Shown in pieces: positions 1-59,359 of a stretch of DNA of 59,359 nucleotides (position 1 is its first letter; each line of letters opens with the position of its first letter). The stretch is from Clostridia bacterium (GTDB taxonomy: Bacteria; Bacillota; DSM-521; Neomoorellales; JACIYF01): the NCBI GenBank assembly GCA_014360065.1, contig JACIYF010000005.1, positions 1 to 59,359 on the forward strand. Reading direction: 5' to 3'. Both the position numbers and the translations under genes were made by a program. Under the pieces are notes generated by a model. It was not told where the DNA came from, did not search any database, and saw only the letters and a program-made list of their open reading frames with translations.

Positions 1-181
1 GGCAGAGGGCACGGCGGTTATTTACGCTAAAACCCGCCCCGGAACATTATCTTATGGCCTGGAAAACACGTCGCATTGGCATAAGCTTTATCCGGCCAGA
101 CGAAAAAACGTCCACAACGCAAATAGCTCAGTTAGTTTGCCTATTGACGCGATCTTACCCCGTGTGCTAGCATAAACTTTT

Positions 182-210
182 TTGACACCCCTTTCAGGCT
201 TTGTTATAAT
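182..210 (+). promoter_or_regulatory. Sigma-A type promoter for the carD-like gene
   Basis: TTGACA at 182-187 and TATAAT at 205-210 are separated by exactly 17 bases, a perfect match to the vegetative consensus. It lies 30 bases before the TTG start at 241. Bases 1-180 show no gene that I can support. Confidence 0.85.
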
Positions 211-240
211 GATTACAACAAAGCTTAGGAGGTACTTCTG

Positions 241-723
241 TTGTTTAACGTCGGCGACAAAGTGGTATATCCTATGCACGGGGCAGGGATAATTGAGGCA
301 GTAGAAGAAAAAGAGGTATTGGGACAATGCCGGAAGTATTACATTTTAAGGATGCCTCTTGGCGATATGAAGGTAATGGTACCGGTGGACAATGTGGACG
401 AGGTGGGGTTACGATCGGTAATCAGAAGCTCAGAAATACCTAAGGTGCTAAAGGTGCTAAAAGAGGGGGGTATAGACCCTGCGCCGATAAACAGCTGGAA
501 TCGCCGCTACCGAGCCAACATGGAGAAGATGAAGAGCGGCGATATTTTTGAGGTGGCTAAAGTAGTGCGTAGCCTCTCAGTTCGGGAGCGACAGAAGGGG
601 CTTTCTACCGGGGAACGGCGCATGCTAGAGACAGCAAGACACATTCTTATCAGTGAATTGGTATTGGCCAAAGGGGGTGGAAGGGAAGAAGTCGAGTCAT
701 GGCTGGAGGCTGCAATGGTATAA
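241..723 (+). CDS. CarD/CdnL-TRCF family transcription regulator
   Basis: A 160-residue protein whose N-terminal 60 residues (FNVGDKVVYPMHGAG then a beta-rich stretch) match the RNA-polymerase-binding domain of CarD/CdnL and the TRCF interaction module. The remaining helical part would be the DNA-contacting domain. Members bind the polymerase beta subunit and stabilise open promoter complexes. The start is TTG at 241, preceded by AGGAGG at 227-232 with 8-base spacing. The usual clostridial neighbours, a PIN-TRAM protein and IspD/IspF, follow directly, which supports the assignment. Family call is firm; the regulated genes cannot be read from the sequence. Confidence 0.85.
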   Translation: MFNVGDKVVYPMHGAGIIEAVEEKEVLGQCRKYYILRMPLGDMKVMVPVDNVDEVGLRSVIRSSEIPKVLKVLKEGGIDPAPINSWNRRYRANMEKMKSGDIFEVAKVVRSLSVRERQKGLSTGERRMLETARHILISELVLAKGGGREEVESWLEAAMV

Positions 724-766
724 GCGAGATCATTTACAGGGAAAATATGGGGTAGGAGGTGATAGC

Positions 767-1945
767 GTGGTTTATAAAATCGCGCGCTGGTTTATAGCCT
801 TACTGGTGGCCGGCATCGGATTTGAGAGCTCGCTATGGGCTGTAAGTATTTGGTATGGTGGCGTTGGGCCCGGACTCAAGTGGTCATTGGTAGGTATTGG
901 TACGGTTGCTGGTGGGCTAGGAGGTTTTTTGTTAGCCCCGGCGGTAATGCGGCTGGTCCAAATTACGACTCAGAAAATGGAGGGTTGGCTACATAAAACC
1001 CCGACCGCTGACGTGTTGAGCGGGGTAATCGGACTTATTCTTGGCTTAATAATAGCTAACCTATTTGGGGCACCATTTTCTCGAGTTCCGCTGATTGGAC
1101 CCTATCTTCCGGTGGTCTTCAATATCTTCTGCGGGTATGTTGGTTTCAGTGTTGGCCTTAAAAAACGGGAGGACCTTGCTTCTCTGCTTGGTTCCATTCC
1201 TCGCTGGGGACCTCGGGATAAGGAGAAAGAAAAAGCTTCTAGGTCCCAACGATTCAAGGTGCTAGACACTAGTGTCATTATTGACGGCAGAATAGCAGAT
1301 GTCTGCCGCAGTGGTTTTTTGGAGGGCACCCTGGTAGTGCCCGGTTTTGTTTTAGAGGAATTGCGACATATTGCTGATTCGTCCGATCTCCTCAAACGCA
1401 ATCGCGGTCGCCGAGGTTTGGATATCCTAAACCGAATTCGTAAAGAAGAGGACGTTCGGGTGCAGATTGTCGAAGTTGATTATGAGGACCTATCTGAGGT
1501 AGACTCGAAACTGGTACGCCTAGCCCAGGAGCTAGGAGCACCTATTCTCACCAATGATTTCAACCTCAATAAGGTGGCAGAGCTGCAAGGGGTGCGGGTG
1601 CTTAACATTAATGAGCTGGCCAATGCGGTTAAGCCGGTGGTGCTTCCTGGCGAAGAAATGGTGGTCCAAGTAATTAAGGAGGGCAAAGAAGTGGGCCAGG
1701 GGGTTGGCTATCTGGATGATGGCACCATGATTGTGGTGGAAAATGGGCGCAGGTATTTGGGCCAGACCATTACTGTTATGGTTACCAGCGTGCTGCAGAC
1801 TCAGGCTGGGCGCATGATCTTTGCCCGGCCCAAAGTCAGCGAGAAACGAGCTGGGGGAGTAGCTAGTCACGCAAACTCAACCACTGCTCAGGCCCAAGCG
1901 CATGCGCGGACCAGCGAACGGGGCGACTATCAGTGGCTGACCTAG
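767..1945 (+). CDS. PIN and TRAM domain membrane protein (YacL-like)
   Basis: About 392 residues. The N-terminal 110 or so hold four hydrophobic segments, followed by a PIN nuclease-like domain starting at VLDTSVIIDGRIADV with acidic residues of the metal site (also later TNDFNLNKVA), and a C-terminal TRAM domain around GQGVGYLDDGTMIVV. This architecture is that of YacL-type proteins, proposed RNA-acting membrane proteins of unknown substrate. I chose GTG 767 because AGGAGG at 754-759 sits in front of it; an upstream in-frame extension overlaps the carD-like gene and has no ribosome site. The end overlaps the start of ispDF by 13 bases, indicating one operon. Confidence 0.85.
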   Translation: MVYKIARWFIALLVAGIGFESSLWAVSIWYGGVGPGLKWSLVGIGTVAGGLGGFLLAPAVMRLVQITTQKMEGWLHKTPTADVLSGVIGLILGLIIANLFGAPFSRVPLIGPYLPVVFNIFCGYVGFSVGLKKREDLASLLGSIPRWGPRDKEKEKASRSQRFKVLDTSVIIDGRIADVCRSGFLEGTLVVPGFVLEELRHIADSSDLLKRNRGRRGLDILNRIRKEEDVRVQIVEVDYEDLSEVDSKLVRLAQELGAPILTNDFNLNKVAELQGVRVLNINELANAVKPVVLPGEEMVVQVIKEGKEVGQGVGYLDDGTMIVVENGRRYLGQTITVMVTSVLQTQAGRMIFARPKVSEKRAGGVASHANSTTAQAQAHARTSERGDYQWLT

Positions 1946-3165
1946 CCGCCAGATCTGGAAATGGACCGGTAGCTGCTATTATAGCCGCGGCCGGAAAAGG
2001 GGAACGACTGAAAGCTGGATATAATAAACAATTTGTCCCTATGGCGGGCCAACCCATGTTGGCCCGCACCTTAATGGCCGTAGGTGCTTGCCCACATGTT
2101 GATGAGATAGTTGTAGTGGTTGGAAGCGGCGAGGAAGAGCTAGTTTGGCGTGAGATACTGGGGTATACTCAGCTGGGCGCACAAGAGACGGAAGCATGGC
2201 GAGAAAAAGTTAGAGCTATTATACCTGGAGGGCCACGGCGGCAAGATTCCGTGTTTTTTGGCCTTAGGGCGATCAGGCCGGAGACGGAAATAGTGGTAGT
2301 TCACGACGGTGCTCGACCTTTAGCTCCGCCAGAGTTATTCAGCCGGGTTATTGCCGCTGCCAAAGAAAGTGGCGCAGCTATTGCTGCGGTTCCGGTGAAG
2401 GACACCATCAAAGTGACCACCGAGGCTAGTTGCTCAGTCCAAATCGGGGGTACTTTGCCCAGGGAAAAGCTCTGGGCGGCGCAGACTCCTCAGGCCTTTC
2501 GGTATGAGTTGCTATGGCGGGCCTATGAGCAATGCCAGAGGGAAGGAATCGAGGTTACTGACGATGCTGCGGCGGTAGAACGCTTAGGGGTTCCGGTTGA
2601 TTTGGTAATGGGAAGCTATAGAAACTTGAAAGTGACTACTCCTGAGGATATAGCTATAGCTGAGGTTCTTATGGGACAAGCCTTTGCAAACAATTTTAGA
2701 GTAGGTTTGGGGTATGATGTTCACCCCTTGGTGGCGGGGAGGCCCTTGATCCTGGGGGGGATCAAAATCTCTTACGACCGAGGGTTGGATGGCCATTCCG
2801 ATGCCGATGTATTAGCTCATGCCTTAGGCGATGCTTTGCTTGGAGCTTGCGCCCAGGGTGACTTGGGTCTACATTTTCCCGATACGGATCCTGCCTATGC
2901 GGGGATAAGCAGCATGACCTTACTAAAGCGGATTCGCGAGCTAATCGAGACCGAAGGCTGGAGAGTAGGCAACATCGACGCGGTGATAGTAGCTCAAAGC
3001 CCGCGTTTAGCGCCTTACATTGGCGAGATGCGCAAGGTCTTGGCACAGGTGCTGGGAATAACTGAGCAGCAAGTCAGCATAAAGGCAACTACTAGCGAAG
3101 GCCTGGGTTTTTGCGGGCGGGGAGAAGGGATTGCTGTCCATGCGGTTGCTACCTTAGTGCGCTAA
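1933..3165 (+). CDS. ispDF: Bifunctional IspD-IspF isoprenoid enzyme
   Basis: A 410-residue fusion. Residues about 12-235 are 2-C-methyl-D-erythritol 4-phosphate cytidylyltransferase (AAIIAAAGKGERL nucleotide loop; VVVHDGARPL; basic residues near the CTP site). Residues about 250-410 are 2-C-methyl-D-erythritol 2,4-cyclodiphosphate synthase (GLGYDVHPL metal ligands, DGHSDADVLAHALGDALLG, KATTSEGLGF). The two act non-consecutively in the MEP pathway, with IspE between them. The start is GTG at 1933 inside the end of the preceding gene. Fusion of these two is familiar in alpha- and epsilon-proteobacteria; many Clostridia keep two adjacent genes, so the fused form is a point of interest here. Confidence 0.95.
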   Translation: MADLAARSGNGPVAAIIAAAGKGERLKAGYNKQFVPMAGQPMLARTLMAVGACPHVDEIVVVVGSGEEELVWREILGYTQLGAQETEAWREKVRAIIPGGPRRQDSVFFGLRAIRPETEIVVVHDGARPLAPPELFSRVIAAAKESGAAIAAVPVKDTIKVTTEASCSVQIGGTLPREKLWAAQTPQAFRYELLWRAYEQCQREGIEVTDDAAAVERLGVPVDLVMGSYRNLKVTTPEDIAIAEVLMGQAFANNFRVGLGYDVHPLVAGRPLILGGIKISYDRGLDGHSDADVLAHALGDALLGACAQGDLGLHFPDTDPAYAGISSMTLLKRIRELIETEGWRVGNIDAVIVAQSPRLAPYIGEMRKVLAQVLGITEQQVSIKATTSEGLGFCGRGEGIAVHAVATLVR

Positions 3166-3261
3166 CTACGGTGGGGCAACTTCGGCCAATTGCTATGATA
3201 GTTAGCATATACAGACTTGAGCCTGGAAGCCTTGTGGCCCTAACCAGCCTTGCCATCTGGC

Positions 3262-3290
3262 TTGACGGTGGACCGGTGATTTACTATAAT
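3262..3290 (+). promoter_or_regulatory. Promoter of the tRNA-Pro/Thr/Gln cluster
   Basis: TTGACG at 3262-3267, a 17-base spacer and TATAAT at 3285-3290, ending 11 bases before the first tRNA. A strong stable-RNA promoter is expected in this position. Confidence 0.85.
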
Positions 3291-3301
3291 AACGTTGCAC
3301 C

Positions 3302-3375
<74 letters not shown>

Positions 3376-3420
3376 CCTCTAGGCTTTTGGCGGAGGCTAG
3401 GGTCAGTAGGCTCGTTGGTC

Positions 3421-3492
3421 GCCGATGTAGCTCAACGGTAGAGCAGCTGATTTGTAATCAGCAGGTTAGGAGTTCGAGTCTCCTCATCGGCT
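3421..3492 (+). tRNA. tRNA-Thr (anticodon TGT)
   Basis: The acceptor GCCGATG (3421-3427) pairs with CATCGGC (3485-3491). The anticodon stem GCTGA/TCAGC holds loop TTTGTAA with anticodon TGT, and the T loop is TTCGAGT. Second gene of the three-tRNA cluster. Confidence 0.95.
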
Positions 3493-3577
3493 CCCTAATG
3501 GGTTATAATAGATGGTGCACTGGCTACGGTTAGAGTTGAGGGCCAGCAAGAGGGATAGACTAGTTTAAGAGTAGCGT

Positions 3578-3649
3578 TGGGGTGTAGCCAAGCGGTAAGG
3601 CAATGGACTTTGGATCCATGATTCGGAGGTTCGAATCCTCCCGCCCCAG
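3578..3649 (+). tRNA. tRNA-Gln (anticodon TTG)
   Basis: The acceptor TGGGGTG (3578-3584) pairs with CGCCCCA (3642-3648), with one G-T pair. The anticodon stem ATGGA/TCCAT holds loop CTTTGGA with anticodon TTG. A T-rich stretch (CTTTTTATTT) follows at once and probably ends the transcript. Confidence 0.95.
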
Positions 3650-3682
3650 CCTTTTTATTTCATTCCAGGAGAAAACCTGTCA

Positions 3683-4642
3683 ATGATAGATTGCATAGCA
3701 TTCAGTCCTGATCGGGGGTTAATCGTCGGTTTAGCCGAAGCTGTTCAGCTGCTTCAGCAAGGGCGATTGCACTGCTGGTTGGATCTGGAGAACCCGCAAG
3801 CAGAGGAAGTGTCTTATTTATCCTCTCAGGTAGGCATTCCCGAGCAACTCTTTGATCTAAAGTGGCGTAGGCAAGATCGGAAGGTCGAGATTGAATCGGT
3901 CGAAGACTTCGACATGTTTGGGTTTTACGTGCCAACAACGGGTAAGAGCTATTCCATTCATCCTTGGCAGTTCATTATACGAAACAACTTGCTTCTAACT
4001 GTCCGCGAAACGACACCGCCATTTCTTTCCGAGATTAAGGCCAAACTGAAGCGCCACCCAGAGCTTCTTGCCCAAGGTATGGGTAAAGTAGTAGCCGGGA
4101 TTCTTGGGGAAAGCGTTAACCTTTTTCTCTCTAGTCTAGAAGAAAACCAGGCCAAGCTAGATCGCTTGGAGGAGGGAGTACTGGCTCACCCCGACCGAAC
4201 TGGATTGAACAAGGTATTCAAGTTGAGAAAGCAAGTGGGCGGGTATTATCGGTGCCTGATGCCCAATGCAGAAGTCTTACATAGCCTATCGTTGCACGAG
4301 GATGGCAGGTATTTTGACCGCCAAACTCACACCCGCCTGGCGGAGCTAAACGAGGAGCTTTTACGGATCGCCGACTTGTATGAGAATTACTATGATCGGT
4401 TTCATGACCTGCTTGAAGCCCACCTTTCTTTGTCTTCGTATCGCACTAACGAAATCGTCAGGGTGCTCACGGTCATAACTACCATCCTTATGCCCTTAAC
4501 CGTGATTACCGGTATTTACGGTATGAACTTTCAACATATGCCAGAACTGCATTGGCGTTATGGCTATTACGTAGTCTTAGCAGGCATGGGGGTGATTGTA
4601 TCCTCTTTGCTGTATTACTTTCACCGGAAAGGGTGGATTTAA
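3683..4642 (+). CDS. corA: CorA family magnesium/divalent cation transporter
   Basis: 319 residues, the normal length for CorA. A soluble, largely helical N-terminal domain of about 250 residues is followed by two C-terminal membrane segments. The signature GMN (in YGMNFQHMPEL) closes the first membrane helix and forms the selectivity filter of the pentameric channel. The start ATG at 3683 follows an AGGAGA ribosome site about 10 bases upstream. It appears to be a single gene between the tRNA cluster and the TetR promoter region. Family call is firm; the transported ion (Mg2+, Co2+ or another) is inferred from the family. Confidence 0.93.
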   Translation: MIDCIAFSPDRGLIVGLAEAVQLLQQGRLHCWLDLENPQAEEVSYLSSQVGIPEQLFDLKWRRQDRKVEIESVEDFDMFGFYVPTTGKSYSIHPWQFIIRNNLLLTVRETTPPFLSEIKAKLKRHPELLAQGMGKVVAGILGESVNLFLSSLEENQAKLDRLEEGVLAHPDRTGLNKVFKLRKQVGGYYRCLMPNAEVLHSLSLHEDGRYFDRQTHTRLAELNEELLRIADLYENYYDRFHDLLEAHLSLSSYRTNEIVRVLTVITTILMPLTVITGIYGMNFQHMPELHWRYGYYVVLAGMGVIVSSLLYYFHRKGWI

Positions 4643-4708
4643 ATTGCTTTTAGGTTAGGTAGGGTCAGGTAAAATTGAACATAATTTTATCAATTGCTAG
4701 CAAAAATA

Positions 4709-4761
4709 TTGACAGAAAGATCTGGTAATAGTAGGATGATGTCGGTCGGTTGGCCGACCGA
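4709..4761 (+). promoter_or_regulatory. Promoter and palindromic operator of the TetR gene
   Basis: TTGACA at 4709-4714, 17 bases, then TAGGAT at 4732-4737. Just downstream is a perfect inverted repeat, TCGGTCGG-TTGG-CCGACCGA (4742-4761), between the -10 element and the start codon at 4783. The placement suggests an autorepression site for the TetR-type product. Confidence 0.7.
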
Positions 4762-4782
4762 TACTTGCGAGGTTGTAATTGT

Positions 4783-5385
4783 ATGGACAGCGATAAGCGG
4801 ACTTTGATTAAAGAAGTAGCTAAAAGGCTGATTAGTAAAAAGGGTGCCAAGTTGACAACGCTTGCCGAGATTGCCAAAGCAGTAGGCATCAGCAAAGGAA
4901 CTCTTTTTTATTACTATCCCAGCAAAGATGAGATTCTCTTTGAAGTGTTAGATGATTGCTTTGCCCAATACACAAGTATGTTCTTCAGCTTTCTTAAAGA
5001 GGTCAAAAATGTGCCCTCGGTCGCCCCAAGTCAGGTTTTTCGATTATTGCTAGAATTGTTTGCTTGCGATCAACCTTTGGCCAGCCTGAATCTATTGTTG
5101 CTTCACGAAGCACTATCTCGAAATCAGAATTTGCTGGAACGGTTTCGCCAGAAGTATGAGGAGTGGAGAGAATTAATAGCCATCGGGTTGGGGGAGCTCT
5201 ACTATCCGCGCCCTGAGCTTGGTAACAACGGGTTTACCTTGGCCTCTGTTATTTTAGCCTTGATTGACGGTTTTAGTATCCAGTACTTGATCGACGAAGG
5301 TAGAGTGCAGCCGGAGAGGATTGGTCAGGTGCTGGAGCTAGCCGTGAGAGGGGTGATTGAAGAGGGTAACGGTATGGGTAGTTAG
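4783..5385 (+). CDS. TetR/AcrR family transcription regulator
   Basis: 200 residues with an N-terminal helix-turn-helix (about residues 22-45: TLAEIAKAVGISKGTLFYYY, then PSKDEIL), the typical TetR DNA-binding motif, followed by an all-helical ligand-binding domain without recognisable specificity. ATG at 4783 is chosen because the longer version would start inside the operator palindrome. The downstream dehydrogenase-like gene begins 49 bases after its stop and is probably co-transcribed, so it may be the regulated function. The ligand is unknown. Confidence 0.85.
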   Translation: MDSDKRTLIKEVAKRLISKKGAKLTTLAEIAKAVGISKGTLFYYYPSKDEILFEVLDDCFAQYTSMFFSFLKEVKNVPSVAPSQVFRLLLELFACDQPLASLNLLLLHEALSRNQNLLERFRQKYEEWRELIAIGLGELYYPRPELGNNGFTLASVILALIDGFSIQYLIDEGRVQPERIGQVLELAVRGVIEEGNGMGS

Positions 5386-5434
5386 TACTCTTGGAGTTCA
5401 GTTGGCGCAAAAAATTAACCGGGGAGGGTTTTTG

Positions 5435-6544
5435 GTGAGGATCGTCTGCTTAGGCGGAGCCGGGGAAATGGGTAGCCGAGCAGTTAAGGATCTTGCAGCT
5501 CAGGCTGATGTTGAAAAGCTTACCATAGCCGATATTAATCTGTTTAAGGCCAAAAGCCTAGCGGAGGAGATCAATGCTGAAGTTGGCAATAAGGTCGAAG
5601 TTGTGCACATTGATGTCAACGTGCCCGAAACCCTTGAGCGAGCCCTGGAAGGCCATGATATTGCTACTAGCACCGTTGGGCCCTTCTACAAGTTTGGCCA
5701 AAAAATAGCCAAGGGAGTCATCGGCAAAGGTCTTCACCTAGTAGACATTTGTGATGATTATGATGCCGTGCAGCAGATACTCACGTTGGATGAGGAAGCC
5801 CAAGCTAATCAGCAGACTATACTAACTGGCATGGGCTGGACGCCGGGCCTTAGTAATATGCTTGCCCTCAAAGCTGTTCGAGAACTAGATCGAGCTGAGC
5901 ACATACATATCTATTGGGCAGGCAGTCCTCTCGGACCAACCGGTTTAGCTGTCATCCTGCATACGCTGCATATCTTCGTAGGGGAAATCCCCTCATACCA
6001 AAACGGAGAATGGGTGAATGTCAAGGCTGGATCTGGCAGGCAGGTAGTAAATTTTGCTGATCTAGGCGATGTAACTCAATTCCATGTTGGCCACCCCGAA
6101 CCGGTGACCATTCCTCGCTATATAGAGAGCCTTAAGACAGTAACCCTTAAGGGTGGACTAACCGATCACTTCTTGAACGAGTTGGCAGTTCTTGTAGGTA
6201 ATAGCGGTTTTACCGGCAGCGAGGATACCAAGGATATTCTGGGCGGGTTGTTGAAGGTTGTACTGCCTTTTGGAGAAATGCTGCTGCCAAGCAAGGAGAC
6301 TAGGTCCGCTATCCGAGTTGATGTCATAGGCTTTAAGGACGGTGTTGAGAAGACCATTTCCTACCAGGCTCGGGCTCCCATGGCTGACCTGACTGGGCTG
6401 CCACTGGCTGTTGGTGCTCTGATGTTGGGCAGGGGAGAGATTACCAGGCGTGGAGCTTTTGCTCCCGAGGCAGCAGTAGACCCAGATAAATTCTTAGCTG
6501 AGCTACAAAAGCGGGGGATAGAGATCCTCCGGGAGAGTAACTAG
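5435..6544 (+). CDS. Saccharopine dehydrogenase-like NAD(P)-binding oxidoreductase
   Basis: 369 residues starting GTG at 5435, behind a GGGGAGGG ribosome site. The N-terminus, VRIVCLGGAGEMGSRAV, is a Rossmann dinucleotide-binding loop. It is followed by TIADINLFKAKSLAEE (NAD(P) ribose region), STVGPFYKFG and GMGWTPGLSNMLA, motifs shared by saccharopine dehydrogenase and related carboxynorspermidine-type reductases. The C-terminal half is the substrate domain. The real substrate is unknown: lysine-pathway saccharopine chemistry is unlikely to be the only option in an anaerobe, and many paralogues are of unknown role. It follows the TetR gene and is closed by a strong terminator. Confidence 0.75.
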   Translation: MRIVCLGGAGEMGSRAVKDLAAQADVEKLTIADINLFKAKSLAEEINAEVGNKVEVVHIDVNVPETLERALEGHDIATSTVGPFYKFGQKIAKGVIGKGLHLVDICDDYDAVQQILTLDEEAQANQQTILTGMGWTPGLSNMLALKAVRELDRAEHIHIYWAGSPLGPTGLAVILHTLHIFVGEIPSYQNGEWVNVKAGSGRQVVNFADLGDVTQFHVGHPEPVTIPRYIESLKTVTLKGGLTDHFLNELAVLVGNSGFTGSEDTKDILGGLLKVVLPFGEMLLPSKETRSAIRVDVIGFKDGVEKTISYQARAPMADLTGLPLAVGALMLGRGEITRRGAFAPEAAVDPDKFLAELQKRGIEILRESN

Positions 6545-6556
6545 AAACAACTATAT

Positions 6557-6590
6557 CCGCCAGGGGCGCTACCCCTGGCGGTCCTTTTTT
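6557..6590 (+). terminator. Rho-independent terminator
   Basis: CCGCCAGGGG (6557-6566) pairs with CCCCTGGCGG (6572-6581) over a 5-base loop, followed by TCCTTTTTT. It ends the TetR/dehydrogenase transcript. Confidence 0.92.
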
Positions 6591-6627
6591 GGGAGCCGGT
6601 CGCATCAACCTATAAGCCCCGGAGCTG

Positions 6628-6694
6628 TTGATTCTTCTGGTGCGGCAGAAGGGATTTGAACCCCCACGAGCGCTATGCCCACTAGACCCTGAAT
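6628..6694. repeat. att repeat copy 1 (tRNA-Leu 3' fragment), outer left border of the island array
   Basis: 67 bases identical to 11619-11685 and nearly identical (two mismatches) to 21598-21664. Bases 6638-6694 equal the 3' part of the tRNA-Leu(CAG) gene from the CCA end to the anticodon loop, in minus orientation, and then the match stops. This is the expected scar of tyrosine-recombinase integration into a tRNA gene: the original 3' end has been displaced to the far side of the inserted DNA. Confidence 0.9.
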
Positions 6695-7344
6695 TTCCTG
6701 CAGGCTGCTTTGTGAAGTCCATGTGCTGTTACCCGATGTAGGGATTGCAAGCTTTCCCGCCGTTTCCGCGCTTTCTCATACCCTATTACGCGACGTCCAT
6801 CTGCACCTGGGTAGTTGGACTGGTTGTAGTAACCTCGGAGTTTTATTAGCGCCATATGCTAGATTTTTTGGCCTATGCTTCTATGCCACGCCAAGTGAGA
6901 CCTTGGCGGTTTTTTGTTGCAAATAACTTTTTATAGCCGGGCTATCACGCCCGGCTATTTTGCACCTCAAAAAGACCAGGGCTCACGTGAGCCCTGGATT
7001 CGGAGGCACTCCTAAGCCGTTCCTAATACCAAGGATCAACAGGGTGGACACTTCGCGTTTGAGCCTTTGCCGCGCAAGGCTTTTGGGCATTACGTCTCCC
7101 GCTTGGCGGGAGCTTCACATATACCATACTTTTCCAGATAAGACTGCGGTGAAAGTCAAGTAGTTCTGCAAGGAAATTTTGCGATTGATCCTGGCCATAA
7201 GATCGCTGCTCTTTGGCAAAATGGGCGCACAGGAATAAGCCCACAAAAGAAGGCTCCTTTGGGCGACAGAAAATGTCGGGGCGCACCGCGTAAGCGTGTT
7301 GACGAGTCTTTCGCCCTTTGGTAGATTAAGGCTAGGCGAAGACC
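6695..7344. other. Non-coding left part of element 1 with stem-loops
   Basis: No convincing gene in about 650 bases. It holds two tandem terminator-like hairpins on the plus strand: CGCCAAG/CTTGGCG followed by GTTTTTT (6889-6914), and ATAGCCGGGC/GCCCGGCTAT followed by TTT (6933-6960). A perfect 22-base palindrome lies at 6976-6997 (half-site CCAGGGCTCAC). Short hairpin CTCCCGC-TTG-GCGGGAG is near 7099-7115. The far right end near 7200-7344 probably contains one end of the IS110-family element. Confidence 0.6.
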
Positions 7345-8733
7345 TTACGTGTTGACTGCTGGGTAACCCCGCGCATGTTCCTGCGGCTTCGCAGAGTTCT
7401 TTGGGGTATGCGGCGACCGTTTGGTCTTCGCTTTTCTCCGGACGGCCTTTATACCCCGCCTGTTTTGGGCCGTAGGATCGAGAACCTTAGCATTCACCTC
7501 CTGCCTGGCGCCCTCGGCTTGGTAGAGCACTCCCTTAGACAAAAGGGCATAGACGAGGCGCACCAGCTTACGTGCGGTGAGCGACAGCGCTCGCTTTTTG
7601 GAATGGCGAGGGGTTTCTTTGGCCTTCCTGGCATAGTACTCCCGGTACTCCTGGTTATGCATCACCAGGCATTGAGCCGCCTGGATCAGGTAGTAACGCA
7701 GGTACGGATTGCCGGTCTTGGTCATGGGGGTAATATCCCCGTTAAAGCCGCCGGACTGGCGCTTCCTCCAGGTGAGCCCGGCAAACTTGGCCAGCTTTTC
7801 CTGGCCGCTAAAGCGGGAGATATCGCCGATTTCGGATATGTCCGCTGCCAGCACCGCCCCGATGCCCGGGATGGAGGTGAGCGTCTGGGGGATCCCGGCC
7901 AGGTGTTTGGCAATGCGCTTGTCCAGCCGCTTTAAGAGCTTGTCTACAAGCTCCAATTCATTGAGGGCGAGTTTGACTATGAAGTGGACCTCTTTGGCCA
8001 GCACCGGGGGTATAAAAAAGGAGTCCTGGGCCGCCCGAAGGACAGTCTCGGCCTTTTCCTCTAGGTGGCTGAAGTGGTTGCGGCTAAACCTTAAAAGGTA
8101 GGCCTTAAGCTCCTCCAGGGATAAGGACCGCATGTCCTTAGCCGAGCCAAACAGCTTTAAAAGCTGGCCGGAACAAGCTCCGAACAGGTCCGAGAAAGGT
8201 CTAGCCCGCATCCATTCGCTAAAGGTCAAAAACAAAAGGGACTGAAGGTAATTCTTAAGCTGGGATTGATGCTGAACCAGGTGGTAGCGGAAGCGGGTCA
8301 GCCTTTCGAGGGCCAATAGGTCCTCGTCCGGGAGGTGCTGCTCGCTCAGGCGGCCGAAGCGGAGCCGGTCGGCGATCAGCGAAGCGTCAATAGGGTCGGT
8401 CTTGTCCATGTCGGCATAGGTCTTGCGGATCCCCTGGACCAGCTTGGGATTCAAGGCCAGGACCTGGGCCCCAAGGAGGCGCTCGTCGTTTCTCAGCGCC
8501 CAAAACAGCGGAAACCAGTATAAAGAGGTAGCCTCCATGCCGATTGAAAGCGCATCAAACCCGGAGTTCTCCATGAGCCCACATAGGTGCTCTATCATCT
8601 TGGCGGTGCCGGGAAGATTGTTGGGAAACCTCCGGGTCTTGCCCACGGCCCGGCCGTCGCCGTCCATCACAAACAGCTGGTTTTCCGTAAGGCTGACATC
8701 GATGCCGCAAAACAAGCGTCTTGACAAGTTCAT
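7345..8733 (-). CDS. IS110-family transposase (DEDD recombinase)
   Basis: About 462 residues. The N-terminal RuvC-like domain has FCGIDVSLTE (first Asp), GMEATSLYWFPLF (Glu) and DKTDPIDASLIAD (paired Asp), the DEDD set of IS110-type transposases. A long helical middle leads to the C-terminal Transposase_20 domain (SIPGIGAVLAADISEIGDI; SGGFNGDITPMTKTGNPYLR). ATG at 8733 follows AAGGTGG on the minus strand. The gene is full length and uninterrupted, so the element may be active. IS110 transposases work with a bridge RNA transcribed from a non-coding end; the upstream segment 8740-8930 is the natural place to look. Exact insertion ends cannot be fixed here because IS110 elements often lack terminal inverted repeats. 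Confidence 0.92.
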   Translation of the reverse strand: MNLSRRLFCGIDVSLTENQLFVMDGDGRAVGKTRRFPNNLPGTAKMIEHLCGLMENSGFDALSIGMEATSLYWFPLFWALRNDERLLGAQVLALNPKLVQGIRKTYADMDKTDPIDASLIADRLRFGRLSEQHLPDEDLLALERLTRFRYHLVQHQSQLKNYLQSLLFLTFSEWMRARPFSDLFGACSGQLLKLFGSAKDMRSLSLEELKAYLLRFSRNHFSHLEEKAETVLRAAQDSFFIPPVLAKEVHFIVKLALNELELVDKLLKRLDKRIAKHLAGIPQTLTSIPGIGAVLAADISEIGDISRFSGQEKLAKFAGLTWRKRQSGGFNGDITPMTKTGNPYLRYYLIQAAQCLVMHNQEYREYYARKAKETPRHSKKRALSLTARKLVRLVYALLSKGVLYQAEGARQEVNAKVLDPTAQNRRGIKAVRRKAKTKRSPHTPKNSAKPQEHARGYPAVNT

Positions 8734-8739
8734 CACCAC

Positions 8740-9242
8740 CTTAGGATTAGTTGGGCATAAGGGTCCCTTAAGCCCGGCCAGATCAACACCCTCGCTTCAA
8801 TTAGAATTCTAAGAAACAAACTGCGCGTCAGAAGTACCGGCCGGGCCAGGGGGCACGCTCTTTTCAAGAAGTCACCGAAGTGCAACAAGGAGGAACTGTG
8901 CTTCCCCTATGTCCAGGGACCATCATGCCCGAAACCCAGGACCCTGTAAAGGCCTGTGGATATGCCGCGGCTGTGGACTTCTGGACAACTCGGCTGGCCA
9001 AAAAACAGCATCTTTGTTCCAGACTCCTTTGAGCCAACCTTGTAGCTATCGCCAAGGGTTGCCCAGAGGGTCCACAGCCGCTTGGACAACGCTTCCGCGT
9101 TGCCCACATACCCACAGGCCCGGCGGCGGGGGCTGATGAAGAAGATGCTCCCACACCCAAAAACCTGAGGCCTATGGGTCCTGGAACCTAGATGTATGAA
9201 GGTTTCAAAGAGCCTATTGGGTTGCGATTTAATCTTAATACG
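8740..9242. other. Non-coding region upstream of the IS110 transposase with nested inverted repeats
   Basis: About 500 bases with no gene that I can support. 8753-8775 is a 23-base imperfect palindrome (GGGCATAAGGG/CCCTTAAGCCC) and 8801-8812 is the palindrome TTAGAATTCTAA; both lie where an IS110 bridge RNA would be encoded. Further out are three concentric pairs of inverted repeats: 8936-8944 with 9176-9184, 8951-8964 with 9107-9120 (one mismatch), and 8967-8978 with 9070-9081. They define a foldable unit of about 250 bases, possibly a small non-autonomous element or a structured RNA. Confidence 0.6.
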
Positions 9243-9255
9243 AGGAGGTATGACC

Positions 9256-9699
9256 ATGAAGAAGTTGTTAGCGGTAGTGTTGGCGGGAGTATTGTTGTTG
9301 GCGGGATCGGCTATGGTTGGCTTTACATGGGTCTACGACCCGGTGACAACCGAGCCAGTGGGAACGGAGCCCCTGCCCTGCCCGGTGCTGGCCAGGAACT
9401 ACCTTTACCAGTTAGACGATACTCAGACCGGAGGCAAGGAGCTCTCCGCTACTTGGAGGGCCATGCAGCTTGACGAGTCAAAGACCTACGATGACAGCTA
9501 CATTGCCGAGCCCGGGGCCAGCCACCCCACCTATACGGCTGTTGTAGGAAAATCGGCGGCGCGGCAGAAAGAAGATGTGTGCTATTCAGGCTTTTTAGGT
9601 ACAATATTGTCAACAGCAGGGCAACTGATCGGTGCGATCGGAGTGAGAGTTTATGACTACTGCCAAGGAGGAACTGCTTCGCGTTGTAGAAAGCCTTGA
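9256..9699 (+). CDS. Small exported protein of unknown function
   Basis: About 147 residues beginning MKKLLAVVLAGVLLLAGSAM, a clear signal peptide with basic start, hydrophobic core and small residues before a likely cleavage site. The ATG at 9256 follows AGGAGG (9243-9248). The mature part (TWVYDPVTTEPVGTEPLPCP and on) has three or so cysteines and no domain that I recognise. Its last 15 codons overlap the next gene at 9653 in another frame, so the native C-terminus may have been altered by rearrangement. It belongs to the decayed element 1. Confidence 0.55.
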   Translation: MKKLLAVVLAGVLLLAGSAMVGFTWVYDPVTTEPVGTEPLPCPVLARNYLYQLDDTQTGGKELSATWRAMQLDESKTYDDSYIAEPGASHPTYTAVVGKSAARQKEDVCYSGFLGTILSTAGQLIGAIGVRVYDYCQGGTASRCRKP

Positions 9700-9871
9700 T
9701 GAGGGGCAGGCGGAAAAGCTCCTCAGAGCTGCCCAGAAGGTTAAGGGGATCAAGCAAAAAGACCGTAAATGGCCCGGGACCAGCCTGCTTAAGCTGGCCG
9801 GGGCTTTTGAAGGTCCCCCTGATTTATCTGAGCGGCACGACCATTACCTGGCTGGGGAACCTAATGGATAG
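9653..9871 (+). CDS. VapB-like antitoxin candidate
   Basis: 72 residues, starting MTTAKEELLRVVESLDEGQA, acidic and helical at the N-terminus with a proline-rich tail (GAFEGPPDLSERHDHYLAGE). It overlaps by 8 bases an ATG that opens a PIN-domain fragment, the arrangement of VapB antitoxins upstream of VapC. Its first 30 residues resemble those of the antitoxin-like protein at 10059. Function is inferred from position and size. Confidence 0.6.
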   Translation: MTTAKEELLRVVESLDEGQAEKLLRAAQKVKGIKQKDRKWPGTSLLKLAGAFEGPPDLSERHDHYLAGEPNG

Positions 9872-9995
9872 AATGGCGGTGCTGGTCGATACCAGCGTAA
9901 GCGGTTCAAACCAGACCGGTAATAAAACATTACCCGTCTGGTTTGTGCCAAAATCGGGGACATTCTGCACGATGCTGTTGACGTTTTTCTTCTAG
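9864..9995 (+). pseudogene. Truncated VapC-like PIN-domain toxin
   Basis: The reading frame opens MDRMAVLVDTSV, the typical first beta strand and catalytic Asp of VapC PIN toxins, then departs from the family at about codon 13 (base 9900) and ends after 43 codons. A normal VapC has about 130 residues, so the rest is lost. The break coincides with the inverted repeat at 9907-9945, suggesting insertion or deletion by a mobile sequence. It overlaps the putative antitoxin gene by 8 bases. Confidence 0.65.
9907..9945. repeat. Inverted repeat at the vapC break point
   Basis: CAAACCAGAC (9907-9916) pairs with GTCTGGTTTG (9936-9945), and GGTAAT (9918-9923) pairs with ATTACC (9929-9934), around a 5-base loop AAAAC with one mismatch. 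It begins just where similarity to VapC stops, so it may be the end or remnant of a mobile element. Alternatively it could act as a transcription stop, but no T-run follows. Confidence 0.6.
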
Positions 9996-10058
9996 AGGCT
10001 GGCATAGGATCAGGCTATAATATCCATAGTGGGAGTATTCTAAAGGAGGCGTAAACCC

Positions 10059-10301
10059 GTGGGCGTGCCTAAGGACGAGCTACACCGGCTGGTGGAGGCA
10101 TTGCCGGAGAAGGAAACCTCCGCGGTGAAAAGGTTTTTAGAGTTCGTGTTAGAGAAGGCTGAGGCCGAAGACCGGTCCTGGCTGGAAGCCGATTTAGGGG
10201 AGCTTCCCCCGTATGACTGGGGTCCGGAGGGCCCGCCTAAGGGAAAACCGGTGCGGTATCAGCCTGGCGTTGGCTTGGTTGTAGAAGGGGGCAAGAAGTA
10301 G
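10059..10301 (+). CDS. MazE/PemI-type antitoxin candidate
   Basis: 80 residues starting GTG at 10059 with AAGGAGG at 10043-10049. Helical, charged N-terminus (VPKDELHRLVEALPEKETSA) and a proline- and glycine-rich tail ending near RYQPGVGLVVEGGKK. It directly precedes the PemK/MazF-like gene, whose GTG start shares the last base of its stop codon, so the two are translationally coupled as toxin-antitoxin pairs usually are. A TATAAT at 10016-10021 may be part of the promoter. The antitoxin role is inferred from the partner. Confidence 0.7.
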   Translation: MGVPKDELHRLVEALPEKETSAVKRFLEFVLEKAEAEDRSWLEADLGELPPYDWGPEGPPKGKPVRYQPGVGLVVEGGKK

Positions 10302-10666
10302 TGGCCGCGAATCGGGTGGCCCCGGGGGATATCTTGCTTATTGCCCTTCCCTCCCAGTACCCCCACGGGCACGAGCAGGAAGGAACTCGACCGGCTGTTG
10401 CGGTTGGCATCCCCCAGGGGCCTGTACGCTACCCTGTGGTAATCGTAGTCCCCCTGACTACGCAAAGTGGTCCTTGGGCCAAGAAAAATCCCTCTTTATA
10501 CCAGACCCTGCCGCCAGGGACTGGAGGGCTTCCCAGGGTCTCCACCGCTCTGGTCGATCAGGTACGGGCAGTTGACATTAGGCGCGTAAGGGCCTACCTG
10601 GGCACCCTGGAAGAGGCGGCCTTTAAGCCCATTCGAGACAGCCTGCTGAGGCTCTTTTCTGATTAA
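10301..10666 (+). CDS. PemK/MazF-like toxin (endoribonuclease)
   Basis: 121 residues with the PemK/MazF layout: GDILLIALPSQYPHGHEQEG then TRPAVAVG near the start, the strand VVIVVPLTTQ in the middle, and STALVDQVRAVDIRRV with the conserved Asp-Gln toward the C-terminus. Members are sequence-specific mRNA interferases neutralised by the adjacent antitoxin. Length and coupling to the upstream antitoxin are typical. It lies inside element 1 and would help keep that element in the chromosome. Confidence 0.88.
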   Translation: MAANRVAPGDILLIALPSQYPHGHEQEGTRPAVAVGIPQGPVRYPVVIVVPLTTQSGPWAKKNPSLYQTLPPGTGGLPRVSTALVDQVRAVDIRRVRAYLGTLEEAAFKPIRDSLLRLFSD

Positions 10667-10736
10667 GCCTTGCCATCTCCTTGGGAGTTCTCCTCCTTTT
10701 TGAGCTCAATGTCTTCTCTAGTAACCCATTCAAGGG

Positions 10737-11558
10737 GTGGCGGTCAAGGAAGGATTGGTAGCCAGGAACGTTGCCAAGGACGTGGAGCTGCCTCCGGAGA
10801 AGAAACCTGACCCGAAGTTTCTCGCTGAGAAGCAGGTACGGCAGTTCCTGGATGTCGCTAGAGGCCATCGCCTCTATGCAGCCTTTTTGCTGGATCTCGG
10901 GACTGACCTCCGGCGTAGCGAGCTTCTTGCCTTGCGCTGGCAAAACGTCGATCTGGAAGCCGGGACTTTGCGGGTAATGAAAGGCATAGGACAGGTAAAG
11001 GGCAACCTGCTGTACCAGCCCCCTAAAAATGAGACTTCCTGGCGGACTGTGCCGATGCCCAGGGCCGTTTTGCCCGAGCTAAAGCGGTGGAAGGTCCGAC
11101 AGAACCAGGAAAAGTTGCTATTGGGCGAAGCCTATCATGACAGCGGACTGGTATTTGCCAAGGAGGACGGGACTCTGCTAAAGCCGAGGACGTTTTACCA
11201 CCACTTCAAAAGGCTGGCGGAAAAGGCTGAACTGCTTTCGGGCGTTACTCTCCACTCTCTCCGGCACACCTTCGCGACCTTGCTCCTGCAGTACGGGGTG
11301 CATTCGAAAGTGGTGCAGGAGCTTATGGGGCATAGCGACTATTCTGTAACCATGGACACCTATAGCCACGTGATGCCTCCAATGATGTACCAAGCAGTGA
11401 ACGTTCTCAACGATGTTTTAGGAGAGAAAAAGAACCCTTCCCTGAGAACCCCAAGGAAGGGAACTAGAAGAAGCACAAAACCTAGCGCTTACAGCCGTCA
11501 GGACCGCCTCCTGGCGGCTGCGCATAGCGCTAGCGGCAACGCCCACAGGTTGTTGTAA
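10737..11558 (+). pseudogene. 5'-truncated tyrosine recombinase (integrase) of element 1
   Basis: The frame covers the end of the core-binding domain and the whole catalytic domain: Arg in DLRRSELLALRW, HSLRHTF, GHSDYSV and the nucleophile Tyr in DTYSHV. It lacks the N-terminal arm and most of the core-binding domain; the frame upstream of GTG 10737 is closed by TAA at 10722. It aligns throughout with the element 2 integrase (for example KVRQNQEKLLLGEAY against KARQNQERLMLGPAY). The 3' codons overlap a long hairpin (11482-11533). It is probably inactive, so element 1 is likely stranded unless the related integrase acts on it. Confidence 0.82.
11482..11533. repeat. Long imperfect hairpin at the end of element 1 integrase
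   Basis: CTAGCGCT (11482-11489) pairs with AGCGCTAG (11526-11533), and inside it CAGCCGTCAGG pairs with CCTGGCGGCTG with one mismatch. No T-run follows, so it may be a recombination-related or structural element and not a terminator. Confidence 0.6.
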
Positions 11559-11618
11559 CGTTGTAGTATCCCGACAAAATGACGTTAAACTAGTCTCCAG
11601 CCGCAAACGCTGAAGCCC

Positions 11619-11685
11619 TTGATTCTTCTGGTGCGGCAGAAGGGATTTGAACCCCCACGAGCGCTATGCCCACTAGACCCTGAAT
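11619..11685. repeat. att repeat copy 2, junction between elements 1 and 2
   Basis: 67 bases identical to 6628-6694. Bases 11629-11685 are the tRNA-Leu 3' part (CCA to anticodon loop, minus orientation), followed by unrelated sequence. It shares a further upstream stretch (AACGCTGAAGCCC) with copy 3 but not with copy 1, which shows that the two elements carry the same type of att flank beside their integrase genes. Confidence 0.9.
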
Positions 11686-11976
11686 CTCACTATCTTCATT
11701 TAATCCAGTTTAGCCTAGTGCCAAAACCCCAGCAAAATCAAGGTTTTTTGGCCTTCCTGCTGGCATAGCCTTCCTGTTGGTTTAACCCATTTTAATGCTT
11801 TTTAACCGTATTTGCATTATGAATTGCATTACTGCAGTAACCCGGAGGCGGCCTATTGGCCGTTGTTTTAACTCTAAACTACTTCTTCATATGGAGGCTA
11901 AAAAACTATTGACAGACCAACGCGAACTGATATAATTAATCCAGAAAGCACGTTTCCAAGTATAGGCGGGGTACGT
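11686..11976 (+). promoter_or_regulatory. Left end of element 2: candidate integrase arm sites and promoter
   Basis: No gene in this stretch. TGCATTA occurs at 11813-11819 and 11825-11831, a pair repeated near the other end of the element at 21529-21535 and 21540-21546, as expected for arm-type integrase binding sites. A promoter TTGACA (11909-11914), 16 bases, TATAAT (11931-11936) stands in front of the gene at 11977. Confidence 0.65.
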
Positions 11977-12501
11977 ATGCCCATTTTTAGCGGTGCAGAA
12001 AGGCTTTTCTGGCAAGAGGTATGGGAGAACGCCAGACTTGCCTCCTGTCGAGCCAAACCCAAAGCAAGGGGGATTGGGTGGAGGATGACCCCGGACGAAC
12101 TTCTTAAGAAGCTTAGGGACTGGGGATTAGGGATTGACCGTCGAACCCTGACGAACTACATAAAGGGGGGTTTGGTTACGGCCCCTGAGCAACGGAGTGG
12201 CGGCAAGGGGGTGAAGGCGAGCTTCCCGGAACATGCTGTAGCGGAAGCGGCGGCGGCAGTGGAGCTTATGCGGGAACACGGATGGAAGAAGGAAAAGGTG
12301 CTAGGTGCCAGGAAGTTTTTTGCTTCTGTAGCGAGCAACGATGAGGATTTTAGCCTTTTCGAGAAGGTGGAGGCGGAGGAGTTTGCCAGGCTGTTTGTTA
12401 GAGAAGGTGAGGCGGAGAAGCTTAGGTATGCGCTGCTTGTTTCTCAGGCTAAGGTTTACTGGACGGTTTTGCAAATGTACTACCTGAAAACGCTAGGCTA
12501 A
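11977..12501 (+). CDS. MerR-like helix-turn-helix protein of element 2
   Basis: Up to 174 residues. The core, MTPDELLKKLRDWGLGIDRR then TLTNYIKGGLVTAP, resembles the winged helix-turn-helix of MerR/excisionase-type proteins, followed by a lysine-glycine wing (SGGKGVKASFPEHA) and a helical C-terminus. The start is uncertain: ATG 11977 lies 41 bases after a good -10 element, but ATG 12085 would begin just at the domain. As the first gene after the left att site it may control the element's replication or excision genes. The family is inferred from the motif alone. Confidence 0.55.
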   Translation: MPIFSGAERLFWQEVWENARLASCRAKPKARGIGWRMTPDELLKKLRDWGLGIDRRTLTNYIKGGLVTAPEQRSGGKGVKASFPEHAVAEAAAAVELMREHGWKKEKVLGARKFFASVASNDEDFSLFEKVEAEEFARLFVREGEAEKLRYALLVSQAKVYWTVLQMYYLKTLG

Positions 12502-12524
12502 AGACAAAAACCTAAAGACGACTC

Positions 12525-12557
12525 AAGGCTGCCTGAAAACCCAGGCGGCCTTTTTTA
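12525..12557 (+). terminator. Rho-independent terminator after the element 2 regulator
   Basis: AAGGCTGCCTG (12525-12535) pairs with CAGGCGGCCTT (12542-12552) with one G-T pair, and is followed by TTTTTTATT. Confidence 0.88.
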
Positions 12558-12587
12558 TTGCCCAAAAACTTTAAGGAGGCGATTGGC

Positions 12588-12794
12588 ATGAAGCAGGCAG
12601 TTAATTCGAGCGAGCGGCTAACCTATACGGTGCCAGAGGTTGCCCGGCTATTGGGGATAAACACTATTACCGCTTACTACCTGGCCCGGCGGGAGGATTT
12701 TCCGGCTGTTAGAATTGGTAAGCGGATTATCATTCCAAAGGTTGCCCTGGAACGGTGGCTTGACCGTCAATCTGGTGCAGGCGCTGAAAGGTAG
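12588..12794 (+). CDS. Excisionase-like HTH_17 DNA-binding protein
   Basis: 68 residues from ATG 12588 behind AAGGAGG (12573-12579). The core YTVPEVARLLGINTITAYYL followed by ARREDFPAVRIGKRIIIPKV is the MerR-like excisionase (helix-turn-helix 17) fold, in which the recognition helix is followed by a wing and a tryptophan-containing tail (ALERWLDRQ). It could act as the excision factor for the element's integrase or as a repressor. An upstream TTG extension lacks a ribosome site. Confidence 0.8.
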   Translation: MKQAVNSSERLTYTVPEVARLLGINTITAYYLARREDFPAVRIGKRIIIPKVALERWLDRQSGAGAER

Positions 12795-12884
12795 GGAGGG
12801 CAAGGAGTTGCGGGCGCATGATGCAGTTTTAATGCAAAGAAAAACCCCGGTTACTGGCCGGGGCAGGAAAAGGAGCAAAAGCAG

Positions 12885-13670
12885 ATGGCTTCTGAGGTAA
12901 GTATATCACAATTTGCTTATGAATACTACAAGCAAGGATTCGCAATCATTCCGGTTGCCCGTAGTAAAAAGCCCCTCGTTCGATGGGAAGAACTCCAGCA
13001 TCGTAAGCCAACAAGCGAAGAAATAACTGCGTGGTGGAGGCGGTGGCCCAAGGCCAACATCGGCTTGCTGACGGGTGAAATCAACCAGTTAATAGTCCTA
13101 GACGCGGACGGCAGAGAAGGCTTGGCCACCCTGCGCGGTAAGCCCCTGCCACCAACTCCTTGTGCGAGAACTGGCGGAGGCGGCCTCCATTATTATTTCC
13201 GGCACCCCGGCTATCCGGTGCAGAACTTTGTTCGCAAGCTACCCGGCCTGGATTTTAGAGGCGATGGCGGGTATGTGTTGGCCCCGCCAAGTCTCCATCC
13301 TTCCGGGAAGCGGTACGAATGGGTAACAGGCCTCGCTCTCTTTGAGATTGAGTTGGCCCCGCTCCCGGCCTGGCTGGTGGCAATCCTAAAACCCGAGCGG
13401 CCCCAAGGATTGAGCCGAAGCGTTGAGGACTGGCGGAAGCTGGTGAGCGAGGGAGTAACCGAAGGGCAGCGGAACAACTCCATAGCGGCCTTGGCGGGGC
13501 ACCTACTTCGCAAGTATGTTGACCCATGGGTGGTCCTGGAGCTTTGCCTGGCCTGGAACCAGGTGAAATGCAGGCCCCCGCTAGACGATGATGAGATAGT
13601 CACAACTGTAGATTCGGTAGCCCGGCTTGAAGCTAAGCGGCGGCAAAGGGAGGCGAGGCAAGATGCCTAG
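12885..13670 (+). CDS. Bifunctional primase-polymerase (Prim-Pol) domain protein
   Basis: 261 residues. The N-terminal 180 match the prim-pol domain of archaeo-eukaryotic primase type: YYKQGFAIIPVARSKKPLVR, WWRRWPKANIGLLTG, then LIVLDADG with the metal-binding Asp pair, TGGGGLHYYFR with the catalytic His, and GLDFRGDGGYVLAPPS. The C-terminal part (GVTEGQRNNSIAALAGHLLR) matches the primase C-terminal helical region. It would prime or copy element DNA. ATG 12885 follows AAAGGAGC. It overlaps the next gene by 8 bases, forming a replication module. Confidence 0.88.
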   Translation: MASEVSISQFAYEYYKQGFAIIPVARSKKPLVRWEELQHRKPTSEEITAWWRRWPKANIGLLTGEINQLIVLDADGREGLATLRGKPLPPTPCARTGGGGLHYYFRHPGYPVQNFVRKLPGLDFRGDGGYVLAPPSLHPSGKRYEWVTGLALFEIELAPLPAWLVAILKPERPQGLSRSVEDWRKLVSEGVTEGQRNNSIAALAGHLLRKYVDPWVVLELCLAWNQVKCRPPLDDDEIVTTVDSVARLEAKRRQREARQDA

Positions 13671-14961
13671 GGAGCTTGTAGGAATTGCCAGCCTCTTGGC
13701 ACAGAAAGATAGGCCAGCAGAGCCGGAGCCCGAGCTTCGGATAGCACCCTGGCCGGACCCCCCAAAGCCACAGGCTTTTTTTGGCCTTGCCGGAGACTTC
13801 ATAAGGAAACTGGAACCGCATACGGAGGCCGACCCGGTAGGTATCCTGGTGCAGTTTTTGGCGGCATACGGAAATGCCGTAGGCCGAGGTGCTTTCTGCA
13901 CGGTTGAAGCGGACAAGCACTATCCTAATCTTTTCATTGCCCTGGTAGGTGTAACCAGCGGAGGACGCAAGGGCACTGCCTGGGGACATTGCCGGAGGTT
14001 CTTCAGAACCGTGGCTCCTGACTGGGAGCAAAGGATTATGACCGGCCTGTCCAGCGGCGAAGGATTAATTTGGCAGGTGCGCGACCAAGAAGATGACGAT
14101 GAAGGCGTGGCAGACAGGCGGTTACTGGCCTACCAGCCCGAGCTTGCCAGCGTATTAAAGGTTATGGAGCGGGAAGGAAACACATTGTCGCCTACCCTAA
14201 GAGCCGCATGGGACGGAGAGCCCCTTCGGATTATGACCAAGAATAGCCCGGCTAAAGCAACCGATGCTCACATAAGCCTTATTGGTCATATAAGCAAACA
14301 TGAACTGGTTCGTTACTTGAAGACTACCGAGGCGGCAAGTGGTTTCGGCAACCGCTTTTTATGGGTATGCGTAAAGCGGTCTAAGGTCCTCCCGGATGGC
14401 GGCAATATCCAGGCGGTGGATTTTGGCCCGGAACTTAGAAGGCTGGCGGAGGCCATAGAGTTTGGGAAGACCGCTGGGGAATTACAACGAGACGAAGAAG
14501 CCCGCGAAGTTTGGCACCATGTGTATGAGGCGCTTACGAGGGAGAAGCCCGGTTTCTTGGGAGCAATGATAGCACGGGCGGCCCCCCAGGTAGTGAGGTT
14601 GTCCTTGATTTATGCGCTTTTAGACCTAAGTCCAGCCATAAGGCGGGAGCATCTGGAAGCGGCCCTGGCCCTTTGGGACTTTTGCGAAGCCTCAGCCAGG
14701 TTTATTTTCGACGAATCGCTGGGTGACCCCAATGCCGACAAGCTATGGGAGGCGCTTCGCAAAAAACCAGAGGGTATGACCAAGACGGAGATACGGGACC
14801 TATTCCAGCGAAATCTATCGGCCAAAGAAATGAGCCGGGTGGCGGGGATGCTCGTAGACTTCGGCTTGGCCGAGTGGAGGGAAAGTCCCAGCACAGGGGG
14901 GCGTCCAGCCCAAAAACTGGTTGCTAGGCTTTTGTCGCCTTTTGTCGTTGACCCCCCATAG
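13663..14961 (+). CDS. DUF3987-like replication-associated protein
   Basis: 432 residues from ATG 13663, overlapping the prim-pol stop. The sequence FIRKLEPHTEADPVGILVQF, then LFIALVGVTSGGRKGTAW (a degenerate P-loop) and SSGEGLIWQVRD resembles DUF3987 proteins, RecA/helicase-like partners of prim-pol primases in phages and islands. Later SLIGHISKHELVRYL and GFGNRFLWVCVKRS fit the same family, and the C-terminal 100 residues carry a winged-helix-like region (GMTKTEIRDLFQRNLSAKEM). Probable role is a replicative helicase-like ATPase; the lysine of the P-loop is kept but the loop is not canonical, so activity is uncertain. Confidence 0.65.
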   Translation: MPRELVGIASLLAQKDRPAEPEPELRIAPWPDPPKPQAFFGLAGDFIRKLEPHTEADPVGILVQFLAAYGNAVGRGAFCTVEADKHYPNLFIALVGVTSGGRKGTAWGHCRRFFRTVAPDWEQRIMTGLSSGEGLIWQVRDQEDDDEGVADRRLLAYQPELASVLKVMEREGNTLSPTLRAAWDGEPLRIMTKNSPAKATDAHISLIGHISKHELVRYLKTTEAASGFGNRFLWVCVKRSKVLPDGGNIQAVDFGPELRRLAEAIEFGKTAGELQRDEEAREVWHHVYEALTREKPGFLGAMIARAAPQVVRLSLIYALLDLSPAIRREHLEAALALWDFCEASARFIFDESLGDPNADKLWEALRKKPEGMTKTEIRDLFQRNLSAKEMSRVAGMLVDFGLAEWRESPSTGGRPAQKLVARLLSPFVVDPP

Positions 14962-15247
14962 GCGGAAGGCTTGAAAAATAAGCAATGTCGTATGTATCGT
15001 TTTTGTCGTAACCGTAATATGTGGTCTCAGCCAAGGAGGGGGTTACCGAAACATGGCTTATCCAGGCCAAGCGGAAGGACCAAGAGACCTTTTGACCGAT
15101 GCAAAGGACGGAAGGGTACTGGTAGGCAGTAACCCAGCCCTTTCCGCTAAAGAAAAGTTATAGAAGGTACGACAAAAACGACATCAACGACAAACCCCAT
15201 GGCTCAAGGCTTTCAGCCGATAGGCGGTTACGACAAATACGACAAAA
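14930..15247. repeat. Array of TACGACAAA-type repeats, candidate replication origin
   Basis: Short repeats of the form (TA)CGACAAAA occur in two facing groups. TTTTGTCG is at 14930-14937, 14940-14947 and 15001-15008, with a partial TGTCGTA at 14986-14992. TACGACAAA or close variants are at 15168-15176, 15178-15184, 15187-15194, 15229-15237 and 15238-15247. The position directly after the primase and helicase-like genes suggests iterons of the element's origin or operator sites for a small regulator. Only a 36-codon frame lies between the two groups. Confidence 0.6.
15053..15163 (+). CDS. Small protein between the repeat groups
   Basis: A 36-residue frame (starts MAYPGQAEGPRDLLTDA) with AAGGAGGGGG ten bases before its ATG. 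I recognise no family. The strong ribosome site is the only evidence for translation. Confidence 0.35.
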   Translation: MAYPGQAEGPRDLLTDAKDGRVLVGSNPALSAKEKL

Positions 15248-15263
15248 CCCAGGGGGGTGGAGT

Positions 15264-15653
15264 ATGGGTTATTTGGAGATGGCCCAGCAGGTGCCTAGAA
15301 AGACGGAGCAGGAACCCCGCTCCCAAACCGACTTTGTAACCCAGGGCAAAAGGCTTCTGGCAACCCAAGGCTGGTTTGCCATGCACTCAGAGACGCTTGG
15401 TGAGACCGTCCTGATAGCGAAGGACGGCATAACTCCACCAGGAAGCGATATGGCCGCTGTCTATACCCTGGAGGAATTGCGGGAGCTAGCCAAGCCACCC
15501 AGGGTAGGACCCCAGGAGCTTCGCTTCCTGCACGAAGCCAAGAAGCAGTTTGGCGGCAAGGTGGTCCAGAGACCGCTTGCGCCTAGTGAGAGGGATAGGC
15601 TCATTGCCCTGGCCGGAGGCATAAAGGGTACAAAAGAGGTGCAAAAAAGGTAG
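15264..15653 (+). CDS. Hypothetical protein of element 2
   Basis: 129 residues, ATG 15264 behind GGGTGGAG. A middle segment (FAMHSETLGETVLIAKDG, then YTLEELRELAKP) resembles small proteins that convey an amount or coenzyme flag in phage replication cassettes, but I cannot assign a family. The C-terminal half is helical and charged (LRFLHEAKKQFGGKVVQ). Codon use and spacing fit the surrounding operon. Confidence 0.6.
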   Translation: MGYLEMAQQVPRKTEQEPRSQTDFVTQGKRLLATQGWFAMHSETLGETVLIAKDGITPPGSDMAAVYTLEELRELAKPPRVGPQELRFLHEAKKQFGGKVVQRPLAPSERDRLIALAGGIKGTKEVQKR

Positions 15654-15674
15654 CAAAAACGGGAGGTGAGACAT

Positions 15675-15788
15675 ATGCGGCGAAGCCCAAGCTATGAAGT
15701 GGTTCATGAGCTAATCGAGGCCCTTGGCTCAAGAGGGCGGGCAACCACGGTTGTTGATGCCATAAAAGGCCCTGGCCGAGGCGGTTGA
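15675..15788 (+). CDS. Small protein, possibly frameshifted
   Basis: 37 residues (MRRSPSYEVVHELIEALG and on) behind a good GGGAGGTGAG site. At ATAAAAGG (15763-15770) the frame changes to a weak tail and stops at 15788, while the frame that continues past the A-run gives ALAEAVDRLAEAVKSLKSER, an amphipathic heptad-like helix that runs on to TGA at 15892-15894. So either a single-base error or a frameshift joins the two parts into one protein of about 72 residues. Confidence 0.45.
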   Translation: MRRSPSYEVVHELIEALGSRGRATTVVDAIKGPGRGG

Positions 15789-15844
15789 CCGACTGGCCGA
15801 AGCCGTCAAGTCGCTTAAAAGCGAGCGTTCGGGAGGTGGACCCA

Positions 15845-16024
15845 ATGATTTTCCTGAGATTACCCGACCATCTGGTGGTCCTAACGCCGGGTGAGGTAAT
15901 GACTGCACTCCAGGCCCGGCCCGAGATTTGGGAGCGGGGCATCAAAAGAGGCAAGGCACATATCCGGGCGATGCGGCGGGCACAGAGGCCGGGTAAAGGC
16001 AGGGAGGTGAGACCGAACACTTGA
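15845..16024 (+). CDS. Small hypothetical protein with basic tail
   Basis: 59 residues (MIFLRLPDHLVVLTPGEV and on) from ATG 15845, five bases after GGGAGGTGG. The C-terminus is rich in Arg and Lys (KRGKAHIRAMRRAQRPGKG), suggesting nucleic acid contact. It overlaps the shifted frame of the preceding gene. A TTG frame of 29 codons (16021-16110) after another GGGAGGTGAG could also be translated but I do not count it as a gene. Confidence 0.5.
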   Translation: MIFLRLPDHLVVLTPGEVMTALQARPEIWERGIKRGKAHIRAMRRAQRPGKGREVRPNT

Positions 16025-16115
16025 TAGCACAATCAGGTGGCGTTGCTGAAACCAAGGAGTACCAAGGCCAAAGAGAGGCCGGATGCAATAATGATGCAAT
16101 GGGAGGTTGAATAAA

Positions 16116-16763
16116 ATGGCTCAGACAATTGAAGACAGGATTCACCAATTCGGAGCGTCAATCCTACAGGAAGCGGAGACCAGGAGGCAGATGATTAACA
16201 AGCTCCAGATGTCGGGGAGCTACACTCCTGACTTTATCGCCAAGGAGCGCAAGACGGGGATTGAGGCACTTCAGAAGGAAGTGGGAGACTGGTTTGCCGA
16301 CCTGAAGAAAGAACTCCAGGGCAAGATGGGCCAGATTGAGAGCAAATACAGGCAGACCCCGGTAGGTGACCCTTCGGCCCAACTGCTGGCCTTCCAGCGT
16401 ACCCAGGCTAGGCTTAAAGCCATGGGGAAGGAAGAACTGGAGGCCGAGGCGTTGAAGTATATCCAGACCGGGACTGTAGCCAGCCTAGATGAGTTAGATT
16501 TGCTTCAAGCCGAGCTTAGGAGCCGGGGCATGGACAACCTGGCTGACCGGGTAAGGCTTGAGGCCCAAGAGCGGTATCACAGTTATGAGCCCTGGAAGGC
16601 TGACCCTGAATACCAGCAAGCGGAGCAAGACCTGCAGAAAGCCAATGTTTACGGTGCTGACCTTAACACGGTTTACGTCAAAGCGAAGGATGGTGTTGTT
16701 GAGGCCCGGCTTATATCCGACCTGCTCCACATGAACACCGACGACGTCATTGGCCGGTGGTAA
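16116..16763 (+). CDS. Helical hypothetical protein upstream of the terminase genes
   Basis: 215 residues from ATG 16116 behind GGGAGG. Strongly helical with many charged residues (RRQMINKLQMSG, then IEALQKEVGDWFADLKKELQ), probably coiled coil in residues 15-80, and a second helical block about 90-160. The C-terminus VYVKAKDGVVEARLISDLL is mixed. No family recognised; the position before a terminase small subunit suggests a role in DNA processing or head-like assembly, but that is only inference. Confidence 0.6.
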   Translation: MAQTIEDRIHQFGASILQEAETRRQMINKLQMSGSYTPDFIAKERKTGIEALQKEVGDWFADLKKELQGKMGQIESKYRQTPVGDPSAQLLAFQRTQARLKAMGKEELEAEALKYIQTGTVASLDELDLLQAELRSRGMDNLADRVRLEAQERYHSYEPWKADPEYQQAEQDLQKANVYGADLNTVYVKAKDGVVEARLISDLLHMNTDDVIGRW

Positions 16764-16828
16764 GGCTGGGTGGTGCCCAGGGTGGCCTTCGCTGGCTGCC
16801 CTGGGGAACATCCCCTTAAGGTGGTGAT

Positions 16829-17320
16829 ATGATGGCCCGGAAATGCTCCATATGCGAACACCCACGAGCGGACGAAATAAACGCGGCCCTACTAGGCGGC
16901 GTCCCATTACGGGACATAGCGGGACAATTTTCCGTTTCCAAAACGGCCCTGCATCGGCATAAAGACCATGTCCCTGCCGGCCTGGTGAAGGCCCAGGAAG
17001 CCCAGGAGATAGCCAAAGCCGATACCCTTCTTGACCAAGTTACCGAACTGCGGGACAAGGCCCTTTCCATCCTTGCCAAAGCAGAACAGGCCGGAGATTT
17101 GCGGACGGCCCTGCAGGGTGTGCGGGAAGCAAAAGGGTGCCTGGAACTACTGGCAAAGCTGCAGGGAGAGTTACAGGAACGGACTACCGTCAACGTCCTG
17201 ATTAATCCGCAATGGCTATCCTTACGAGCAGCGATATTGGCGGCCCTGGAGCCTTTCCCGGAGGCCAGGCTAGCACTTGCCCAGGCCTTGCGGGAGGTGG
17301 AAAGCAATGCTGGTAAGTGA
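16829..17320 (+). CDS. Terminase small subunit-like DNA-binding protein
   Basis: 163 residues. It starts with KCSICEHPRADEINAALLGG, then VPLRDIAGQFSVSKTALHRH, a helix-turn-helix preceded by a Cys-x2-Cys pair, followed by long helices (about residues 55-130) suitable for oligomerisation. It overlaps by 14 bases the gene for the terminase ATPase. Small terminase subunits recognise the packaging site and recruit the large subunit. A hairpin with arms CCCAGGG/CCCTGGG (16776-16805) sits just upstream and could be a recognition site or an RNA hairpin. Assignment depends on domain layout and the neighbour. Confidence 0.65.
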   Translation: MMARKCSICEHPRADEINAALLGGVPLRDIAGQFSVSKTALHRHKDHVPAGLVKAQEAQEIAKADTLLDQVTELRDKALSILAKAEQAGDLRTALQGVREAKGCLELLAKLQGELQERTTVNVLINPQWLSLRAAILAALEPFPEARLALAQALREVESNAGK

Positions 17321-18077
17321 CCTGGCACAAGCGTTAGACCCGGTTATTTTCGCCAGGGAAGCGTTAGGTTTTACCCCTGACCCCTGGCAGGAGCAGGCGT
17401 TAAGGTGGAGCGGTAAGCGGCTTTTATTAAACTGTTCACGACAAAGCGGAAAATCGACAACGGCGGCAATCCTGGCCCTGCATAGGGCGATATTTTACCC
17501 TTCCTCCCTGGTGCTGCTGGTAAGTCCCAGTTTGCGGCAATCAAGCGAGCTTTTCCGCAAGGCACAGGACTTGCTGAAGGCGTTACCAGCAGAGCAGCAG
17601 CCCGAACTTGTAGAGGATAACAAGCTGTCCTTAACCATGAAGAACAAAAGCCGGATAGTTTCCCTGCCCGGCAGCGAAGGAACTATTCGAGGCTTTAGCG
17701 GTGCCAGTCTCATTATTGAGGATGAGGCGGCTAGGGTGCCCGATGACCTTTACTTTGCGGTGCGGCCCATGCTGGCAGTATCAGGCGGCAGGCTAATCCT
17801 AATGTCAACCCCCTTCGGCAAGCGAGGCCATTTCTTCAAGGAGTGGACTGAAGGCAGCGACACTTGGGAACGGATACAGATAACGGCCCATGAATGCCCT
17901 AGGATAAGCCCGGAGTTTCTGGAGGAAGAGCGGCAGGCCCTCGGTGAATGGTGGTTTAGGCAGGAATACCTTTGCGAATTTGTGGAAACGGTTGACCAGG
18001 TTTTTACTTACGACCAGGTGATGGCGGCCATAAGCGGGGAAATTGAACCCTTGTTCGGAGGTGCAGGCAATGTATAA
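17307..18077 (+). CDS. Terminase large subunit, ATPase part
   Basis: 256 residues from ATG 17307 behind GGGAGGTGG. Typical packaging ATPase: adenine-binding TPDPWQEQALRW, Walker A SRQSGKST, Walker B LIIEDEAARV, coupling motif LILMSTPFGKRGHFF and the end of the ATPase domain WWFRQEYLCEFVE. The frame stops right after the linker (AISGEIEPLFGG), where normal large subunits continue into the nuclease domain. The next gene supplies that domain and its ATG overlaps this stop (ATGTATAA), so the enzyme is encoded as two coupled polypeptides. Confidence 0.88.
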   Translation: MLVSDLAQALDPVIFAREALGFTPDPWQEQALRWSGKRLLLNCSRQSGKSTTAAILALHRAIFYPSSLVLLVSPSLRQSSELFRKAQDLLKALPAEQQPELVEDNKLSLTMKNKSRIVSLPGSEGTIRGFSGASLIIEDEAARVPDDLYFAVRPMLAVSGGRLILMSTPFGKRGHFFKEWTEGSDTWERIQITAHECPRISPEFLEEERQALGEWWFRQEYLCEFVETVDQVFTYDQVMAAISGEIEPLFGGAGNV

Positions 18078-18675
18078 ATTCTTCCTTGGCCTTGACTTGG
18101 GACAGGCTCAGGACTATACGGCCCTGGCGGTGGTGGAGCGGAAAGTTTTCCGTTACGAGGCGAAGCCGGATGAATACCATATCCGGCACTTGGAGCGGCC
18201 CAAGCTGGGTACTCCCTACCCGGCCATTGTGGAGCGGGTACAGAACCTGATGCAGTCTAACCAGCTAATAAACCGGACGGCCCTGGTGGTGGATAAAACC
18301 GGCGTGGGTGCCCCGGTGGTGGATATGTTCAGGAAGGCAGGACTTAGGCCCGTGGCAATCACTATTACCGGGGGGAATTCCGCAAGCAGCGGTGACGGCG
18401 GCTACCATGTCCCTAAGCGTGACCTGGTAACTACCCTTCAGGTGCTATTCCAGACCGGGAGGCTTAAGGTGGCGGCGGAATTGGCTGATGCCCGGCTTTT
18501 GGTGGAGGAACTGCTGAACTTCAAGGTGAAAATCAACGTCAAGACGGCCCATGACAGCTATGAAGCCTGGCGGGAGGGTGTGCATGACGACCTGGTATTG
18601 GCAGCGGCCCTAGCCTGCTGGTATGGGGAGAAGTGCCAGAGGATGACCCCAGTCCCTAAGCCGGCAGGCTGGTGA
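18070..18675 (+). CDS. Terminase large subunit, nuclease part
   Basis: 201 residues from ATG 18070 behind GGAGGTGC. It matches the RNase H-like nuclease domain of large terminases: LGLDLGQAQDYTALAVVE (first catalytic Asp), TALVVDKTGVGAPVVDMFR (second Asp), PKRDLVTTLQVLFQ and AWREGVHDDLVLAAALACW (third Asp pair). All acidic residues are kept, so the nuclease should be active if it docks with the ATPase half. In most phages the two domains are in one chain of about 450 residues. Confidence 0.85.
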   Translation: MYKFFLGLDLGQAQDYTALAVVERKVFRYEAKPDEYHIRHLERPKLGTPYPAIVERVQNLMQSNQLINRTALVVDKTGVGAPVVDMFRKAGLRPVAITITGGNSASSGDGGYHVPKRDLVTTLQVLFQTGRLKVAAELADARLLVEELLNFKVKINVKTAHDSYEAWREGVHDDLVLAAALACWYGEKCQRMTPVPKPAGW

Positions 18676-18757
18676 ATGCATTACTTTTGCATTGCGAAGG
18701 CGCAAAAGCCCGCAAATGCAGGCGTGCGGGAGGCCCACTAGATTACCCATCAAGCAG

Positions 18758-19144
18758 TTAGTCCCAAAGTCCAATTACTTCTTCTTCCATCTTAGTGCCA
18801 CATAGTGGGCAAGGCATGTTTTCCGTATCAAAGAGAGGTACTTCCTGGCAGCAATTCAAGCAGCGGGTTCGGGGTTTATCAGGATTGGCGTAATCGGGCG
18901 GACAGGCTATGCTCCGGTCATCCAGGAGAAAGACGGTTTCAAAACTGGTAGCAGTTTGGTTAGCTCCTTCTGGCCAAGTAAAGTCTTCATCGCGAGCCAC
19001 CATAGGGGTAGTAAACTTCTGGCACCTGGGGCACCAGACCACGCCATAGCATTGGCGAGACCAGCCCCACCCAATACACAGTATACCGCTATTTAACCCG
19101 CATTTAGGACACCGAAGCGTTATCATCTCACCCATATTTGGCAT
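18758..19144 (-). CDS. Zinc-ribbon protein of unknown function
   Basis: 128 residues with three Cys pairs typical of zinc ribbons: CPKCG near the start, CPRC at about residue 38 and, in the C-terminal half, CLNCC plus CPLCG. A central acidic, beta-type stretch lies between. ATG 19144 overlaps the stop of the upstream helix-turn-helix gene by one base, so the two form a small operon transcribed leftwards. A role in transcription or DNA binding is likely but unproven. Confidence 0.7.
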   Translation of the reverse strand: MPNMGEMITLRCPKCGLNSGILCIGWGWSRQCYGVVWCPRCQKFTTPMVARDEDFTWPEGANQTATSFETVFLLDDRSIACPPDYANPDKPRTRCLNCCQEVPLFDTENMPCPLCGTKMEEEVIGLWD

Positions 19145-19329
19145 TACTCCTTTACTTCTTGTTTCTGTTCTTCACCTTTCAATAGACGGTTTAATTCGGA
19201 TTCGGAGATTCGCCAGAAGTGACCTATTTTAACGGCCTTTAGGTGGCCTTCCCTTATCCATCGATAAAGTGTTCGTATATCAATCTTAAGTTTCTGGGCA
19301 ATTTCTTGCGGCGTATAAAAGTTTTCCAT
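19144..19329 (-). CDS. Excisionase/MerR-type HTH regulator of element 2
   Basis: 61 residues with the HTH_17 fold: FYTPQEIAQKLKIDIRTLYR then WIREGHLKAVKIGHFWRI and ESELNRLLKG. It is divergent to the operon beginning at 19461 and has its own leftward partner, the zinc-ribbon gene. The divergent region carries palindromic AAGTACTT and two CACTTCTG copies, plausible operators. It could be the lysogeny-type repressor or the excision factor of the element. Confidence 0.8.
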   Translation of the reverse strand: MENFYTPQEIAQKLKIDIRTLYRWIREGHLKAVKIGHFWRISESELNRLLKGEEQKQEVKE

Positions 19330-19387
19330 TGCTATTCCCCTCCAAGCAGTATTGTACCCTTAAATGCACTTCTGCACAATGAAGTAC

Positions 19388-19416
19388 TTGACATTCCGCT
19401 GTTACTGATATACACT
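19388..19416 (+). promoter_or_regulatory. Promoter for the small-gene and integrase operon of element 2
   Basis: TTGACA at 19388-19393, 17 bases, TACACT at 19411-19416, directed to the genes from 19461 on. Overlapping AAGTACTT (19383-19390) and the repeated CACTTCTG (near 19365 and 19432) suggest repressor sites. Confidence 0.7.
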
Positions 19417-19460
19417 ATTATACACAAGTAAACACTTCTGAACCAAGGGAGGAAGAGGCA

Positions 19461-19745
19461 ATGAAGCAGATTGTTGACGGCAAGCTGTACGACACGAAAA
19501 AGGCCCAGCTGGTGGCCCACGACCGTTACTGGGACGGGAGAAACTTTGAGAGGAACGGCAGGAATACCTATCTTTACCGGACGGCCAAGGGGAACCTTTT
19601 CCTGCACCATACCACCTGCTGGCAGGGGGAGCGGGACTACATTGAGCCCGTGTCCAAGGAATACGCCAAGGCCATGTACGAGGAACTGCCGGAGCATGAG
19701 CTTGGGTACGAAGAAGCCTTCGGGGAAGCCCCGGAGGAAGCCTAG
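19461..19745 (+). CDS. Conserved mobile-element hypothetical protein
   Basis: 94 residues: KLYDTKKAQLVAHDRYWDG, then NTYLYRTAKGNLFLHHTT, and PVSKEYAKAMYEELPEH at the C-terminus. This layout (GKLYDT-type start, LYRTxxGxxFLH middle, acidic tail) recurs in small proteins of Firmicutes conjugative elements and phages, whose function I do not know. ATG 19461 is preceded by GGGAGGAAGAGGC. First gene of an operon continuing to the integrase. Confidence 0.65.
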   Translation: MKQIVDGKLYDTKKAQLVAHDRYWDGRNFERNGRNTYLYRTAKGNLFLHHTTCWQGERDYIEPVSKEYAKAMYEELPEHELGYEEAFGEAPEEA

Positions 19746-19757
19746 GGAGGAAGCAGG

Positions 19758-19997
19758 ATGGTTACCATTGACATCAAGTCTCTTTACGGCGATACCGCCA
19801 AGCTGGACCAGTTGGCAGAGTACACCAGCAAGGCCAAGGAATTGGCCGGGAGCGGCAATGATGTGGTTCTTACCGGCCCCGCTCCTGTTTGGCTTTACCT
19901 TGCCGTGGCCCATACCCTGCATGGAGTAGCTAAAAGCCTTGCCTATGACAGCCCGGTTACCGGTAAGGTGGTTATCTTCAATCATAACCCGTTTTAG
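19758..19997 (+). CDS. Csx3-like small protein, candidate cyclic-oligoadenylate ring nuclease
   Basis: 79 residues from ATG 19758 behind GGGAGGAAGCAGG. The second half, VVLTGPAPVWLYLAVAHTL, then SLAYDSPVTGKVVIFNHNP, matches the core pattern of Csx3 (Gly-x-x-Pro-Ile/Val-Trp-Leu, a helix with His, a strand ending Tyr-Asp-Pro-like turn, and a final VVV-type strand with His). Csx3/Crn3 proteins degrade cyclic tetra-adenylate, the messenger of type III CRISPR. The Arg of the usual Tyr-Asp-Pro-Arg turn is not present and the protein is shorter than the 105-110 residues of studied members. No cas gene is nearby, so in this island it might serve as an anti-CRISPR or have a different nucleotide-binding role. 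Confidence 0.55.
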   Translation: MVTIDIKSLYGDTAKLDQLAEYTSKAKELAGSGNDVVLTGPAPVWLYLAVAHTLHGVAKSLAYDSPVTGKVVIFNHNPF

Positions 19998-20009
19998 GAG
20001 GAAGAGGCA

Positions 20010-20285
20010 ATGAATCCATCGGCTAGAGAGATTATCGAGAGCTATGAGCGAGCGGCAGAGTCTTTGCTTACCGACCCAGCCATACGGCCCATACTTTGGG
20101 ACCAGCTTCGGAACCCGCTAGATTGGGATGCATCCCCGAAAGAATGCCTTGAGGTTGCAATGGGAGCGGGACTGAAGTCTGAAATAGCTGTTCTCGGTTA
20201 CCTGTTTATCCAGCGGCTTCGAGGACTTTCCAGAAAGGAGCTAGAGCGTTTGCTCCTGGTTGAGGGGAGAAGAAAAGATGGCTAA
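20010..20285 (+). CDS. Hypothetical protein upstream of the integrase
   Basis: 91 residues from ATG 20010 behind TAGGAGGAAGAGGC. Helical throughout (REIIESYERAAESLLTDPAI, then EVAMGAGLKSEIAVLGYLF), no family that I recognise. Its last 8 bases overlap the integrase start, so it is translationally coupled to the integrase. Confidence 0.6.
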   Translation: MNPSAREIIESYERAAESLLTDPAIRPILWDQLRNPLDWDASPKECLEVAMGAGLKSEIAVLGYLFIQRLRGLSRKELERLLLVEGRRKDG

Positions 20286-21471
20286 GCGGCGGGGCAATGG
20301 TGAAGGAACCATCTACAAGCGGTCTGATGGCACTTGGGCAGGCCAAGTAACCGTTGGCTATGACCCGGAAACGGGGAGGCCAAGGCGCAAGAGCTTCTAT
20401 GGCAGAACCCGGAAGGAAGTTGCCGACAAGATGGCTGAGGTTTTGCGGAGTGTCAGGACTGGCACTTATGTTGAACCTGTAAAGACTACCCTGGCTGAGT
20501 GGTTGGACTGCTGGCTTGCTGGAAAGAAGGGGCAGTTAAAGCCAAGCACTTTCGAGAGCTACGAAAGGCTGATTGATACCCACATCAAGCCTGCTTTGGG
20601 CAAAACCCCGCTGGCAAAGCTACAGGCCCATATGTTGCAGGCTTTCTACAACGAGAAGCTGGAAAGGGGTAGAGCAGATGGCAAAGGCGGCCTGTCAACC
20701 AGGATGGTGCGCTACCTCCATACCATAATCCGGGAGGCCCTGCAACAGGCGGTCAAGGAGGGACTTCTGCCCCGCAATGTTGCTGATGCCACCAGCCCGC
20801 CGGTAGCCAAAAGCAGACCCATTCGACCCCTGACCGAAGAGGAACTGCTTATCTTCTTTGAAGCGGCCAAGGATGACAGATTGTTTCCGGCCTATGTGCT
20901 TGCGGCTACCACCGGCTTAAGGCGGGGAGAACTTTTAGGTTTGTGCTGGGACAGCATAGACCTGGAGCATGGCGCTATTGTTGTCCAGCGGGAATTGCTG
21001 GCGCTGAAGGAAGGCCTTTTCCTGCAGGACACCACCAAGAGCAAGAGCGGCAGGCGAACCGTTACCCTGACCGATGACGCAATCCGGGAGCTAAGGAAGT
21101 GGAAGGCCCGGCAGAACCAGGAGAGACTGATGCTTGGCCCAGCCTACCAGGACAATGGGTTAGTATTCTGTCGGGAGGACGGCACCCCGCTTGACCCCTC
21201 AGAATTCACTAAGCATTTTCAGAGGCTTTTGGTTAAGGCTGGACTTCCCAAGGTGAGGCTGCATGACCTTCGGCATACCCATGCCAGCCTTTTGCTGGCA
21301 AGGGGAGTGCATCCTAAGGTGGTCCAGGAGCGGTTAGGCCACAGCAGTATTACCTTGACCCTTGACCTATACAGCCATCTTGCCCCTGGCCTAGAGGAAG
21401 GGGCGGCACATACATTGGACGGCTTACTGAGGAAAGAAAGAGGCCCTGCGAGGACGCAAGGCCAAAGATAA
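20278..21471 (+). CDS. int: Tyrosine recombinase, integrase of element 2
   Basis: 397 residues from ATG 20278. N-terminal AP2-like arm-binding domain (GNGEGTIYKRSDGTWAGQVT), SAM-like core-binding domain (about residues 65-160: TLAEWLDCWLAGKKGQLKPS), then the catalytic domain with Arg in GLRRGELLGLCW, Lys in the beta hairpin (TKSKSGRRTVTLT), HDLRHTHASLLL, GHSSITLTL and Tyr in DLYSHL. The gene ends 127 bases before an att copy at the tRNA-Leu gene. Full length with all catalytic residues, so likely active. Integrates at the tRNA 3' end. Confidence 0.95.
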   Translation: MAKRRGNGEGTIYKRSDGTWAGQVTVGYDPETGRPRRKSFYGRTRKEVADKMAEVLRSVRTGTYVEPVKTTLAEWLDCWLAGKKGQLKPSTFESYERLIDTHIKPALGKTPLAKLQAHMLQAFYNEKLERGRADGKGGLSTRMVRYLHTIIREALQQAVKEGLLPRNVADATSPPVAKSRPIRPLTEEELLIFFEAAKDDRLFPAYVLAATTGLRRGELLGLCWDSIDLEHGAIVVQRELLALKEGLFLQDTTKSKSGRRTVTLTDDAIRELRKWKARQNQERLMLGPAYQDNGLVFCREDGTPLDPSEFTKHFQRLLVKAGLPKVRLHDLRHTHASLLLARGVHPKVVQERLGHSSITLTLDLYSHLAPGLEEGAAHTLDGLLRKERGPARTQGQR

Positions 21472-21489
21472 AAACCACCTAGCTAACAT

Positions 21490-21516
21490 TAGCAGGGACA
21501 CCACCCCTGCTATTCT
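21490..21516 (+). terminator. Terminator after the element 2 integrase
   Basis: TAGCAGGG (21490-21497) pairs with CCCTGCTA (21505-21512), followed by TTCTTTTG. The next 25 bases carry the two TGCATTA arm-site candidates. Confidence 0.75.
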
Positions 21517-21597
21517 TTTGCCCAAAACTGCATTAAAACTGCATTACTGAGGCTGTTTTTGTGCTGGTTTCGGAAATTGGCCCGAACGCTGAAGCCC

Positions 21598-21664
21598 TTG
21601 ATTTTCCTGGTGCGGCAGAAGGGATTTGAACCCCCACGAGCGCTATGCCCACTAGACCCTGAAT
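21598..21664. repeat. att repeat copy 3, within the intact tRNA-Leu gene
   Basis: Same 67-base repeat as at 6628 and 11619 with two mismatches. Here it continues into the rest of the tRNA gene, marking the tRNA-side border of the array. Confidence 0.9.
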
Positions 21665-21695
21665 CTAGCGCGTCTGCCAGTTCCGCCACTGCCGC
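21608..21695 (-). tRNA. tRNA-Leu (anticodon CAG), integration target
   Basis: On the minus strand the acceptor GCGGCAG (from 21695) pairs with CTGCCGC, the anticodon stem CTAGA/TCTAG holds loop TTCAGGG (anticodon CAG), a long class II variable arm follows (TGGGCATAGCGCTCGTGGG), then the T arm with TTCAAAT, discriminator A and an encoded CCA (21608-21610). Its 3' two-thirds is duplicated at 6638 and 11629 by integration of the island elements. Confidence 0.95.
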
Positions 21696-21843
21696 ATTCC
21701 CTTTCGATAGATATTCTAGCAAAGGAAAGGAATAGTGTCAACGACGATCGCCGGGCGTTGTCACGAGGCGGTGGGCCCGAGCTATCCTGGCCTTTGCTGC
21801 TGGGAGGTAAGCAGCTGGCACCCCGTATCGCTAAATCAGCTAG

Positions 21844-21872
21844 TTGACAGTTTCAGGAGGCTAAAGTAGAAT
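21844..21872 (+). promoter_or_regulatory. Promoter of the ABC transporter operon
   Basis: TTGACA (21844-21849), 17 bases, TAGAAT (21867-21872). The leader to the ATG at 22047 is about 170 bases and includes an exact direct repeat GGATAGGGCAG at 21901-21911 and 21922-21932. I see no T-box or other known riboswitch in it. The stretch 21700-21843 shows nothing else that I can name. Confidence 0.75.
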
Positions 21873-22046
21873 TCTTCTGTAGAACGGCGAGGTAACCGGG
21901 GGATAGGGCAGCAGGACGGCAGGATAGGGCAGGAAATCCCTTCTAAACTGACTTAGCCATCCCTTGCCAAAGTTCAGACATTCCTTCCTGATTTGCCAAT
22001 CCATAGTCCGGTTAAAAGCCGACAAATCAGTGAGGGGGACTGGTTT

Positions 22047-23024
22047 ATGAGGCGTTGGGTGGTCGTGCTTTCAATTTTGCTTTTGAGCTTGAGCATGTTT
22101 GGTTGTGGGTCTGCTTCCAATAAGCAACCTGAGAAGGTGAAAGTGGGCATTATCCAATGGGCTGAGCACACGGCTCTAGATGCAGCTCGGCAAGGGTTCT
22201 TGGACACGCTGAAGAAAAACGGCTATGAAGAAGGGAAGAATCTGGAAGTCGATTTCCAGAATGCCCAGGCTGATACTAGCACGGCTAGCACCATAGCCAA
22301 TCAATTTGTAGGGCAGAAGGTTGACCTTATTCTAGCCATTGCTACGCCTGCCGCTCAGGCAGTCGCCAGCAAAACCTCTGACATCCCTATTCTAATTACA
22401 GCAGTCACGGATCCGGTGGCAGCAGGCTTGGTAAAAAGCTTGGAGAAACCGGAGACCAATGTTACCGGGACTACTGACATGAATCCCATAAAGGAGCAGC
22501 TCGAACTCTTAAAGCAGTTGGTACCTTCGGCTAAGAAGGTTGGGGTGGTCTATAATACCAGCGAAAAGAACTCGGAGGTCCAGGTAAACTTGGCCAAAAG
22601 CCTGGGTCAAGAAATGGGCCTCAGCTTTGTGGATGCTGTAGCCACCAACACCAATGAGGTCCTGCAGGCCGCCCAGTCTTTGGTGGGTCGCGTGGATGCT
22701 ATTTATGTGCCCACGGATAACACTGCTGTAGCGGCGATAACCTCCATAGTCCAGGTTGGAGAACAGCACAAGATACCGGTAGTCGTGGCCGAAGCTGGCG
22801 GAGTCGACAAAGGAGCGCTGGCTACCATTGGCATCGACTACTACCGCTTGGGGCAACAGACCGGAGAAATGGCTCTAAGGGTAATCAAAGGCGAGAAACC
22901 AGCTAGTATGGCTATTGAACAGCAAAAGGATTTTCAGCTGGTTCTAAACTTGAAAGCTGCTCAGGCCATGGGAGTAAAGATACCTCAGGAGTTAATAGAC
23001 AAGGCAGACCGCGTGATCAAGTAG
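22047..23024 (+). CDS. ABC transporter substrate-binding lipoprotein (TrpX-like family)
   Basis: 325 residues from ATG 22047. Signal peptide ending LSMFGCGS is a lipobox, so the Cys would be lipidated and the protein anchored outside the membrane. The body, KVGIIQWAEHTALDAARQGF then VDLILAIATPAAQAVASKT and DIPILITAVTDPVAAGLV, is the ABC_sub_bind family whose best-known member is the tryptophan-type TrpX. With the next two genes it forms a complete importer. An amino acid or related small molecule is the probable cargo; which one cannot be read from the sequence. Confidence 0.88.
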   Translation: MRRWVVVLSILLLSLSMFGCGSASNKQPEKVKVGIIQWAEHTALDAARQGFLDTLKKNGYEEGKNLEVDFQNAQADTSTASTIANQFVGQKVDLILAIATPAAQAVASKTSDIPILITAVTDPVAAGLVKSLEKPETNVTGTTDMNPIKEQLELLKQLVPSAKKVGVVYNTSEKNSEVQVNLAKSLGQEMGLSFVDAVATNTNEVLQAAQSLVGRVDAIYVPTDNTAVAAITSIVQVGEQHKIPVVVAEAGGVDKGALATIGIDYYRLGQQTGEMALRVIKGEKPASMAIEQQKDFQLVLNLKAAQAMGVKIPQELIDKADRVIK

Positions 23025-23096
23025 ACAAGTAGCTCAGTAACCAAGTGGACTAACCAAGGCAGCTAGCCAACTAAAACGGGCCAAAACATACCCGAG

Positions 23097-23981
23097 GTGT
23101 CAGGAGTGTGGCAAACCTTAACAATCAGTACTCTGGAGCAAGGACTCGTTTATGCGCCCATGGTCTTGGGCGTTTACCTGACCTTTCGGGTCCTCAACTA
23201 CGCTGACCTTTCGGTAGACGGTAGTTTACCTTTAGGGGCAGCTATAGCTGCCCACCTTATTGCTAGCGGAGCCGACCCTTGGTATGCCAGCCTATTGGCC
23301 TTCATAGGAGGAGCCGTGGCGGGTATGACAACCGGGCTGTTGCATACCCGCCTCAGGATTGCTCCCTTGCTCTCAGGTATTCTCACCATGACGGCTCTGT
23401 ATTCGGTAAACCTGAGAGTAATGGGCAAGGCTAACGTACCCCTAATAAGAGCTACCACTGTCTTTACTCAATTTGGCGAGCTGGGCTTACCCACACAAAT
23501 TGCCGTGATTGTCCTTTCCGCTATTACTTTAGCCATATTCGTGGGCTGTATTTACTGGTTTTTGCAAACAGAAATAGGTTTGGCGGTGAGGGCTACGGGC
23601 GATAACGAGAGGATGATAATTGCCCAGGGGGTAAATACCGAGACTACCAAAATAATTGCTCTTAGCATATCTAACGCCTTGGTGGCCTTTTCGGGGGCGT
23701 ACGTAGCCCAGTCCCAGGGTTTTGCCGATGTGGGCATGGGAATCGGTACTATCGTGGCTGGCTTAGCTTCGGTAATCATGGGGGAGGCATTGTTTGGTAA
23801 GTCTTCCATCTTCCGGAGCCTAATGGCGGTAATTGGAGGGTCTATTGTCTATCGCCTAATACTCGGATTGGTATTGTGGTTTGGTCTCACTCCTACTGAC
23901 CTTAAGCTAATGACCGCAATCATCGTGGTCTTAGCGTTAGCCTGGCCATCCTTTCGACACAGGGGGCATGGACAAAGTTGA
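23097..23981 (+). CDS. ABC transporter permease, branched-chain amino acid type
   Basis: 294 residues with eight or so membrane segments, of the LivH-like/TrpY family: start region GLVYAPMVLGVYLTFRVLNY, then ADLSVDGSLPLGAAIAAHL, and the conserved cytoplasmic loop GLAVRATGDNERMIIAQGVN (contact with the ATPase). GTG 23097 is used; a GTG at 23106 is an alternative. The stop overlaps the ATPase start. Confidence 0.88.
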   Translation: MSGVWQTLTISTLEQGLVYAPMVLGVYLTFRVLNYADLSVDGSLPLGAAIAAHLIASGADPWYASLLAFIGGAVAGMTTGLLHTRLRIAPLLSGILTMTALYSVNLRVMGKANVPLIRATTVFTQFGELGLPTQIAVIVLSAITLAIFVGCIYWFLQTEIGLAVRATGDNERMIIAQGVNTETTKIIALSISNALVAFSGAYVAQSQGFADVGMGIGTIVAGLASVIMGEALFGKSSIFRSLMAVIGGSIVYRLILGLVLWFGLTPTDLKLMTAIIVVLALAWPSFRHRGHGQS

Positions 23982-24781
23982 GCTATATGCTAGAGCTTCG
24001 TAATGTGGAAAAGGTATTTAACCTTAATACCCCCAATGAGAAGGTAGCGTTAAGAGATATTACCTTCAACCTTCGGCCTGGTGATTTTGTCACTATAATT
24101 GGTAGTAATGGCGCTGGCAAATCCACCCTTTTGAATGTAATTGCTGGTGTTTTTTCAGTTGAAAAGGGCTCAATTATTATAGACGGGAAGAACCTTACCA
24201 ATACGCCGGAGCACGTACGGGCTTGCCTTTTAGGCCGAGTTTTCCAGGACCCGCTTATGGGTACAGCTGCCTCCATGACTGTGGAAGAGAACTTGGCCAT
24301 TGCTCTGAGGCGTGGTGACAGGCGATCCCTTCGGATTGGCATCAAGAAGGGGGACCGGGAACTTTTTCGTGAGAGACTGGCGGTCTTGGGATTAGGGCTA
24401 GAGGGGCGCCTAAATGAAAAGGTAGGACGATTATCTGGGGGTCAGCGCCAAGCCCTTACCTTGCTTATGGCTACGCTCCGGAAACCCAAAATCTTACTTT
24501 TAGATGAACATACTGCCGCCTTGGATCCCAAGACGGCAGAAAAGGTATTGGAACTTACCAAAAGCCTTATCTCCGACCAAGGCCTGACTGCACTAATGGT
24601 CACGCACAATATGGCTCAGGCTCTTCAGGTAGGTAACCGGACGTTTATGATGGATGATGGCAAGATAGTCCTTGATCTATATGGTGCAGCTAGGAAGAAT
24701 ACCACTGTAGACGATCTGCTATCTTACTTTGAACAGTTTCGCGGCAAGAAAATGGTTAATGATCGAGTCTTATTGGCATAG
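23978..24781 (+). CDS. ABC transporter ATPase of the TrpXYZ-type importer
   Basis: 267 residues. Walker A GSNGAGKST, Q-loop VFQDPLMGTA, signature LSGGQRQALT, Walker B KILLLDEHTAALDPKT, H-loop VTHNM. The DEH in place of DEP after Walker B is usual in this subfamily. The start is TTG 23978, overlapping the permease stop (TTGA), with ATG 23987 as an alternative. It energises the importer made with the two preceding genes. No terminator is evident before 24998. Confidence 0.92.
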   Translation: MSYMLELRNVEKVFNLNTPNEKVALRDITFNLRPGDFVTIIGSNGAGKSTLLNVIAGVFSVEKGSIIIDGKNLTNTPEHVRACLLGRVFQDPLMGTAASMTVEENLAIALRRGDRRSLRIGIKKGDRELFRERLAVLGLGLEGRLNEKVGRLSGGQRQALTLLMATLRKPKILLLDEHTAALDPKTAEKVLELTKSLISDQGLTALMVTHNMAQALQVGNRTFMMDDGKIVLDLYGAARKNTTVDDLLSYFEQFRGKKMVNDRVLLA

Positions 24782-24997
24782 ATCTAGTTTCGTGGGAAAA
24801 ACCTGTCTTGTTTACAGCGGTTTCAGTAAATTGGCGCAACATTCATAAGCGGATATTGTTAAAAAAATTTCATAAGAAATCTCCCCAGCAAAGAAGGATA
24901 AAGTTCATAGATGTAGAAAGCAATTATTGCTCTTAAAATATCCGCACTCACCTTGGCATAGTTGCTGTAATAGTTTGCAACCACAGGAGGACAAGAC

Positions 24998-25750
24998 GTG
25001 GCTTTTTCTATAGCTGTAGCCGGTAAAGGCGGGACGGGCAAAACTACCATTTCCAGCTTGATGATTGGTTACCTTGTAAGGAATGGCAAGGTCCCTATCT
25101 TGGCAGTAGACGCTGATGCCAACGCAAATTTGTCAGAAGGTTTGGGGTTAGAAGTTAGGGAAACAGTGGGATCGGTATTGGCTGAATTTGAAACTAATAA
25201 GATCTCGATTCCACCAGGCATGCCTAAAGAAACCTATTTAGATTTTCGGCTTAATGAGATTCTGGTTGAGGGCAAGGGTGTAGACCTATTGGTTATGGGG
25301 CGCGGGGAGGGGTCGGGCTGTTATTGCTACCCCAATGCTGTGCTTCGGAAGTACCTAGATGATTTGTCGGGGAATTATCGTTACCTAGTGATTGATAATG
25401 AGGCAGGGATGGAGCACCTCAGTCGGAGGACAACCAGGGACATCGATGTGCTGCTGATCATCAGCGATCCTACCCTAAAGGGAATACGGACTGCGGGTCG
25501 GATCAAACAGTTGGCTACCGAACTCGACCTTAACATCAATGCGGTACAGCTAGTTGTCAATCGGGTAACTGGTGAGCTGCCGACGGAGCTTAAAGAGGAA
25601 ATCGGGAAGCAAGAACTAAGATTAATTGGGACGGTACCAGCTGATGAAAGTGTCTACCAATGCGATTTGCGGCAAAAGCCTCTTATAGGGCTTGACTGCA
25701 CGCCAGCATCGGCAGCAGTAAGGGCTATAGCTGAAGCTTTGGGTATATAA
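24998..25750 (+). CDS. cooC: CooC-type nickel-insertion ATPase
   Basis: 250 residues from GTG 24998 behind ACAGGAGG. A MinD/ParA-class ATPase: deviant Walker A AGKGGTGKTT, AVDADANANLSEGLG, and the CooC signature Cys pair GSGCYCYP that binds a metal between two monomers. It supports insertion of nickel into carbon monoxide dehydrogenase or acetyl-CoA synthase. First gene of the acs operon. The region 24782-24997 before it must contain the operon promoter but has no consensus sequence that I can name. Confidence 0.93.
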   Translation: MAFSIAVAGKGGTGKTTISSLMIGYLVRNGKVPILAVDADANANLSEGLGLEVRETVGSVLAEFETNKISIPPGMPKETYLDFRLNEILVEGKGVDLLVMGRGEGSGCYCYPNAVLRKYLDDLSGNYRYLVIDNEAGMEHLSRRTTRDIDVLLIISDPTLKGIRTAGRIKQLATELDLNINAVQLVVNRVTGELPTELKEEIGKQELRLIGTVPADESVYQCDLRQKPLIGLDCTPASAAVRAIAEALGI

Positions 25751-25845
25751 AGGAAGGGCGATTCTCAATTTAACATACTTTAAGAAAATATTCACAATAT
25801 ATGCATTCGGGCTACAATCCTAATTATAAGGAGTGAGGGTGTAGT

Positions 25846-26058
25846 ATGAGCTATACGATGGAGGAGAAGGAGCTTTTTAATGGCCAAAAGGTTAAGGTTC
25901 TAGGCGCAACCTTTGAGCCCGGCAAGCCGCTTGAGCCCCTGAGGTGGAGGCACAAGGAGCAAACGCGGGAAGAAATGCTCAAGTTTCTCGAAAGCTCACA
26001 GAGGTACTGGTACAGCAATGAATGGTATGGCAGTGAGCGCCGAAAGAACCCGGCGTAA
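25846..26058 (+). CDS. Small conserved-looking protein of the acs operon
   Basis: 70 residues from ATG 25846 behind AAGGAGTGAGGG. Charged and aromatic at the end (LESSQRYWYSNEWYGSERRK), no Cys and no membrane segment. Its place between cooC and acsD in an otherwise fully assigned operon argues for a specific role in CODH/ACS assembly or corrinoid protein function, but I do not know a name for it. A possible extra promoter, TTCACA (25791) and TACAAT (25813) 16 bases apart, stands before it. Confidence 0.7.
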   Translation: MSYTMEEKELFNGQKVKVLGATFEPGKPLEPLRWRHKEQTREEMLKFLESSQRYWYSNEWYGSERRKNPA

Positions 26059-26085
26059 GATACTAGGAGAAAGAGGTGAAATTAG

Positions 26086-27030
26086 GTGCCCCTAGAATTG
26101 AGCAAGACCGCCTATACGGGCAGAATTAGGGAGATCACTCTGGGTTCCGGCGGGTCTGCCGTGACTGTCGGAGGAGAGACTTGTTATCCGTTTTATCTGT
26201 TTGAGGGGCAAATGCCTCACCCACCCAAGATTGCCATGGAAGTCTATGATGAGGTGCCCGAAGACTGGCCTGTAGCAGCCCTTGAACCCTTTGGAGATGC
26301 CATCAACGATCCGGCTGAGTGGGCTAAGAAATGCGTTGAGGATTATAAGGCCGAGCTGATCTGTTTACAGCTGACTAGTACCGATCCCAACGGAAAGAAC
26401 CGCAGCGCTGATGAAGCGGCTGCCATCGCCAGGAAGGTGGCTGATGCCGTTAATGTTCCCTTGATCGTCTGGGGTTGCGGAAATGATGAGAAAGATAGCG
26501 AAGTGCTTCGGAAAGTGGCTGAAGCCTGCGAGGGCAAGCAGGTGATCTTGGGGCCAGTCGTAGAGGGTAACTACAAAAAAATTGGAGCAGCTGCCATCGG
26601 TTACCAACACACGGTGATTGCCTCTACTCCCATTGATATTAACCTGGGCAAGCAGCTGAATATCCTACTGGAGAATTTAGGTGTTTCCCCAGATAAGATG
26701 CTGATCGATCCTACTACCGGAGGGCTAGGTTACGGAATCGAGTATACTTACTCGGTGATGGAAAGGGAGCGCATGGCGGCGCTAACCCAGCAGGACGACA
26801 AGCTCCAGCTACCTATCATCTGTAACTTAGGAAAAGAAGTTTGGAAGAGCAAAGAAGTGAAAATTCCCGAAGCAGACGATCCCAAATTAGGTGATGTCAA
26901 GCAACGCGGAATTCTGATGGAAGCGGTAACCGCGGTGCTACTTTTAATCGCGGGTGCAGACATCTTGATTATGAGACATCCCGAAGCAATCGGGCTGGTA
27001 CGGCAGATGATCAGTGAATTAATGACTTGA
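26086..27030 (+). CDS. acsD: Corrinoid iron-sulfur protein small subunit
   Basis: 314 residues from GTG 26086. The start region ALELSKTAY-like PLELSKTAYTGRIREITLGS, then VGGETCYPFYLFEGQMPHPP, and the TIM-barrel body (ICLQLTSTDPNGKNRSADEA, LIDPTTGGLGYGIEYTYSVM) are those of AcsD/CdhD. With AcsC it forms the methyl carrier that takes the methyl group from AcsE and gives it to the A-cluster of AcsB. The cytoplasmic complex partner genes follow. Here acsD precedes the CODH gene, in contrast to other known orders. Confidence 0.95.
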   Translation: MPLELSKTAYTGRIREITLGSGGSAVTVGGETCYPFYLFEGQMPHPPKIAMEVYDEVPEDWPVAALEPFGDAINDPAEWAKKCVEDYKAELICLQLTSTDPNGKNRSADEAAAIARKVADAVNVPLIVWGCGNDEKDSEVLRKVAEACEGKQVILGPVVEGNYKKIGAAAIGYQHTVIASTPIDINLGKQLNILLENLGVSPDKMLIDPTTGGLGYGIEYTYSVMERERMAALTQQDDKLQLPIICNLGKEVWKSKEVKIPEADDPKLGDVKQRGILMEAVTAVLLLIAGADILIMRHPEAIGLVRQMISELMT

Positions 27031-27060
27031 TCGAAGGTTACTGGTGAAGGGGGTATAGAA

Positions 27061-29004
27061 ATGAGCAGCCATGAGTCCCGGAGCGTTGATCCTGCGACTT
27101 TAGAAATGTTGGAAAAGGCGGCTAGCGACGGGGTAAAAACTGCCTTTGAACGGGCGGATGATGTGCGGCCGTGCAACTTTGGATCGGAAGGGCGCTGCTG
27201 TCGTAACTGCTCCATGGGCCCCTGCCGAATCAGCAGCAAGAAGGAAGCAGAAGCTAGGGGAGTCTGCGGAGCTACGGTGGATACCATTGCTGCCAGGAAC
27301 TTTGCCCGTATGGTGGCTGCCGGTGCCGCGGCTCATTCGGATCATGGTCGAGCAGTAGCCGAAACCTTTATTGCCGCTGCGAAAGGGGAAGCTCCAGGTT
27401 ACGGCATCAAGGATGTGCAAAAGCTTTTGCAAGTAGCTTTGGACTTCGGCGTGGAGATTGGCGATCGCCCGGTAGAAGATATTGCTCTGGAAATCGGAGA
27501 GAAGGCGCTGGAGCAGTTTGGGCAGCAAGAAGGTGAGCTTGTATACGTAAAAAAGGCTCCCCTGAATCGCCAGAAGATTTGGAGGGAGCTTGGAGTAGTT
27601 CCCAGGGGCATCGACCGCGAGGTTGTAGAGTCCATGCACCGAACCCACATGGGCGTGGACCAGGATTATGAAAACATTTTGTTGCAAGCTACTCGGACGG
27701 CTCTGGCAGACGGCTGGGGCGGTTCTATGATTGCTACTGATCTGCAGGATATCATGTTTGGAACTCCAGTTCCCATCCTTGGCCGCGTAAACCTGGGAGT
27801 ACTTAAGGAAGATCAGGTCAACATAATCATCCATGGGCACGAGCCCTTGCTATCGGAAATGATAGTCTACGCTGCTCAAGATCCGGAGATGGTGGCCCTG
27901 GCTCAATCCAAGGGAGCCAAGGGCATCAATGTTGCTGGTATCTGCTGCACTGCTAATGAGATCTTGATGCGCCATGGTGTGCCGCTAGCGGGCAATTTTC
28001 TGCAGCAGGAACTGGCAATAGTTACCGGAGCAGTTGAGGCCATGGTTGTGGATGTCCAGTGCATCATGCAGTCGCTGCCTGACGTAGCCCAGTGCTATCA
28101 CACCAAGATTATTACTACCTCGCCCAAGGCTAAGATCCCCGGTGCTACCCACATCCAGTTTGACGAACACGATGCCTTGAGCTCGGCTAAGCAGATTGTC
28201 AAGGCGGCCGTGGAGAATTTCCCTAACCGGGGTGCCAACGTTAAGATTCCTAAGTATGAAGTGGATTTGGTGGCCGGGTTTAGCCATGAGACTATTGATT
28301 ATCTCCTGGGCGGTACCTTCCGGGCCTCTTATCGCCCCTTAAACGACAATATCATTAATGGCCGCATTCGAGGAATTGCCGGGGTGGTTGGGTGTAATAA
28401 CCCCCGAGTTAAGCATGATGAAATTCACACCACCTTGGTTAAAGAACTAATCAAGAACGACGTAATCGTGCTCCAGACTGGCTGCAGCGCGATGGCTTGC
28501 GCTAAGGAAGGTCTGCTCACTCCTGAGGCAGCCTCCAAATTTGCCGGAGGCGGCCTGGCGGAAGTGTGCGAGACCGTGGGCATCCCGCCAGTCCTGCATA
28601 TGGGTTCATGCGTTGACAATAGCCGCATCCTGATGGCAGCTACCGCTGTAGTTAAAGAAGGCGGATTAGGGGATGACATTAGCGATCTGCCAGCTGCTGG
28701 AGCTGCCCCTGAATGGATGAGCGAGAAGGCAGTATCGATCGGGCAGTATTTTGTTGCCTCAGGCGTTTTCACTGTATTCGGCGCTACCTGGCCTACCACA
28801 GGGAGCGAGAAAGTTACCGACCTATTGTTCAAAGGATACGAAGATATTTTCAAGGGCAAGTGGGCGTTTGAACCTGATCCTTACAAGATGGCCAAGCTCA
28901 TGCTTGACCATATCGACAAGAAGCGTAAAGCCCTCGGCATCGACAAGGCGCGCGAGCGGGTCCTTTATGACATGGCCATGCGACGCGAGCTAGATGCCGT
29001 CTAG
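27061..29004 (+). CDS. acsA: Carbon monoxide dehydrogenase catalytic subunit
   Basis: 647 residues, usual length. N-terminal cysteines for the D and B clusters: RPCNFGSEGRCCRNCSMGPC. C-cluster ligands include His in HGHEP, GICCTANEIL and Cys in LQTGCSAMACAKEG and HMGSCVDNSR. It catalyses reversible CO2 reduction to CO on a Ni-Fe-S cluster; CO goes through an internal tunnel to AcsB. ATG 27061 follows GGTGAAGGGGG. Its place next to acsB shows it is the CODH of the acetyl-CoA synthase complex and not a stand-alone CooS. Confidence 0.96.
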   Translation: MSSHESRSVDPATLEMLEKAASDGVKTAFERADDVRPCNFGSEGRCCRNCSMGPCRISSKKEAEARGVCGATVDTIAARNFARMVAAGAAAHSDHGRAVAETFIAAAKGEAPGYGIKDVQKLLQVALDFGVEIGDRPVEDIALEIGEKALEQFGQQEGELVYVKKAPLNRQKIWRELGVVPRGIDREVVESMHRTHMGVDQDYENILLQATRTALADGWGGSMIATDLQDIMFGTPVPILGRVNLGVLKEDQVNIIIHGHEPLLSEMIVYAAQDPEMVALAQSKGAKGINVAGICCTANEILMRHGVPLAGNFLQQELAIVTGAVEAMVVDVQCIMQSLPDVAQCYHTKIITTSPKAKIPGATHIQFDEHDALSSAKQIVKAAVENFPNRGANVKIPKYEVDLVAGFSHETIDYLLGGTFRASYRPLNDNIINGRIRGIAGVVGCNNPRVKHDEIHTTLVKELIKNDVIVLQTGCSAMACAKEGLLTPEAASKFAGGGLAEVCETVGIPPVLHMGSCVDNSRILMAATAVVKEGGLGDDISDLPAAGAAPEWMSEKAVSIGQYFVASGVFTVFGATWPTTGSEKVTDLLFKGYEDIFKGKWAFEPDPYKMAKLMLDHIDKKRKALGIDKARERVLYDMAMRRELDAV

Positions 29005-29032
29005 CTATGGGGAGTAGGAGGGAGGGAATGCT

Positions 29033-31237
29033 ATGTCCAAGATCATTGCTTCAGCTGCCATAAGGGGAGCCCACAAGATTGTCGATAAAGCCGAAGCCAA
29101 GTGGAAAGAAGCCATGGATAAATGGGGGGCTAAGCAAGAAGTAGGTTTCCCAAACACTGCCTACTATTTGCCTATCATTTACGGGATTTTGGGCACTCCA
29201 GTTAAGACCTTGGGTGACATGGAACCGGTCTTCAAGAAATGCCGGGATTTGCTGCCGACTCCGGTGCGGGAGACAGTTCATTTGCCCTATCTCGGCCCCA
29301 TTCTTGACGCTGGGATGGTTACTCTATGGGCAGAAGAAATGATGGAAGCCATTCGTTATCTTGAGGATCCGAGCTTTTACGTGGCGGGAGAGGAACCGGA
29401 GGAAAACCGGATTTGGCTAGGAGCGGCTGACGATATCATCCTACGTAAGCGCGGGGTAGAATTTGTGGACGGAACTGCTCCTGGTTTCGCCGCGGTGGTT
29501 GGCGCTGCTCCCGATAATGAAACTGCTGTAAAGATTGCCCAGGAACTTCAGCAGAAAAACCTTTATGTCTTTATGGCAGCCGAGCACGAGGGAAAAAGGT
29601 TTTCGGAGCAGCTAGTGCAGGAGGGTGTTCAAATTGGGTGGCCGACGCGGTTGGTACCCTTTGGGCCTGATATTTCCGCTGCTGTTTTTGCCATTGGGTT
29701 TGCCACCAGAGCGGCCATGTCTTTTGGCGGCATCAAGCCGGGCGAGTACCGCAAGATATTGATCTACAACAAGGATCGCATTTTCGCCTTCGTGTTACCT
29801 TTGGGCTTCGTAAGCGACGAATGGTATGCTAATGCAGCTGGGGCCATCAACTGGGGATTCCCAACCATTGCCGACACACCTATTCCTCAGATCCTCCCTA
29901 CCGGGGTGTGCACTTACGAGCACGTGGTTTCTAATGTTCCTCACGACCAAATTGTAGCCAAGGCCATAGAGGTTCGAGGCCTCAAAGTTACGGTTACCGA
30001 AGTTCCGGTGCCAGTGGCCTACGGACCAGCCTTTGAGGGCGAGCGTGTCCGCGGCGATGACATTTATCTTGAGTGCGGCGGTGGGCGCACCCCTGCAGTA
30101 GAGTGGTGTACCTCTAAGCGCATGGAGGAGGTCGAGGACGGAAAGATTGAAGTAATTGGGCCAGAAATCACAGACGTACCCGAGCGCTCGACTTTGCCTC
30201 TAGCCATCGTAGTAGAGGTGGCTGGCCGGCAGATGCAGGAGGATTTTGAGCCCATCCTAGAGCGCCAAATTCACCACCTTATCAACTATGCCCAAGGTGT
30301 CATGCACATAGGGCAACGCGACATTGCTTGGCTCAGAGTGAGCAAGCAGGCTGTACAGAAGGGATTCCGGTTATCTCATATTGGTTCAATCCTTCACGCC
30401 AAGTTGCACCAGGACTTTGGAGCTATCTTCGACAAATGCCAAGTTAAACTGTACACTGAGGAAAACAAGGTTAAGGAAATATTGGAAAAAGCCCGGCAGG
30501 TATACCATGCCCGGGATGCGCGGATTGAAGGTATGACTGATGAAGATACGGAGATTTACTACTCTTGTACCTTATGTCAGTCCTTTGCACCCACTCACGT
30601 ATGCATGATCAGCCCGGAAAGGACTGGTCTCTGTGGTTCGTACAACTGGATGGACTGCAAAGCCTCCTATGAGATTAATCCTACCGGCCCCAACCAGCCA
30701 GTCCATAAGGGCGAATGCCTAGACCCGCGGCTAGGCCAGTTTAAGGGCATCAATGAGTTCGTCTACAAAGCCTCGCGAGGCAAGATCGATCACTATAACC
30801 TCTACAGCATCGTTCATGACCCCATGACCACCTGCGGTTGCTGTGAGTGCATCGCGGCTATCTTGCCCATGTGCAATGGTATCATGACGGTAAACCGCGA
30901 ATACACCGGACCTACACCTTGCGGCATGAAATTCACCACCTTGGCTGGGACTATCGGCGGAGGCCTAAGTACCCCAGGCTTTTTGGGCCACAGCAAGTAC
31001 TATATTTGCCAGCGCAAGTTTATTGCTGGCGACGGAGGTCTGTTACGCCTGGTATGGATGCCCAAGATGCTCAAGGAAGAGATTAGCGAGCGCCTCTATA
31101 AGCGGTCAGAGGAACTAGGCATTCCCAACTTCCCAGACATGATAGCTGATGAGACTGTGGGGGTCACAGAAGAAGAGATTCTTCCCTTCTTACAGGAGAA
31201 GGGGCATCCTGCCCTAACTATGGATCCCATCCTATAG
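29033..31237 (+). CDS. acsB: Acetyl-CoA synthase (CODH/ACS alpha subunit)
   Basis: 734 residues. The A-cluster region has the cysteines CTLCQSFAPTHVC, TGLCGSYNWMDCKAS and the CGCCEC motif that bridges the [4Fe-4S] and the two nickel ions. The N-terminal domain that contacts the CODH and forms the CO channel is complete. It condenses CO, a methyl group from AcsCD and CoA to acetyl-CoA. ATG 29033 lies 28 bases after acsA, behind AGGAGGGAGG. Full length, with no sign of damage. Confidence 0.96.
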   Translation: MSKIIASAAIRGAHKIVDKAEAKWKEAMDKWGAKQEVGFPNTAYYLPIIYGILGTPVKTLGDMEPVFKKCRDLLPTPVRETVHLPYLGPILDAGMVTLWAEEMMEAIRYLEDPSFYVAGEEPEENRIWLGAADDIILRKRGVEFVDGTAPGFAAVVGAAPDNETAVKIAQELQQKNLYVFMAAEHEGKRFSEQLVQEGVQIGWPTRLVPFGPDISAAVFAIGFATRAAMSFGGIKPGEYRKILIYNKDRIFAFVLPLGFVSDEWYANAAGAINWGFPTIADTPIPQILPTGVCTYEHVVSNVPHDQIVAKAIEVRGLKVTVTEVPVPVAYGPAFEGERVRGDDIYLECGGGRTPAVEWCTSKRMEEVEDGKIEVIGPEITDVPERSTLPLAIVVEVAGRQMQEDFEPILERQIHHLINYAQGVMHIGQRDIAWLRVSKQAVQKGFRLSHIGSILHAKLHQDFGAIFDKCQVKLYTEENKVKEILEKARQVYHARDARIEGMTDEDTEIYYSCTLCQSFAPTHVCMISPERTGLCGSYNWMDCKASYEINPTGPNQPVHKGECLDPRLGQFKGINEFVYKASRGKIDHYNLYSIVHDPMTTCGCCECIAAILPMCNGIMTVNREYTGPTPCGMKFTTLAGTIGGGLSTPGFLGHSKYYICQRKFIAGDGGLLRLVWMPKMLKEEISERLYKRSEELGIPNFPDMIADETVGVTEEEILPFLQEKGHPALTMDPIL

Positions 31238-31265
31238 GGTTCGGAAGCGATAAGGAGGAGTGCAG

Positions 31266-32615
31266 ATGCCGCTCACAGGAATAGAGATATTTAAGTTGCT
31301 ACCCAAAACTAATTGCCGAGAATGTGGGGTGCCTACCTGCCTTGCCTTCGCCATGAATTTAGCTGCAGGCAAAGCCGAGTTGGCTTCTTGCCCCTATGTT
31401 TCCGAAGAGGCGAAGGCCAAGCTGGAAGAGTCTTCTGCCCCTCCCATCCGGCAAGTTGTCATAGGAGCCGGGGAGGGCGCCCTCAAGATCGGCGGCGAAA
31501 CGGTGATGTTTCGCCACGAAAAGCGCTTTGAGAACCCTCCCGGTATTGCAGTGTTAGTCAGCGACCTGATGGAAGAGCCCGAGATCAACGGTAGGCTAGC
31601 TAGGTTCAAGGAACTCCGGTATGAGCGGGTAGGTCTCTTGTTGAAGCCGGAGTTGGTAGCTATAAACAATGAATCAGGGAACACCGATAAGTTTGCTTCC
31701 CTGGTGCAAAAGGTAGCCTCAGAAACCGATGCGTTGCTGATATTGATGTCCGGTGACGCCGAGGCGTTAAAGCAAGCCGGAGCGGCGGTAAAGGACAAAA
31801 AGCCGGTGCTGTATGCGGCCACCAAGGATAATGTTGATGCTATGGCGGCCCTGGCCAAGGAATGGGGCTGTCCTCTGGCGGTCAAAGGGGAAGGATTAGA
31901 AGAGGTCAGCCAGCTGACCAGCAAGCTAACCGAAGCCGGCCTAAAGGACCTGATAATCGATTCCAGCCCCAGTTCGTTCCGCAAAGCCTGGGAGGATAGC
32001 ATCTTGATTCGACGCGCGGCGCTGGTAGATAAGCACCGTCCCCTAGGCTTCCCAACTATTGTCTTTGCTAACCGGCTAGCCCAAGGATTGGCTCAAGAGA
32101 CAATAGTGGCATCAGCGTTAATCGCTAAGTATGCCGGCATAGTAGTGCTATCCGATTTTCGGGGGGAGAGCTTGTTCCCGCTGCTGGTAGAACGGCTCAA
32201 TATTTACACCGATCCGCAGCGGCCGATGGCTACAACTGAGGGCATCTATGAGATCAATGGGCCAAATGAGGACTCACCGGTACTGCTTACTTCCAACTTC
32301 TCCCTAACTTACTTTATAGTCTCCGGGGAAATCGAGAATAGCCGGGTACCCAGTTGGCTTTTGGTCAAAGACACTGAGGGCCTATCGGTAATGACTGCTT
32401 GGGCAGCTGGCAAATTCTCGGCTGACACTATCGGACCCTTCGTTAAGAAATCCGGTATAGCTGATAAGGTGCGCCACCGGAAACTAGTTATCCCTGGCTA
32501 CGCTGCTGCCATCAGCGGAGAATTAGAGGAGGAACTACCCGATTGGCAGATCCTAATTGGACCGCGGGAAGCAGCCTATATTCCTGGTTACCTTAAGGGT
32601 TGGACTCCGAGCTAG
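31266..32615 (+). CDS. acsC: Corrinoid iron-sulfur protein large subunit
   Basis: 449 residues from ATG 31266 behind AAGGAGGAG. The N-terminal [4Fe-4S] motif is LPKTNCRECGVPTCLAFA with a fourth Cys in ELASCPY; the middle TIM-barrel and the C-terminal B12-binding domain (DTIGPFVKKSGIADKVRHRK, then VIPGYAAAISGELEEELPD) follow. It forms the methyl-carrier heterodimer with AcsD. A GTG six bases earlier is less well placed relative to the ribosome site. Confidence 0.95.
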   Translation: MPLTGIEIFKLLPKTNCRECGVPTCLAFAMNLAAGKAELASCPYVSEEAKAKLEESSAPPIRQVVIGAGEGALKIGGETVMFRHEKRFENPPGIAVLVSDLMEEPEINGRLARFKELRYERVGLLLKPELVAINNESGNTDKFASLVQKVASETDALLILMSGDAEALKQAGAAVKDKKPVLYAATKDNVDAMAALAKEWGCPLAVKGEGLEEVSQLTSKLTEAGLKDLIIDSSPSSFRKAWEDSILIRRAALVDKHRPLGFPTIVFANRLAQGLAQETIVASALIAKYAGIVVLSDFRGESLFPLLVERLNIYTDPQRPMATTEGIYEINGPNEDSPVLLTSNFSLTYFIVSGEIENSRVPSWLLVKDTEGLSVMTAWAAGKFSADTIGPFVKKSGIADKVRHRKLVIPGYAAAISGELEEELPDWQILIGPREAAYIPGYLKGWTPS

Positions 32616-32628
32616 AGGAGGGAGAGGT

Positions 32629-33507
32629 ATGATTCTGGTTGGCGAAAACCTCAACGTAATGTCAGCTACTATTGGGCCGGCTTTAAAGGAGCGGCGCGCA
32701 GAACCCATTAAGGAGTTGGCCATGGCCGAGGCTCAAAGGGGAGTTGACTATCTCGACCTCAACATCGGCCCGGCACGCAAAGGCGGAGATGAGCTGATGG
32801 ATTGGCTGGTGGGTGTGGTGCAGGAGGTAGTTGACTTGCCATTATCCTTGGATACCACCAATCACCTGGCCATGGAGGCAGGTCTAAAGAAATGCCAGAA
32901 AAAAGCGCTAGTAAATTCGGTGTCGGTTCAGCCGGAGAGGCTGGAAAACACCTTACCGCTGGTGAGCAAGTACAATGCTTCCATGGTGGGCTTGCTCTGG
33001 GGGAAAGAAGGTATGCCCCGCGATGCTGCCGAGCGGGCGGCGCTCTGTGTGGAGTTGGTATATGCTGCTAATGAAGCTGGGGTGCCCAACGAGGACATTT
33101 GGATTGACCCCATTGTTAGCCCCATATCCGTGGAGGTCAATCAGGTAAAGGCTTGCGTGGAGTTTATGAGCATGTTATCGGAAATAGCTCCAGGATGTAA
33201 ATCCATCGTAGGGCTATCAAACGTTTCCAATGGTACGCCCACCAACCTTCGCCCGTATTTGAATCGCGCCTACTTAGCAATGCTGATGAAATATGACCTC
33301 TATGCTGCCATTGTAGATGCGTTTGACGAGGAACTGATCAGGCTGGCGCGGGGGCAAATGCCTGAGATTGTTCAGCTGGTGCACCAGATGATGGATGGTT
33401 ATGAGCCAGACATGAATGCTTTAACGCCTAAGGAAAAAGAATATGCCAAGACGGTCCGGGTGTTGATGGGTAAGAGCTTGTATTCTCACTCATGGTTGGA
33501 GCTCTAA
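32629..33507 (+). CDS. acsE: Methyltetrahydrofolate:corrinoid protein methyltransferase
   Basis: 292 residues from ATG 32629 (ribosome site GGAGGGAGAGG). Pterin-binding TIM barrel: ILVGENLNVMSATIGPAL, then AQRGVDYLDLNIGPARKGG with the Asp that holds the pterin, LSLDTTNHLAMEAGLK, NSVSVQPERLE, GLSNVSNGTPTNLR. Transfers the methyl group from CH3-H4folate to the cobalt of AcsCD. A hairpin without T-run (AAGGACAGC/GCTGTCCTT at 33540-33572) follows and may stabilise or attenuate the mRNA before the next gene. Confidence 0.95.
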   Translation: MILVGENLNVMSATIGPALKERRAEPIKELAMAEAQRGVDYLDLNIGPARKGGDELMDWLVGVVQEVVDLPLSLDTTNHLAMEAGLKKCQKKALVNSVSVQPERLENTLPLVSKYNASMVGLLWGKEGMPRDAAERAALCVELVYAANEAGVPNEDIWIDPIVSPISVEVNQVKACVEFMSMLSEIAPGCKSIVGLSNVSNGTPTNLRPYLNRAYLAMLMKYDLYAAIVDAFDEELIRLARGQMPEIVQLVHQMMDGYEPDMNALTPKEKEYAKTVRVLMGKSLYSHSWLEL

Positions 33508-33623
33508 GTTTCTTGGGTAACAATAAACTCCTAATGGCAAAGGACAGCTTTGGTGTGGCTAAGGCTGTCCTTGTGCTAACTACCTGTGGAGGTCCTAAGG
33601 TATATTGTTAAGGAGGCAGGGGA

Positions 33624-34283
33624 ATGGAAGGCGGCGACCAACTATCCGTACACAAGAACTACCAAGTGGCTTTAGACCTGGCTAAGGCACAATTCCAGAA
33701 AAGTGATCCGGTTAAGCTAGCTAGGGCCTCCGGTGCGAAAGTCCTCAAGCATGCCGGCGAGGGGGTCCGGCTAGGATTAGTCTTCATGGGGTGGCCTGTA
33801 GAAATTGCTTGGCCAGAGGGCGAAGTAGGATATGCCGAAACTGTCTCTGGGGAAGTTAGCGTTTGGCACCAGATTCTCGTTCTCCATTATCTGGTCAATG
33901 CCAAGCCGGCGGATCCGAGCGGAAAGCTGATCACCTTTAGGCAGTTGGAAGGTGGGGAAGTATATTATCCAACCTTTCAAAAGCGGGCTAGCTTGAGGCT
34001 TCTTCATACCTTTGGCGAGTTTCCAGAACGTTTGCAGGTGGTGGGCGAAGAAATAGGGGGCTCCCCTGGGGGAATTGGAGATGCCAGCATCTGTATTCGG
34101 GCCTTTCCCAAGGTGCCCATAACCCTAGCTATCTGGAAGGGTGACCAGGAATTTCCTCCTGAGTGCAATATTGTGTTCGATGCTACCATTAGCACTTTTT
34201 TGTCCACTGAAGATGTAGTAGTTTTGTGCCAAGAGACAGTGAGTCGCCTAGTAAAACTTGCCAAGGTGAGGTGGCCAAGTTGA
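33624..34283 (+). CDS. DUF3786 protein of the acs operon
   Basis: 219 residues from ATG 33624 behind AAGGAGGCAGGGG. The pattern KNYQVALDLAKAQF, then VFMGWPVEIAWPEGEV, HYLVNAKPADPSGKLITF and CIRAFPKVPITLAIWKGDQE, FPPECNIVFDATISTFL corresponds to DUF3786, a family found beside CODH/ACS and corrinoid genes in anaerobes. No catalytic residues are known. A role in corrinoid protein maturation is an inference from the neighbours. Its stop overlaps the next cooC start (TTGA). Confidence 0.8.
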   Translation: MEGGDQLSVHKNYQVALDLAKAQFQKSDPVKLARASGAKVLKHAGEGVRLGLVFMGWPVEIAWPEGEVGYAETVSGEVSVWHQILVLHYLVNAKPADPSGKLITFRQLEGGEVYYPTFQKRASLRLLHTFGEFPERLQVVGEEIGGSPGGIGDASICIRAFPKVPITLAIWKGDQEFPPECNIVFDATISTFLSTEDVVVLCQETVSRLVKLAKVRWPS

Positions 34284-35038
34284 AAATAGCTATATCGGGC
34301 AAGGGGGGAGTAGGGAAGACCACCCTGGCAGCAGGGTTAGCCCATTACTTTGCCGATCGAGGCGAGACTGTTTTTGCTGTGGATGCCGACCCGGACCTGA
34401 ATTTGGGTACGGTCTTAGGAATACCCGACGAAATGATTAGGAACTTAAAACCGATAGCGGACATGAAAGAAGTCATAGCGGAGCGCACGGGTGGGGAAGG
34501 TCCTTATTTTTCGCTGAATCCAGAGGTTGACGATCTCTTAATGAAGTATAGTATAAAACTAAATGGTATCCATTTTCTAAAAATGGGCAGCATCAAAGCT
34601 GGTGGAACATCGTGTTATTGTCGGGAGAATGTGGTGCTTCATGCCATGGTAGGTTCGTTGCTTCTTAAGCATCACGAGGTGGTCATCTTGGATATGGGGG
34701 CGGGGATTGAGCACTTGACCCGGGGAACTGCTCGGGGAGTAGATATAATGATGGTGGTGAGCGAACCTTCTAAAGTTAGCATTCAGAGTGCGGACGTGAT
34801 TAGCCAACTGGCTAGGGATATCGGCATTGAGGAAGTGCGGTTTGTTGGGAACAAAGTCAGGAACGAGAAAGAAGAGAACTTACTAACCCGGACTTGGGGT
34901 GACAGACTTATTGGGATTATTCACCATAGCGAAGAAGTAATCGATGGAGCACGGGAAGGAAGCTTTAAGTCAGACCCTCGATTTCGAGAAGAAGTTAAAA
35001 GGATTGGCGATTTCATTAGCTCTCACTGCGCCCCTTAG
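34280..35038 (+). CDS. Second CooC/AcsF-type maturation ATPase
   Basis: About 252 residues from TTG 34280, giving the usual start KIAISGKGGVGKTTLAAGLA; GTG 34271 is an alternative. Deviant Walker A GKGGVGKTT, DADPDLNLGTVLG, the metal-binding Cys pair GTSCYCRENV and LDMGAGIEHLTRGTARGVD. It is clearly different from the first cooC, which suggests division of labour: one protein for the CODH C-cluster and the other for the ACS A-cluster (AcsF). Which is which cannot be decided from the sequence. Confidence 0.9.
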   Translation: MKIAISGKGGVGKTTLAAGLAHYFADRGETVFAVDADPDLNLGTVLGIPDEMIRNLKPIADMKEVIAERTGGEGPYFSLNPEVDDLLMKYSIKLNGIHFLKMGSIKAGGTSCYCRENVVLHAMVGSLLLKHHEVVILDMGAGIEHLTRGTARGVDIMMVVSEPSKVSIQSADVISQLARDIGIEEVRFVGNKVRNEKEENLLTRTWGDRLIGIIHHSEEVIDGAREGSFKSDPRFREEVKRIGDFISSHCAP

Positions 35039-35104
35039 TCCGAGTAAGTTTTGTAAATAGACTGCGGCACCAATAGCTTGTAGCTGCTGATAGGAGTGAT
35101 AGGG

Positions 35105-37006
35105 ATGTCCGATGTCGTAGTTACCTTCCTCCCCGATAACGTTGCGGTTACAGTAAAGTCTGGTACTAATTTGTTTGAAGCTGCCACTTTGGCGGGAATC
35201 GAGCTACAGTCCAGCTGTGGCCATAAAGGCACTTGCGGGCGTTGCGTAGTGGAGGTAAAAGAGGGAAAGGTCCAAGCTAAAGAAGGAGGGCGGCTGTCCA
35301 AGAAAGGTGGCAAGCCGGGGCAGGTACTGGCTTGCCAAGCCATCGTCACGGAAACGGTAACAGTGGAAATCCCTTCTGACTCTCGATTGACTGAGCACCA
35401 AGTGCTTCTGGCGAACCGAGAGGAAAAGGCAATTCTCGAGGAAAAACCTTTGGAACTAGAGGGCTATGCATTTCAGCCTTTGTCGATAAAGGTATTTCTG
35501 GAGCTAGAGCCCCCTACAATTCTAGGCGCTGCCGATGACCTTTCCCGGCTGAGGAGTGCCCTTAAACCATATGGCTTTACCGACGTCAGTATTGATACCC
35601 GAGTATTGCGGCAGCTGGGGGAGGTACTGCGAAGCTCAAACTGGCAAGTAACCCTTACCATCAATAGGCTGGAAGACAGAGCAGAAATCATCGCTGTTGA
35701 ACCTGGAGACCAGTCGCGCCGATCCTACGGGATTGCCCTGGATATAGGGACGACCACGGTAGTAGCTTATTTAGTTGATTTATTAACAGGCAAAACCATA
35801 GACCGCCAGGGAGGGTATAACCGGCAATCCCGGTATGGTGATGACGTTATTTCCCGAATCATATACGCCAATAGCAATCCAAATGGGCTTTCCGATTTGA
35901 GCGGGGCTGTTACCGAGACTGTGAACCGGCTACTTGGTAAACTCTGTGATCGTAACCGCATCCGCCCAGAAGAGATCGGGATTTTGGTTTCCGCAGGCAA
36001 TACCACCATGGGCCACCTGTTCTATGGAATCAATCCAAAGTATATCAGGTTTGAGCCTTACGTCCCCACAGTTACCGACTACCCGGTGGTTAAGGCCCAG
36101 GAACTAGGCATTAACATCAACCCGGCGGGATGGATAGTAAGCCTGCCGGCAGTAGCTAGCTACGTCGGTGGAGATATTGTATCCGGCGTCCTGGTCACTG
36201 GGGTAGCCCGCCAGCATGCTTTGACTCTATTCATAGATATCGGTACCAACGGGGAAATTGTCCTTGGTAACAATGAATGGCTGATGGCTTGTGCTTGCTC
36301 GGCTGGGCCGGCCTTTGAGGGCGGCGGGATTACTTTTGGAATGCGGGCCATGGATGGTGCTATTGAAAGAGTAAAGATTAATCCTGACACTCATGAGGTC
36401 CAAGTAGAGACTATTGGCAGCAAGAAGCCCATGGGTATATGTGGCTCAGGCTTGATCGACCTAATCGCTCAGATGCGGGAGTTGGACATTATTGACCGGA
36501 CGGGGAAGTTTTCAGAGCTTGACGGTCACCCCCGGTTGAGGCGGGAAAACGGGGAAGCTGAATTTGTGCTGGTGTGGGGTAAAGACACCGAATGCAAGAA
36601 AGATATTGTAGTCACCGAAAGTGATCTTAAGACTCTAATTTATTCCAAGGGAGCGGTTTTTGCTGGCATACTTAGCCTAGTTAAACAAGTGGGGGTTAGC
36701 TTGGAGGACATTGAAAAGGTGATCATTGCTGGGGGGTTTGGCAATTATCTCAATATCCGCGATGCTGTGGCCATAGGACTCCTGCCGGACCTACCCCCTG
36801 AGCGCTACGAGTTCGTAGGCAATTCTTCGGTGAAAGGAGCTAAGCTGGCGCTTTTGTCGGAGCCAGCCTTCAAGGAGGCTAAGGCTTTGGGCCGGAGCAT
36901 AACCTACGTGGAGTTGTCTTCCGGCAATCTTTTTATGAATGAATTTATTTCTGCTCTGTTTCTACCCCACACCAATTTGGAGCTATTTCCATCCTTAGCC
37001 AGCTAA
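35105..37006 (+). CDS. acsV: Reductive activator of the corrinoid iron-sulfur protein
   Basis: 633 residues from ATG 35105. N-terminal [2Fe-2S] ferredoxin domain with SSCGHKGTCGRC and a fourth Cys in VLACQ. The C-terminal ASKHA-type ATPase (GIALDIGTTTVVAYLVDLL, SAGNTTMGHLFYGI, FIDIGTNGEIVLGN, AGPAFEGGGITFGM, IIAGGFGNYLNIRDAV) belongs to the RACo/DUF4445 family. It uses ATP to reduce accidentally oxidised Co(II) in AcsCD back to Co(I). Last assigned gene of the acs operon. Confidence 0.93.
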   Translation: MSDVVVTFLPDNVAVTVKSGTNLFEAATLAGIELQSSCGHKGTCGRCVVEVKEGKVQAKEGGRLSKKGGKPGQVLACQAIVTETVTVEIPSDSRLTEHQVLLANREEKAILEEKPLELEGYAFQPLSIKVFLELEPPTILGAADDLSRLRSALKPYGFTDVSIDTRVLRQLGEVLRSSNWQVTLTINRLEDRAEIIAVEPGDQSRRSYGIALDIGTTTVVAYLVDLLTGKTIDRQGGYNRQSRYGDDVISRIIYANSNPNGLSDLSGAVTETVNRLLGKLCDRNRIRPEEIGILVSAGNTTMGHLFYGINPKYIRFEPYVPTVTDYPVVKAQELGININPAGWIVSLPAVASYVGGDIVSGVLVTGVARQHALTLFIDIGTNGEIVLGNNEWLMACACSAGPAFEGGGITFGMRAMDGAIERVKINPDTHEVQVETIGSKKPMGICGSGLIDLIAQMRELDIIDRTGKFSELDGHPRLRRENGEAEFVLVWGKDTECKKDIVVTESDLKTLIYSKGAVFAGILSLVKQVGVSLEDIEKVIIAGGFGNYLNIRDAVAIGLLPDLPPERYEFVGNSSVKGAKLALLSEPAFKEAKALGRSITYVELSSGNLFMNEFISALFLPHTNLELFPSLAS

Positions 37007-37062
37007 CTTTCATATTTCTATCCCTGGTTGCATAGCAATAGGCTATGGACGGGGGTGAAATC

Positions 37063-37683
37063 ATGGGGGTAGAGGAGCAAGAAGCAATTAAATTGGCCGA
37101 CCAAGCCATAGAGTTTCTGCAACACCAGCAGGCAGACCAGGCTGAAGAAGTTATTGGCCGCCTCAGCCAATGCCTGCTACCGCTCTTGGACTTTAAGTAC
37201 GGGTATTTGCGGGCAGCGGTCGAACAAGTCCTGAGGCAACGGCTGGCCGAAGGCGACTTTGCCCAGTCTGCTCCTGGGATGGAGGAACAATTAGCCAAGG
37301 CTATCACCGGCGGAATCGAACGCGCTACCCAAATCAATTGCGGGCTAGAGCCGAGAAGCACATTTGAAAGGCTGGGAACAGTACTAGCCTCGCTATTTCC
37401 TTCAGAGAGGATTTATCCTGACTACTGGCTGGGAGGAAGCCGTCTCGACTTTTTTATCCCGGAAAAGAGGCTGGCTTTTTGTATAACTGCTGGTCCCGCT
37501 GCGGAGTGTAGCTGTTGGCTAGTCGAGAGAGCCTGCCGGAAGCGAGGCATAACCCCGATCAAGCTTGAACCAAGACAAGTGAACCGAGTCAATTTTCGGC
37601 AGCAACTAGCCCGATGGCTACAACAGGAGGAAATTCGTACCACCCCAAGAAAACGGTTGACAAATACTCATCGCTTACCGTAA
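37063..37683 (+). CDS. Hypothetical protein with nuclease-like C-terminal motif
   Basis: 206 residues from ATG 37063 behind GGGGGTGA. N-terminal 100 residues are helical. The C-terminal part has FPSERIYPDYWLGGSRLDFF, then IPEKRLAFCITAG, a pattern like the strand-turn-strand of DUF559/Vsr-type PD-(D/E)xK nucleases, with Asp in RLDF; the usual second acidic residue (in a -LAIEVDG- type strand) is replaced (LAFCITAG). It is thus a possible inactive relative. It follows acsV with only 56 bases and may be part of that operon, or a separate gene. No function assigned. Confidence 0.6.
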   Translation: MGVEEQEAIKLADQAIEFLQHQQADQAEEVIGRLSQCLLPLLDFKYGYLRAAVEQVLRQRLAEGDFAQSAPGMEEQLAKAITGGIERATQINCGLEPRSTFERLGTVLASLFPSERIYPDYWLGGSRLDFFIPEKRLAFCITAGPAAECSCWLVERACRKRGITPIKLEPRQVNRVNFRQQLARWLQQEEIRTTPRKRLTNTHRLP

Positions 37684-37734
37684 GATACAAGGCAAGTAGC
37701 AGGATTGCTAAAATTGCGTAGCACTCAAAAAGTG

Positions 37735-37965
37735 GGCTATGAAGGGGCAAACTAAGCAGCAACCCGCAAGCGACTGAGGGTAGGTGTGAGCTCAGGGGTC
37801 GGCTGCTTGGAGGGCCACCCCGGAGCTGATAGCGATGAGTTATCCGGAAGGCACCCGTTATCATGCCAGCAGCCGCAGGCTGAACAATGAGTGGGCTTTG
37901 GCCAATCAGGGTGGTACCGCGGGTAGTAATCTCTCGTCCCTAACAAGGAAGGAGAGATTTTTTAT
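37735..37965 (+). promoter_or_regulatory. T-box riboswitch leader
   Basis: The T-box sequence AGGGTGGTACCGCGG is at 37908-37922, followed by the terminator AATCTCTC (37928-37935) with GAGAGATT (37952-37959) and a T-run. Stem I: GGGG (37744-37747) with CCCC (37818-37821), an internal loop, then AAGCAGC (37754-37760) with GCTGCTT (37802-37808), and the apical AGGTGTGAGCTCAGG segment. The specifier codon should lie in GGAGGGCCA (37809-37817) and I cannot decide which triplet it is. Uncharged tRNA would favour antitermination and expression of the Lrp/aminotransferase genes. Confidence 0.88.
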
Positions 37966-37982
37966 TAATGGGGTGATTGAGC

Positions 37983-38465
37983 ATGCGAAGGGCGATTCTT
38001 GAGATCCTGGAAAGCAATAGCAAGGCCACGCCAGAATATATAGCTACGCTCTTGGGGTCAACCCCTCAAGAAGTACAAGCTGAAATCAGGGCTATGGAAG
38101 AAAAGGGAATTATACTCCAGTATCGGACCTTAATTAATTGGGAAAAAGCTGGTCATGAAATGGTTCATGCCTTAATTGAAGTTAAGGTGACTCCACAAAG
38201 AGATGTAGGCTTTCACCAGGTAGCGGAGCGAATCTATCGCTACCCAGAGGTCCGGTCCGTAGCTTTGATGTCTGGTACGTACGATCTTTCCGTGGAGGTA
38301 CAAGGAAAGAGCATGAAAGAGGTAGCGCTATTCGTAGCTGAAAAGCTGGCCACCTTGGAACATGTTACCAGTACTGTGACTCACTTTGTCTTAAAGAAAT
38401 ATAAGGAGGACGGGGTAATTTTGGAAGGGGAAGAAACCAACCACCGGCAGGTGATAGTACCATGA
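37983..38465 (+). CDS. Lrp/AsnC family transcription regulator
   Basis: 160 residues from ATG 37983. N-terminal winged helix-turn-helix (AILEILESNSKATPEYIATL, then LGSTPQEVQAEIRAM) and C-terminal RAM-type ligand domain (HALIEVKVTPQRDVGFHQVA; VALMSGTYDLSVEVQGKSM). It overlaps the aminotransferase gene by four bases (ATGA), so it is produced together with it and is likely a ligand-responsive regulator of the same amino acid pathway. The T-box leader controls both. Confidence 0.92.
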   Translation: MRRAILEILESNSKATPEYIATLLGSTPQEVQAEIRAMEEKGIILQYRTLINWEKAGHEMVHALIEVKVTPQRDVGFHQVAERIYRYPEVRSVALMSGTYDLSVEVQGKSMKEVALFVAEKLATLEHVTSTVTHFVLKKYKEDGVILEGEETNHRQVIVP

Positions 38466-39652
38466 CCAAGCTCTTTGACCCGGTCACCCATATTTCTCCT
38501 GTCGTCAGAGATATGGCTCCTTCTGGGATCCGTAAGTTCTTTGAGTTGGCTGCCACCACCAAGGATGTAATATCCTTGGGAGTTGGCGAACCTGATTTCG
38601 TTACCCCTTGGCATATTCGCGAAGCCTGTTTCTATGCTTTGGAAAAGGGTTATACCATGTACACATCTAATTTGGGTTTACCAGAGCTTAGGGTAGAGAT
38701 TTCCCGGTATTTGGAACAACGGTTCGGCTTAAGCTACGACCCGGCCCAGGAGATCTTGGTTACGGTCGGAGCTAGCGAGGCGGTGGATCTAGCTCTTCGG
38801 GCCTTGATCTCGCCGGGGACAGAGGTCTTGGTGCCGGAGCCATGTTATGTCGCTTACAAGCCTTGTGTTATTTTAGCCGGGGGGACTCCGGTCAGCGTAC
38901 CTACATCTTTTGCTGACGGGTTTACCCTCAAAGCCGAAGAGCTCCGCAAGTATTTGACGCCTCGAACCCGGGTGCTGATTCTGAGTTATCCCAATAATCC
39001 TACCGGAAGTGTGTTGAGTTACGGGGAGTTGCAAAAGTTGAGCCAGGTCATAAAGGAACATGATTTGGTAGTGGTTGCCGACGAGATATATGCAGAACTG
39101 ACTTACGAACGGCAACACGTGTCAATAGCCTCAATGCCGGGTATGCTTAAGAGAACTATCTTAATCAATGGCTTCTCCAAAGCTTTTGCCATGACCGGTT
39201 GGCGCCTAGGCTATGCTGCTGCTTGCAGAGAATTCATTGAGGCCATGCTCAAGATTCACCAGTACACCATGCTTTGTGCTCCTATAACTGCCCAAATGGC
39301 TGCCATCGAGGCATTGCGAAATGGTTTGGGCGATGTTGAGACCATGCGAGAACAGTACAACTACCGTCGGCGCCTAATGCTAAGCCGGTTACGCGATATG
39401 GGTTTATGCTGCCCGGAGCCAAAAGGAGCTTTTTATGTCTTTCCGTCCATTGCTAACACGGGGTTAACCTCAGAGCAATTTGCCGAGAGATTGCTCAAGG
39501 AAGAAGGAGTAGCGGTAGTCCCAGGTAGTGTCTTTGGGGCTGGAGGTGAAGGGCATATCCGCTGCTCATACGCAGCGTCCATGGCTCAACTGCTGGAAGC
39601 GTTGAAACGAATGGAGAGGTTTGTGCAGAAGCTAGAGGTTGGAGCGGCTTAG
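38462..39652 (+). CDS. PLP-dependent aminotransferase class I/II
   Basis: 396 residues. Fold type I: VISLGVGEPDFVTPWHIREA at the start, VGASEAVDLALRALI (phosphate region), SYPNNPTG, VADEIYAELTY, the PLP lysine in NGFSKAFAMTGWRLGYAA, and a C-terminal Arg region GEGHIRCSYAAS. It is closest in motif style to aspartate/aromatic aminotransferases. The substrate is unknown; the T-box specificity would give a hint. The ATG overlaps the Lrp-type gene. Confidence 0.92.
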   Translation: MTKLFDPVTHISPVVRDMAPSGIRKFFELAATTKDVISLGVGEPDFVTPWHIREACFYALEKGYTMYTSNLGLPELRVEISRYLEQRFGLSYDPAQEILVTVGASEAVDLALRALISPGTEVLVPEPCYVAYKPCVILAGGTPVSVPTSFADGFTLKAEELRKYLTPRTRVLILSYPNNPTGSVLSYGELQKLSQVIKEHDLVVVADEIYAELTYERQHVSIASMPGMLKRTILINGFSKAFAMTGWRLGYAAACREFIEAMLKIHQYTMLCAPITAQMAAIEALRNGLGDVETMREQYNYRRRLMLSRLRDMGLCCPEPKGAFYVFPSIANTGLTSEQFAERLLKEEGVAVVPGSVFGAGGEGHIRCSYAASMAQLLEALKRMERFVQKLEVGAA

Positions 39653-40476
39653 CTAAGGTGAAGTCTTTTTACTATGATGTCGACCCTGGACACATTAAGG
39701 GCGGTCATGTGTTCTACGTTTTTCTTTATAGCTCTCTGAAGGTGGGCGCTGGTAACCGGTAGCGGTTGGCTTAGATCAGCAGTAATTTCCGTAACGATAT
39801 TTATACGGTCGGACTGCTGGGTACTTTCAATGTGTAGGACTTCTTGCACACCAGGAATACCTCGAGCTGAATATCTTACCATATCATTGATGGCAGTGAC
39901 GCTAACATAAAAGTGGCCAAAGTAGCTAAAAGCAGGCCGGACCACGGTTTGGTCTACCCACAACCCGGAAGACGCGGCGGCAGTGCTCTGCGGCCGCCGG
40001 AATAAAGCCAACATAGGTTCGATGATGGTTCCGGCCAGCCGTGGTCGAACTTCGACTATGGGGGCAGGGACAACGTGGCGGCCATATTTGATCCTGGCTA
40101 GTTTGGCTCGTTGAATTTGTTCATTGGTGGCTACTTCTTCAATCCTGATTACCTGGCTGGGCATAGGTAAGCGCAGGCGCTGGCAGATGACTTCGGCCAT
40201 TCGCTTTGATGTAGCTAAGACCAAGATTCGAGAGGGGTTTATTCTGGCAATAGCCTCTTGGGCTTGGCGAGCGGATTCAGGATTTTCGAACAAGGCAGTT
40301 CTAATTGCCCCAACTACTGATGGCTCTTTCTTGGCTGAGGAGCCGGCCACAATACGAGCGCCCTCGATAATCAAGCCATCATCAATGATTACTTTGATAT
40401 TGTATTCATGAGCTAGAGCTTGGGCTCGGTGGCTTTTACCAGTACCAGTAGGGCCAATCAAGGCGAATACTTCCAC
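39649..40476 (-). CDS. P-loop ATPase with Asp23/Gls24-like C-terminal domain
   Basis: 275 residues on the minus strand. N-terminal P-loop ALIGPTGTGKSHRAQALAHE, then KVIIDDGLII, in the style of a nucleoside kinase-like ATPase (residues about 1-150). The C-terminal part (SYFGHFYVSVTAINDMVRYS, then INIVTEITADLSQPLPV) resembles the Asp23/Gls24 alkaline-shock domain. This joined architecture occurs in Clostridia but I know no defined function. It converges with the aminotransferase (4-base overlap at the ends) and starts next to the dnaD-like promoter region. Confidence 0.75.
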   Translation of the reverse strand: MEVFALIGPTGTGKSHRAQALAHEYNIKVIIDDGLIIEGARIVAGSSAKKEPSVVGAIRTALFENPESARQAQEAIARINPSRILVLATSKRMAEVICQRLRLPMPSQVIRIEEVATNEQIQRAKLARIKYGRHVVPAPIVEVRPRLAGTIIEPMLALFRRPQSTAAASSGLWVDQTVVRPAFSYFGHFYVSVTAINDMVRYSARGIPGVQEVLHIESTQQSDRINIVTEITADLSQPLPVTSAHLQRAIKKNVEHMTALNVSRVDIIVKRLHLS

Positions 40477-40638
40477 GATAGCCTCCTGGATTGACTATCA
40501 GAGTTATTGCTTCCACGATTATACTGCTTTATGGTAGGGATTCCTAGGGGGGTGCTTCTTCAAGGTTCGGTGCAGGTTATCCAAATCTGGAAGCACGTGC
40601 TATAATAGTGTACACCACAGCCATAAGAGGGGTTGTCT

Positions 40639-41373
40639 ATGGGCGCAAATCAGGATGAATCCAGGATGGGAGCTAGCCTAGAGTGGGCCCTTTTCCGGCA
40701 GTGTGTGACTATTCCCGGAAGGTTTCTTAAGACTTATGCCCAACTTGGGTTGTCGGATCTGGAAGCCATGCTGATTGTCCACCTCTTTGGTATAATTCAG
40801 ACCGAGGAGAAACCTTCGTCGGTTTTGGAAAAGCTCGAGAGTTATATGGCCTGCGACAAAGAAGCCATCCAGGCTCTGATCGCTGGCTTGATTGAAAAGG
40901 GAATGCTAGCGGTGACCGATACCTTCGATTTCGAACAGGGGTACACCACCGAGTATAACCTGGATGGCCTATTTATGAAGCTGGCTCAGCTTGAACCTGG
41001 GGTTAAGGGGCAACCTGGAAGATCTACGGCCGACAATGAGGAGCTAAAGAAGCTCTACAGTGTTTTCGAACAGGAGTTTGGCCGGCTGCTGTCTCCCATG
41101 GAAACCAGTCAGGTTTTAGAGTGGTATTATGGCAATCATTACTCTCCGGAACTAATCCTCGAGGCCTTGAAACGTGCAGTCTTGAGGGGGGTCCTCAACT
41201 TCCGATACATTGATTCTATCTTGCGTGATTGGGCTCGCCAGCGGATTAAATCGCCTCGACAAGTGGCAGCTTGTGAGAAACAAGGGGCGCCTCGAAGTGA
41301 AAAGGCTACCCAACACCCAGGAGCGGGTGTCAGATCGAAAGCCAAGAAATATGAGGATGTTTATTTGACCTAA
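40639..41373 (+). CDS. DnaD-like replication initiation protein
   Basis: 244 residues from ATG 40639. The N-terminal winged helix (LFRQCVTIPGRFLKTYAQLG) and the C-terminal DnaD/DnaB-II domain (ELKKLYSVFEQEFGRLLSPM, then NHYSPELILEALKRAVLRGV and FRYIDSILRDWA) match DnaD, which remodels origin DNA and brings the helicase to DnaA. It stands before a DnaC-like loader, as in many Firmicutes. TATAAT lies just upstream near 40600. Confidence 0.88.
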   Translation: MGANQDESRMGASLEWALFRQCVTIPGRFLKTYAQLGLSDLEAMLIVHLFGIIQTEEKPSSVLEKLESYMACDKEAIQALIAGLIEKGMLAVTDTFDFEQGYTTEYNLDGLFMKLAQLEPGVKGQPGRSTADNEELKKLYSVFEQEFGRLLSPMETSQVLEWYYGNHYSPELILEALKRAVLRGVLNFRYIDSILRDWARQRIKSPRQVAACEKQGAPRSEKATQHPGAGVRSKAKKYEDVYLT

Positions 41374-41386
41374 GGTTGGGAATGGC

Positions 41387-42229
41387 ATGGAACCATTGAT
41401 CGATGGCAATTTGCGAGCCAAGATCTATAGGCTATACGATCTGTTTAAGAGGCGAGGCCCAAGCCTTAAGGCATCTCCCGCTACCCAAGTATCTTGCCCT
41501 ATATGCTTAGATCGAGGCATTGTTTATAACGGCGAGCAGGCCCACATATGCCGCTGCATGCGTGAACAGGCTCTCCGCAATCGGCTTAAATTCTGTCAGC
41601 CGGGGTACTATTTTCGCAACAGGACCTTTGCGGACTTTGATTTAGCTTTCTATTCCAGGGATTATATAGATCCAGACAGCGGGATTTCCTATTACCAGAT
41701 GGCGGCGGCTACCCTAAAGGCTTGCCAGCAATTTGTGGAAACTGCTGCGAACGACCCCCATGCCCGGGGATTATTTCTCAGTGGCCCAGTGGGGAGCGGG
41801 AAGACGTTCCTAGCCATGTGCATCACTAACGCTTTGATCGCCAGGGGACGAGAGGTAGTCTTTGTGGTTGTTCCCGACCTGCTGGACGAACTGCGGGCCA
41901 CTTATGATCGGACCGACCAGAACGTGAGCGAGATTGATCTCCTGGACCTTTGCGGCAATGCCGAAGTGTTGGTTCTGGATGACCTCGGGGCCCACAACTA
42001 TACTGAATGGACCAAAAATAAAATATACTCTATCCTGAATCACCGCTTGAATCTCCTTCTTCCGACGGTGATTACTAGCAATCTAGACTTGGACCAGCTG
42101 GAAGAGTATTTGGGTCAGCGCACTACCTCGAGGATAATTGAGATGTGTTTGGTTTACCGCTTGCGAGTGCATGAAGATATCAGGTATGCTAAGGCTAGGC
42201 GGTCTCGACCTAGCCCTGGTCCTGGCTGA
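41387..42229 (+). CDS. DnaC/DnaI-like helicase loader ATPase
   Basis: 280 residues from ATG 41387. A Cys-rich N-terminal segment (CPICLDRGIVYNGEQAHICR C) suggests zinc binding, followed by an AAA+ domain: Walker A FLSGPVGSGKTFLAM, Walker B VLVLDDLGAHNYTEW, sensor region VITSNLDLDQLEEYL, arginine finger QRTTSRIIEMC. It loads the replicative helicase, working with the DnaD-like protein encoded 14 bases upstream. Confidence 0.9.
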   Translation: MEPLIDGNLRAKIYRLYDLFKRRGPSLKASPATQVSCPICLDRGIVYNGEQAHICRCMREQALRNRLKFCQPGYYFRNRTFADFDLAFYSRDYIDPDSGISYYQMAAATLKACQQFVETAANDPHARGLFLSGPVGSGKTFLAMCITNALIARGREVVFVVVPDLLDELRATYDRTDQNVSEIDLLDLCGNAEVLVLDDLGAHNYTEWTKNKIYSILNHRLNLLLPTVITSNLDLDQLEEYLGQRTTSRIIEMCLVYRLRVHEDIRYAKARRSRPSPGPG

Positions 42230-42298
42230 AGTTCCCTCGTGAGTATTGCCATTAATCCCTTTGGCCCTAACCCTTAACCGTGAACTCAGAAAGCAGGC

Positions 42299-42327
42299 TT
42301 GACGGCGGGGCGGAAGGAAAGTATAAT
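42299..42327 (+). promoter_or_regulatory. Promoter of the tRNA-Arg/Lys pair
   Basis: TTGACG (42299-42304), 17 bases, TATAAT (42322-42327), 12 bases before the first tRNA. Confidence 0.85.
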
Positions 42328-42339
42328 CTTAGATAGCCA

Positions 42340-42412
42340 GCGCCCGTAGCTCAGGGGATAGAGTAACGGAATCCGAGTCCGGAGGTCGCAGGTTCAAATC
42401 CTGCCGGGCGCG
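42340..42412 (+). tRNA. tRNA-Arg (anticodon CCG)
   Basis: The acceptor GCGCCCG pairs with CGGGCGC (42405-42411), discriminator G. The anticodon stem CGGA/TCCG (fifth pair A-G mismatched) holds loop ATCCGAG with anticodon CCG; the T arm is GCAGG TTCAAAT CCTGC. CCA is not encoded. Confidence 0.93.
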
Positions 42413-42422
42413 CGATAGATAC

Positions 42423-42495
42423 AGGCCATTAGCTCAGTTGGTAGAGCACCTGACTCTTAATCAGGGTGTCCAGGGTTCGAGTCCCTGATGGCCTA
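42423..42495 (+). tRNA. tRNA-Lys (anticodon CTT)
   Basis: The acceptor AGGCCAT (42423-42429) pairs with ATGGCCT (42488-42494), discriminator A. The anticodon stem CCTGA/TCAGG holds loop CTCTTAA with anticodon CTT. A hairpin AGCCGCA/TGCGGCT followed by TTTGC comes after and may terminate the transcript. Confidence 0.95.
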
Positions 42496-42564
42496 CAGGT
42501 GAAGCCCAGGAGCCGCACGTAGTTGCGGCTTTTGCTATTTTAGAGCCGGCAAAGGGTGGTTGCT

Positions 42565-42963
42565 GTGGCCTTTAAGATTGAGATCAGTTCCCAGTACCGA
42601 GAGCAAGTGATCGATGTCACTGATAAGGTAAACCAAGTTATAGCAGAAGCCCAAGTGACCAGTGGGATATGCTACCTGTTTATTCCCCACACTACCTGTG
42701 CAGTGACCATAAACGAAGGTTTTGACCCTGATGTCGCCGCCGACATTCTGGCCCATTTGAATTCAGTAGTACCTAGGGCCAAAACTTACCGCCATCAAGA
42801 GGGGAATGCTGATGCTCATATCAAATCGGTCCTGGTTGGGTCCTCGATTTCTGTTCCCATCGAGGGCAGAAGGTTGGCTTTAGGGCAGTGGCAGCGAGTG
42901 CTTGTCTGTGAATTTGATGGCCCAAGGAGGAGGCGACTGAACATCTCGGTTATTGCGACCTAG
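42565..42963 (+). CDS. YjbQ/UPF0047 family protein
   Basis: About 132 residues, GTG 42565 behind AAAGGGTGG. The motif set ITSG-like VTSGICYLFIPHTTCAVTIN, GFDPDVAADILAHLN, then NADAHIKSVLVGSSISVPIE, and GQWQRVLVCEFDGPRRRR is that of YjbQ, a small trimeric enzyme family with reported thiamin phosphate synthase activity in E. coli, of unclear physiological use. His residues of the active site (HTTCAV, AHIK) are present. Confidence 0.9.
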   Translation: MAFKIEISSQYREQVIDVTDKVNQVIAEAQVTSGICYLFIPHTTCAVTINEGFDPDVAADILAHLNSVVPRAKTYRHQEGNADAHIKSVLVGSSISVPIEGRRLALGQWQRVLVCEFDGPRRRRLNISVIAT

Positions 42964-43048
42964 GAACAGATGGAACCTCAGGGCGGCAGGAGTCGGAGAA
43001 ACAAGATAGAAAGTTACCATTATTCTAGCCAATGCAGGAGGTTCATTA

Positions 43049-44305
43049 ATGAATCAACGTCGGCAAGACTCGACCATCCGGGATCTATTATTGGCTCCCA
43101 TGGGTCATACCAAAATTGCTTGGGCTTGGGAGCATATGCCCATCCTGGGCCAGATTTACCCAGGTTTCGAGGCTGAACAGCCATTCCGCGGCCTTACCGT
43201 GGCCATGTGTCTTCACCTAGAGGCCAAGACTGCTTGTTTGGCTAGGCTCATTCAAGCCGGTGGAGCCCACGTAGTAGTGACAGCTAGTAACCCTTTGTCC
43301 ACGCAGGACGATGTGGTAGCTGCTCTAGTTGAGAGCGGTATACAGGCTTTTGCTTGGTATGGGGCTACGGAGGATGAATACTGGCGGCATATTGACTTGG
43401 CCTTGCAAACAGAACCGGATCTAATTATCGATGATGGAGCAGATATGATCGTACGCCTGCTGACTACCCGTCACGACTTAGCCAAAAAGCTAATTGGAGC
43501 TTGCGAAGAGACTACTACCGGAGTGAAACGCCTCAGATCTTTGCACCTTCAAGGATACCTTCCCTTTCCAGTTATAGCGGTTAACAACGCCTATTCCAAA
43601 TATCTGTTTGATAACCGTTATGGCACTGGCCAATCGGCGTGGGATGCCATTATGCGAACTACCAACCTGCTGATAGGTGGGAAAATCGTGGTGGTAGCTG
43701 GCTACGGTTGGTGTGGCCGCGGTATAGCCATGCGTGCAAAAGGTCTGGGGGCCAGGGTCATTGTTTGTGAGGTAGATCCGGTACGGGCCAATGAGGCCTT
43801 GATGGATGGTTTTTGGGTGATGCCTATGCTGGAGGCAGCTAGGTTAGGCGATATTTTTGTTACTGCCACCGGTAACCGGGACGTAATTCGGAGGCAACAT
43901 TTTGAGGTTATGCAGGATGGAGCGCTCTTGGCCAACGCTGGTCATTTTAATGTGGAAATCTCGGTTTCCGATCTGCAATGTATGAGTGAGAGGCGGGAAG
44001 AAATACGCCCGGGGGTGGAGCAATTTACCTTAAAAGATGGCAAGCGGCTTTTGCTGTTGGGCGAAGGCCGTTTAGTCAACCTTGCCTGCGGTGATGGCCA
44101 TCCAATTGAAATAATGGATCTCAGCTTTTCCTTGCAAGCTCTTTCCTTGCGGCACCTGTACCTGAACCGACAAGAACTTAAGCCGGGCGTGCTTGATGTT
44201 CCTGTGCATATTGACGAGGCTGTTGCCCAGCATAGACTGGACGCCATGGGTGTGGCCATAGATGAGCTATTGCCAAGCCAAGAAGACTACTTGCGGAGCT
44301 GGTAA
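43049..44305 (+). CDS. ahcY: S-adenosylhomocysteine hydrolase (adenosylhomocysteinase)
   Basis: 418 residues. Substrate domain (AMCLHLEAKTACLARLIQAG, ASNPLSTQDDVVAAL, EETTTGV, NNAYSKYLFDNRYGTGQS), the NAD-binding loop VVVAGYGWCGRGIAMR, and GNRDVIRRQHFEVMQDGALL, NAGHFNVEI. It splits S-adenosylhomocysteine, the by-product of methylation, into adenosine and homocysteine, using bound NAD+. Start ATG 43049 behind TGCAGGAGG. Closest in context to the sigma-54 activator, which begins 18 bases later. Confidence 0.95.
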   Translation: MNQRRQDSTIRDLLLAPMGHTKIAWAWEHMPILGQIYPGFEAEQPFRGLTVAMCLHLEAKTACLARLIQAGGAHVVVTASNPLSTQDDVVAALVESGIQAFAWYGATEDEYWRHIDLALQTEPDLIIDDGADMIVRLLTTRHDLAKKLIGACEETTTGVKRLRSLHLQGYLPFPVIAVNNAYSKYLFDNRYGTGQSAWDAIMRTTNLLIGGKIVVVAGYGWCGRGIAMRAKGLGARVIVCEVDPVRANEALMDGFWVMPMLEAARLGDIFVTATGNRDVIRRQHFEVMQDGALLANAGHFNVEISVSDLQCMSERREEIRPGVEQFTLKDGKRLLLLGEGRLVNLACGDGHPIEIMDLSFSLQALSLRHLYLNRQELKPGVLDVPVHIDEAVAQHRLDAMGVAIDELLPSQEDYLRSW

Positions 44306-44322
44306 AAGCGGCGGTGGGGGAA

Positions 44323-46047
44323 ATGGCAGTGAGTGAACCTAATCTCAAGGTCCTCTTGATCGGAGCCGGTAAACGGGCATTTTCGGTATCCCGCTGGTTG
44401 AGTACCACCAAGGGAATCGAGCTAGTTAAGTGGCTAGCTTTGCCGGACGAGGTTGGGGAGCACTACCCCAAGTCCAACATCCAGGTTTTGGCGGACCCTG
44501 GGGAACTAGCAACTGCGTTAAGCAACAGCCAGGCCCACGTGATAGTGTGGGCTCCTAAACAAAGATACTTCGGCCAAAGGAATTATTGGCTGTCGCAGGT
44601 CCAAGCCGAGGTGCAAGTAATTACGGCCGAGTATGTGCCGACACTGTTGGGGCCATTGGCGGTTAAAGAGGAGCTTGAAGAAACCAGAAAGCTCAAAGGG
44701 GAGCTCGCCGCCATACTAAACTCTGTTCAAGAAGCGATCGAGGTAGCTGATGGCCATGGGCGAATTAAATACGTGAACCCCAGCTTCACTCGGGTTACAG
44801 GTATCCCAGCGGCAGCAAGAATTGGCCAGAATATCTTGGAAGCCTCACCCAGTGGTGCCTTGGCGCAGGCCTTGATCACCCAGAAGCCGGTAATCGGCTA
44901 TCGAACCAAAGTTGGCGGGTCAGGGGTAGAAGTAATCTCCAATGCTTCCCCCATTGTTATTGATGGCAAGATCGAGGGAGCAGTAGTTGTCTTTCAGCCT
45001 ATGAACGATCTCATTAAGCTCATGGAAGAGCTTAAGAAGAGCAACACGGTCATTGAAAACTTATATGCGCAGATGGGGCAGATGTCAGGCGCCAAGTACA
45101 CGTTTGATGACTTGGTAGGGAAGAGCAAGCTGTTTAAGGCTAGCATCGAGATGGCCAAGAAAGCAGCTAAGAATGATTCAACGGTCCTCATCCTAGGAGA
45201 AAGCGGAACCGGTAAAGAGATCTTTGCCCATGCTATTCATAATGGCAGTTCGCGCAAGAACCGACCGTTCATTAAGGTCAATTGTGCTGCTATCCCCGAG
45301 TCCTTGTTGGAAAGCGAATTCTTTGGATATGAGAGGGGAGCTTTTACCGGCGCTACACGCACCAAGCTTGGCCGAGTAGAACTTGCCAATGGTGGAACCC
45401 TTTTCTTGGATGAAATCGGAGATATGAGCCCGTTTTTGCAAGCCAAGATGCTTCGTTTTTTGCAGGATATGGAATTTGAACGGGTGGGAGGCACCCAAAC
45501 CCTAAAGGCTAATGTAAGAGTAATCGCTGCCACCAACCGGGACCTTAAAATGTTAGTTCGTAAAGGTTCTTTTCGCGAAGACCTGTATTATCGACTAGCC
45601 GTCTTCGAGCTTCGTGTGCCTCCCTTACGAGAGCGCAAAGAAGACATAGGATTAATTGCTAATTACCTATTGGCCAAGTTCAACCGCAAGCTGGGCAAGC
45701 ATGTAGAAAGGATTGCTCCCGAAGCTATGGAGCTCTTAATCAATTACGACTGGCCCGGAAATGTACGCGAGTTGGAAAATGTGATTGAGCGAGCTATGAT
45801 TTTGGCTGACGGTGATGAGCTTAGCTATAAATGCCTGGCACAGTATTTGCTTGATATAGATTATAGTGCTGTACCTAGCACGACCGATCTGATGCCCCTA
45901 GACAAGATGGAGCAGGTGATGTTGAGGATGGCCTTAGCGAGGTATGGCAACTCCTTGGAGGGGAAAAGGAAGGCTGCTAAGAGCCTAAATATATCGTTGG
46001 CTACACTGTATAACAAGTTAAAGAAGTATGGCGCTAACCTAGGCTAA
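44323..46047 (+). CDS. Sigma-54-dependent activator with Rossmann-like and PAS domains
   Basis: 574 residues. Residues 1-115 contain KVLLIGAGKRAFSVSRWL, a dinucleotide-binding-like loop. A PAS domain follows (ILNSVQEAIEVADGHGRIKY, NPSFTRVTGI). The AAA+ domain has Walker A ILGESGTGKEIFAHAIH, GAFTGAT for sigma-54 contact, Walker B GGTLFLDEIGDM, WPGNVRELENVIERA. The C-terminal helix-turn-helix is of the Fis type (GKRKAAKSLNISLATLYNKL). It directly precedes the methylmalonyl-CoA operon and is the probable activator. ATG 44323 is preferred to GTG 44314. Confidence 0.92.
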   Translation: MAVSEPNLKVLLIGAGKRAFSVSRWLSTTKGIELVKWLALPDEVGEHYPKSNIQVLADPGELATALSNSQAHVIVWAPKQRYFGQRNYWLSQVQAEVQVITAEYVPTLLGPLAVKEELEETRKLKGELAAILNSVQEAIEVADGHGRIKYVNPSFTRVTGIPAAARIGQNILEASPSGALAQALITQKPVIGYRTKVGGSGVEVISNASPIVIDGKIEGAVVVFQPMNDLIKLMEELKKSNTVIENLYAQMGQMSGAKYTFDDLVGKSKLFKASIEMAKKAAKNDSTVLILGESGTGKEIFAHAIHNGSSRKNRPFIKVNCAAIPESLLESEFFGYERGAFTGATRTKLGRVELANGGTLFLDEIGDMSPFLQAKMLRFLQDMEFERVGGTQTLKANVRVIAATNRDLKMLVRKGSFREDLYYRLAVFELRVPPLRERKEDIGLIANYLLAKFNRKLGKHVERIAPEAMELLINYDWPGNVRELENVIERAMILADGDELSYKCLAQYLLDIDYSAVPSTTDLMPLDKMEQVMLRMALARYGNSLEGKRKAAKSLNISLATLYNKLKKYGANLG

Positions 46048-46120
46048 TGTACTTTCTAGAATGTAGAAGGATTCTAACTTATAGAAGCGCCGACGCTTAC
46101 CTTGAAGGGAGGTCCGTACT

Positions 46121-47797
46121 CTGGTTACTGACGCTAAGAGCAGGTTGGAGGATGAGCTGAGTAAGTGGGAAGATGAGATAGTTGGCCGGGTAACAAAGAA
46201 AGCGCCAGAGAGGAAATCTCAGTTTGTCACTGACTCAGGAGTAACCATCAAGAGACTATACACACCCCTCGACCATGCGGTTGAAGAATATGAGCAACGG
46301 GAGGGATTTCCTGGGCGGTACCCTTTTACCCGCGGTATACAGCCTACCATGTATCGAAGCCGGTTTTGGACCATGCGCCAGTATGCCGGCTTTGGTACCG
46401 CCGAGGCTACTAACGAACGGTTTCGGTATCTCTTAGAGCAGGGGCAGACCGGGCTGAGCGTAGCTTTTGACTTGCCAACCCAAATTGGTTATGACTCTGA
46501 TTTTGCCTTGGCGCGAGGAGAAGTAGGGAAAGTAGGAGTGGCCATCGACACCTTGGCCGACATGGAAACTCTCTTTTCGGGGATCCCTCTGGATAAGGTT
46601 AGCACTTCTATGACCATTAACGCTCCGGCAGCCATTATCTTGGCCATGTACATAGCGGTAGCGGAGAAACAAGGGGTTGTCCCAGGCCAACTTCGAGGTA
46701 CGATTCAAAACGACATTCTAAAAGAATACGTGGCTCGTGGCACCTATATTTTCCCGCCTGCACCTTCCATGCGGTTAATTACGGACATCTTTGCCTACTG
46801 TAGTCAGAATCTACCCCACTGGAACACGATTAGCATCAGCGGATACCATATCCGAGAAGCTGGGGCCACAGCGGTGCAGGAGATAGCTTTTACTATGGCC
46901 AATGGTATCGCCTACGTGAAAGCTGCGCTCCAGGCTGGTCTTGCTATAGATGATTTTGCTCCCCGGCTTTCCTTTTTCTTCAATGCCCACAATAACTTTT
47001 TTGAGGAAGTGGCTAAATTCCGCGCTGCCCGGCGGATATGGGCTCGGATCATGAAGGAGCGGTTTGGAGCCCAAGATCAGCGGTCGTTGATGCTTCGCTT
47101 CCATACCCAGACCGCAGGCTGCACGCTGACGGCTCAGCAACCACAAGTGAATATTATCCGCGTGGCCTTTCAAGCCTTGGCCGCCGTGCTGGGAGGCACC
47201 CAGTCGCTGCATACCAACTCGTGGGACGAGGCCTTGGCTTTACCCAGCGAAGAAGCGGTCACTATAGCTTTAAGAACGCAACAGGTCATAGCGCATGAGT
47301 TGGGAGTAGCGGACACCGTCGACCCTCTGGGCGGATCCTATTTTATTGAGAAGCTGACTGACGAGATTGAGGCTCGGGCGTGGGAGTATTTGAAGAGAAT
47401 CGACGAGATGGGCGGTGCAGTAGCAGCCATCGAGTCCGGCTACATGCAAAAAGAAATCCACGAAAGCGCTTACCGGTATCAGAAAGAAGTGGAGGAAGGA
47501 GAAAAAGTTGTCGTCGGGGTCAACAAGTACCAGTCGGCTGAGGAGCATCGATATCGGTTACTGAAGGTCGACCCCGAAGTAGTAAATCGTCAGATCCAAA
47601 AGTTGGAACAAATAAAGGAGAACAGGAGCGCGACAGAAGTAAGCAATGCTCTGGCAGAACTGAGGGAAGTCGCTCACTTTGGGGGCAATCTGATGCCTCC
47701 AATTCTTCGAGCTGTCAAAGCTTATGCCACTTTAGGGGAGATCTGCGGAGTGCTTCGCGATGTATTTGGAGAGTACCGAGCTAAGTCGCTGTTCTGA
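46121..47797 (+). CDS. Methylmalonyl-CoA mutase large (catalytic) subunit
   Basis: About 558 residues. The substrate-binding TIM barrel includes [80 protein letters not shown] and [20 protein letters not shown]. The B12-binding domain is absent and encoded by the next gene. The start codon seems to be CTG 46121, seven bases after AAGGGAGGT (46105-46113); the first conventional codon, TTG 46145, has no ribosome site. It interconverts succinyl-CoA and methylmalonyl-CoA. First gene of the methylmalonyl-CoA operon. Confidence 0.93.
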
Positions 47798-47810
47798 TGG
47801 AGGGAAGGCA

Positions 47811-48203
47811 ATGACGAAACGTATCCGGGTGCTAATTGCCAAAGCGGGCTTGGATGGGCATGACCGAGGAGCTAAGGTAGTAGCTCAAGCCCTCCGAGAT
47901 GCCGGCATGGAGGTTATTTATACCGGGTTGAGGCAGACTCCCGAGCAGATAGTTGAGGCTGCCATCGAGGAGGATGTTCAAGTAGTGGGTATCAGCAGCT
48001 TGTCTGGAGCTCACATGTACTTGATACCCCCCGTAGTAGAGATGCTCAAGGAGCGTGGGGCCGGTGATATCCTGGTAATTGCTGGAGGGATCATTCCCAA
48101 TGAGGATGCTGACTACTTGAAACAAATTGGTGTGTCAGAAGTATTTGGGCCAGGAACTGCCACCTCCAGCATCGCCAAGTACATCTATGATCATCTCGAA
48201 TAG
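47811..48203 (+). CDS. Methylmalonyl-CoA mutase B12-binding subunit
   Basis: 130 residues from ATG 47811 behind GATGGAGGGAAGGC. The cobalamin-binding motif is [14 protein letters not shown] (Asp-x-His-x-x-Gly, with His the lower axial ligand), then [18 protein letters not shown] and [15 protein letters not shown], all part of the flavodoxin-like B12 fold. It pairs with the large subunit encoded just upstream. Confidence 0.95.
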
Positions 48204-48214
48204 GAGGCGATCCT

Positions 48215-48616
48215 GTGAATCCAAAAAAGATTGATCATATCGGAATTGCCGTGCAAAATATGGAGGAGGCTCTGGCCACTTATAGAGCTTTAGGATTAGA
48301 GGCTTCCGGGAGCGAGATAGTGCCTGAGCAGAAAGTCAAAGTGGCTTTCCTCCCCATTGGCGATACTAGAATCGAATTGTTGGAGGCCACGGCCCCTGAT
48401 AGTCCTATTGCCAAGTTCATTGAGACCCGAGGTCAGGGAGTGCAGCACATTGCCCTTAGGGTGGAAAACTTAGAAAATTGGTTAGAATACTTGAAGGGGC
48501 AAGGCTTTAGATTGATAGATGAAGCTCCTCGCTACGGAGCAGGTGGCGCCCGCGTTGCCTTTCTTCACCCCAAGAGTACCCATGGGACCCTGGTGGAACT
48601 CAGTGAGCATGAATAG
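48215..48616 (+). CDS. mce: Methylmalonyl-CoA epimerase
   Basis: 133 residues from GTG 48215 (ribosome site TAGGAGGCGA). Glyoxalase/VOC fold with the metal ligands His in [20 protein letters not shown], His in [16 protein letters not shown] and Glu in [10 protein letters not shown]. Converts the (R) and (S) forms of methylmalonyl-CoA, joining the mutase to the decarboxylase. Confidence 0.94.
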
Positions 48617-48630
48617 GCAGGAGGTACAGT

Positions 48631-50187
48631 ATGCCAACTACCATCGAAGAAAAGCTGGAAGATCTGCAACAAAGACGAGAGAAAGTCTTACAGGGTGGGG
48701 GGCCAGCGCGAATCCAGAAGCAGCATCAAAGCGGCAAATTGACTGCTAGGGAACGGCTTGAAAAGCTCTTAGATCCAGGTTCCTTTGTCGAGTTGGATCA
48801 GTTCGTTACCCACCGAATCACCGATTTCGAGATGGATAAGGTGGAAGCGCCTGGGGACGGGGTGGTCACTGGCTGCGGCCTCATTGACGGCCGGCAAGTA
48901 TATGTTTATGCCCAGGATTTCACGGTGATCGGTGGTACCCTAGGGGAAATGCATGCTGCCAAGATCTGCAAAGTCCTAGATTTGGCGCTTAAGACAGGAG
49001 CGCCGGTGATAGGGATCAACGATTCTGGTGGAGCGCGGATCCAGGAGGGGGTTGACGCCCTTAACGGCTACGGAGAAATATTCAAGCGCAATACCTGGGC
49101 GTCAGGCGTCATACCTCAAATCGCTATCATCATGGGGCCGTGTGCTGGCGGTGCTGTCTACTCGCCCGCCTTGATGGATTGGGTATTCATGATTGGCAGA
49201 ACCAGCCAAATGTTCATTACTGGTCCCCAGGTGATCAAGTCGGTGACTGGCGAGGAAATAACCGCGGAAGAATTAGGCGGATCGCAAGCGCATAACCGAA
49301 TTAGTGGGGTGGCTCATTTCCACGCTGAAGACGAAGAAGAGGGCCTTCTGCAAGTGAAACAGCTTCTCTCCTATTTGCCCTCCAACAACTTGGAAGACCC
49401 GCCCTATCGGCCTACTAATGACCCTGGGGGTCGCCAGGAGCCTAGCTTAAGGAACGTGGTACCGACCGAGCCGCAGCTTCCCTACGATGTTAAATCAATC
49501 ATCCCTATGGTATTGGATGACGGCCAGTTCCTTGAAGTCCAAGCCCAATACGCCCGGAACATGGTAGTTGGTTTCGGACACCTGGGGGGGCATGTGGTCG
49601 GGGTAATAGCCAACCAACCTTCGCATCTGGCCGGGTGTTTGGATATTGACGCTTCTGACAAAGCGTCTCGGTTCGTTCGCTTTTGCGATGCATTCAACAT
49701 TCCCCTTCTAACCTGGGTGGATACTCCGGGTTACCTGCCAGGTATTGTGCAGGAGCATGGGGGGATAATCAGGCACGGTGCTAAACTCCTCTATGCCTAT
49801 TCCGAGGCTACGGTACCCAAGATTACTGTTGTCCTCCGCAAAGCGTACGGCGGAGCTTATTTAGCTATGTGCTCCCGGGCATTGGGCGCAGACATTTCTA
49901 TAGCCTGGCCTACGGCTGAAATTGCAGTCATGGGCCCTGAAGGGGCTGCCAACATAATTTTCCGTAAAGAGATTCAGGAAGCTTCCGACCCGGTAGCTGT
50001 GCGAACACAAAAAATTGAGGAGTATAGAGAAATGTTCGCTAACCCTTACATTGCTGCCAGTCGGGGTTATATCGATATGGTAATAGACCCCCAGGATACT
50101 AGGCCGGTCTTAATTCAGGCGCTCAGTTCTTTATTGACCAAAAGAGAGGGTCGTCCTAAGAAAAAGCACGGTAACATACCAGTTTAG
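48631..50187 (+). CDS. mmdA: Methylmalonyl-CoA decarboxylase / propionyl-CoA carboxylase carboxyltransferase subunit
   Basis: 518 residues, typical of MmdA/PccB. Motifs GLIDGRQVYVYAQDFTVIGG, GINDSGGARIQEGVDALNGY, IMGPCAGGAVYSPALMDWVF and DTPGYLPGIVQEHGGIIRHG form the two crotonase-like oxyanion sites of the carboxyltransferase. With the downstream biotin carrier and membrane beta subunit it forms a sodium-translocating decarboxylase: methylmalonyl-CoA to propionyl-CoA plus CO2, pumping Na+. In the reverse direction it would make methylmalonyl-CoA at the expense of the sodium gradient. Confidence 0.94.
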   Translation: MPTTIEEKLEDLQQRREKVLQGGGPARIQKQHQSGKLTARERLEKLLDPGSFVELDQFVTHRITDFEMDKVEAPGDGVVTGCGLIDGRQVYVYAQDFTVIGGTLGEMHAAKICKVLDLALKTGAPVIGINDSGGARIQEGVDALNGYGEIFKRNTWASGVIPQIAIIMGPCAGGAVYSPALMDWVFMIGRTSQMFITGPQVIKSVTGEEITAEELGGSQAHNRISGVAHFHAEDEEEGLLQVKQLLSYLPSNNLEDPPYRPTNDPGGRQEPSLRNVVPTEPQLPYDVKSIIPMVLDDGQFLEVQAQYARNMVVGFGHLGGHVVGVIANQPSHLAGCLDIDASDKASRFVRFCDAFNIPLLTWVDTPGYLPGIVQEHGGIIRHGAKLLYAYSEATVPKITVVLRKAYGGAYLAMCSRALGADISIAWPTAEIAVMGPEGAANIIFRKEIQEASDPVAVRTQKIEEYREMFANPYIAASRGYIDMVIDPQDTRPVLIQALSSLLTKREGRPKKKHGNIPV

Positions 50188-50214
50188 GGCCGTGAAAGCA
50201 GGGGGAAGTGGGAA

Positions 50215-50568
50215 GTGAATGGATATAGCTTAGGAATTACGCTCACAATCATGGGTATGGGAACGGTTTTTTTGGTCCTGGGCGTTCTGGCGGGGCTTTT
50301 GGGCATGCTCAATCGGAGTTTTGCCAGTTTACCATCGGAAAAAGACTCCCTGGCGTCTTTGTCTAATGCTAGTACCAAAGAGTCGGAAACCCCGGCCCAA
50401 AATCTAGCTGTAGTAGCTGCGGCCATGGGAGCCATAGCCGCCTTAGAAGGAGACAGGCAGTTTAAGATCATATCCATATCTCCTGTAAACCAGCCCAAAG
50501 CCACCTCGGCCTGGGTGAGGGCGGGGCGAGACGAGCTAATGGAAACATCGCAGCCATTTCTAGGGTGA
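50215..50568 (+). CDS. mmdD: Small membrane subunit (OadG/MmdD-like) of the decarboxylase
   Basis: 117 residues from GTG 50215. One membrane segment near the N-terminus (LGITLTIMGMGTVFLVLGVL), followed by a long hydrophilic tail. Members (OadG, MmdD) stabilise the complex and anchor the carboxyltransferase to the membrane subunit. The gene order, between mmdA and the biotin carrier, supports the call despite low conservation. Confidence 0.82.
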   Translation: MNGYSLGITLTIMGMGTVFLVLGVLAGLLGMLNRSFASLPSEKDSLASLSNASTKESETPAQNLAVVAAAMGAIAALEGDRQFKIISISPVNQPKATSAWVRAGRDELMETSQPFLG

Positions 50569-50586
50569 AAGGAGTTCGGTGCCTCG

Positions 50587-50994
50587 GTGAGAAAGTTTCG
50601 GGTGAAGGTTAACAACCAAGTGTTTGATGTGGAAGTAGAGGAGGTAGTGGAGCAGTCCAATGCTAACCCCGGGCTAAAAACAACCAACCCAGTGGCTACT
50701 GCTGCTCCTAACGCCAGGCCAGCTCCGGGTCCGGTACCTCAGGCCGAACGAAAGTCGGAGGCAAACGTTGTTGGCTCCGAAGGGGAGACTATAACTGCAC
50801 CCCTGCCCGGGAATATTGTCGAGGTCAAGGTGGCACCAGGCCAAGCGGTAAAGGCGGGGGATGTTCTCCTAGTGATTGAGGCTATGAAAATGGAGAATGA
50901 AGTTGTAGCTACAGTGAATGGGACTGTTAAAGAAGTCCTGGTGCAAAAAGGAGAGACGGTGGCAGTCCGGCAACCATTGGTAGTCATTAGTTAA
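50587..50994 (+). CDS. mmdC: Biotin carboxyl carrier subunit of the decarboxylase
   Basis: 135 residues from GTG 50587. N-terminal short domain, then a proline- and alanine-rich linker (ATAAPNARPAPGPVPQAE), and a biotinyl domain with the lysine motif EAMKMENEV. Carries the carboxyl group from the carboxyltransferase to the membrane subunit that releases CO2. Confidence 0.95.
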   Translation: MRKFRVKVNNQVFDVEVEEVVEQSNANPGLKTTNPVATAAPNARPAPGPVPQAERKSEANVVGSEGETITAPLPGNIVEVKVAPGQAVKAGDVLLVIEAMKMENEVVATVNGTVKEVLVQKGETVAVRQPLVVIS

Positions 50995-51021
50995 GTTATT
51001 TGGGGATGGCGAGGTGATAAC

Positions 51022-52173
51022 TTGAGCCTGGGCCAGGTAGTCATGGATGGGCTTCAAAACTACTTGACCAACTATTTTGGCTTGACCCAGTTGAGCTGGG
51101 GTAACATAGCTATGTTCCTGATTGCCGGGATTCTGCTATATCTTGCTGTTTTTAAACACTACGAACCTCTCCTTTTGGTTCCAATCTCCATCGGTATTAT
51201 TTTGGGTAATCTTCCCCTTACGGGTTTACTCCGGGAACCTACCGATGAACTGTTTGGAGGGCTCCTCTATTACATAGGGTACGGCACCTGGCATGGCATT
51301 TATCCACCTCTGATTTTCATTGGGATCGGTGCCATTACCGATTTTGGTCCCTTGATTGCCAATCCTATTACCCTACTATTGGGGGCGGCGGCCCAATTTG
51401 GCATATTCACTAGTTTCCTAGGAGCCATTGCCTTAGGATTTACGCCTGCCCAAGCTGGCGGTATCGGTATCATTGGTGGAGCTGACGGACCAACAGCTAT
51501 TTATACCACCGCTATCTTAGCGCCCGAGCTGTTAGCCCCAATTGCCGTGGCTGCTTATTCCTACATTGCCTTGGTGCCCTTAATACAACCTCCTGTTATC
51601 AAGGCCTTGACCACCAAGAAAGAGCGCGCCATAGTCATGCAGGAGCTCCGGCCGGTATCTCGAACGGAAAAGCTGCTTTTTCCGGTTATCGTCTTAATAA
51701 TCTGTGGTCTCTTAGTTCCCAACAGCATTTCCTTGGTGGGGCCACTGATGCTGGGTAATATATTGCGAGAATCCGGAGTTACCGGCCGACTAGCAGAGAC
51801 AGCTGGCCATGCTCTCATGGATATAGTGACGATCTTCTTAATGATTACCGTGGGTGCTAGCGCTTCCGCCGATCGCTTCTTCAGCGCTGAATTCTTAAAA
51901 GTCTTATTTTTGGGCCTAGCAGCTTTTATCGTAAGTACAGCCGTAGGCGTAATTTTTGGCAAGATATTATGTTGGGCCAGCGGAGGCAAGATCAATCCCT
52001 TAATCGGTGCTGCGGGCGTTTCTGCGGTGCCGGAAGCGGCGCGACTTTCACAAAAACTGGGAAGGGAGGCGAATCCGAGGAGTTTTCTCCTGTTGCATGC
52101 CATGGGGCCTAATGTTGCCGGGGTGATTGGGTCGGCAGTAGCCGCAGGAGTGCTGATATCCATGCTTCACTAA
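51022..52173 (+). CDS. mmdB: Sodium ion-translocating decarboxylase beta subunit
   Basis: 383 residues from TTG 51022 behind GAGGTGAT. About nine to eleven membrane segments, including ADGPTAIYTTAILAPEL and the conserved polar residues (GIIGGADGPTA; NPLIGAAGVSAVPEAARLS). OadB/MmdB family. Couples decarboxylation of carboxybiotin to export of Na+. Last subunit of the pump in the operon. Confidence 0.93.
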   Translation: MSLGQVVMDGLQNYLTNYFGLTQLSWGNIAMFLIAGILLYLAVFKHYEPLLLVPISIGIILGNLPLTGLLREPTDELFGGLLYYIGYGTWHGIYPPLIFIGIGAITDFGPLIANPITLLLGAAAQFGIFTSFLGAIALGFTPAQAGGIGIIGGADGPTAIYTTAILAPELLAPIAVAAYSYIALVPLIQPPVIKALTTKKERAIVMQELRPVSRTEKLLFPVIVLIICGLLVPNSISLVGPLMLGNILRESGVTGRLAETAGHALMDIVTIFLMITVGASASADRFFSAEFLKVLFLGLAAFIVSTAVGVIFGKILCWASGGKINPLIGAAGVSAVPEAARLSQKLGREANPRSFLLLHAMGPNVAGVIGSAVAAGVLISMLH

Positions 52174-52215
52174 AAGCCTTATTCCTAGGGAGGTAAAAAA
52201 AGGAGGGCAGGAGAA

Positions 52216-53058
52216 GTGCGAACTATAAGTTGTAACCAAATAGTAGAAACGGTAGCTAAGCTATGCATGGACGCCAATTATTTTCTTGATGATGAGGTCT
52301 TGGAGGCCTTCAAGCGGTCCCTGGAACAAGAGGAATCGCCCACCGGCAGGGACGTACTAAAGCAGCTAATAGAGAATGCCAGAATCGCTGCTTTGGAACA
52401 AGTTCCCATGTGCCAGGATACTGGGGTGGCGGTGATTTTCTTAGAGCTAGGGCAAGATGTCCGTGTCACCGGTGGGGATCTCTACGATGCTGTTAACGAG
52501 GGAGTACGAAAAGGGTATCAAGAGGGGTATTTGCGGAAGTCGATGGTTAAGGATCCCTTTGATAGGGTAAATACTGGCGACAATACTCCTGCCATAATCC
52601 ACACCACTATTGTGCCGGGGGACCAGTTAAAAGTGACAGTTGCTCCCAAGGGTGGCGGTAGCGAAAACATGAGTGCCCTAGCCATGTTGTCTCCATCAGC
52701 TGGGGTAGAGGGTGTAAAACAATTCGTAGTAGAAACCGTGCGTAAGGCGGGCCCCAATCCTTGCCCCCCCATCGTTGTTGGGGTAGGAATAGGTGGCAAC
52801 TTCGAAACCGCAGCTCTCATTGCCAAGAAAGCTTTGCTAAGACCTTTAGGACAAGCTAATCCTAAGCCCGAATACGCAAAGATGGAATCTGAATTGTTGG
52901 AGCGGATTCAGAATCTGGGTATTGGCCCCCAAGGGTTTGGAGGCCGAGTAACTGCCCTAGCTGTTCACGTGGAGACAATGCCTTGCCATATTGCTAGCTT
53001 GCCGGTGGCCGTTAACATTCAGTGCCACGCCAGCCGGCACAAGACGGCAATTCTTTAG
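52216..53058 (+). CDS. Fumarate hydratase alpha subunit (class I)
   Basis: 280 residues from GTG 52216 (AAAGGAGGGC). Two-subunit iron-sulfur fumarase: cluster Cys in VPMCQDTGVAVIFLELG, then TIVPGDQLKVTVAPKGGGSE, CPPIVVGVGIGGNFETAA and ETMPCHIASLPVAVNIQCH. Converts fumarate and malate, oxygen sensitive. Here it joins the succinate/fumarate branch to malic enzyme. Confidence 0.93.
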   Translation: MRTISCNQIVETVAKLCMDANYFLDDEVLEAFKRSLEQEESPTGRDVLKQLIENARIAALEQVPMCQDTGVAVIFLELGQDVRVTGGDLYDAVNEGVRKGYQEGYLRKSMVKDPFDRVNTGDNTPAIIHTTIVPGDQLKVTVAPKGGGSENMSALAMLSPSAGVEGVKQFVVETVRKAGPNPCPPIVVGVGIGGNFETAALIAKKALLRPLGQANPKPEYAKMESELLERIQNLGIGPQGFGGRVTALAVHVETMPCHIASLPVAVNIQCHASRHKTAIL

Positions 53059-53071
53059 GGGGTGAACAAGG

Positions 53072-53626
53072 GTGGCAGACAAATACGTATCTCCACCGCT
53101 AACCGATGCAGATGTGATGCAGTTGCGAATAGGGGACCAGGTATTTATTACCGGCGTAATCTATACGGCCCGGGACGCAGCCCATAAGCGCTTGGTTGAG
53201 CTTATAGACAAGGGAGAAGATCTCCCAATCGATCTTAAGGGCCAAGTAATTTATTACGCCGGTCCTAGTCCAGCCAAGCCGGGCCAAGTGATAGGCTCGG
53301 CTGGCCCTACTACCAGCGGGCGGATGGATGCTTATTCTCCCAGGCTGATTGCCGAGAAGGGTCTCAAACTGATGGTAGGCAAAGGCTCTCGGTCTCAGAC
53401 AGTCAAGGAAGCTATGCAGAAAAATAAGGCCGCATACCTAGCGGCAGTGGGTGGGGCAGCTGCATTAATTGCCAAATGCGTAAAGAAGGCGGAGGTGGTG
53501 GCTTACCCAGAACTAGGACCAGAAGCGATTAGCCGGCTGGAAGTAGAAAACTTTCCGGCTATTGTGGTTAACGATTGTTACGGTGGGGATCTGTACGAAG
53601 AAGGAGTTAAACAATACGCCAGATAA
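53072..53626 (+). CDS. Fumarate hydratase beta subunit (class I)
   Basis: 184 residues from GTG 53072. DVMQLRIGDQVFITGVIYTA, then YYAGPSPAKPGQVIGSAGPT, GRMDAYSPRLIAEKGLKLMV, KGSRSQTVKEAM and the C-terminal AIVVNDCYGGDLY are those of the small fumarase subunit. Partner of the alpha subunit 13 bases upstream. Confidence 0.94.
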   Translation: MADKYVSPPLTDADVMQLRIGDQVFITGVIYTARDAAHKRLVELIDKGEDLPIDLKGQVIYYAGPSPAKPGQVIGSAGPTTSGRMDAYSPRLIAEKGLKLMVGKGSRSQTVKEAMQKNKAAYLAAVGGAAALIAKCVKKAEVVAYPELGPEAISRLEVENFPAIVVNDCYGGDLYEEGVKQYAR

Positions 53627-53650
53627 AAGCTGGTAAAGGAGGCCGAAACC

Positions 53651-54991
53651 ATGTTCATGACTAAAGAAGAACTGCTGGCCAAAGCTAAGAAACCTGCAGC
53701 CGATGCCATGAGACTGCACCCGTTTTATCGGGGCAAAATGCAGACTATACCTCGTTGTGCTGTCCGTAGCCTGGATGATTTTGCCATTTGGTACACTCCT
53801 GGGGTAGCTGAACCCTGTAAAGCTATTAAAGAGAACCGGGAGTTGGTCTATGAATTTACCAGCAAATGGAACACGGTAGCTGTGGTGTCAGATGGAACCA
53901 GGGTCCTGGGGCTTGGCGATATTGGCCCTGAAGCTGGTATGCCGGTCATGGAAGGAAAGGCGTTGTTGTTTAAGTATCTGGGTGGGGTGGATGCAGTACC
54001 TATTTGCCTAGACACTAAGGATCCTGAGGAGATTATTCGCACCGTAAAGCTTCTACAGCCTTCTTTTGGTGGCATCAACCTAGAAGATATTGCCCAGCCC
54101 AAGTGTTTTGATATTTTGGACCGCCTCCGTGCCGAAATGGAAATCCCGGTCTGGCATGATGACCAGCAAGGGACGGCAGCAGTAACCCTGGCCGGCTTGA
54201 TCAGTGCCCTCAAAATCGTAGATAAGAAGATAGAGGAAGCCAGGATTGCCATGATTGGCGCTGGTGCCGCCAACATCTGTATTGCCAGGATATTGATAGC
54301 GGCCGGAGTTCGTCCGGAGAACATTGTTATGACCGACACCAAAGGCATCCTCCATCGGGGTCGAGTGGAGCTTAAAGAAAAATATCCTCAAAAATGGGAG
54401 ATGTGCGAGAAGACCAATGGCGAGGGGCGTGTAGGCGGCATTGCTGAGGCCATGAAGGGAGCCGATGCGGTGATTGCCCTTTCCCAGCCTGGGCCCGGGG
54501 TGATCCAAAAAGAATGGATAAAGCAGATGGCCAAGGACGCCATAGTCTTTGCTTGCGCTAACCCGGTGCCGGAGATTTGGCCCTGGGAAGCTAAGGAAGC
54601 TGGAGCCAGAATAGTGGCTACTGGTCGCTCCGACTTTCCCAACCAGGTCAATAACTCCCTAGGGTTTCCTTCCATTTTTAGAGGGGCATTGGATGTGAGG
54701 GCAAAGACCATCACTGACGAGATGTGTATAGAATCTGCCAAAGAACTATCGAGATATGCTGAGGATAAGGGGCTATTAAGCGAGGACTATCTCATTCCCA
54801 CCATGGAAGAATGGGAAGTCTATCCCCGGGTAGCAGCAGCTGTAGGCAGTAAGGCGGTGGAACAGGGCATCGCTCGTGTCAATAAGACCTGGCAGGAACT
54901 GTACGATAATGCGGTCAAGATGATTAAAGAAGCCAGGGATATGACTCAGCTGTTGATGGAAAAAGGGTTTATTGCCGAAGCGCCAGAGTGA
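53651..54991 (+). CDS. NAD-type malic enzyme (malate oxidoreductase, decarboxylating)
   Basis: 446 residues from ATG 53651 behind AAAGGAGGCCG. Motifs YTPGVAEPCKAI, VAVVSDGTRVLGLGDIGPEA, PVMEGKALLFK, VWHDDQQGTAAVTLAGLI and IAMIGAGAANICIARILI (Rossmann loop), then FACANPVPEIWPWEAKEAGA. Converts malate to pyruvate and CO2 with NAD(P)+, closing the path from methylmalonyl-CoA through succinate, fumarate and malate to central metabolism. The gap before the rib operon promoter contains no clear terminator. Confidence 0.93.
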   Translation: MFMTKEELLAKAKKPAADAMRLHPFYRGKMQTIPRCAVRSLDDFAIWYTPGVAEPCKAIKENRELVYEFTSKWNTVAVVSDGTRVLGLGDIGPEAGMPVMEGKALLFKYLGGVDAVPICLDTKDPEEIIRTVKLLQPSFGGINLEDIAQPKCFDILDRLRAEMEIPVWHDDQQGTAAVTLAGLISALKIVDKKIEEARIAMIGAGAANICIARILIAAGVRPENIVMTDTKGILHRGRVELKEKYPQKWEMCEKTNGEGRVGGIAEAMKGADAVIALSQPGPGVIQKEWIKQMAKDAIVFACANPVPEIWPWEAKEAGARIVATGRSDFPNQVNNSLGFPSIFRGALDVRAKTITDEMCIESAKELSRYAEDKGLLSEDYLIPTMEEWEVYPRVAAAVGSKAVEQGIARVNKTWQELYDNAVKMIKEARDMTQLLMEKGFIAEAPE

Positions 54992-55047
54992 GCCAAGACC
55001 AAGATAGGGGCTGAAGCGAAGCAGTTCACGCGGCTGATCACGGGTCG

Positions 55048-55076
55048 TTGACGGAGGTGGCGAGCAGTAATATAAT
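55048..55076 (+). promoter_or_regulatory. Promoter of the riboflavin operon
   Basis: TTGACG (55048-55053), 17 bases, TATAAT (55071-55076), just upstream of the FMN riboswitch. Confidence 0.85.
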
Positions 55077-55083
55077 AAGGGTG

Positions 55084-55190
55084 TCCTTCGGGGATCGGTG
55101 AAATTCCGTACCGGCGGTATAGCCCGCGAGCAGACGCTGATCCGGTGAAATTCCGGAGCCGACAGTTAAAGTCTGGATGGGAGAAGGGCT
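55084..55190 (+). ncRNA. FMN riboswitch (RFN element)
   Basis: Classic RFN blocks in order: TCGGGGATCGGTGAAATTCC, ACCGGCGGTATAGCCCGCGA, then GCTGATCCGGTGAAATTCCG, GAGCCGACAGTTAAAGTCTG and ATGGGAGAAGG, giving a five-arm aptamer. FMN binding should favour the terminator at 55205-55242 and stop transcription of the rib genes. Confidence 0.97.
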
Positions 55191-55204
55191 GAATAACGGC
55201 TTAT

Positions 55205-55242
55205 TATGCCCGGTCCCCGAAAGGGAACCGGGCATAGTTTTT
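55205..55242 (+). terminator. Regulatory terminator of the FMN riboswitch
   Basis: TATGCCCGGT-CCC (55205-55217) pairs with GGG-A-ACCGGGCATA (to 55236) over a 4-5 base loop and is followed by GTTTTT. The GGGGGAA ribosome site of ribD starts right after, so the hairpin could affect both transcription and translation. Confidence 0.9.
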
Positions 55243-55252
55243 GGGGGAAAGC

Positions 55253-56365
55253 ATGCCAGAAGCAGGAGAAACCAGTGATATCCTCTATATGCAGCGAGCC
55301 CTTAGTCTAGCAGCTCAAGGACGGGGTTGGACCAGCCCTAACCCTATGGTAGGAGCAGTATTGGTCCAAGATGGTCAGGTCATAGGCGAGGGATATCACC
55401 GAGCGGCTGGACAACCTCACGCTGAGATCGAAGCTTTAAAGGCTGCTGGTTTCAATGCCTCGGGAGCTACCATATATGTCACTTTAGAGCCTTGTTGCCA
55501 CTTTGGCCGAACTCCACCATGTACCCAAGCCCTCATTAAGGCCGGAATTCGGCGAGTGGTTTGTGCGATGCTGGATCCTAATCCCTTGGTACAAGGAAAG
55601 GGAGTGGCTCAGCTCCGGGAGGCGGGAATTGAAGTTACGGTAGGAGTGCTGGCTGACCAAGCCCAGCGGCTTAACGAAGCTTTTAGCAAATGGATTACTA
55701 CCCGGCGCCCTTTTGTGGTCCTGAAGGCCGCCATTAGCTTGGACGGAAGGATTGCTGCTGCTAACGGTTCATCACGGTGGATTACTTCCGAAGCAGCCCG
55801 GCAGAAGGCCCATCAGCTTCGCTCCCAGTATGATGCCGTTTTGGTAGGAGTACAGACAGTGATTAAAGATAACCCTCAGCTAACTTGTCGTCTGGAAGGC
55901 AGCCAACACCAACCGGCGCGGGTAGTAGTTGACAGCCAGTTACGCCTGCCCTTAGATGCTCAGGTTGTGAGCGAAAGGCTGCTAAAGGTGAGCCCCACCA
56001 TAATTGCCCACGGCAGCATTTATGATAGGCAGAAGGCCCAGCTACTTAAAGAGCGAGGGGCAGAATTGTTGGAAATAAGGATGACTCCAAGTGGTGTGGA
56101 CTTAGAGCAGCTGATCGAAGTTTTGGGGCAACGGGGAATTACCAGTATTTTGATCGAAGGCGGGGCCGAAGTTAACGCTTCAGCCTTGGAACAGGGGATT
56201 GTTGACAAAGTGGTGCTATTCGTTGCTCCCAAGTTTATTGGTGGCCGGGAAGCGCCGGGCATGGTGGGAGGCCACGGCGTCGAGGACGTGAACTCAGCTC
56301 CGAGCCTTCGCGATCTAGAGATTAGCCGGGTTGGCCCCGATTTGATGATAACCGGTTACTTGTAG
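55253..56365 (+). CDS. ribD: Bifunctional riboflavin deaminase/reductase RibD
   Basis: 370 residues from ATG 55253. The N-terminal deaminase has zinc ligands HAEIEALKAAG and PCCHFGRTPPCT. The C-terminal reductase contains FVVLKAAISLDGRIAAANG, SRWITSE, VGVQTVIKDNPQLTCR and SILIEGGAEVNASAL. It performs the second and third steps of riboflavin synthesis from GTP. First gene under the FMN riboswitch. Confidence 0.96.
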   Translation: MPEAGETSDILYMQRALSLAAQGRGWTSPNPMVGAVLVQDGQVIGEGYHRAAGQPHAEIEALKAAGFNASGATIYVTLEPCCHFGRTPPCTQALIKAGIRRVVCAMLDPNPLVQGKGVAQLREAGIEVTVGVLADQAQRLNEAFSKWITTRRPFVVLKAAISLDGRIAAANGSSRWITSEAARQKAHQLRSQYDAVLVGVQTVIKDNPQLTCRLEGSQHQPARVVVDSQLRLPLDAQVVSERLLKVSPTIIAHGSIYDRQKAQLLKERGAELLEIRMTPSGVDLEQLIEVLGQRGITSILIEGGAEVNASALEQGIVDKVVLFVAPKFIGGREAPGMVGGHGVEDVNSAPSLRDLEISRVGPDLMITGYL

Positions 56366-56382
56366 GGAGAGAGGTCAGGCGG

Positions 56383-57036
56383 ATGTTTACTGGGTTGGTA
56401 GAAGAGTTGGGCAGGGTAGTAAGCTTCAAGCGAGCAGGAAGTCTGCATAGGCTTGGGATTTGTGCCCGGGTGGTTATTAGCCAATTGGAGATTGGGGACA
56501 GCGTAGCCGTCAACGGTGTTTGCCTGACGGTAGTGGAGCTTGGAGCCGAAGGGTTCGGGGTGGAAGTTATGCCCGAGACCATTTCCCGAACCAATTTGGG
56601 CCAGCTCCAACCTGGGGATCGGGTTAATCTAGAGCGAGCCTTGGCAGTAGGTAGCCGGTTAGGAGGGCATTTGGTCAGCGGACACATTGACGGAACCGGG
56701 ACCGTTGCGACCATTCGAAAAAGCGGAGATACGTGGCTTTTAGCCATTGAGACCTCAGGTGAGATTGCGCGTTATCTGGTCCCTAAGGGTTCGATTGCCG
56801 TTGACGGGGTGAGCCTAACAGTTATTGATGTAGCCTCATCTGGGTTTACGGTGGGGGTCATCCCTCATACGCTGAAATCAACTACCTTAGGTTTGCGCAG
56901 GCCTGGAGATGAAGTGAACCTGGAGGTTGATGTTATTGCTAAGTACGTGGAACAGTTTCTAAACCGACGCCAATCCAGGGATAGCCAACCAGACGGGTTG
57001 ACCTTCAATAAACTAAAAGAATGGGGCTATGTGTAA
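56383..57036 (+). CDS. ribE: Riboflavin synthase alpha subunit
   Basis: 217 residues from ATG 56383. Two tandem barrel repeats: MFTGLVEELGRVVSF, then GDSVAVNGVCLTVVELGAEG, FGVEVMPETISRTNLG, and HLVSGHIDGTGTVATIRK, VPKGSIAVDGVSLTVIDVAS. Dismutates two lumazine molecules to riboflavin, within a lumazine synthase capsid. Confidence 0.96.
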   Translation: MFTGLVEELGRVVSFKRAGSLHRLGICARVVISQLEIGDSVAVNGVCLTVVELGAEGFGVEVMPETISRTNLGQLQPGDRVNLERALAVGSRLGGHLVSGHIDGTGTVATIRKSGDTWLLAIETSGEIARYLVPKGSIAVDGVSLTVIDVASSGFTVGVIPHTLKSTTLGLRRPGDEVNLEVDVIAKYVEQFLNRRQSRDSQPDGLTFNKLKEWGYV

Positions 57037-57054
57037 AAGACAAGGGGGATGAAC

Positions 57055-58290
57055 ATGGAGGAGGTAACCGTAGCTCACGAAAAGCACCGTTTCAACACCA
57101 TTGAAGAAGCCGTTGAGGACATCAAAAATGGCAAGATGGTGGTTGTAGTTGACGATGAGGACCGGGAAAACGAAGGCGACCTAGTCATGGCTGCCGAAAA
57201 GGTTACTCCTGAAGCCATTAACTTCATGGCTACGTACGGCCGGGGCTTAATATGTATGCCCATAATTGGCGAGCGACTGGACCAGCTCGACATCCAGCCT
57301 ATGGTTCAGCACAATACTGACAGCCATGAAACCGCCTTTACAGTTTCGGTTGATGCCAAGGAAACTACTACTGGCATTTCTGCCCATGAACGAGCTCTCA
57401 CTGTTAAGCGCATAATCGATCCCTCCACTAGGCCAGAGGATCTGCGGCGGCCCGGGCACATCTTTCCTCTTAGAGCTCGCGAAGGGGGAGTTTTAAGGCG
57501 AGCTGGGCATACAGAAGCAGCGGTGGACCTGTCTCGGTTGGCTGGCTTGTATCCAGCCGGGGTCATCTGCGAGATCATGAATCCCGATGGTAGCATGGCT
57601 CGAGTACCAGAGCTAGTGCGCTTTGTTAAGGAGCATAACCTCAAGCTCATTACTGTTGCCGATCTAATCCATTACCGGAGAAAGTATGAGCGTTTAGTGC
57701 GCCAGGTGGTTACCACCAGTCTGCCTACCAAGTATGGCAACTTCGAGGCGGTTTGCTATCAAGATGTATTGACTCACGAGTGCCACGTGGCCCTGGTAAA
57801 AGGAGATATCAGTACTGGGGAACCGGTATTGGTTAGAGTTCATTCCCAATGCTTGACCGGAGACGTTTTTGGCTCTTATCGCTGCGATTGCGGCGATCAA
57901 TTGGTCAAGTCCTTGGCCATGATTGAGCAGGAAGGCCGGGGTGTATTGCTGTATATGCGTCAAGAAGGGCGAGGCATAGGGCTGTTGAACAAGCTGCGCG
58001 CTTACAAACTGCAGGATGAAGGAAAAGATACAGTGGAAGCCAATGAGGCTTTAGGCTTTCCAGCTGACTTGCGCGACTACGGCATTGGAGCTCAAATCTT
58101 GGCGGACCTGGGAGTCAAGAAGTTGCGGCTTTTGACCAATAATCCCAAAAAGATTGCCGGGCTTGAGGGTTATGGCTTGAAAGTAGTAGAAAGGGTGCCC
58201 ATCGAGATCAAGGCTACTCCTATTAATAGGAAGTACCTAACCACGAAGAAAAATAAACTAGGCCACCTGTTGAGCAGTGCGCTTAAGTAA
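57055..58290 (+). CDS. ribBA: RibBA: DHBP synthase and GTP cyclohydrolase II
   Basis: 411 residues from ATG 57055 (ATG 57049 is adjacent to the GGGGG ribosome site). N-terminal 3,4-dihydroxy-2-butanone 4-phosphate synthase ([51 protein letters not shown]). C-terminal GTP cyclohydrolase II ([20 protein letters not shown] with zinc Cys, [40 protein letters not shown]). Provides both branches of riboflavin precursor synthesis. Confidence 0.96.
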
Positions 58291-58326
58291 CCAGTTCTCC
58301 AAGCTTAAAAACCAGGAGGTTAAGCA

Positions 58327-58791
58327 ATGGCCAGACGGTTTGAGGGTCAGCTAATTGGTACCGGCCTATCTTTCGCTATTGTAGTTTCGCGCTTTAATGA
58401 GTTCATTACTAGTCGGCTGGTGGAGGGTGCCCTGGATGCCCTTAGGCGCCACGGGGTACAGGAAGAGCAGATCGATTTGGTATGGGTGCCTGGTGCCTTT
58501 GAGATACCGGCGGTGGCTCAAAAGATGGTCACCCGCGATTGCGATGCTGTTATTTGCCTGGGGGCGGTGATCCGGGGAAGCACTCCGCATTTTGAATATG
58601 TGGCTAGCGAGGTTACCAAAGGCATAGCTCAGGTAGCCCTCAGGTCGGATAAGCCAGTTATATATGGCATCATAACTGCCGACAGCCTGGAACAAGCCAT
58701 TGAGAGAGCGGGAACTAAACAGGGCAATAAAGGTTTTCAGGCGGCGGTAAGTGCCTTGGAGATGGCTAACCTTTATAAACAGTTGGGGTGA
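58327..58791 (+). CDS. ribH: 6,7-Dimethyl-8-ribityllumazine synthase
   Basis: 154 residues from ATG 58327 behind CCAGGAGG. Motifs [56 protein letters not shown] with His of the active site, and [20 protein letters not shown]. Makes lumazine from the two branches. Last enzyme gene of the rib operon. Confidence 0.96.
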
Positions 58792-58795
58792 TCCA

Positions 58796-59341
58796 ATGCC
58801 AATCGTAATCATCAGCGATACCCACGGGAGCTTAGAAGGGTGGGAAAAAGCCAACCACTATCTTAATGGGGCCGATCTGATTCTCCATGCCGGCGATATC
58901 CTTTATCATGGACCTAGAAACCCTATTCCGCCTGGATATGACCCGGCGGCTTTGGCCCAAGCCATTAATGACGTTGGAGTTCCCACCATTGTTGCCCGGG
59001 GAAACTGCGATGCTGATGTCGACCAGCTAGTAATCAGGACCCCGATACAGAGCCCCTATGCCTGGGTAAGCATAGATGGGGTAAGGATATTGGTTACCCA
59101 CGGAGATAGAGAGGTAGTGAATAGGGATGAGCTCGTAGCTGGCGGCCAAATTCACCTATGGGTGAGTGGCCATACTCACATTCCCAAGCTTGAAATCAAA
59201 GGCCCAGTGATGTTTGTTAACCCTGGTAGCTTAGGTCTTCCCAAGGCCGGCGAGCCTAGCTTGGCTATCCTAGAGGGAAAGCGAATAAGCATTGTAGGCG
59301 TGGAAACGGGCAAAATCTTAATGGCCGACTCTTTGAGCTAG
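58796..59341 (+). CDS. YfcE/MJ0936-type metallophosphodiesterase
   Basis: 181 residues from ATG 58796. Calcineurin-like phosphoesterase: IISDTHGSLEGWEKANHYL (first metal site), ILHAGDILYHGP, VARGNCDAD, LVTHGDREV and WVSGHTHIPKLE, then FVNPGSLGLP. Relatives hydrolyse small phosphodiesters in vitro. It follows ribH by 4 bases and appears co-transcribed, although a link with riboflavin is not established. Confidence 0.9.
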   Translation: MPIVIISDTHGSLEGWEKANHYLNGADLILHAGDILYHGPRNPIPPGYDPAALAQAINDVGVPTIVARGNCDADVDQLVIRTPIQSPYAWVSIDGVRILVTHGDREVVNRDELVAGGQIHLWVSGHTHIPKLEIKGPVMFVNPGSLGLPKAGEPSLAILEGKRISIVGVETGKILMADSLS

Positions 59342-59359
59342 ATCCTGCCAGCAACTAGT

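Follow-up and report, generated by a model that had tools for sequence, protein, structure and literature searches.

The locus analyzed here raises the question of what a small Csx3-like protein might do when it is encoded within an integrated mobile element rather than in a type III CRISPR locus. The ORF in question lies at positions 19758–19997 on the plus strand of the window (the whole 59,359-nucleotide stretch of DNA under analysis), with its ATG at 19758 and its stop codon ending at 19997. It codes for 79 amino acids, is spaced from the preceding gene by 13 bases and, as read from the sequence, has a good ribosome-binding site.

An earlier note on this DNA had proposed that the product adopts the Csx3 fold, and the profile searches, structural model and PDB matches now concur on this point. 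The Pfam Cas_csx3 profile (PF09620) recognizes the protein at 32.5 bits against a curated cut-off of 21 and also scores above that cut-off in all 28 aligned homologues, relatives of the protein being found in many phyla at 60–81% identity. The best profile overall is the PADLOC family CARF2--CARF_HEPN_CSX3 (PDLC01844), which matches residues 2–78 with an E-value of 4.5e-37, the matched part being the C-terminal Csx3 domain of CARF-HEPN-Csx3 fusions; the NCBIfam equivalog TIGR02579 (Crn3) gives 29.4 bits, under its cut-off of 55.4. A sequence search of the PDB returned only the Csx3 of A. fulgidus (AfCsx3). The structure predicted from the 28 homologues (pLDDT 95.6) likewise retrieved AfCsx3 as all of its best six Foldseek matches in the PDB, with probabilities of 0.99–1.00 and TM-scores of 0.60–0.65 by query length, albeit with E-values of merely 0.005–0.05; a viral fold library yielded no convincing relatives of the model. 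Together, these results confirm that the Csx3-like ORF is real and that its similarity is far beyond chance. The note had further suspected a shortened, minimal form of Csx3. This we reject: 79 residues is a usual size for this domain, whose Pfam and NCBIfam models have 78 and 83 positions, respectively, and the protein is short only by comparison with the A. fulgidus chain of ~104 residues.

The element spans 9,979 bp between two 82-nt attachment repeats that are 98% identical, the left one at 11606–11687 and the right one at 21585–21666, overlapping the 3′ part of a tRNA-Leu (CAG) gene (21608–21695, minus strand) that represents the integration target. tRNA genes are the usual type of target for tyrosine integrases. 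On the plus strand, the element codes for a phage-type primase-polymerase (12885–13670), a helicase/primase-like replication protein (13627–14961), the ATPase part of a terminase large subunit (17277–18077, phrog_7579) and a second terminase part (18043–18675, phrog_27743, with a weak terminase large subunit match). These are followed on the minus strand by a 128-aa cysteine-rich, zinc-ribbon-like protein (18758–19144) and a 61-aa excisionase-type helix-turn-helix (HTH) protein (19144–19329), the latter being among the HTH genes of the element and divergent from the apparent operon that contains Csx3. This operon is a plus-strand run of four genes, namely a 94-aa companion belonging to phrog_38278 of unknown function (19461–19745), Csx3 itself, a 91-aa protein (20010–20285) and a tyrosine integrase (20278–21471; phrog_1, Phage_integrase). 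It is preceded by a promoter-like site, TTGACA-17-TACACT (19388–19416, plus strand), which is a consensus match only, such sites occurring in the region about as often as expected by chance. Three small unknown genes had been claimed to accompany Csx3; the neighbors are the 91-aa protein, which belongs to no known family, the 94-aa one, a phage protein with a 71% identical homologue adjoining Csx3 in another element (L044), and the HTH and zinc-ribbon-like proteins. The characterization of the surroundings as a mobile element devoid of CRISPR genes stands, with attachment repeats, integrase, terminase and primase all in place and no cas genes recognized among the element proteins scanned. No capsid gene was recognized in the 9,979 bp either, and the element would seem to resemble a phage satellite or a reduced prophage.

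Several features of this region deserve mention in their own right. The terminase large subunit is split over two overlapping genes (17277–18675), each of which matches a separate phage family; a broken or frame-shifted terminase at 18043–18077 was considered and rejected, because phrog_7579 and phrog_27743 are distinct families of about the lengths of the respective parts. A third copy of the tRNA-Leu attachment repeat occurs at 6628–6697, which suggests that an older tandem element of about 5 kb occupies positions 6628–11687; it contains an IS110-type transposase (7345–8739), a MazEF-like pair (10059–10666) and a truncated integrase (10737–11558). Elsewhere in the same genome, contig C92 (L065:5408–10051) carries a related element with 88–92% identical stretches, in which the companion gene is shortened and a lipoprotein-like gene (6626–7207) fills the pre-integrase position where Csx3 would be expected. 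The slot ahead of the integrase behaves as would be expected for a cargo slot.

Relatives were collected from three viral contigs and from 26 genome loci, among which L027 is a short match that looks spurious, and further genomes were added by search. Three contexts emerged for the subfamily: it is carried by mobile elements or phages, lies in type III CRISPR loci, or is fused to CARF-HEPN ribonucleases. In the first of these it occurs as free proteins of 79–85 aa in integrated elements (the window, L002, L003, L004, L005/L043 and L044), as a copy broken off by a frame shift (L026) and on viral contigs (L028, L029 and L034, the last in a 122-aa form). The L002 and L004 elements are prophage-like and bear capsid genes, the L043 element has tRNA-Pro attachment repeats 8,255 bp apart, and the phage contigs carry terminase or RecE-like genes. 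A homologue of the divergent HTH protein adjoins Csx3 in six elements (the window, L002, L004, L005, L026 and L044) that otherwise share little gene content. In the second context, free proteins often come right after the gene for a CARF8 or SAVED4 membrane effector and precede reverse transcriptase, Cas1 and Cas2 genes, these last three having been read by eye. In the third, Csx3 forms the C-terminal domain of CARF-HEPN proteins of about 500 aa. A tree of 32 domains, which rests on a short alignment and has many weak branches, groups the integrated mobile-element copies with the phage copy L028 (support 87/82) and 12 of the 13 fusions with each other (99/97), the CRISPR-locus copies falling mostly apart. 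The profile scan of viral contigs gave three matches only; neither the 79-aa protein nor a canonical phage-like copy retrieved anything from 50,697 phage records, and a plasmid search produced a single weak match of the canonical type.

Two side observations concern these contexts. Among the CRISPR loci, the effector associated with Csx3 is of the CARF8 or the SAVED4 type depending on the locus (L006, L009, L013, L015, L017 and L022), such that different sensors are combined with one off-switch domain. Further, the phage contig L028 encodes (2218–4467) type IV Cas7 and Cas5 together with a PAPS-reductase-like (CysH/DndC-like) protein, an arrangement resembling type IV-B loci.

Type III immunity, which the earlier note had named as the target, is indeed represented in the host. 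A 10.6-kb contig (C89) of the window genome contains a type III-D-like locus coding for a cyclase-type Cas10 with a GGDD motif, Csm3/Csx7-like and Csx10 proteins and a CARF1-HEPN effector with an R-X-H motif; no Cas1 was found. All four searchable hosts of mobile Csx3 copies (this genome, G021, G373 and G343) encode a Cas10 whose GGDD motif is intact and a CARF-HEPN effector carrying an R-X4-6-H motif, as against a background in which the same model detects Cas10 in 107 of 399 genomes of the phylum (27%). This association with type III systems is suggestive, the sample being small and two of the four hosts belonging to one order. A DNA search of the genome itself and of related genomes, a weak test for this purpose, gave no spacer matches to the element, returning instead matches to attachment sites, integrases and related elements along with short ones at chance level.

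We consider it fairly likely that the protein is an anti-defense cargo of this satellite-like element, acting as a Csx3-fold dimer that removes cyclic oligoadenylate and thereby blunts type III immunity. The proposal combines what was computed, i.e., homology, fold, mobile context, conservation and a matching host signaling system, with what we infer, i.e., dimerization, binding, cleavage, the identity of the nucleotide and the timing of expression. Under it, transcripts of the element or of its helper phage would be detected by the host type III complex, whose Cas10 would then make the cyclic messenger. The small dimer-forming protein would deplete this messenger, most likely cA4, and would probably do so by hydrolyzing it in a metal-dependent manner at a face bearing three histidines, and the CARF-HEPN ribonuclease would thus be kept from switching on. 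Hydrolytic removal appears the most likely mode because relatives with the same signature, both fused and in CRISPR loci, sit where an off-switch is expected. Counting against the proposal are the replacement of two nucleotide-contacting arginines, Arg71 and Arg46, the missed TIGR02579 cut-off, the lack of spacer matches in the weak DNA search, the lack of a published activity for the subfamily in the literature searched and the small sample of four hosts.

The active site bears on both the mechanism and its alternatives. Crn3 ring nucleases are characterized by an Mn-dependent cleavage of cA4 within a head-to-tail sandwich formed by dimers. In AfCsx3, cA4 is held between two dimers with Arg71 and Arg46 contacting the nucleotide; Asp69 and His60 are essential, H60A abolishing ring nuclease activity, while R71A and H80A strongly reduce it, and Arg71, called "absolutely conserved", is reported to matter for activity (PMC7371418). 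The protein in the window shares with canonical Csx3/Crn3 (A. fulgidus AF_1864; PF09620, TIGR02579) the fold, the GxxPxW core, the two-histidine helix and the C-terminal histidine. Its His52, His55 and His76 align with AfCsx3 His57, His60 and His80, and all three positions are invariant in the 28 aligned homologues, as the earlier note would have it for the close ones. Its expectation of a conserved aspartate is borne out only within the mobile-element cluster, because the position varies elsewhere: Asp64, the equivalent of Asp69, is an aspartate in all six integrated mobile-element copies and a glutamate in the phage copy L028, this cluster being the only one in which the position is uniformly acidic, whereas many other members of the subfamily have R, S, Q, A, G, T or E. 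The arginine reported as missing from the turn is truly replaced, by Val67, but this is no peculiarity of a single copy, as 32 of 32 subfamily sequences have Val, Thr or Ala there; at the Arg46 position, the six integrated copies carry Pro or Gln. The turn itself reads YDSPVTG rather than YDPRLG, conforming to a subfamily motif Y-x-S-P-x-T-G in which Ser65 and Pro66, along with Tyr47 upstream, are newly invariant. Since Arg71 is replaced throughout the subfamily, the protein is, on the sequence evidence, a variant of the Csx3 superfamily and not a canonical Crn3. With the histidines invariant, Arg71 and Arg46 replaced and the Asp69 position variable, the subfamily is predicted to have kept one face of the active site and to have rebuilt the other around the invariant Y-x-S-P motif.

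The same residues could be read as those of a sponge, which, having lost the Arg71/Asp69 portion of the active site, would sandwich the messenger between dimers and hardly cleave it. The mutations R71A and D69A impair AfCsx3, and its H60A variant still binds the messenger and forms fibers (PMC7371418); moreover, Csx15 is a tight binder and a very slow enzyme that nevertheless neutralizes defense in vivo (PMC13148439). However, a pure sponge would have no need of the invariant histidines of the catalytic, metal-binding face, the large amounts of messenger produced in type III responses have been argued to defeat sponging (PMC13148439), and the fusion of the domain to a ribonuclease is best understood if the domain is a timer and hence a catalyst. 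We therefore regard a sponge as unlikely. Alternatively, the protein might be an active enzyme whose specificity is unlike that of the studied Csx3, directed for instance at cA3, cA5, cA6 or SAM-AMP. The joint replacement of the cA4-contacting Arg46 and Arg71, the newly invariant Tyr47, Ser65 and Pro66 and the acidic residue at the Asp69 position that is uniform in the mobile-element cluster alone would fit such a shift. The effectors neighboring or fused to the domain in type III settings belong, however, to CARF and SAVED types, for several of which cA4 is the known signal, and we hold a changed specificity to be quite improbable.

Another conception is that the gene serves the host or lysogen, where it would dampen the accidental response of the host's type III system to prophage transcripts instead of aiding invasion. 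It would be consistent with the intact maintenance of Csx3 in integrated elements and with the type III fragment on the 10.6-kb contig, in which no ring nuclease of its own was seen. Against it, Csx3 also occurs on phage contigs and, in unrelated elements, in a variable slot beside their integrase or HTH gene, so selection appears to follow the elements; we accord this service role a low probability, even though the two roles are not mutually exclusive. That Csx3 is a passenger or a decaying gene with no present function, as the frame-shifted L026 copy and the related C92 element without Csx3 might hint, is highly improbable, for the mobile copies in elements of different families show dN of ~0.16–0.38 against dS that is above 1 or saturated, and thus evolve under strong purifying selection, with the residues of the subfamily motif intact.

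Returning to the anti-defense proposal, we more tentatively raise the possibility that the mobile-element copies constitute a separate lineage of Csx3-fold anti-CRISPR proteins, in which the arginine-containing nucleotide face has been rebuilt and catalysis or cyclic-nucleotide specificity altered, and which is carried by satellites, prophages and phages. The best profile match of the protein in the window is the domain of the CARF-HEPN-Csx3 fusions (PDLC01844), which is about 60% identical and shares the whole subfamily signature; the protein differs in being a free 79-aa polypeptide without effector domains. Invader-encoded removal of cA4, as proposed here, is the activity of the viral ring nucleases AcrIII-1 (DUF1874) and AcrIII-2 (SAVED; PMC12751052), two viral ring nucleases that are named anti-CRISPRs in the literature that we searched. 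Their folds are unrelated or only distantly related to Csx3, and their activity has been shown, whereas that of the Csx3 variant is predicted. Other small ring-nuclease families likewise travel on mobile elements, albeit with other folds, such as Crn4b on phages and plasmids (PMC12830947) and Csx16 and Csx20 on phages; in a 2025 survey covering 28,114 phage genomes, the ring nucleases named as phage-encoded are AcrIII-1, Csx20 and Csx16, with no Crn3 (PMC12409355). The open-access literature searched, from which many subscription papers are missing, contained neither an account of Csx3 carried by phages or mobile elements nor one of any activity of the variant subfamily. If the proposal is true, the mobile-element branch would provide invaders with a further route to erase the type III alarm signal, and a single domain would have been put to three uses, namely as an off-switch built into effectors, an off-switch in CRISPR loci and a counter-defense weapon. 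In a 79-residue protein without the known catalytic arginine, the mechanism is directly testable.

Finally, canonical versions of the domain were also encountered in phage-like records. A Crn3 with the YDPRLG turn is encoded in an apparent early operon (L070:6603–6887) of a phage-like 18-kb linear "plasmid" of Pyramidobacter sp. YE332 (NZ_CP133039.1), which additionally codes for a holin, Rha, a LexA-type repressor, an integrase and a DNA polymerase. Copies 63–81% identical to it are present in three IMG/VR contigs (L071, L072 and L073), of which L072 has a clear terminase and L073 less clearly viral surroundings. Since these canonical copies with the YDPR turn occur independently in phage-like records, they appear to form a second phage-borne Csx3 lineage, such that Csx3 would have entered phages more than once.
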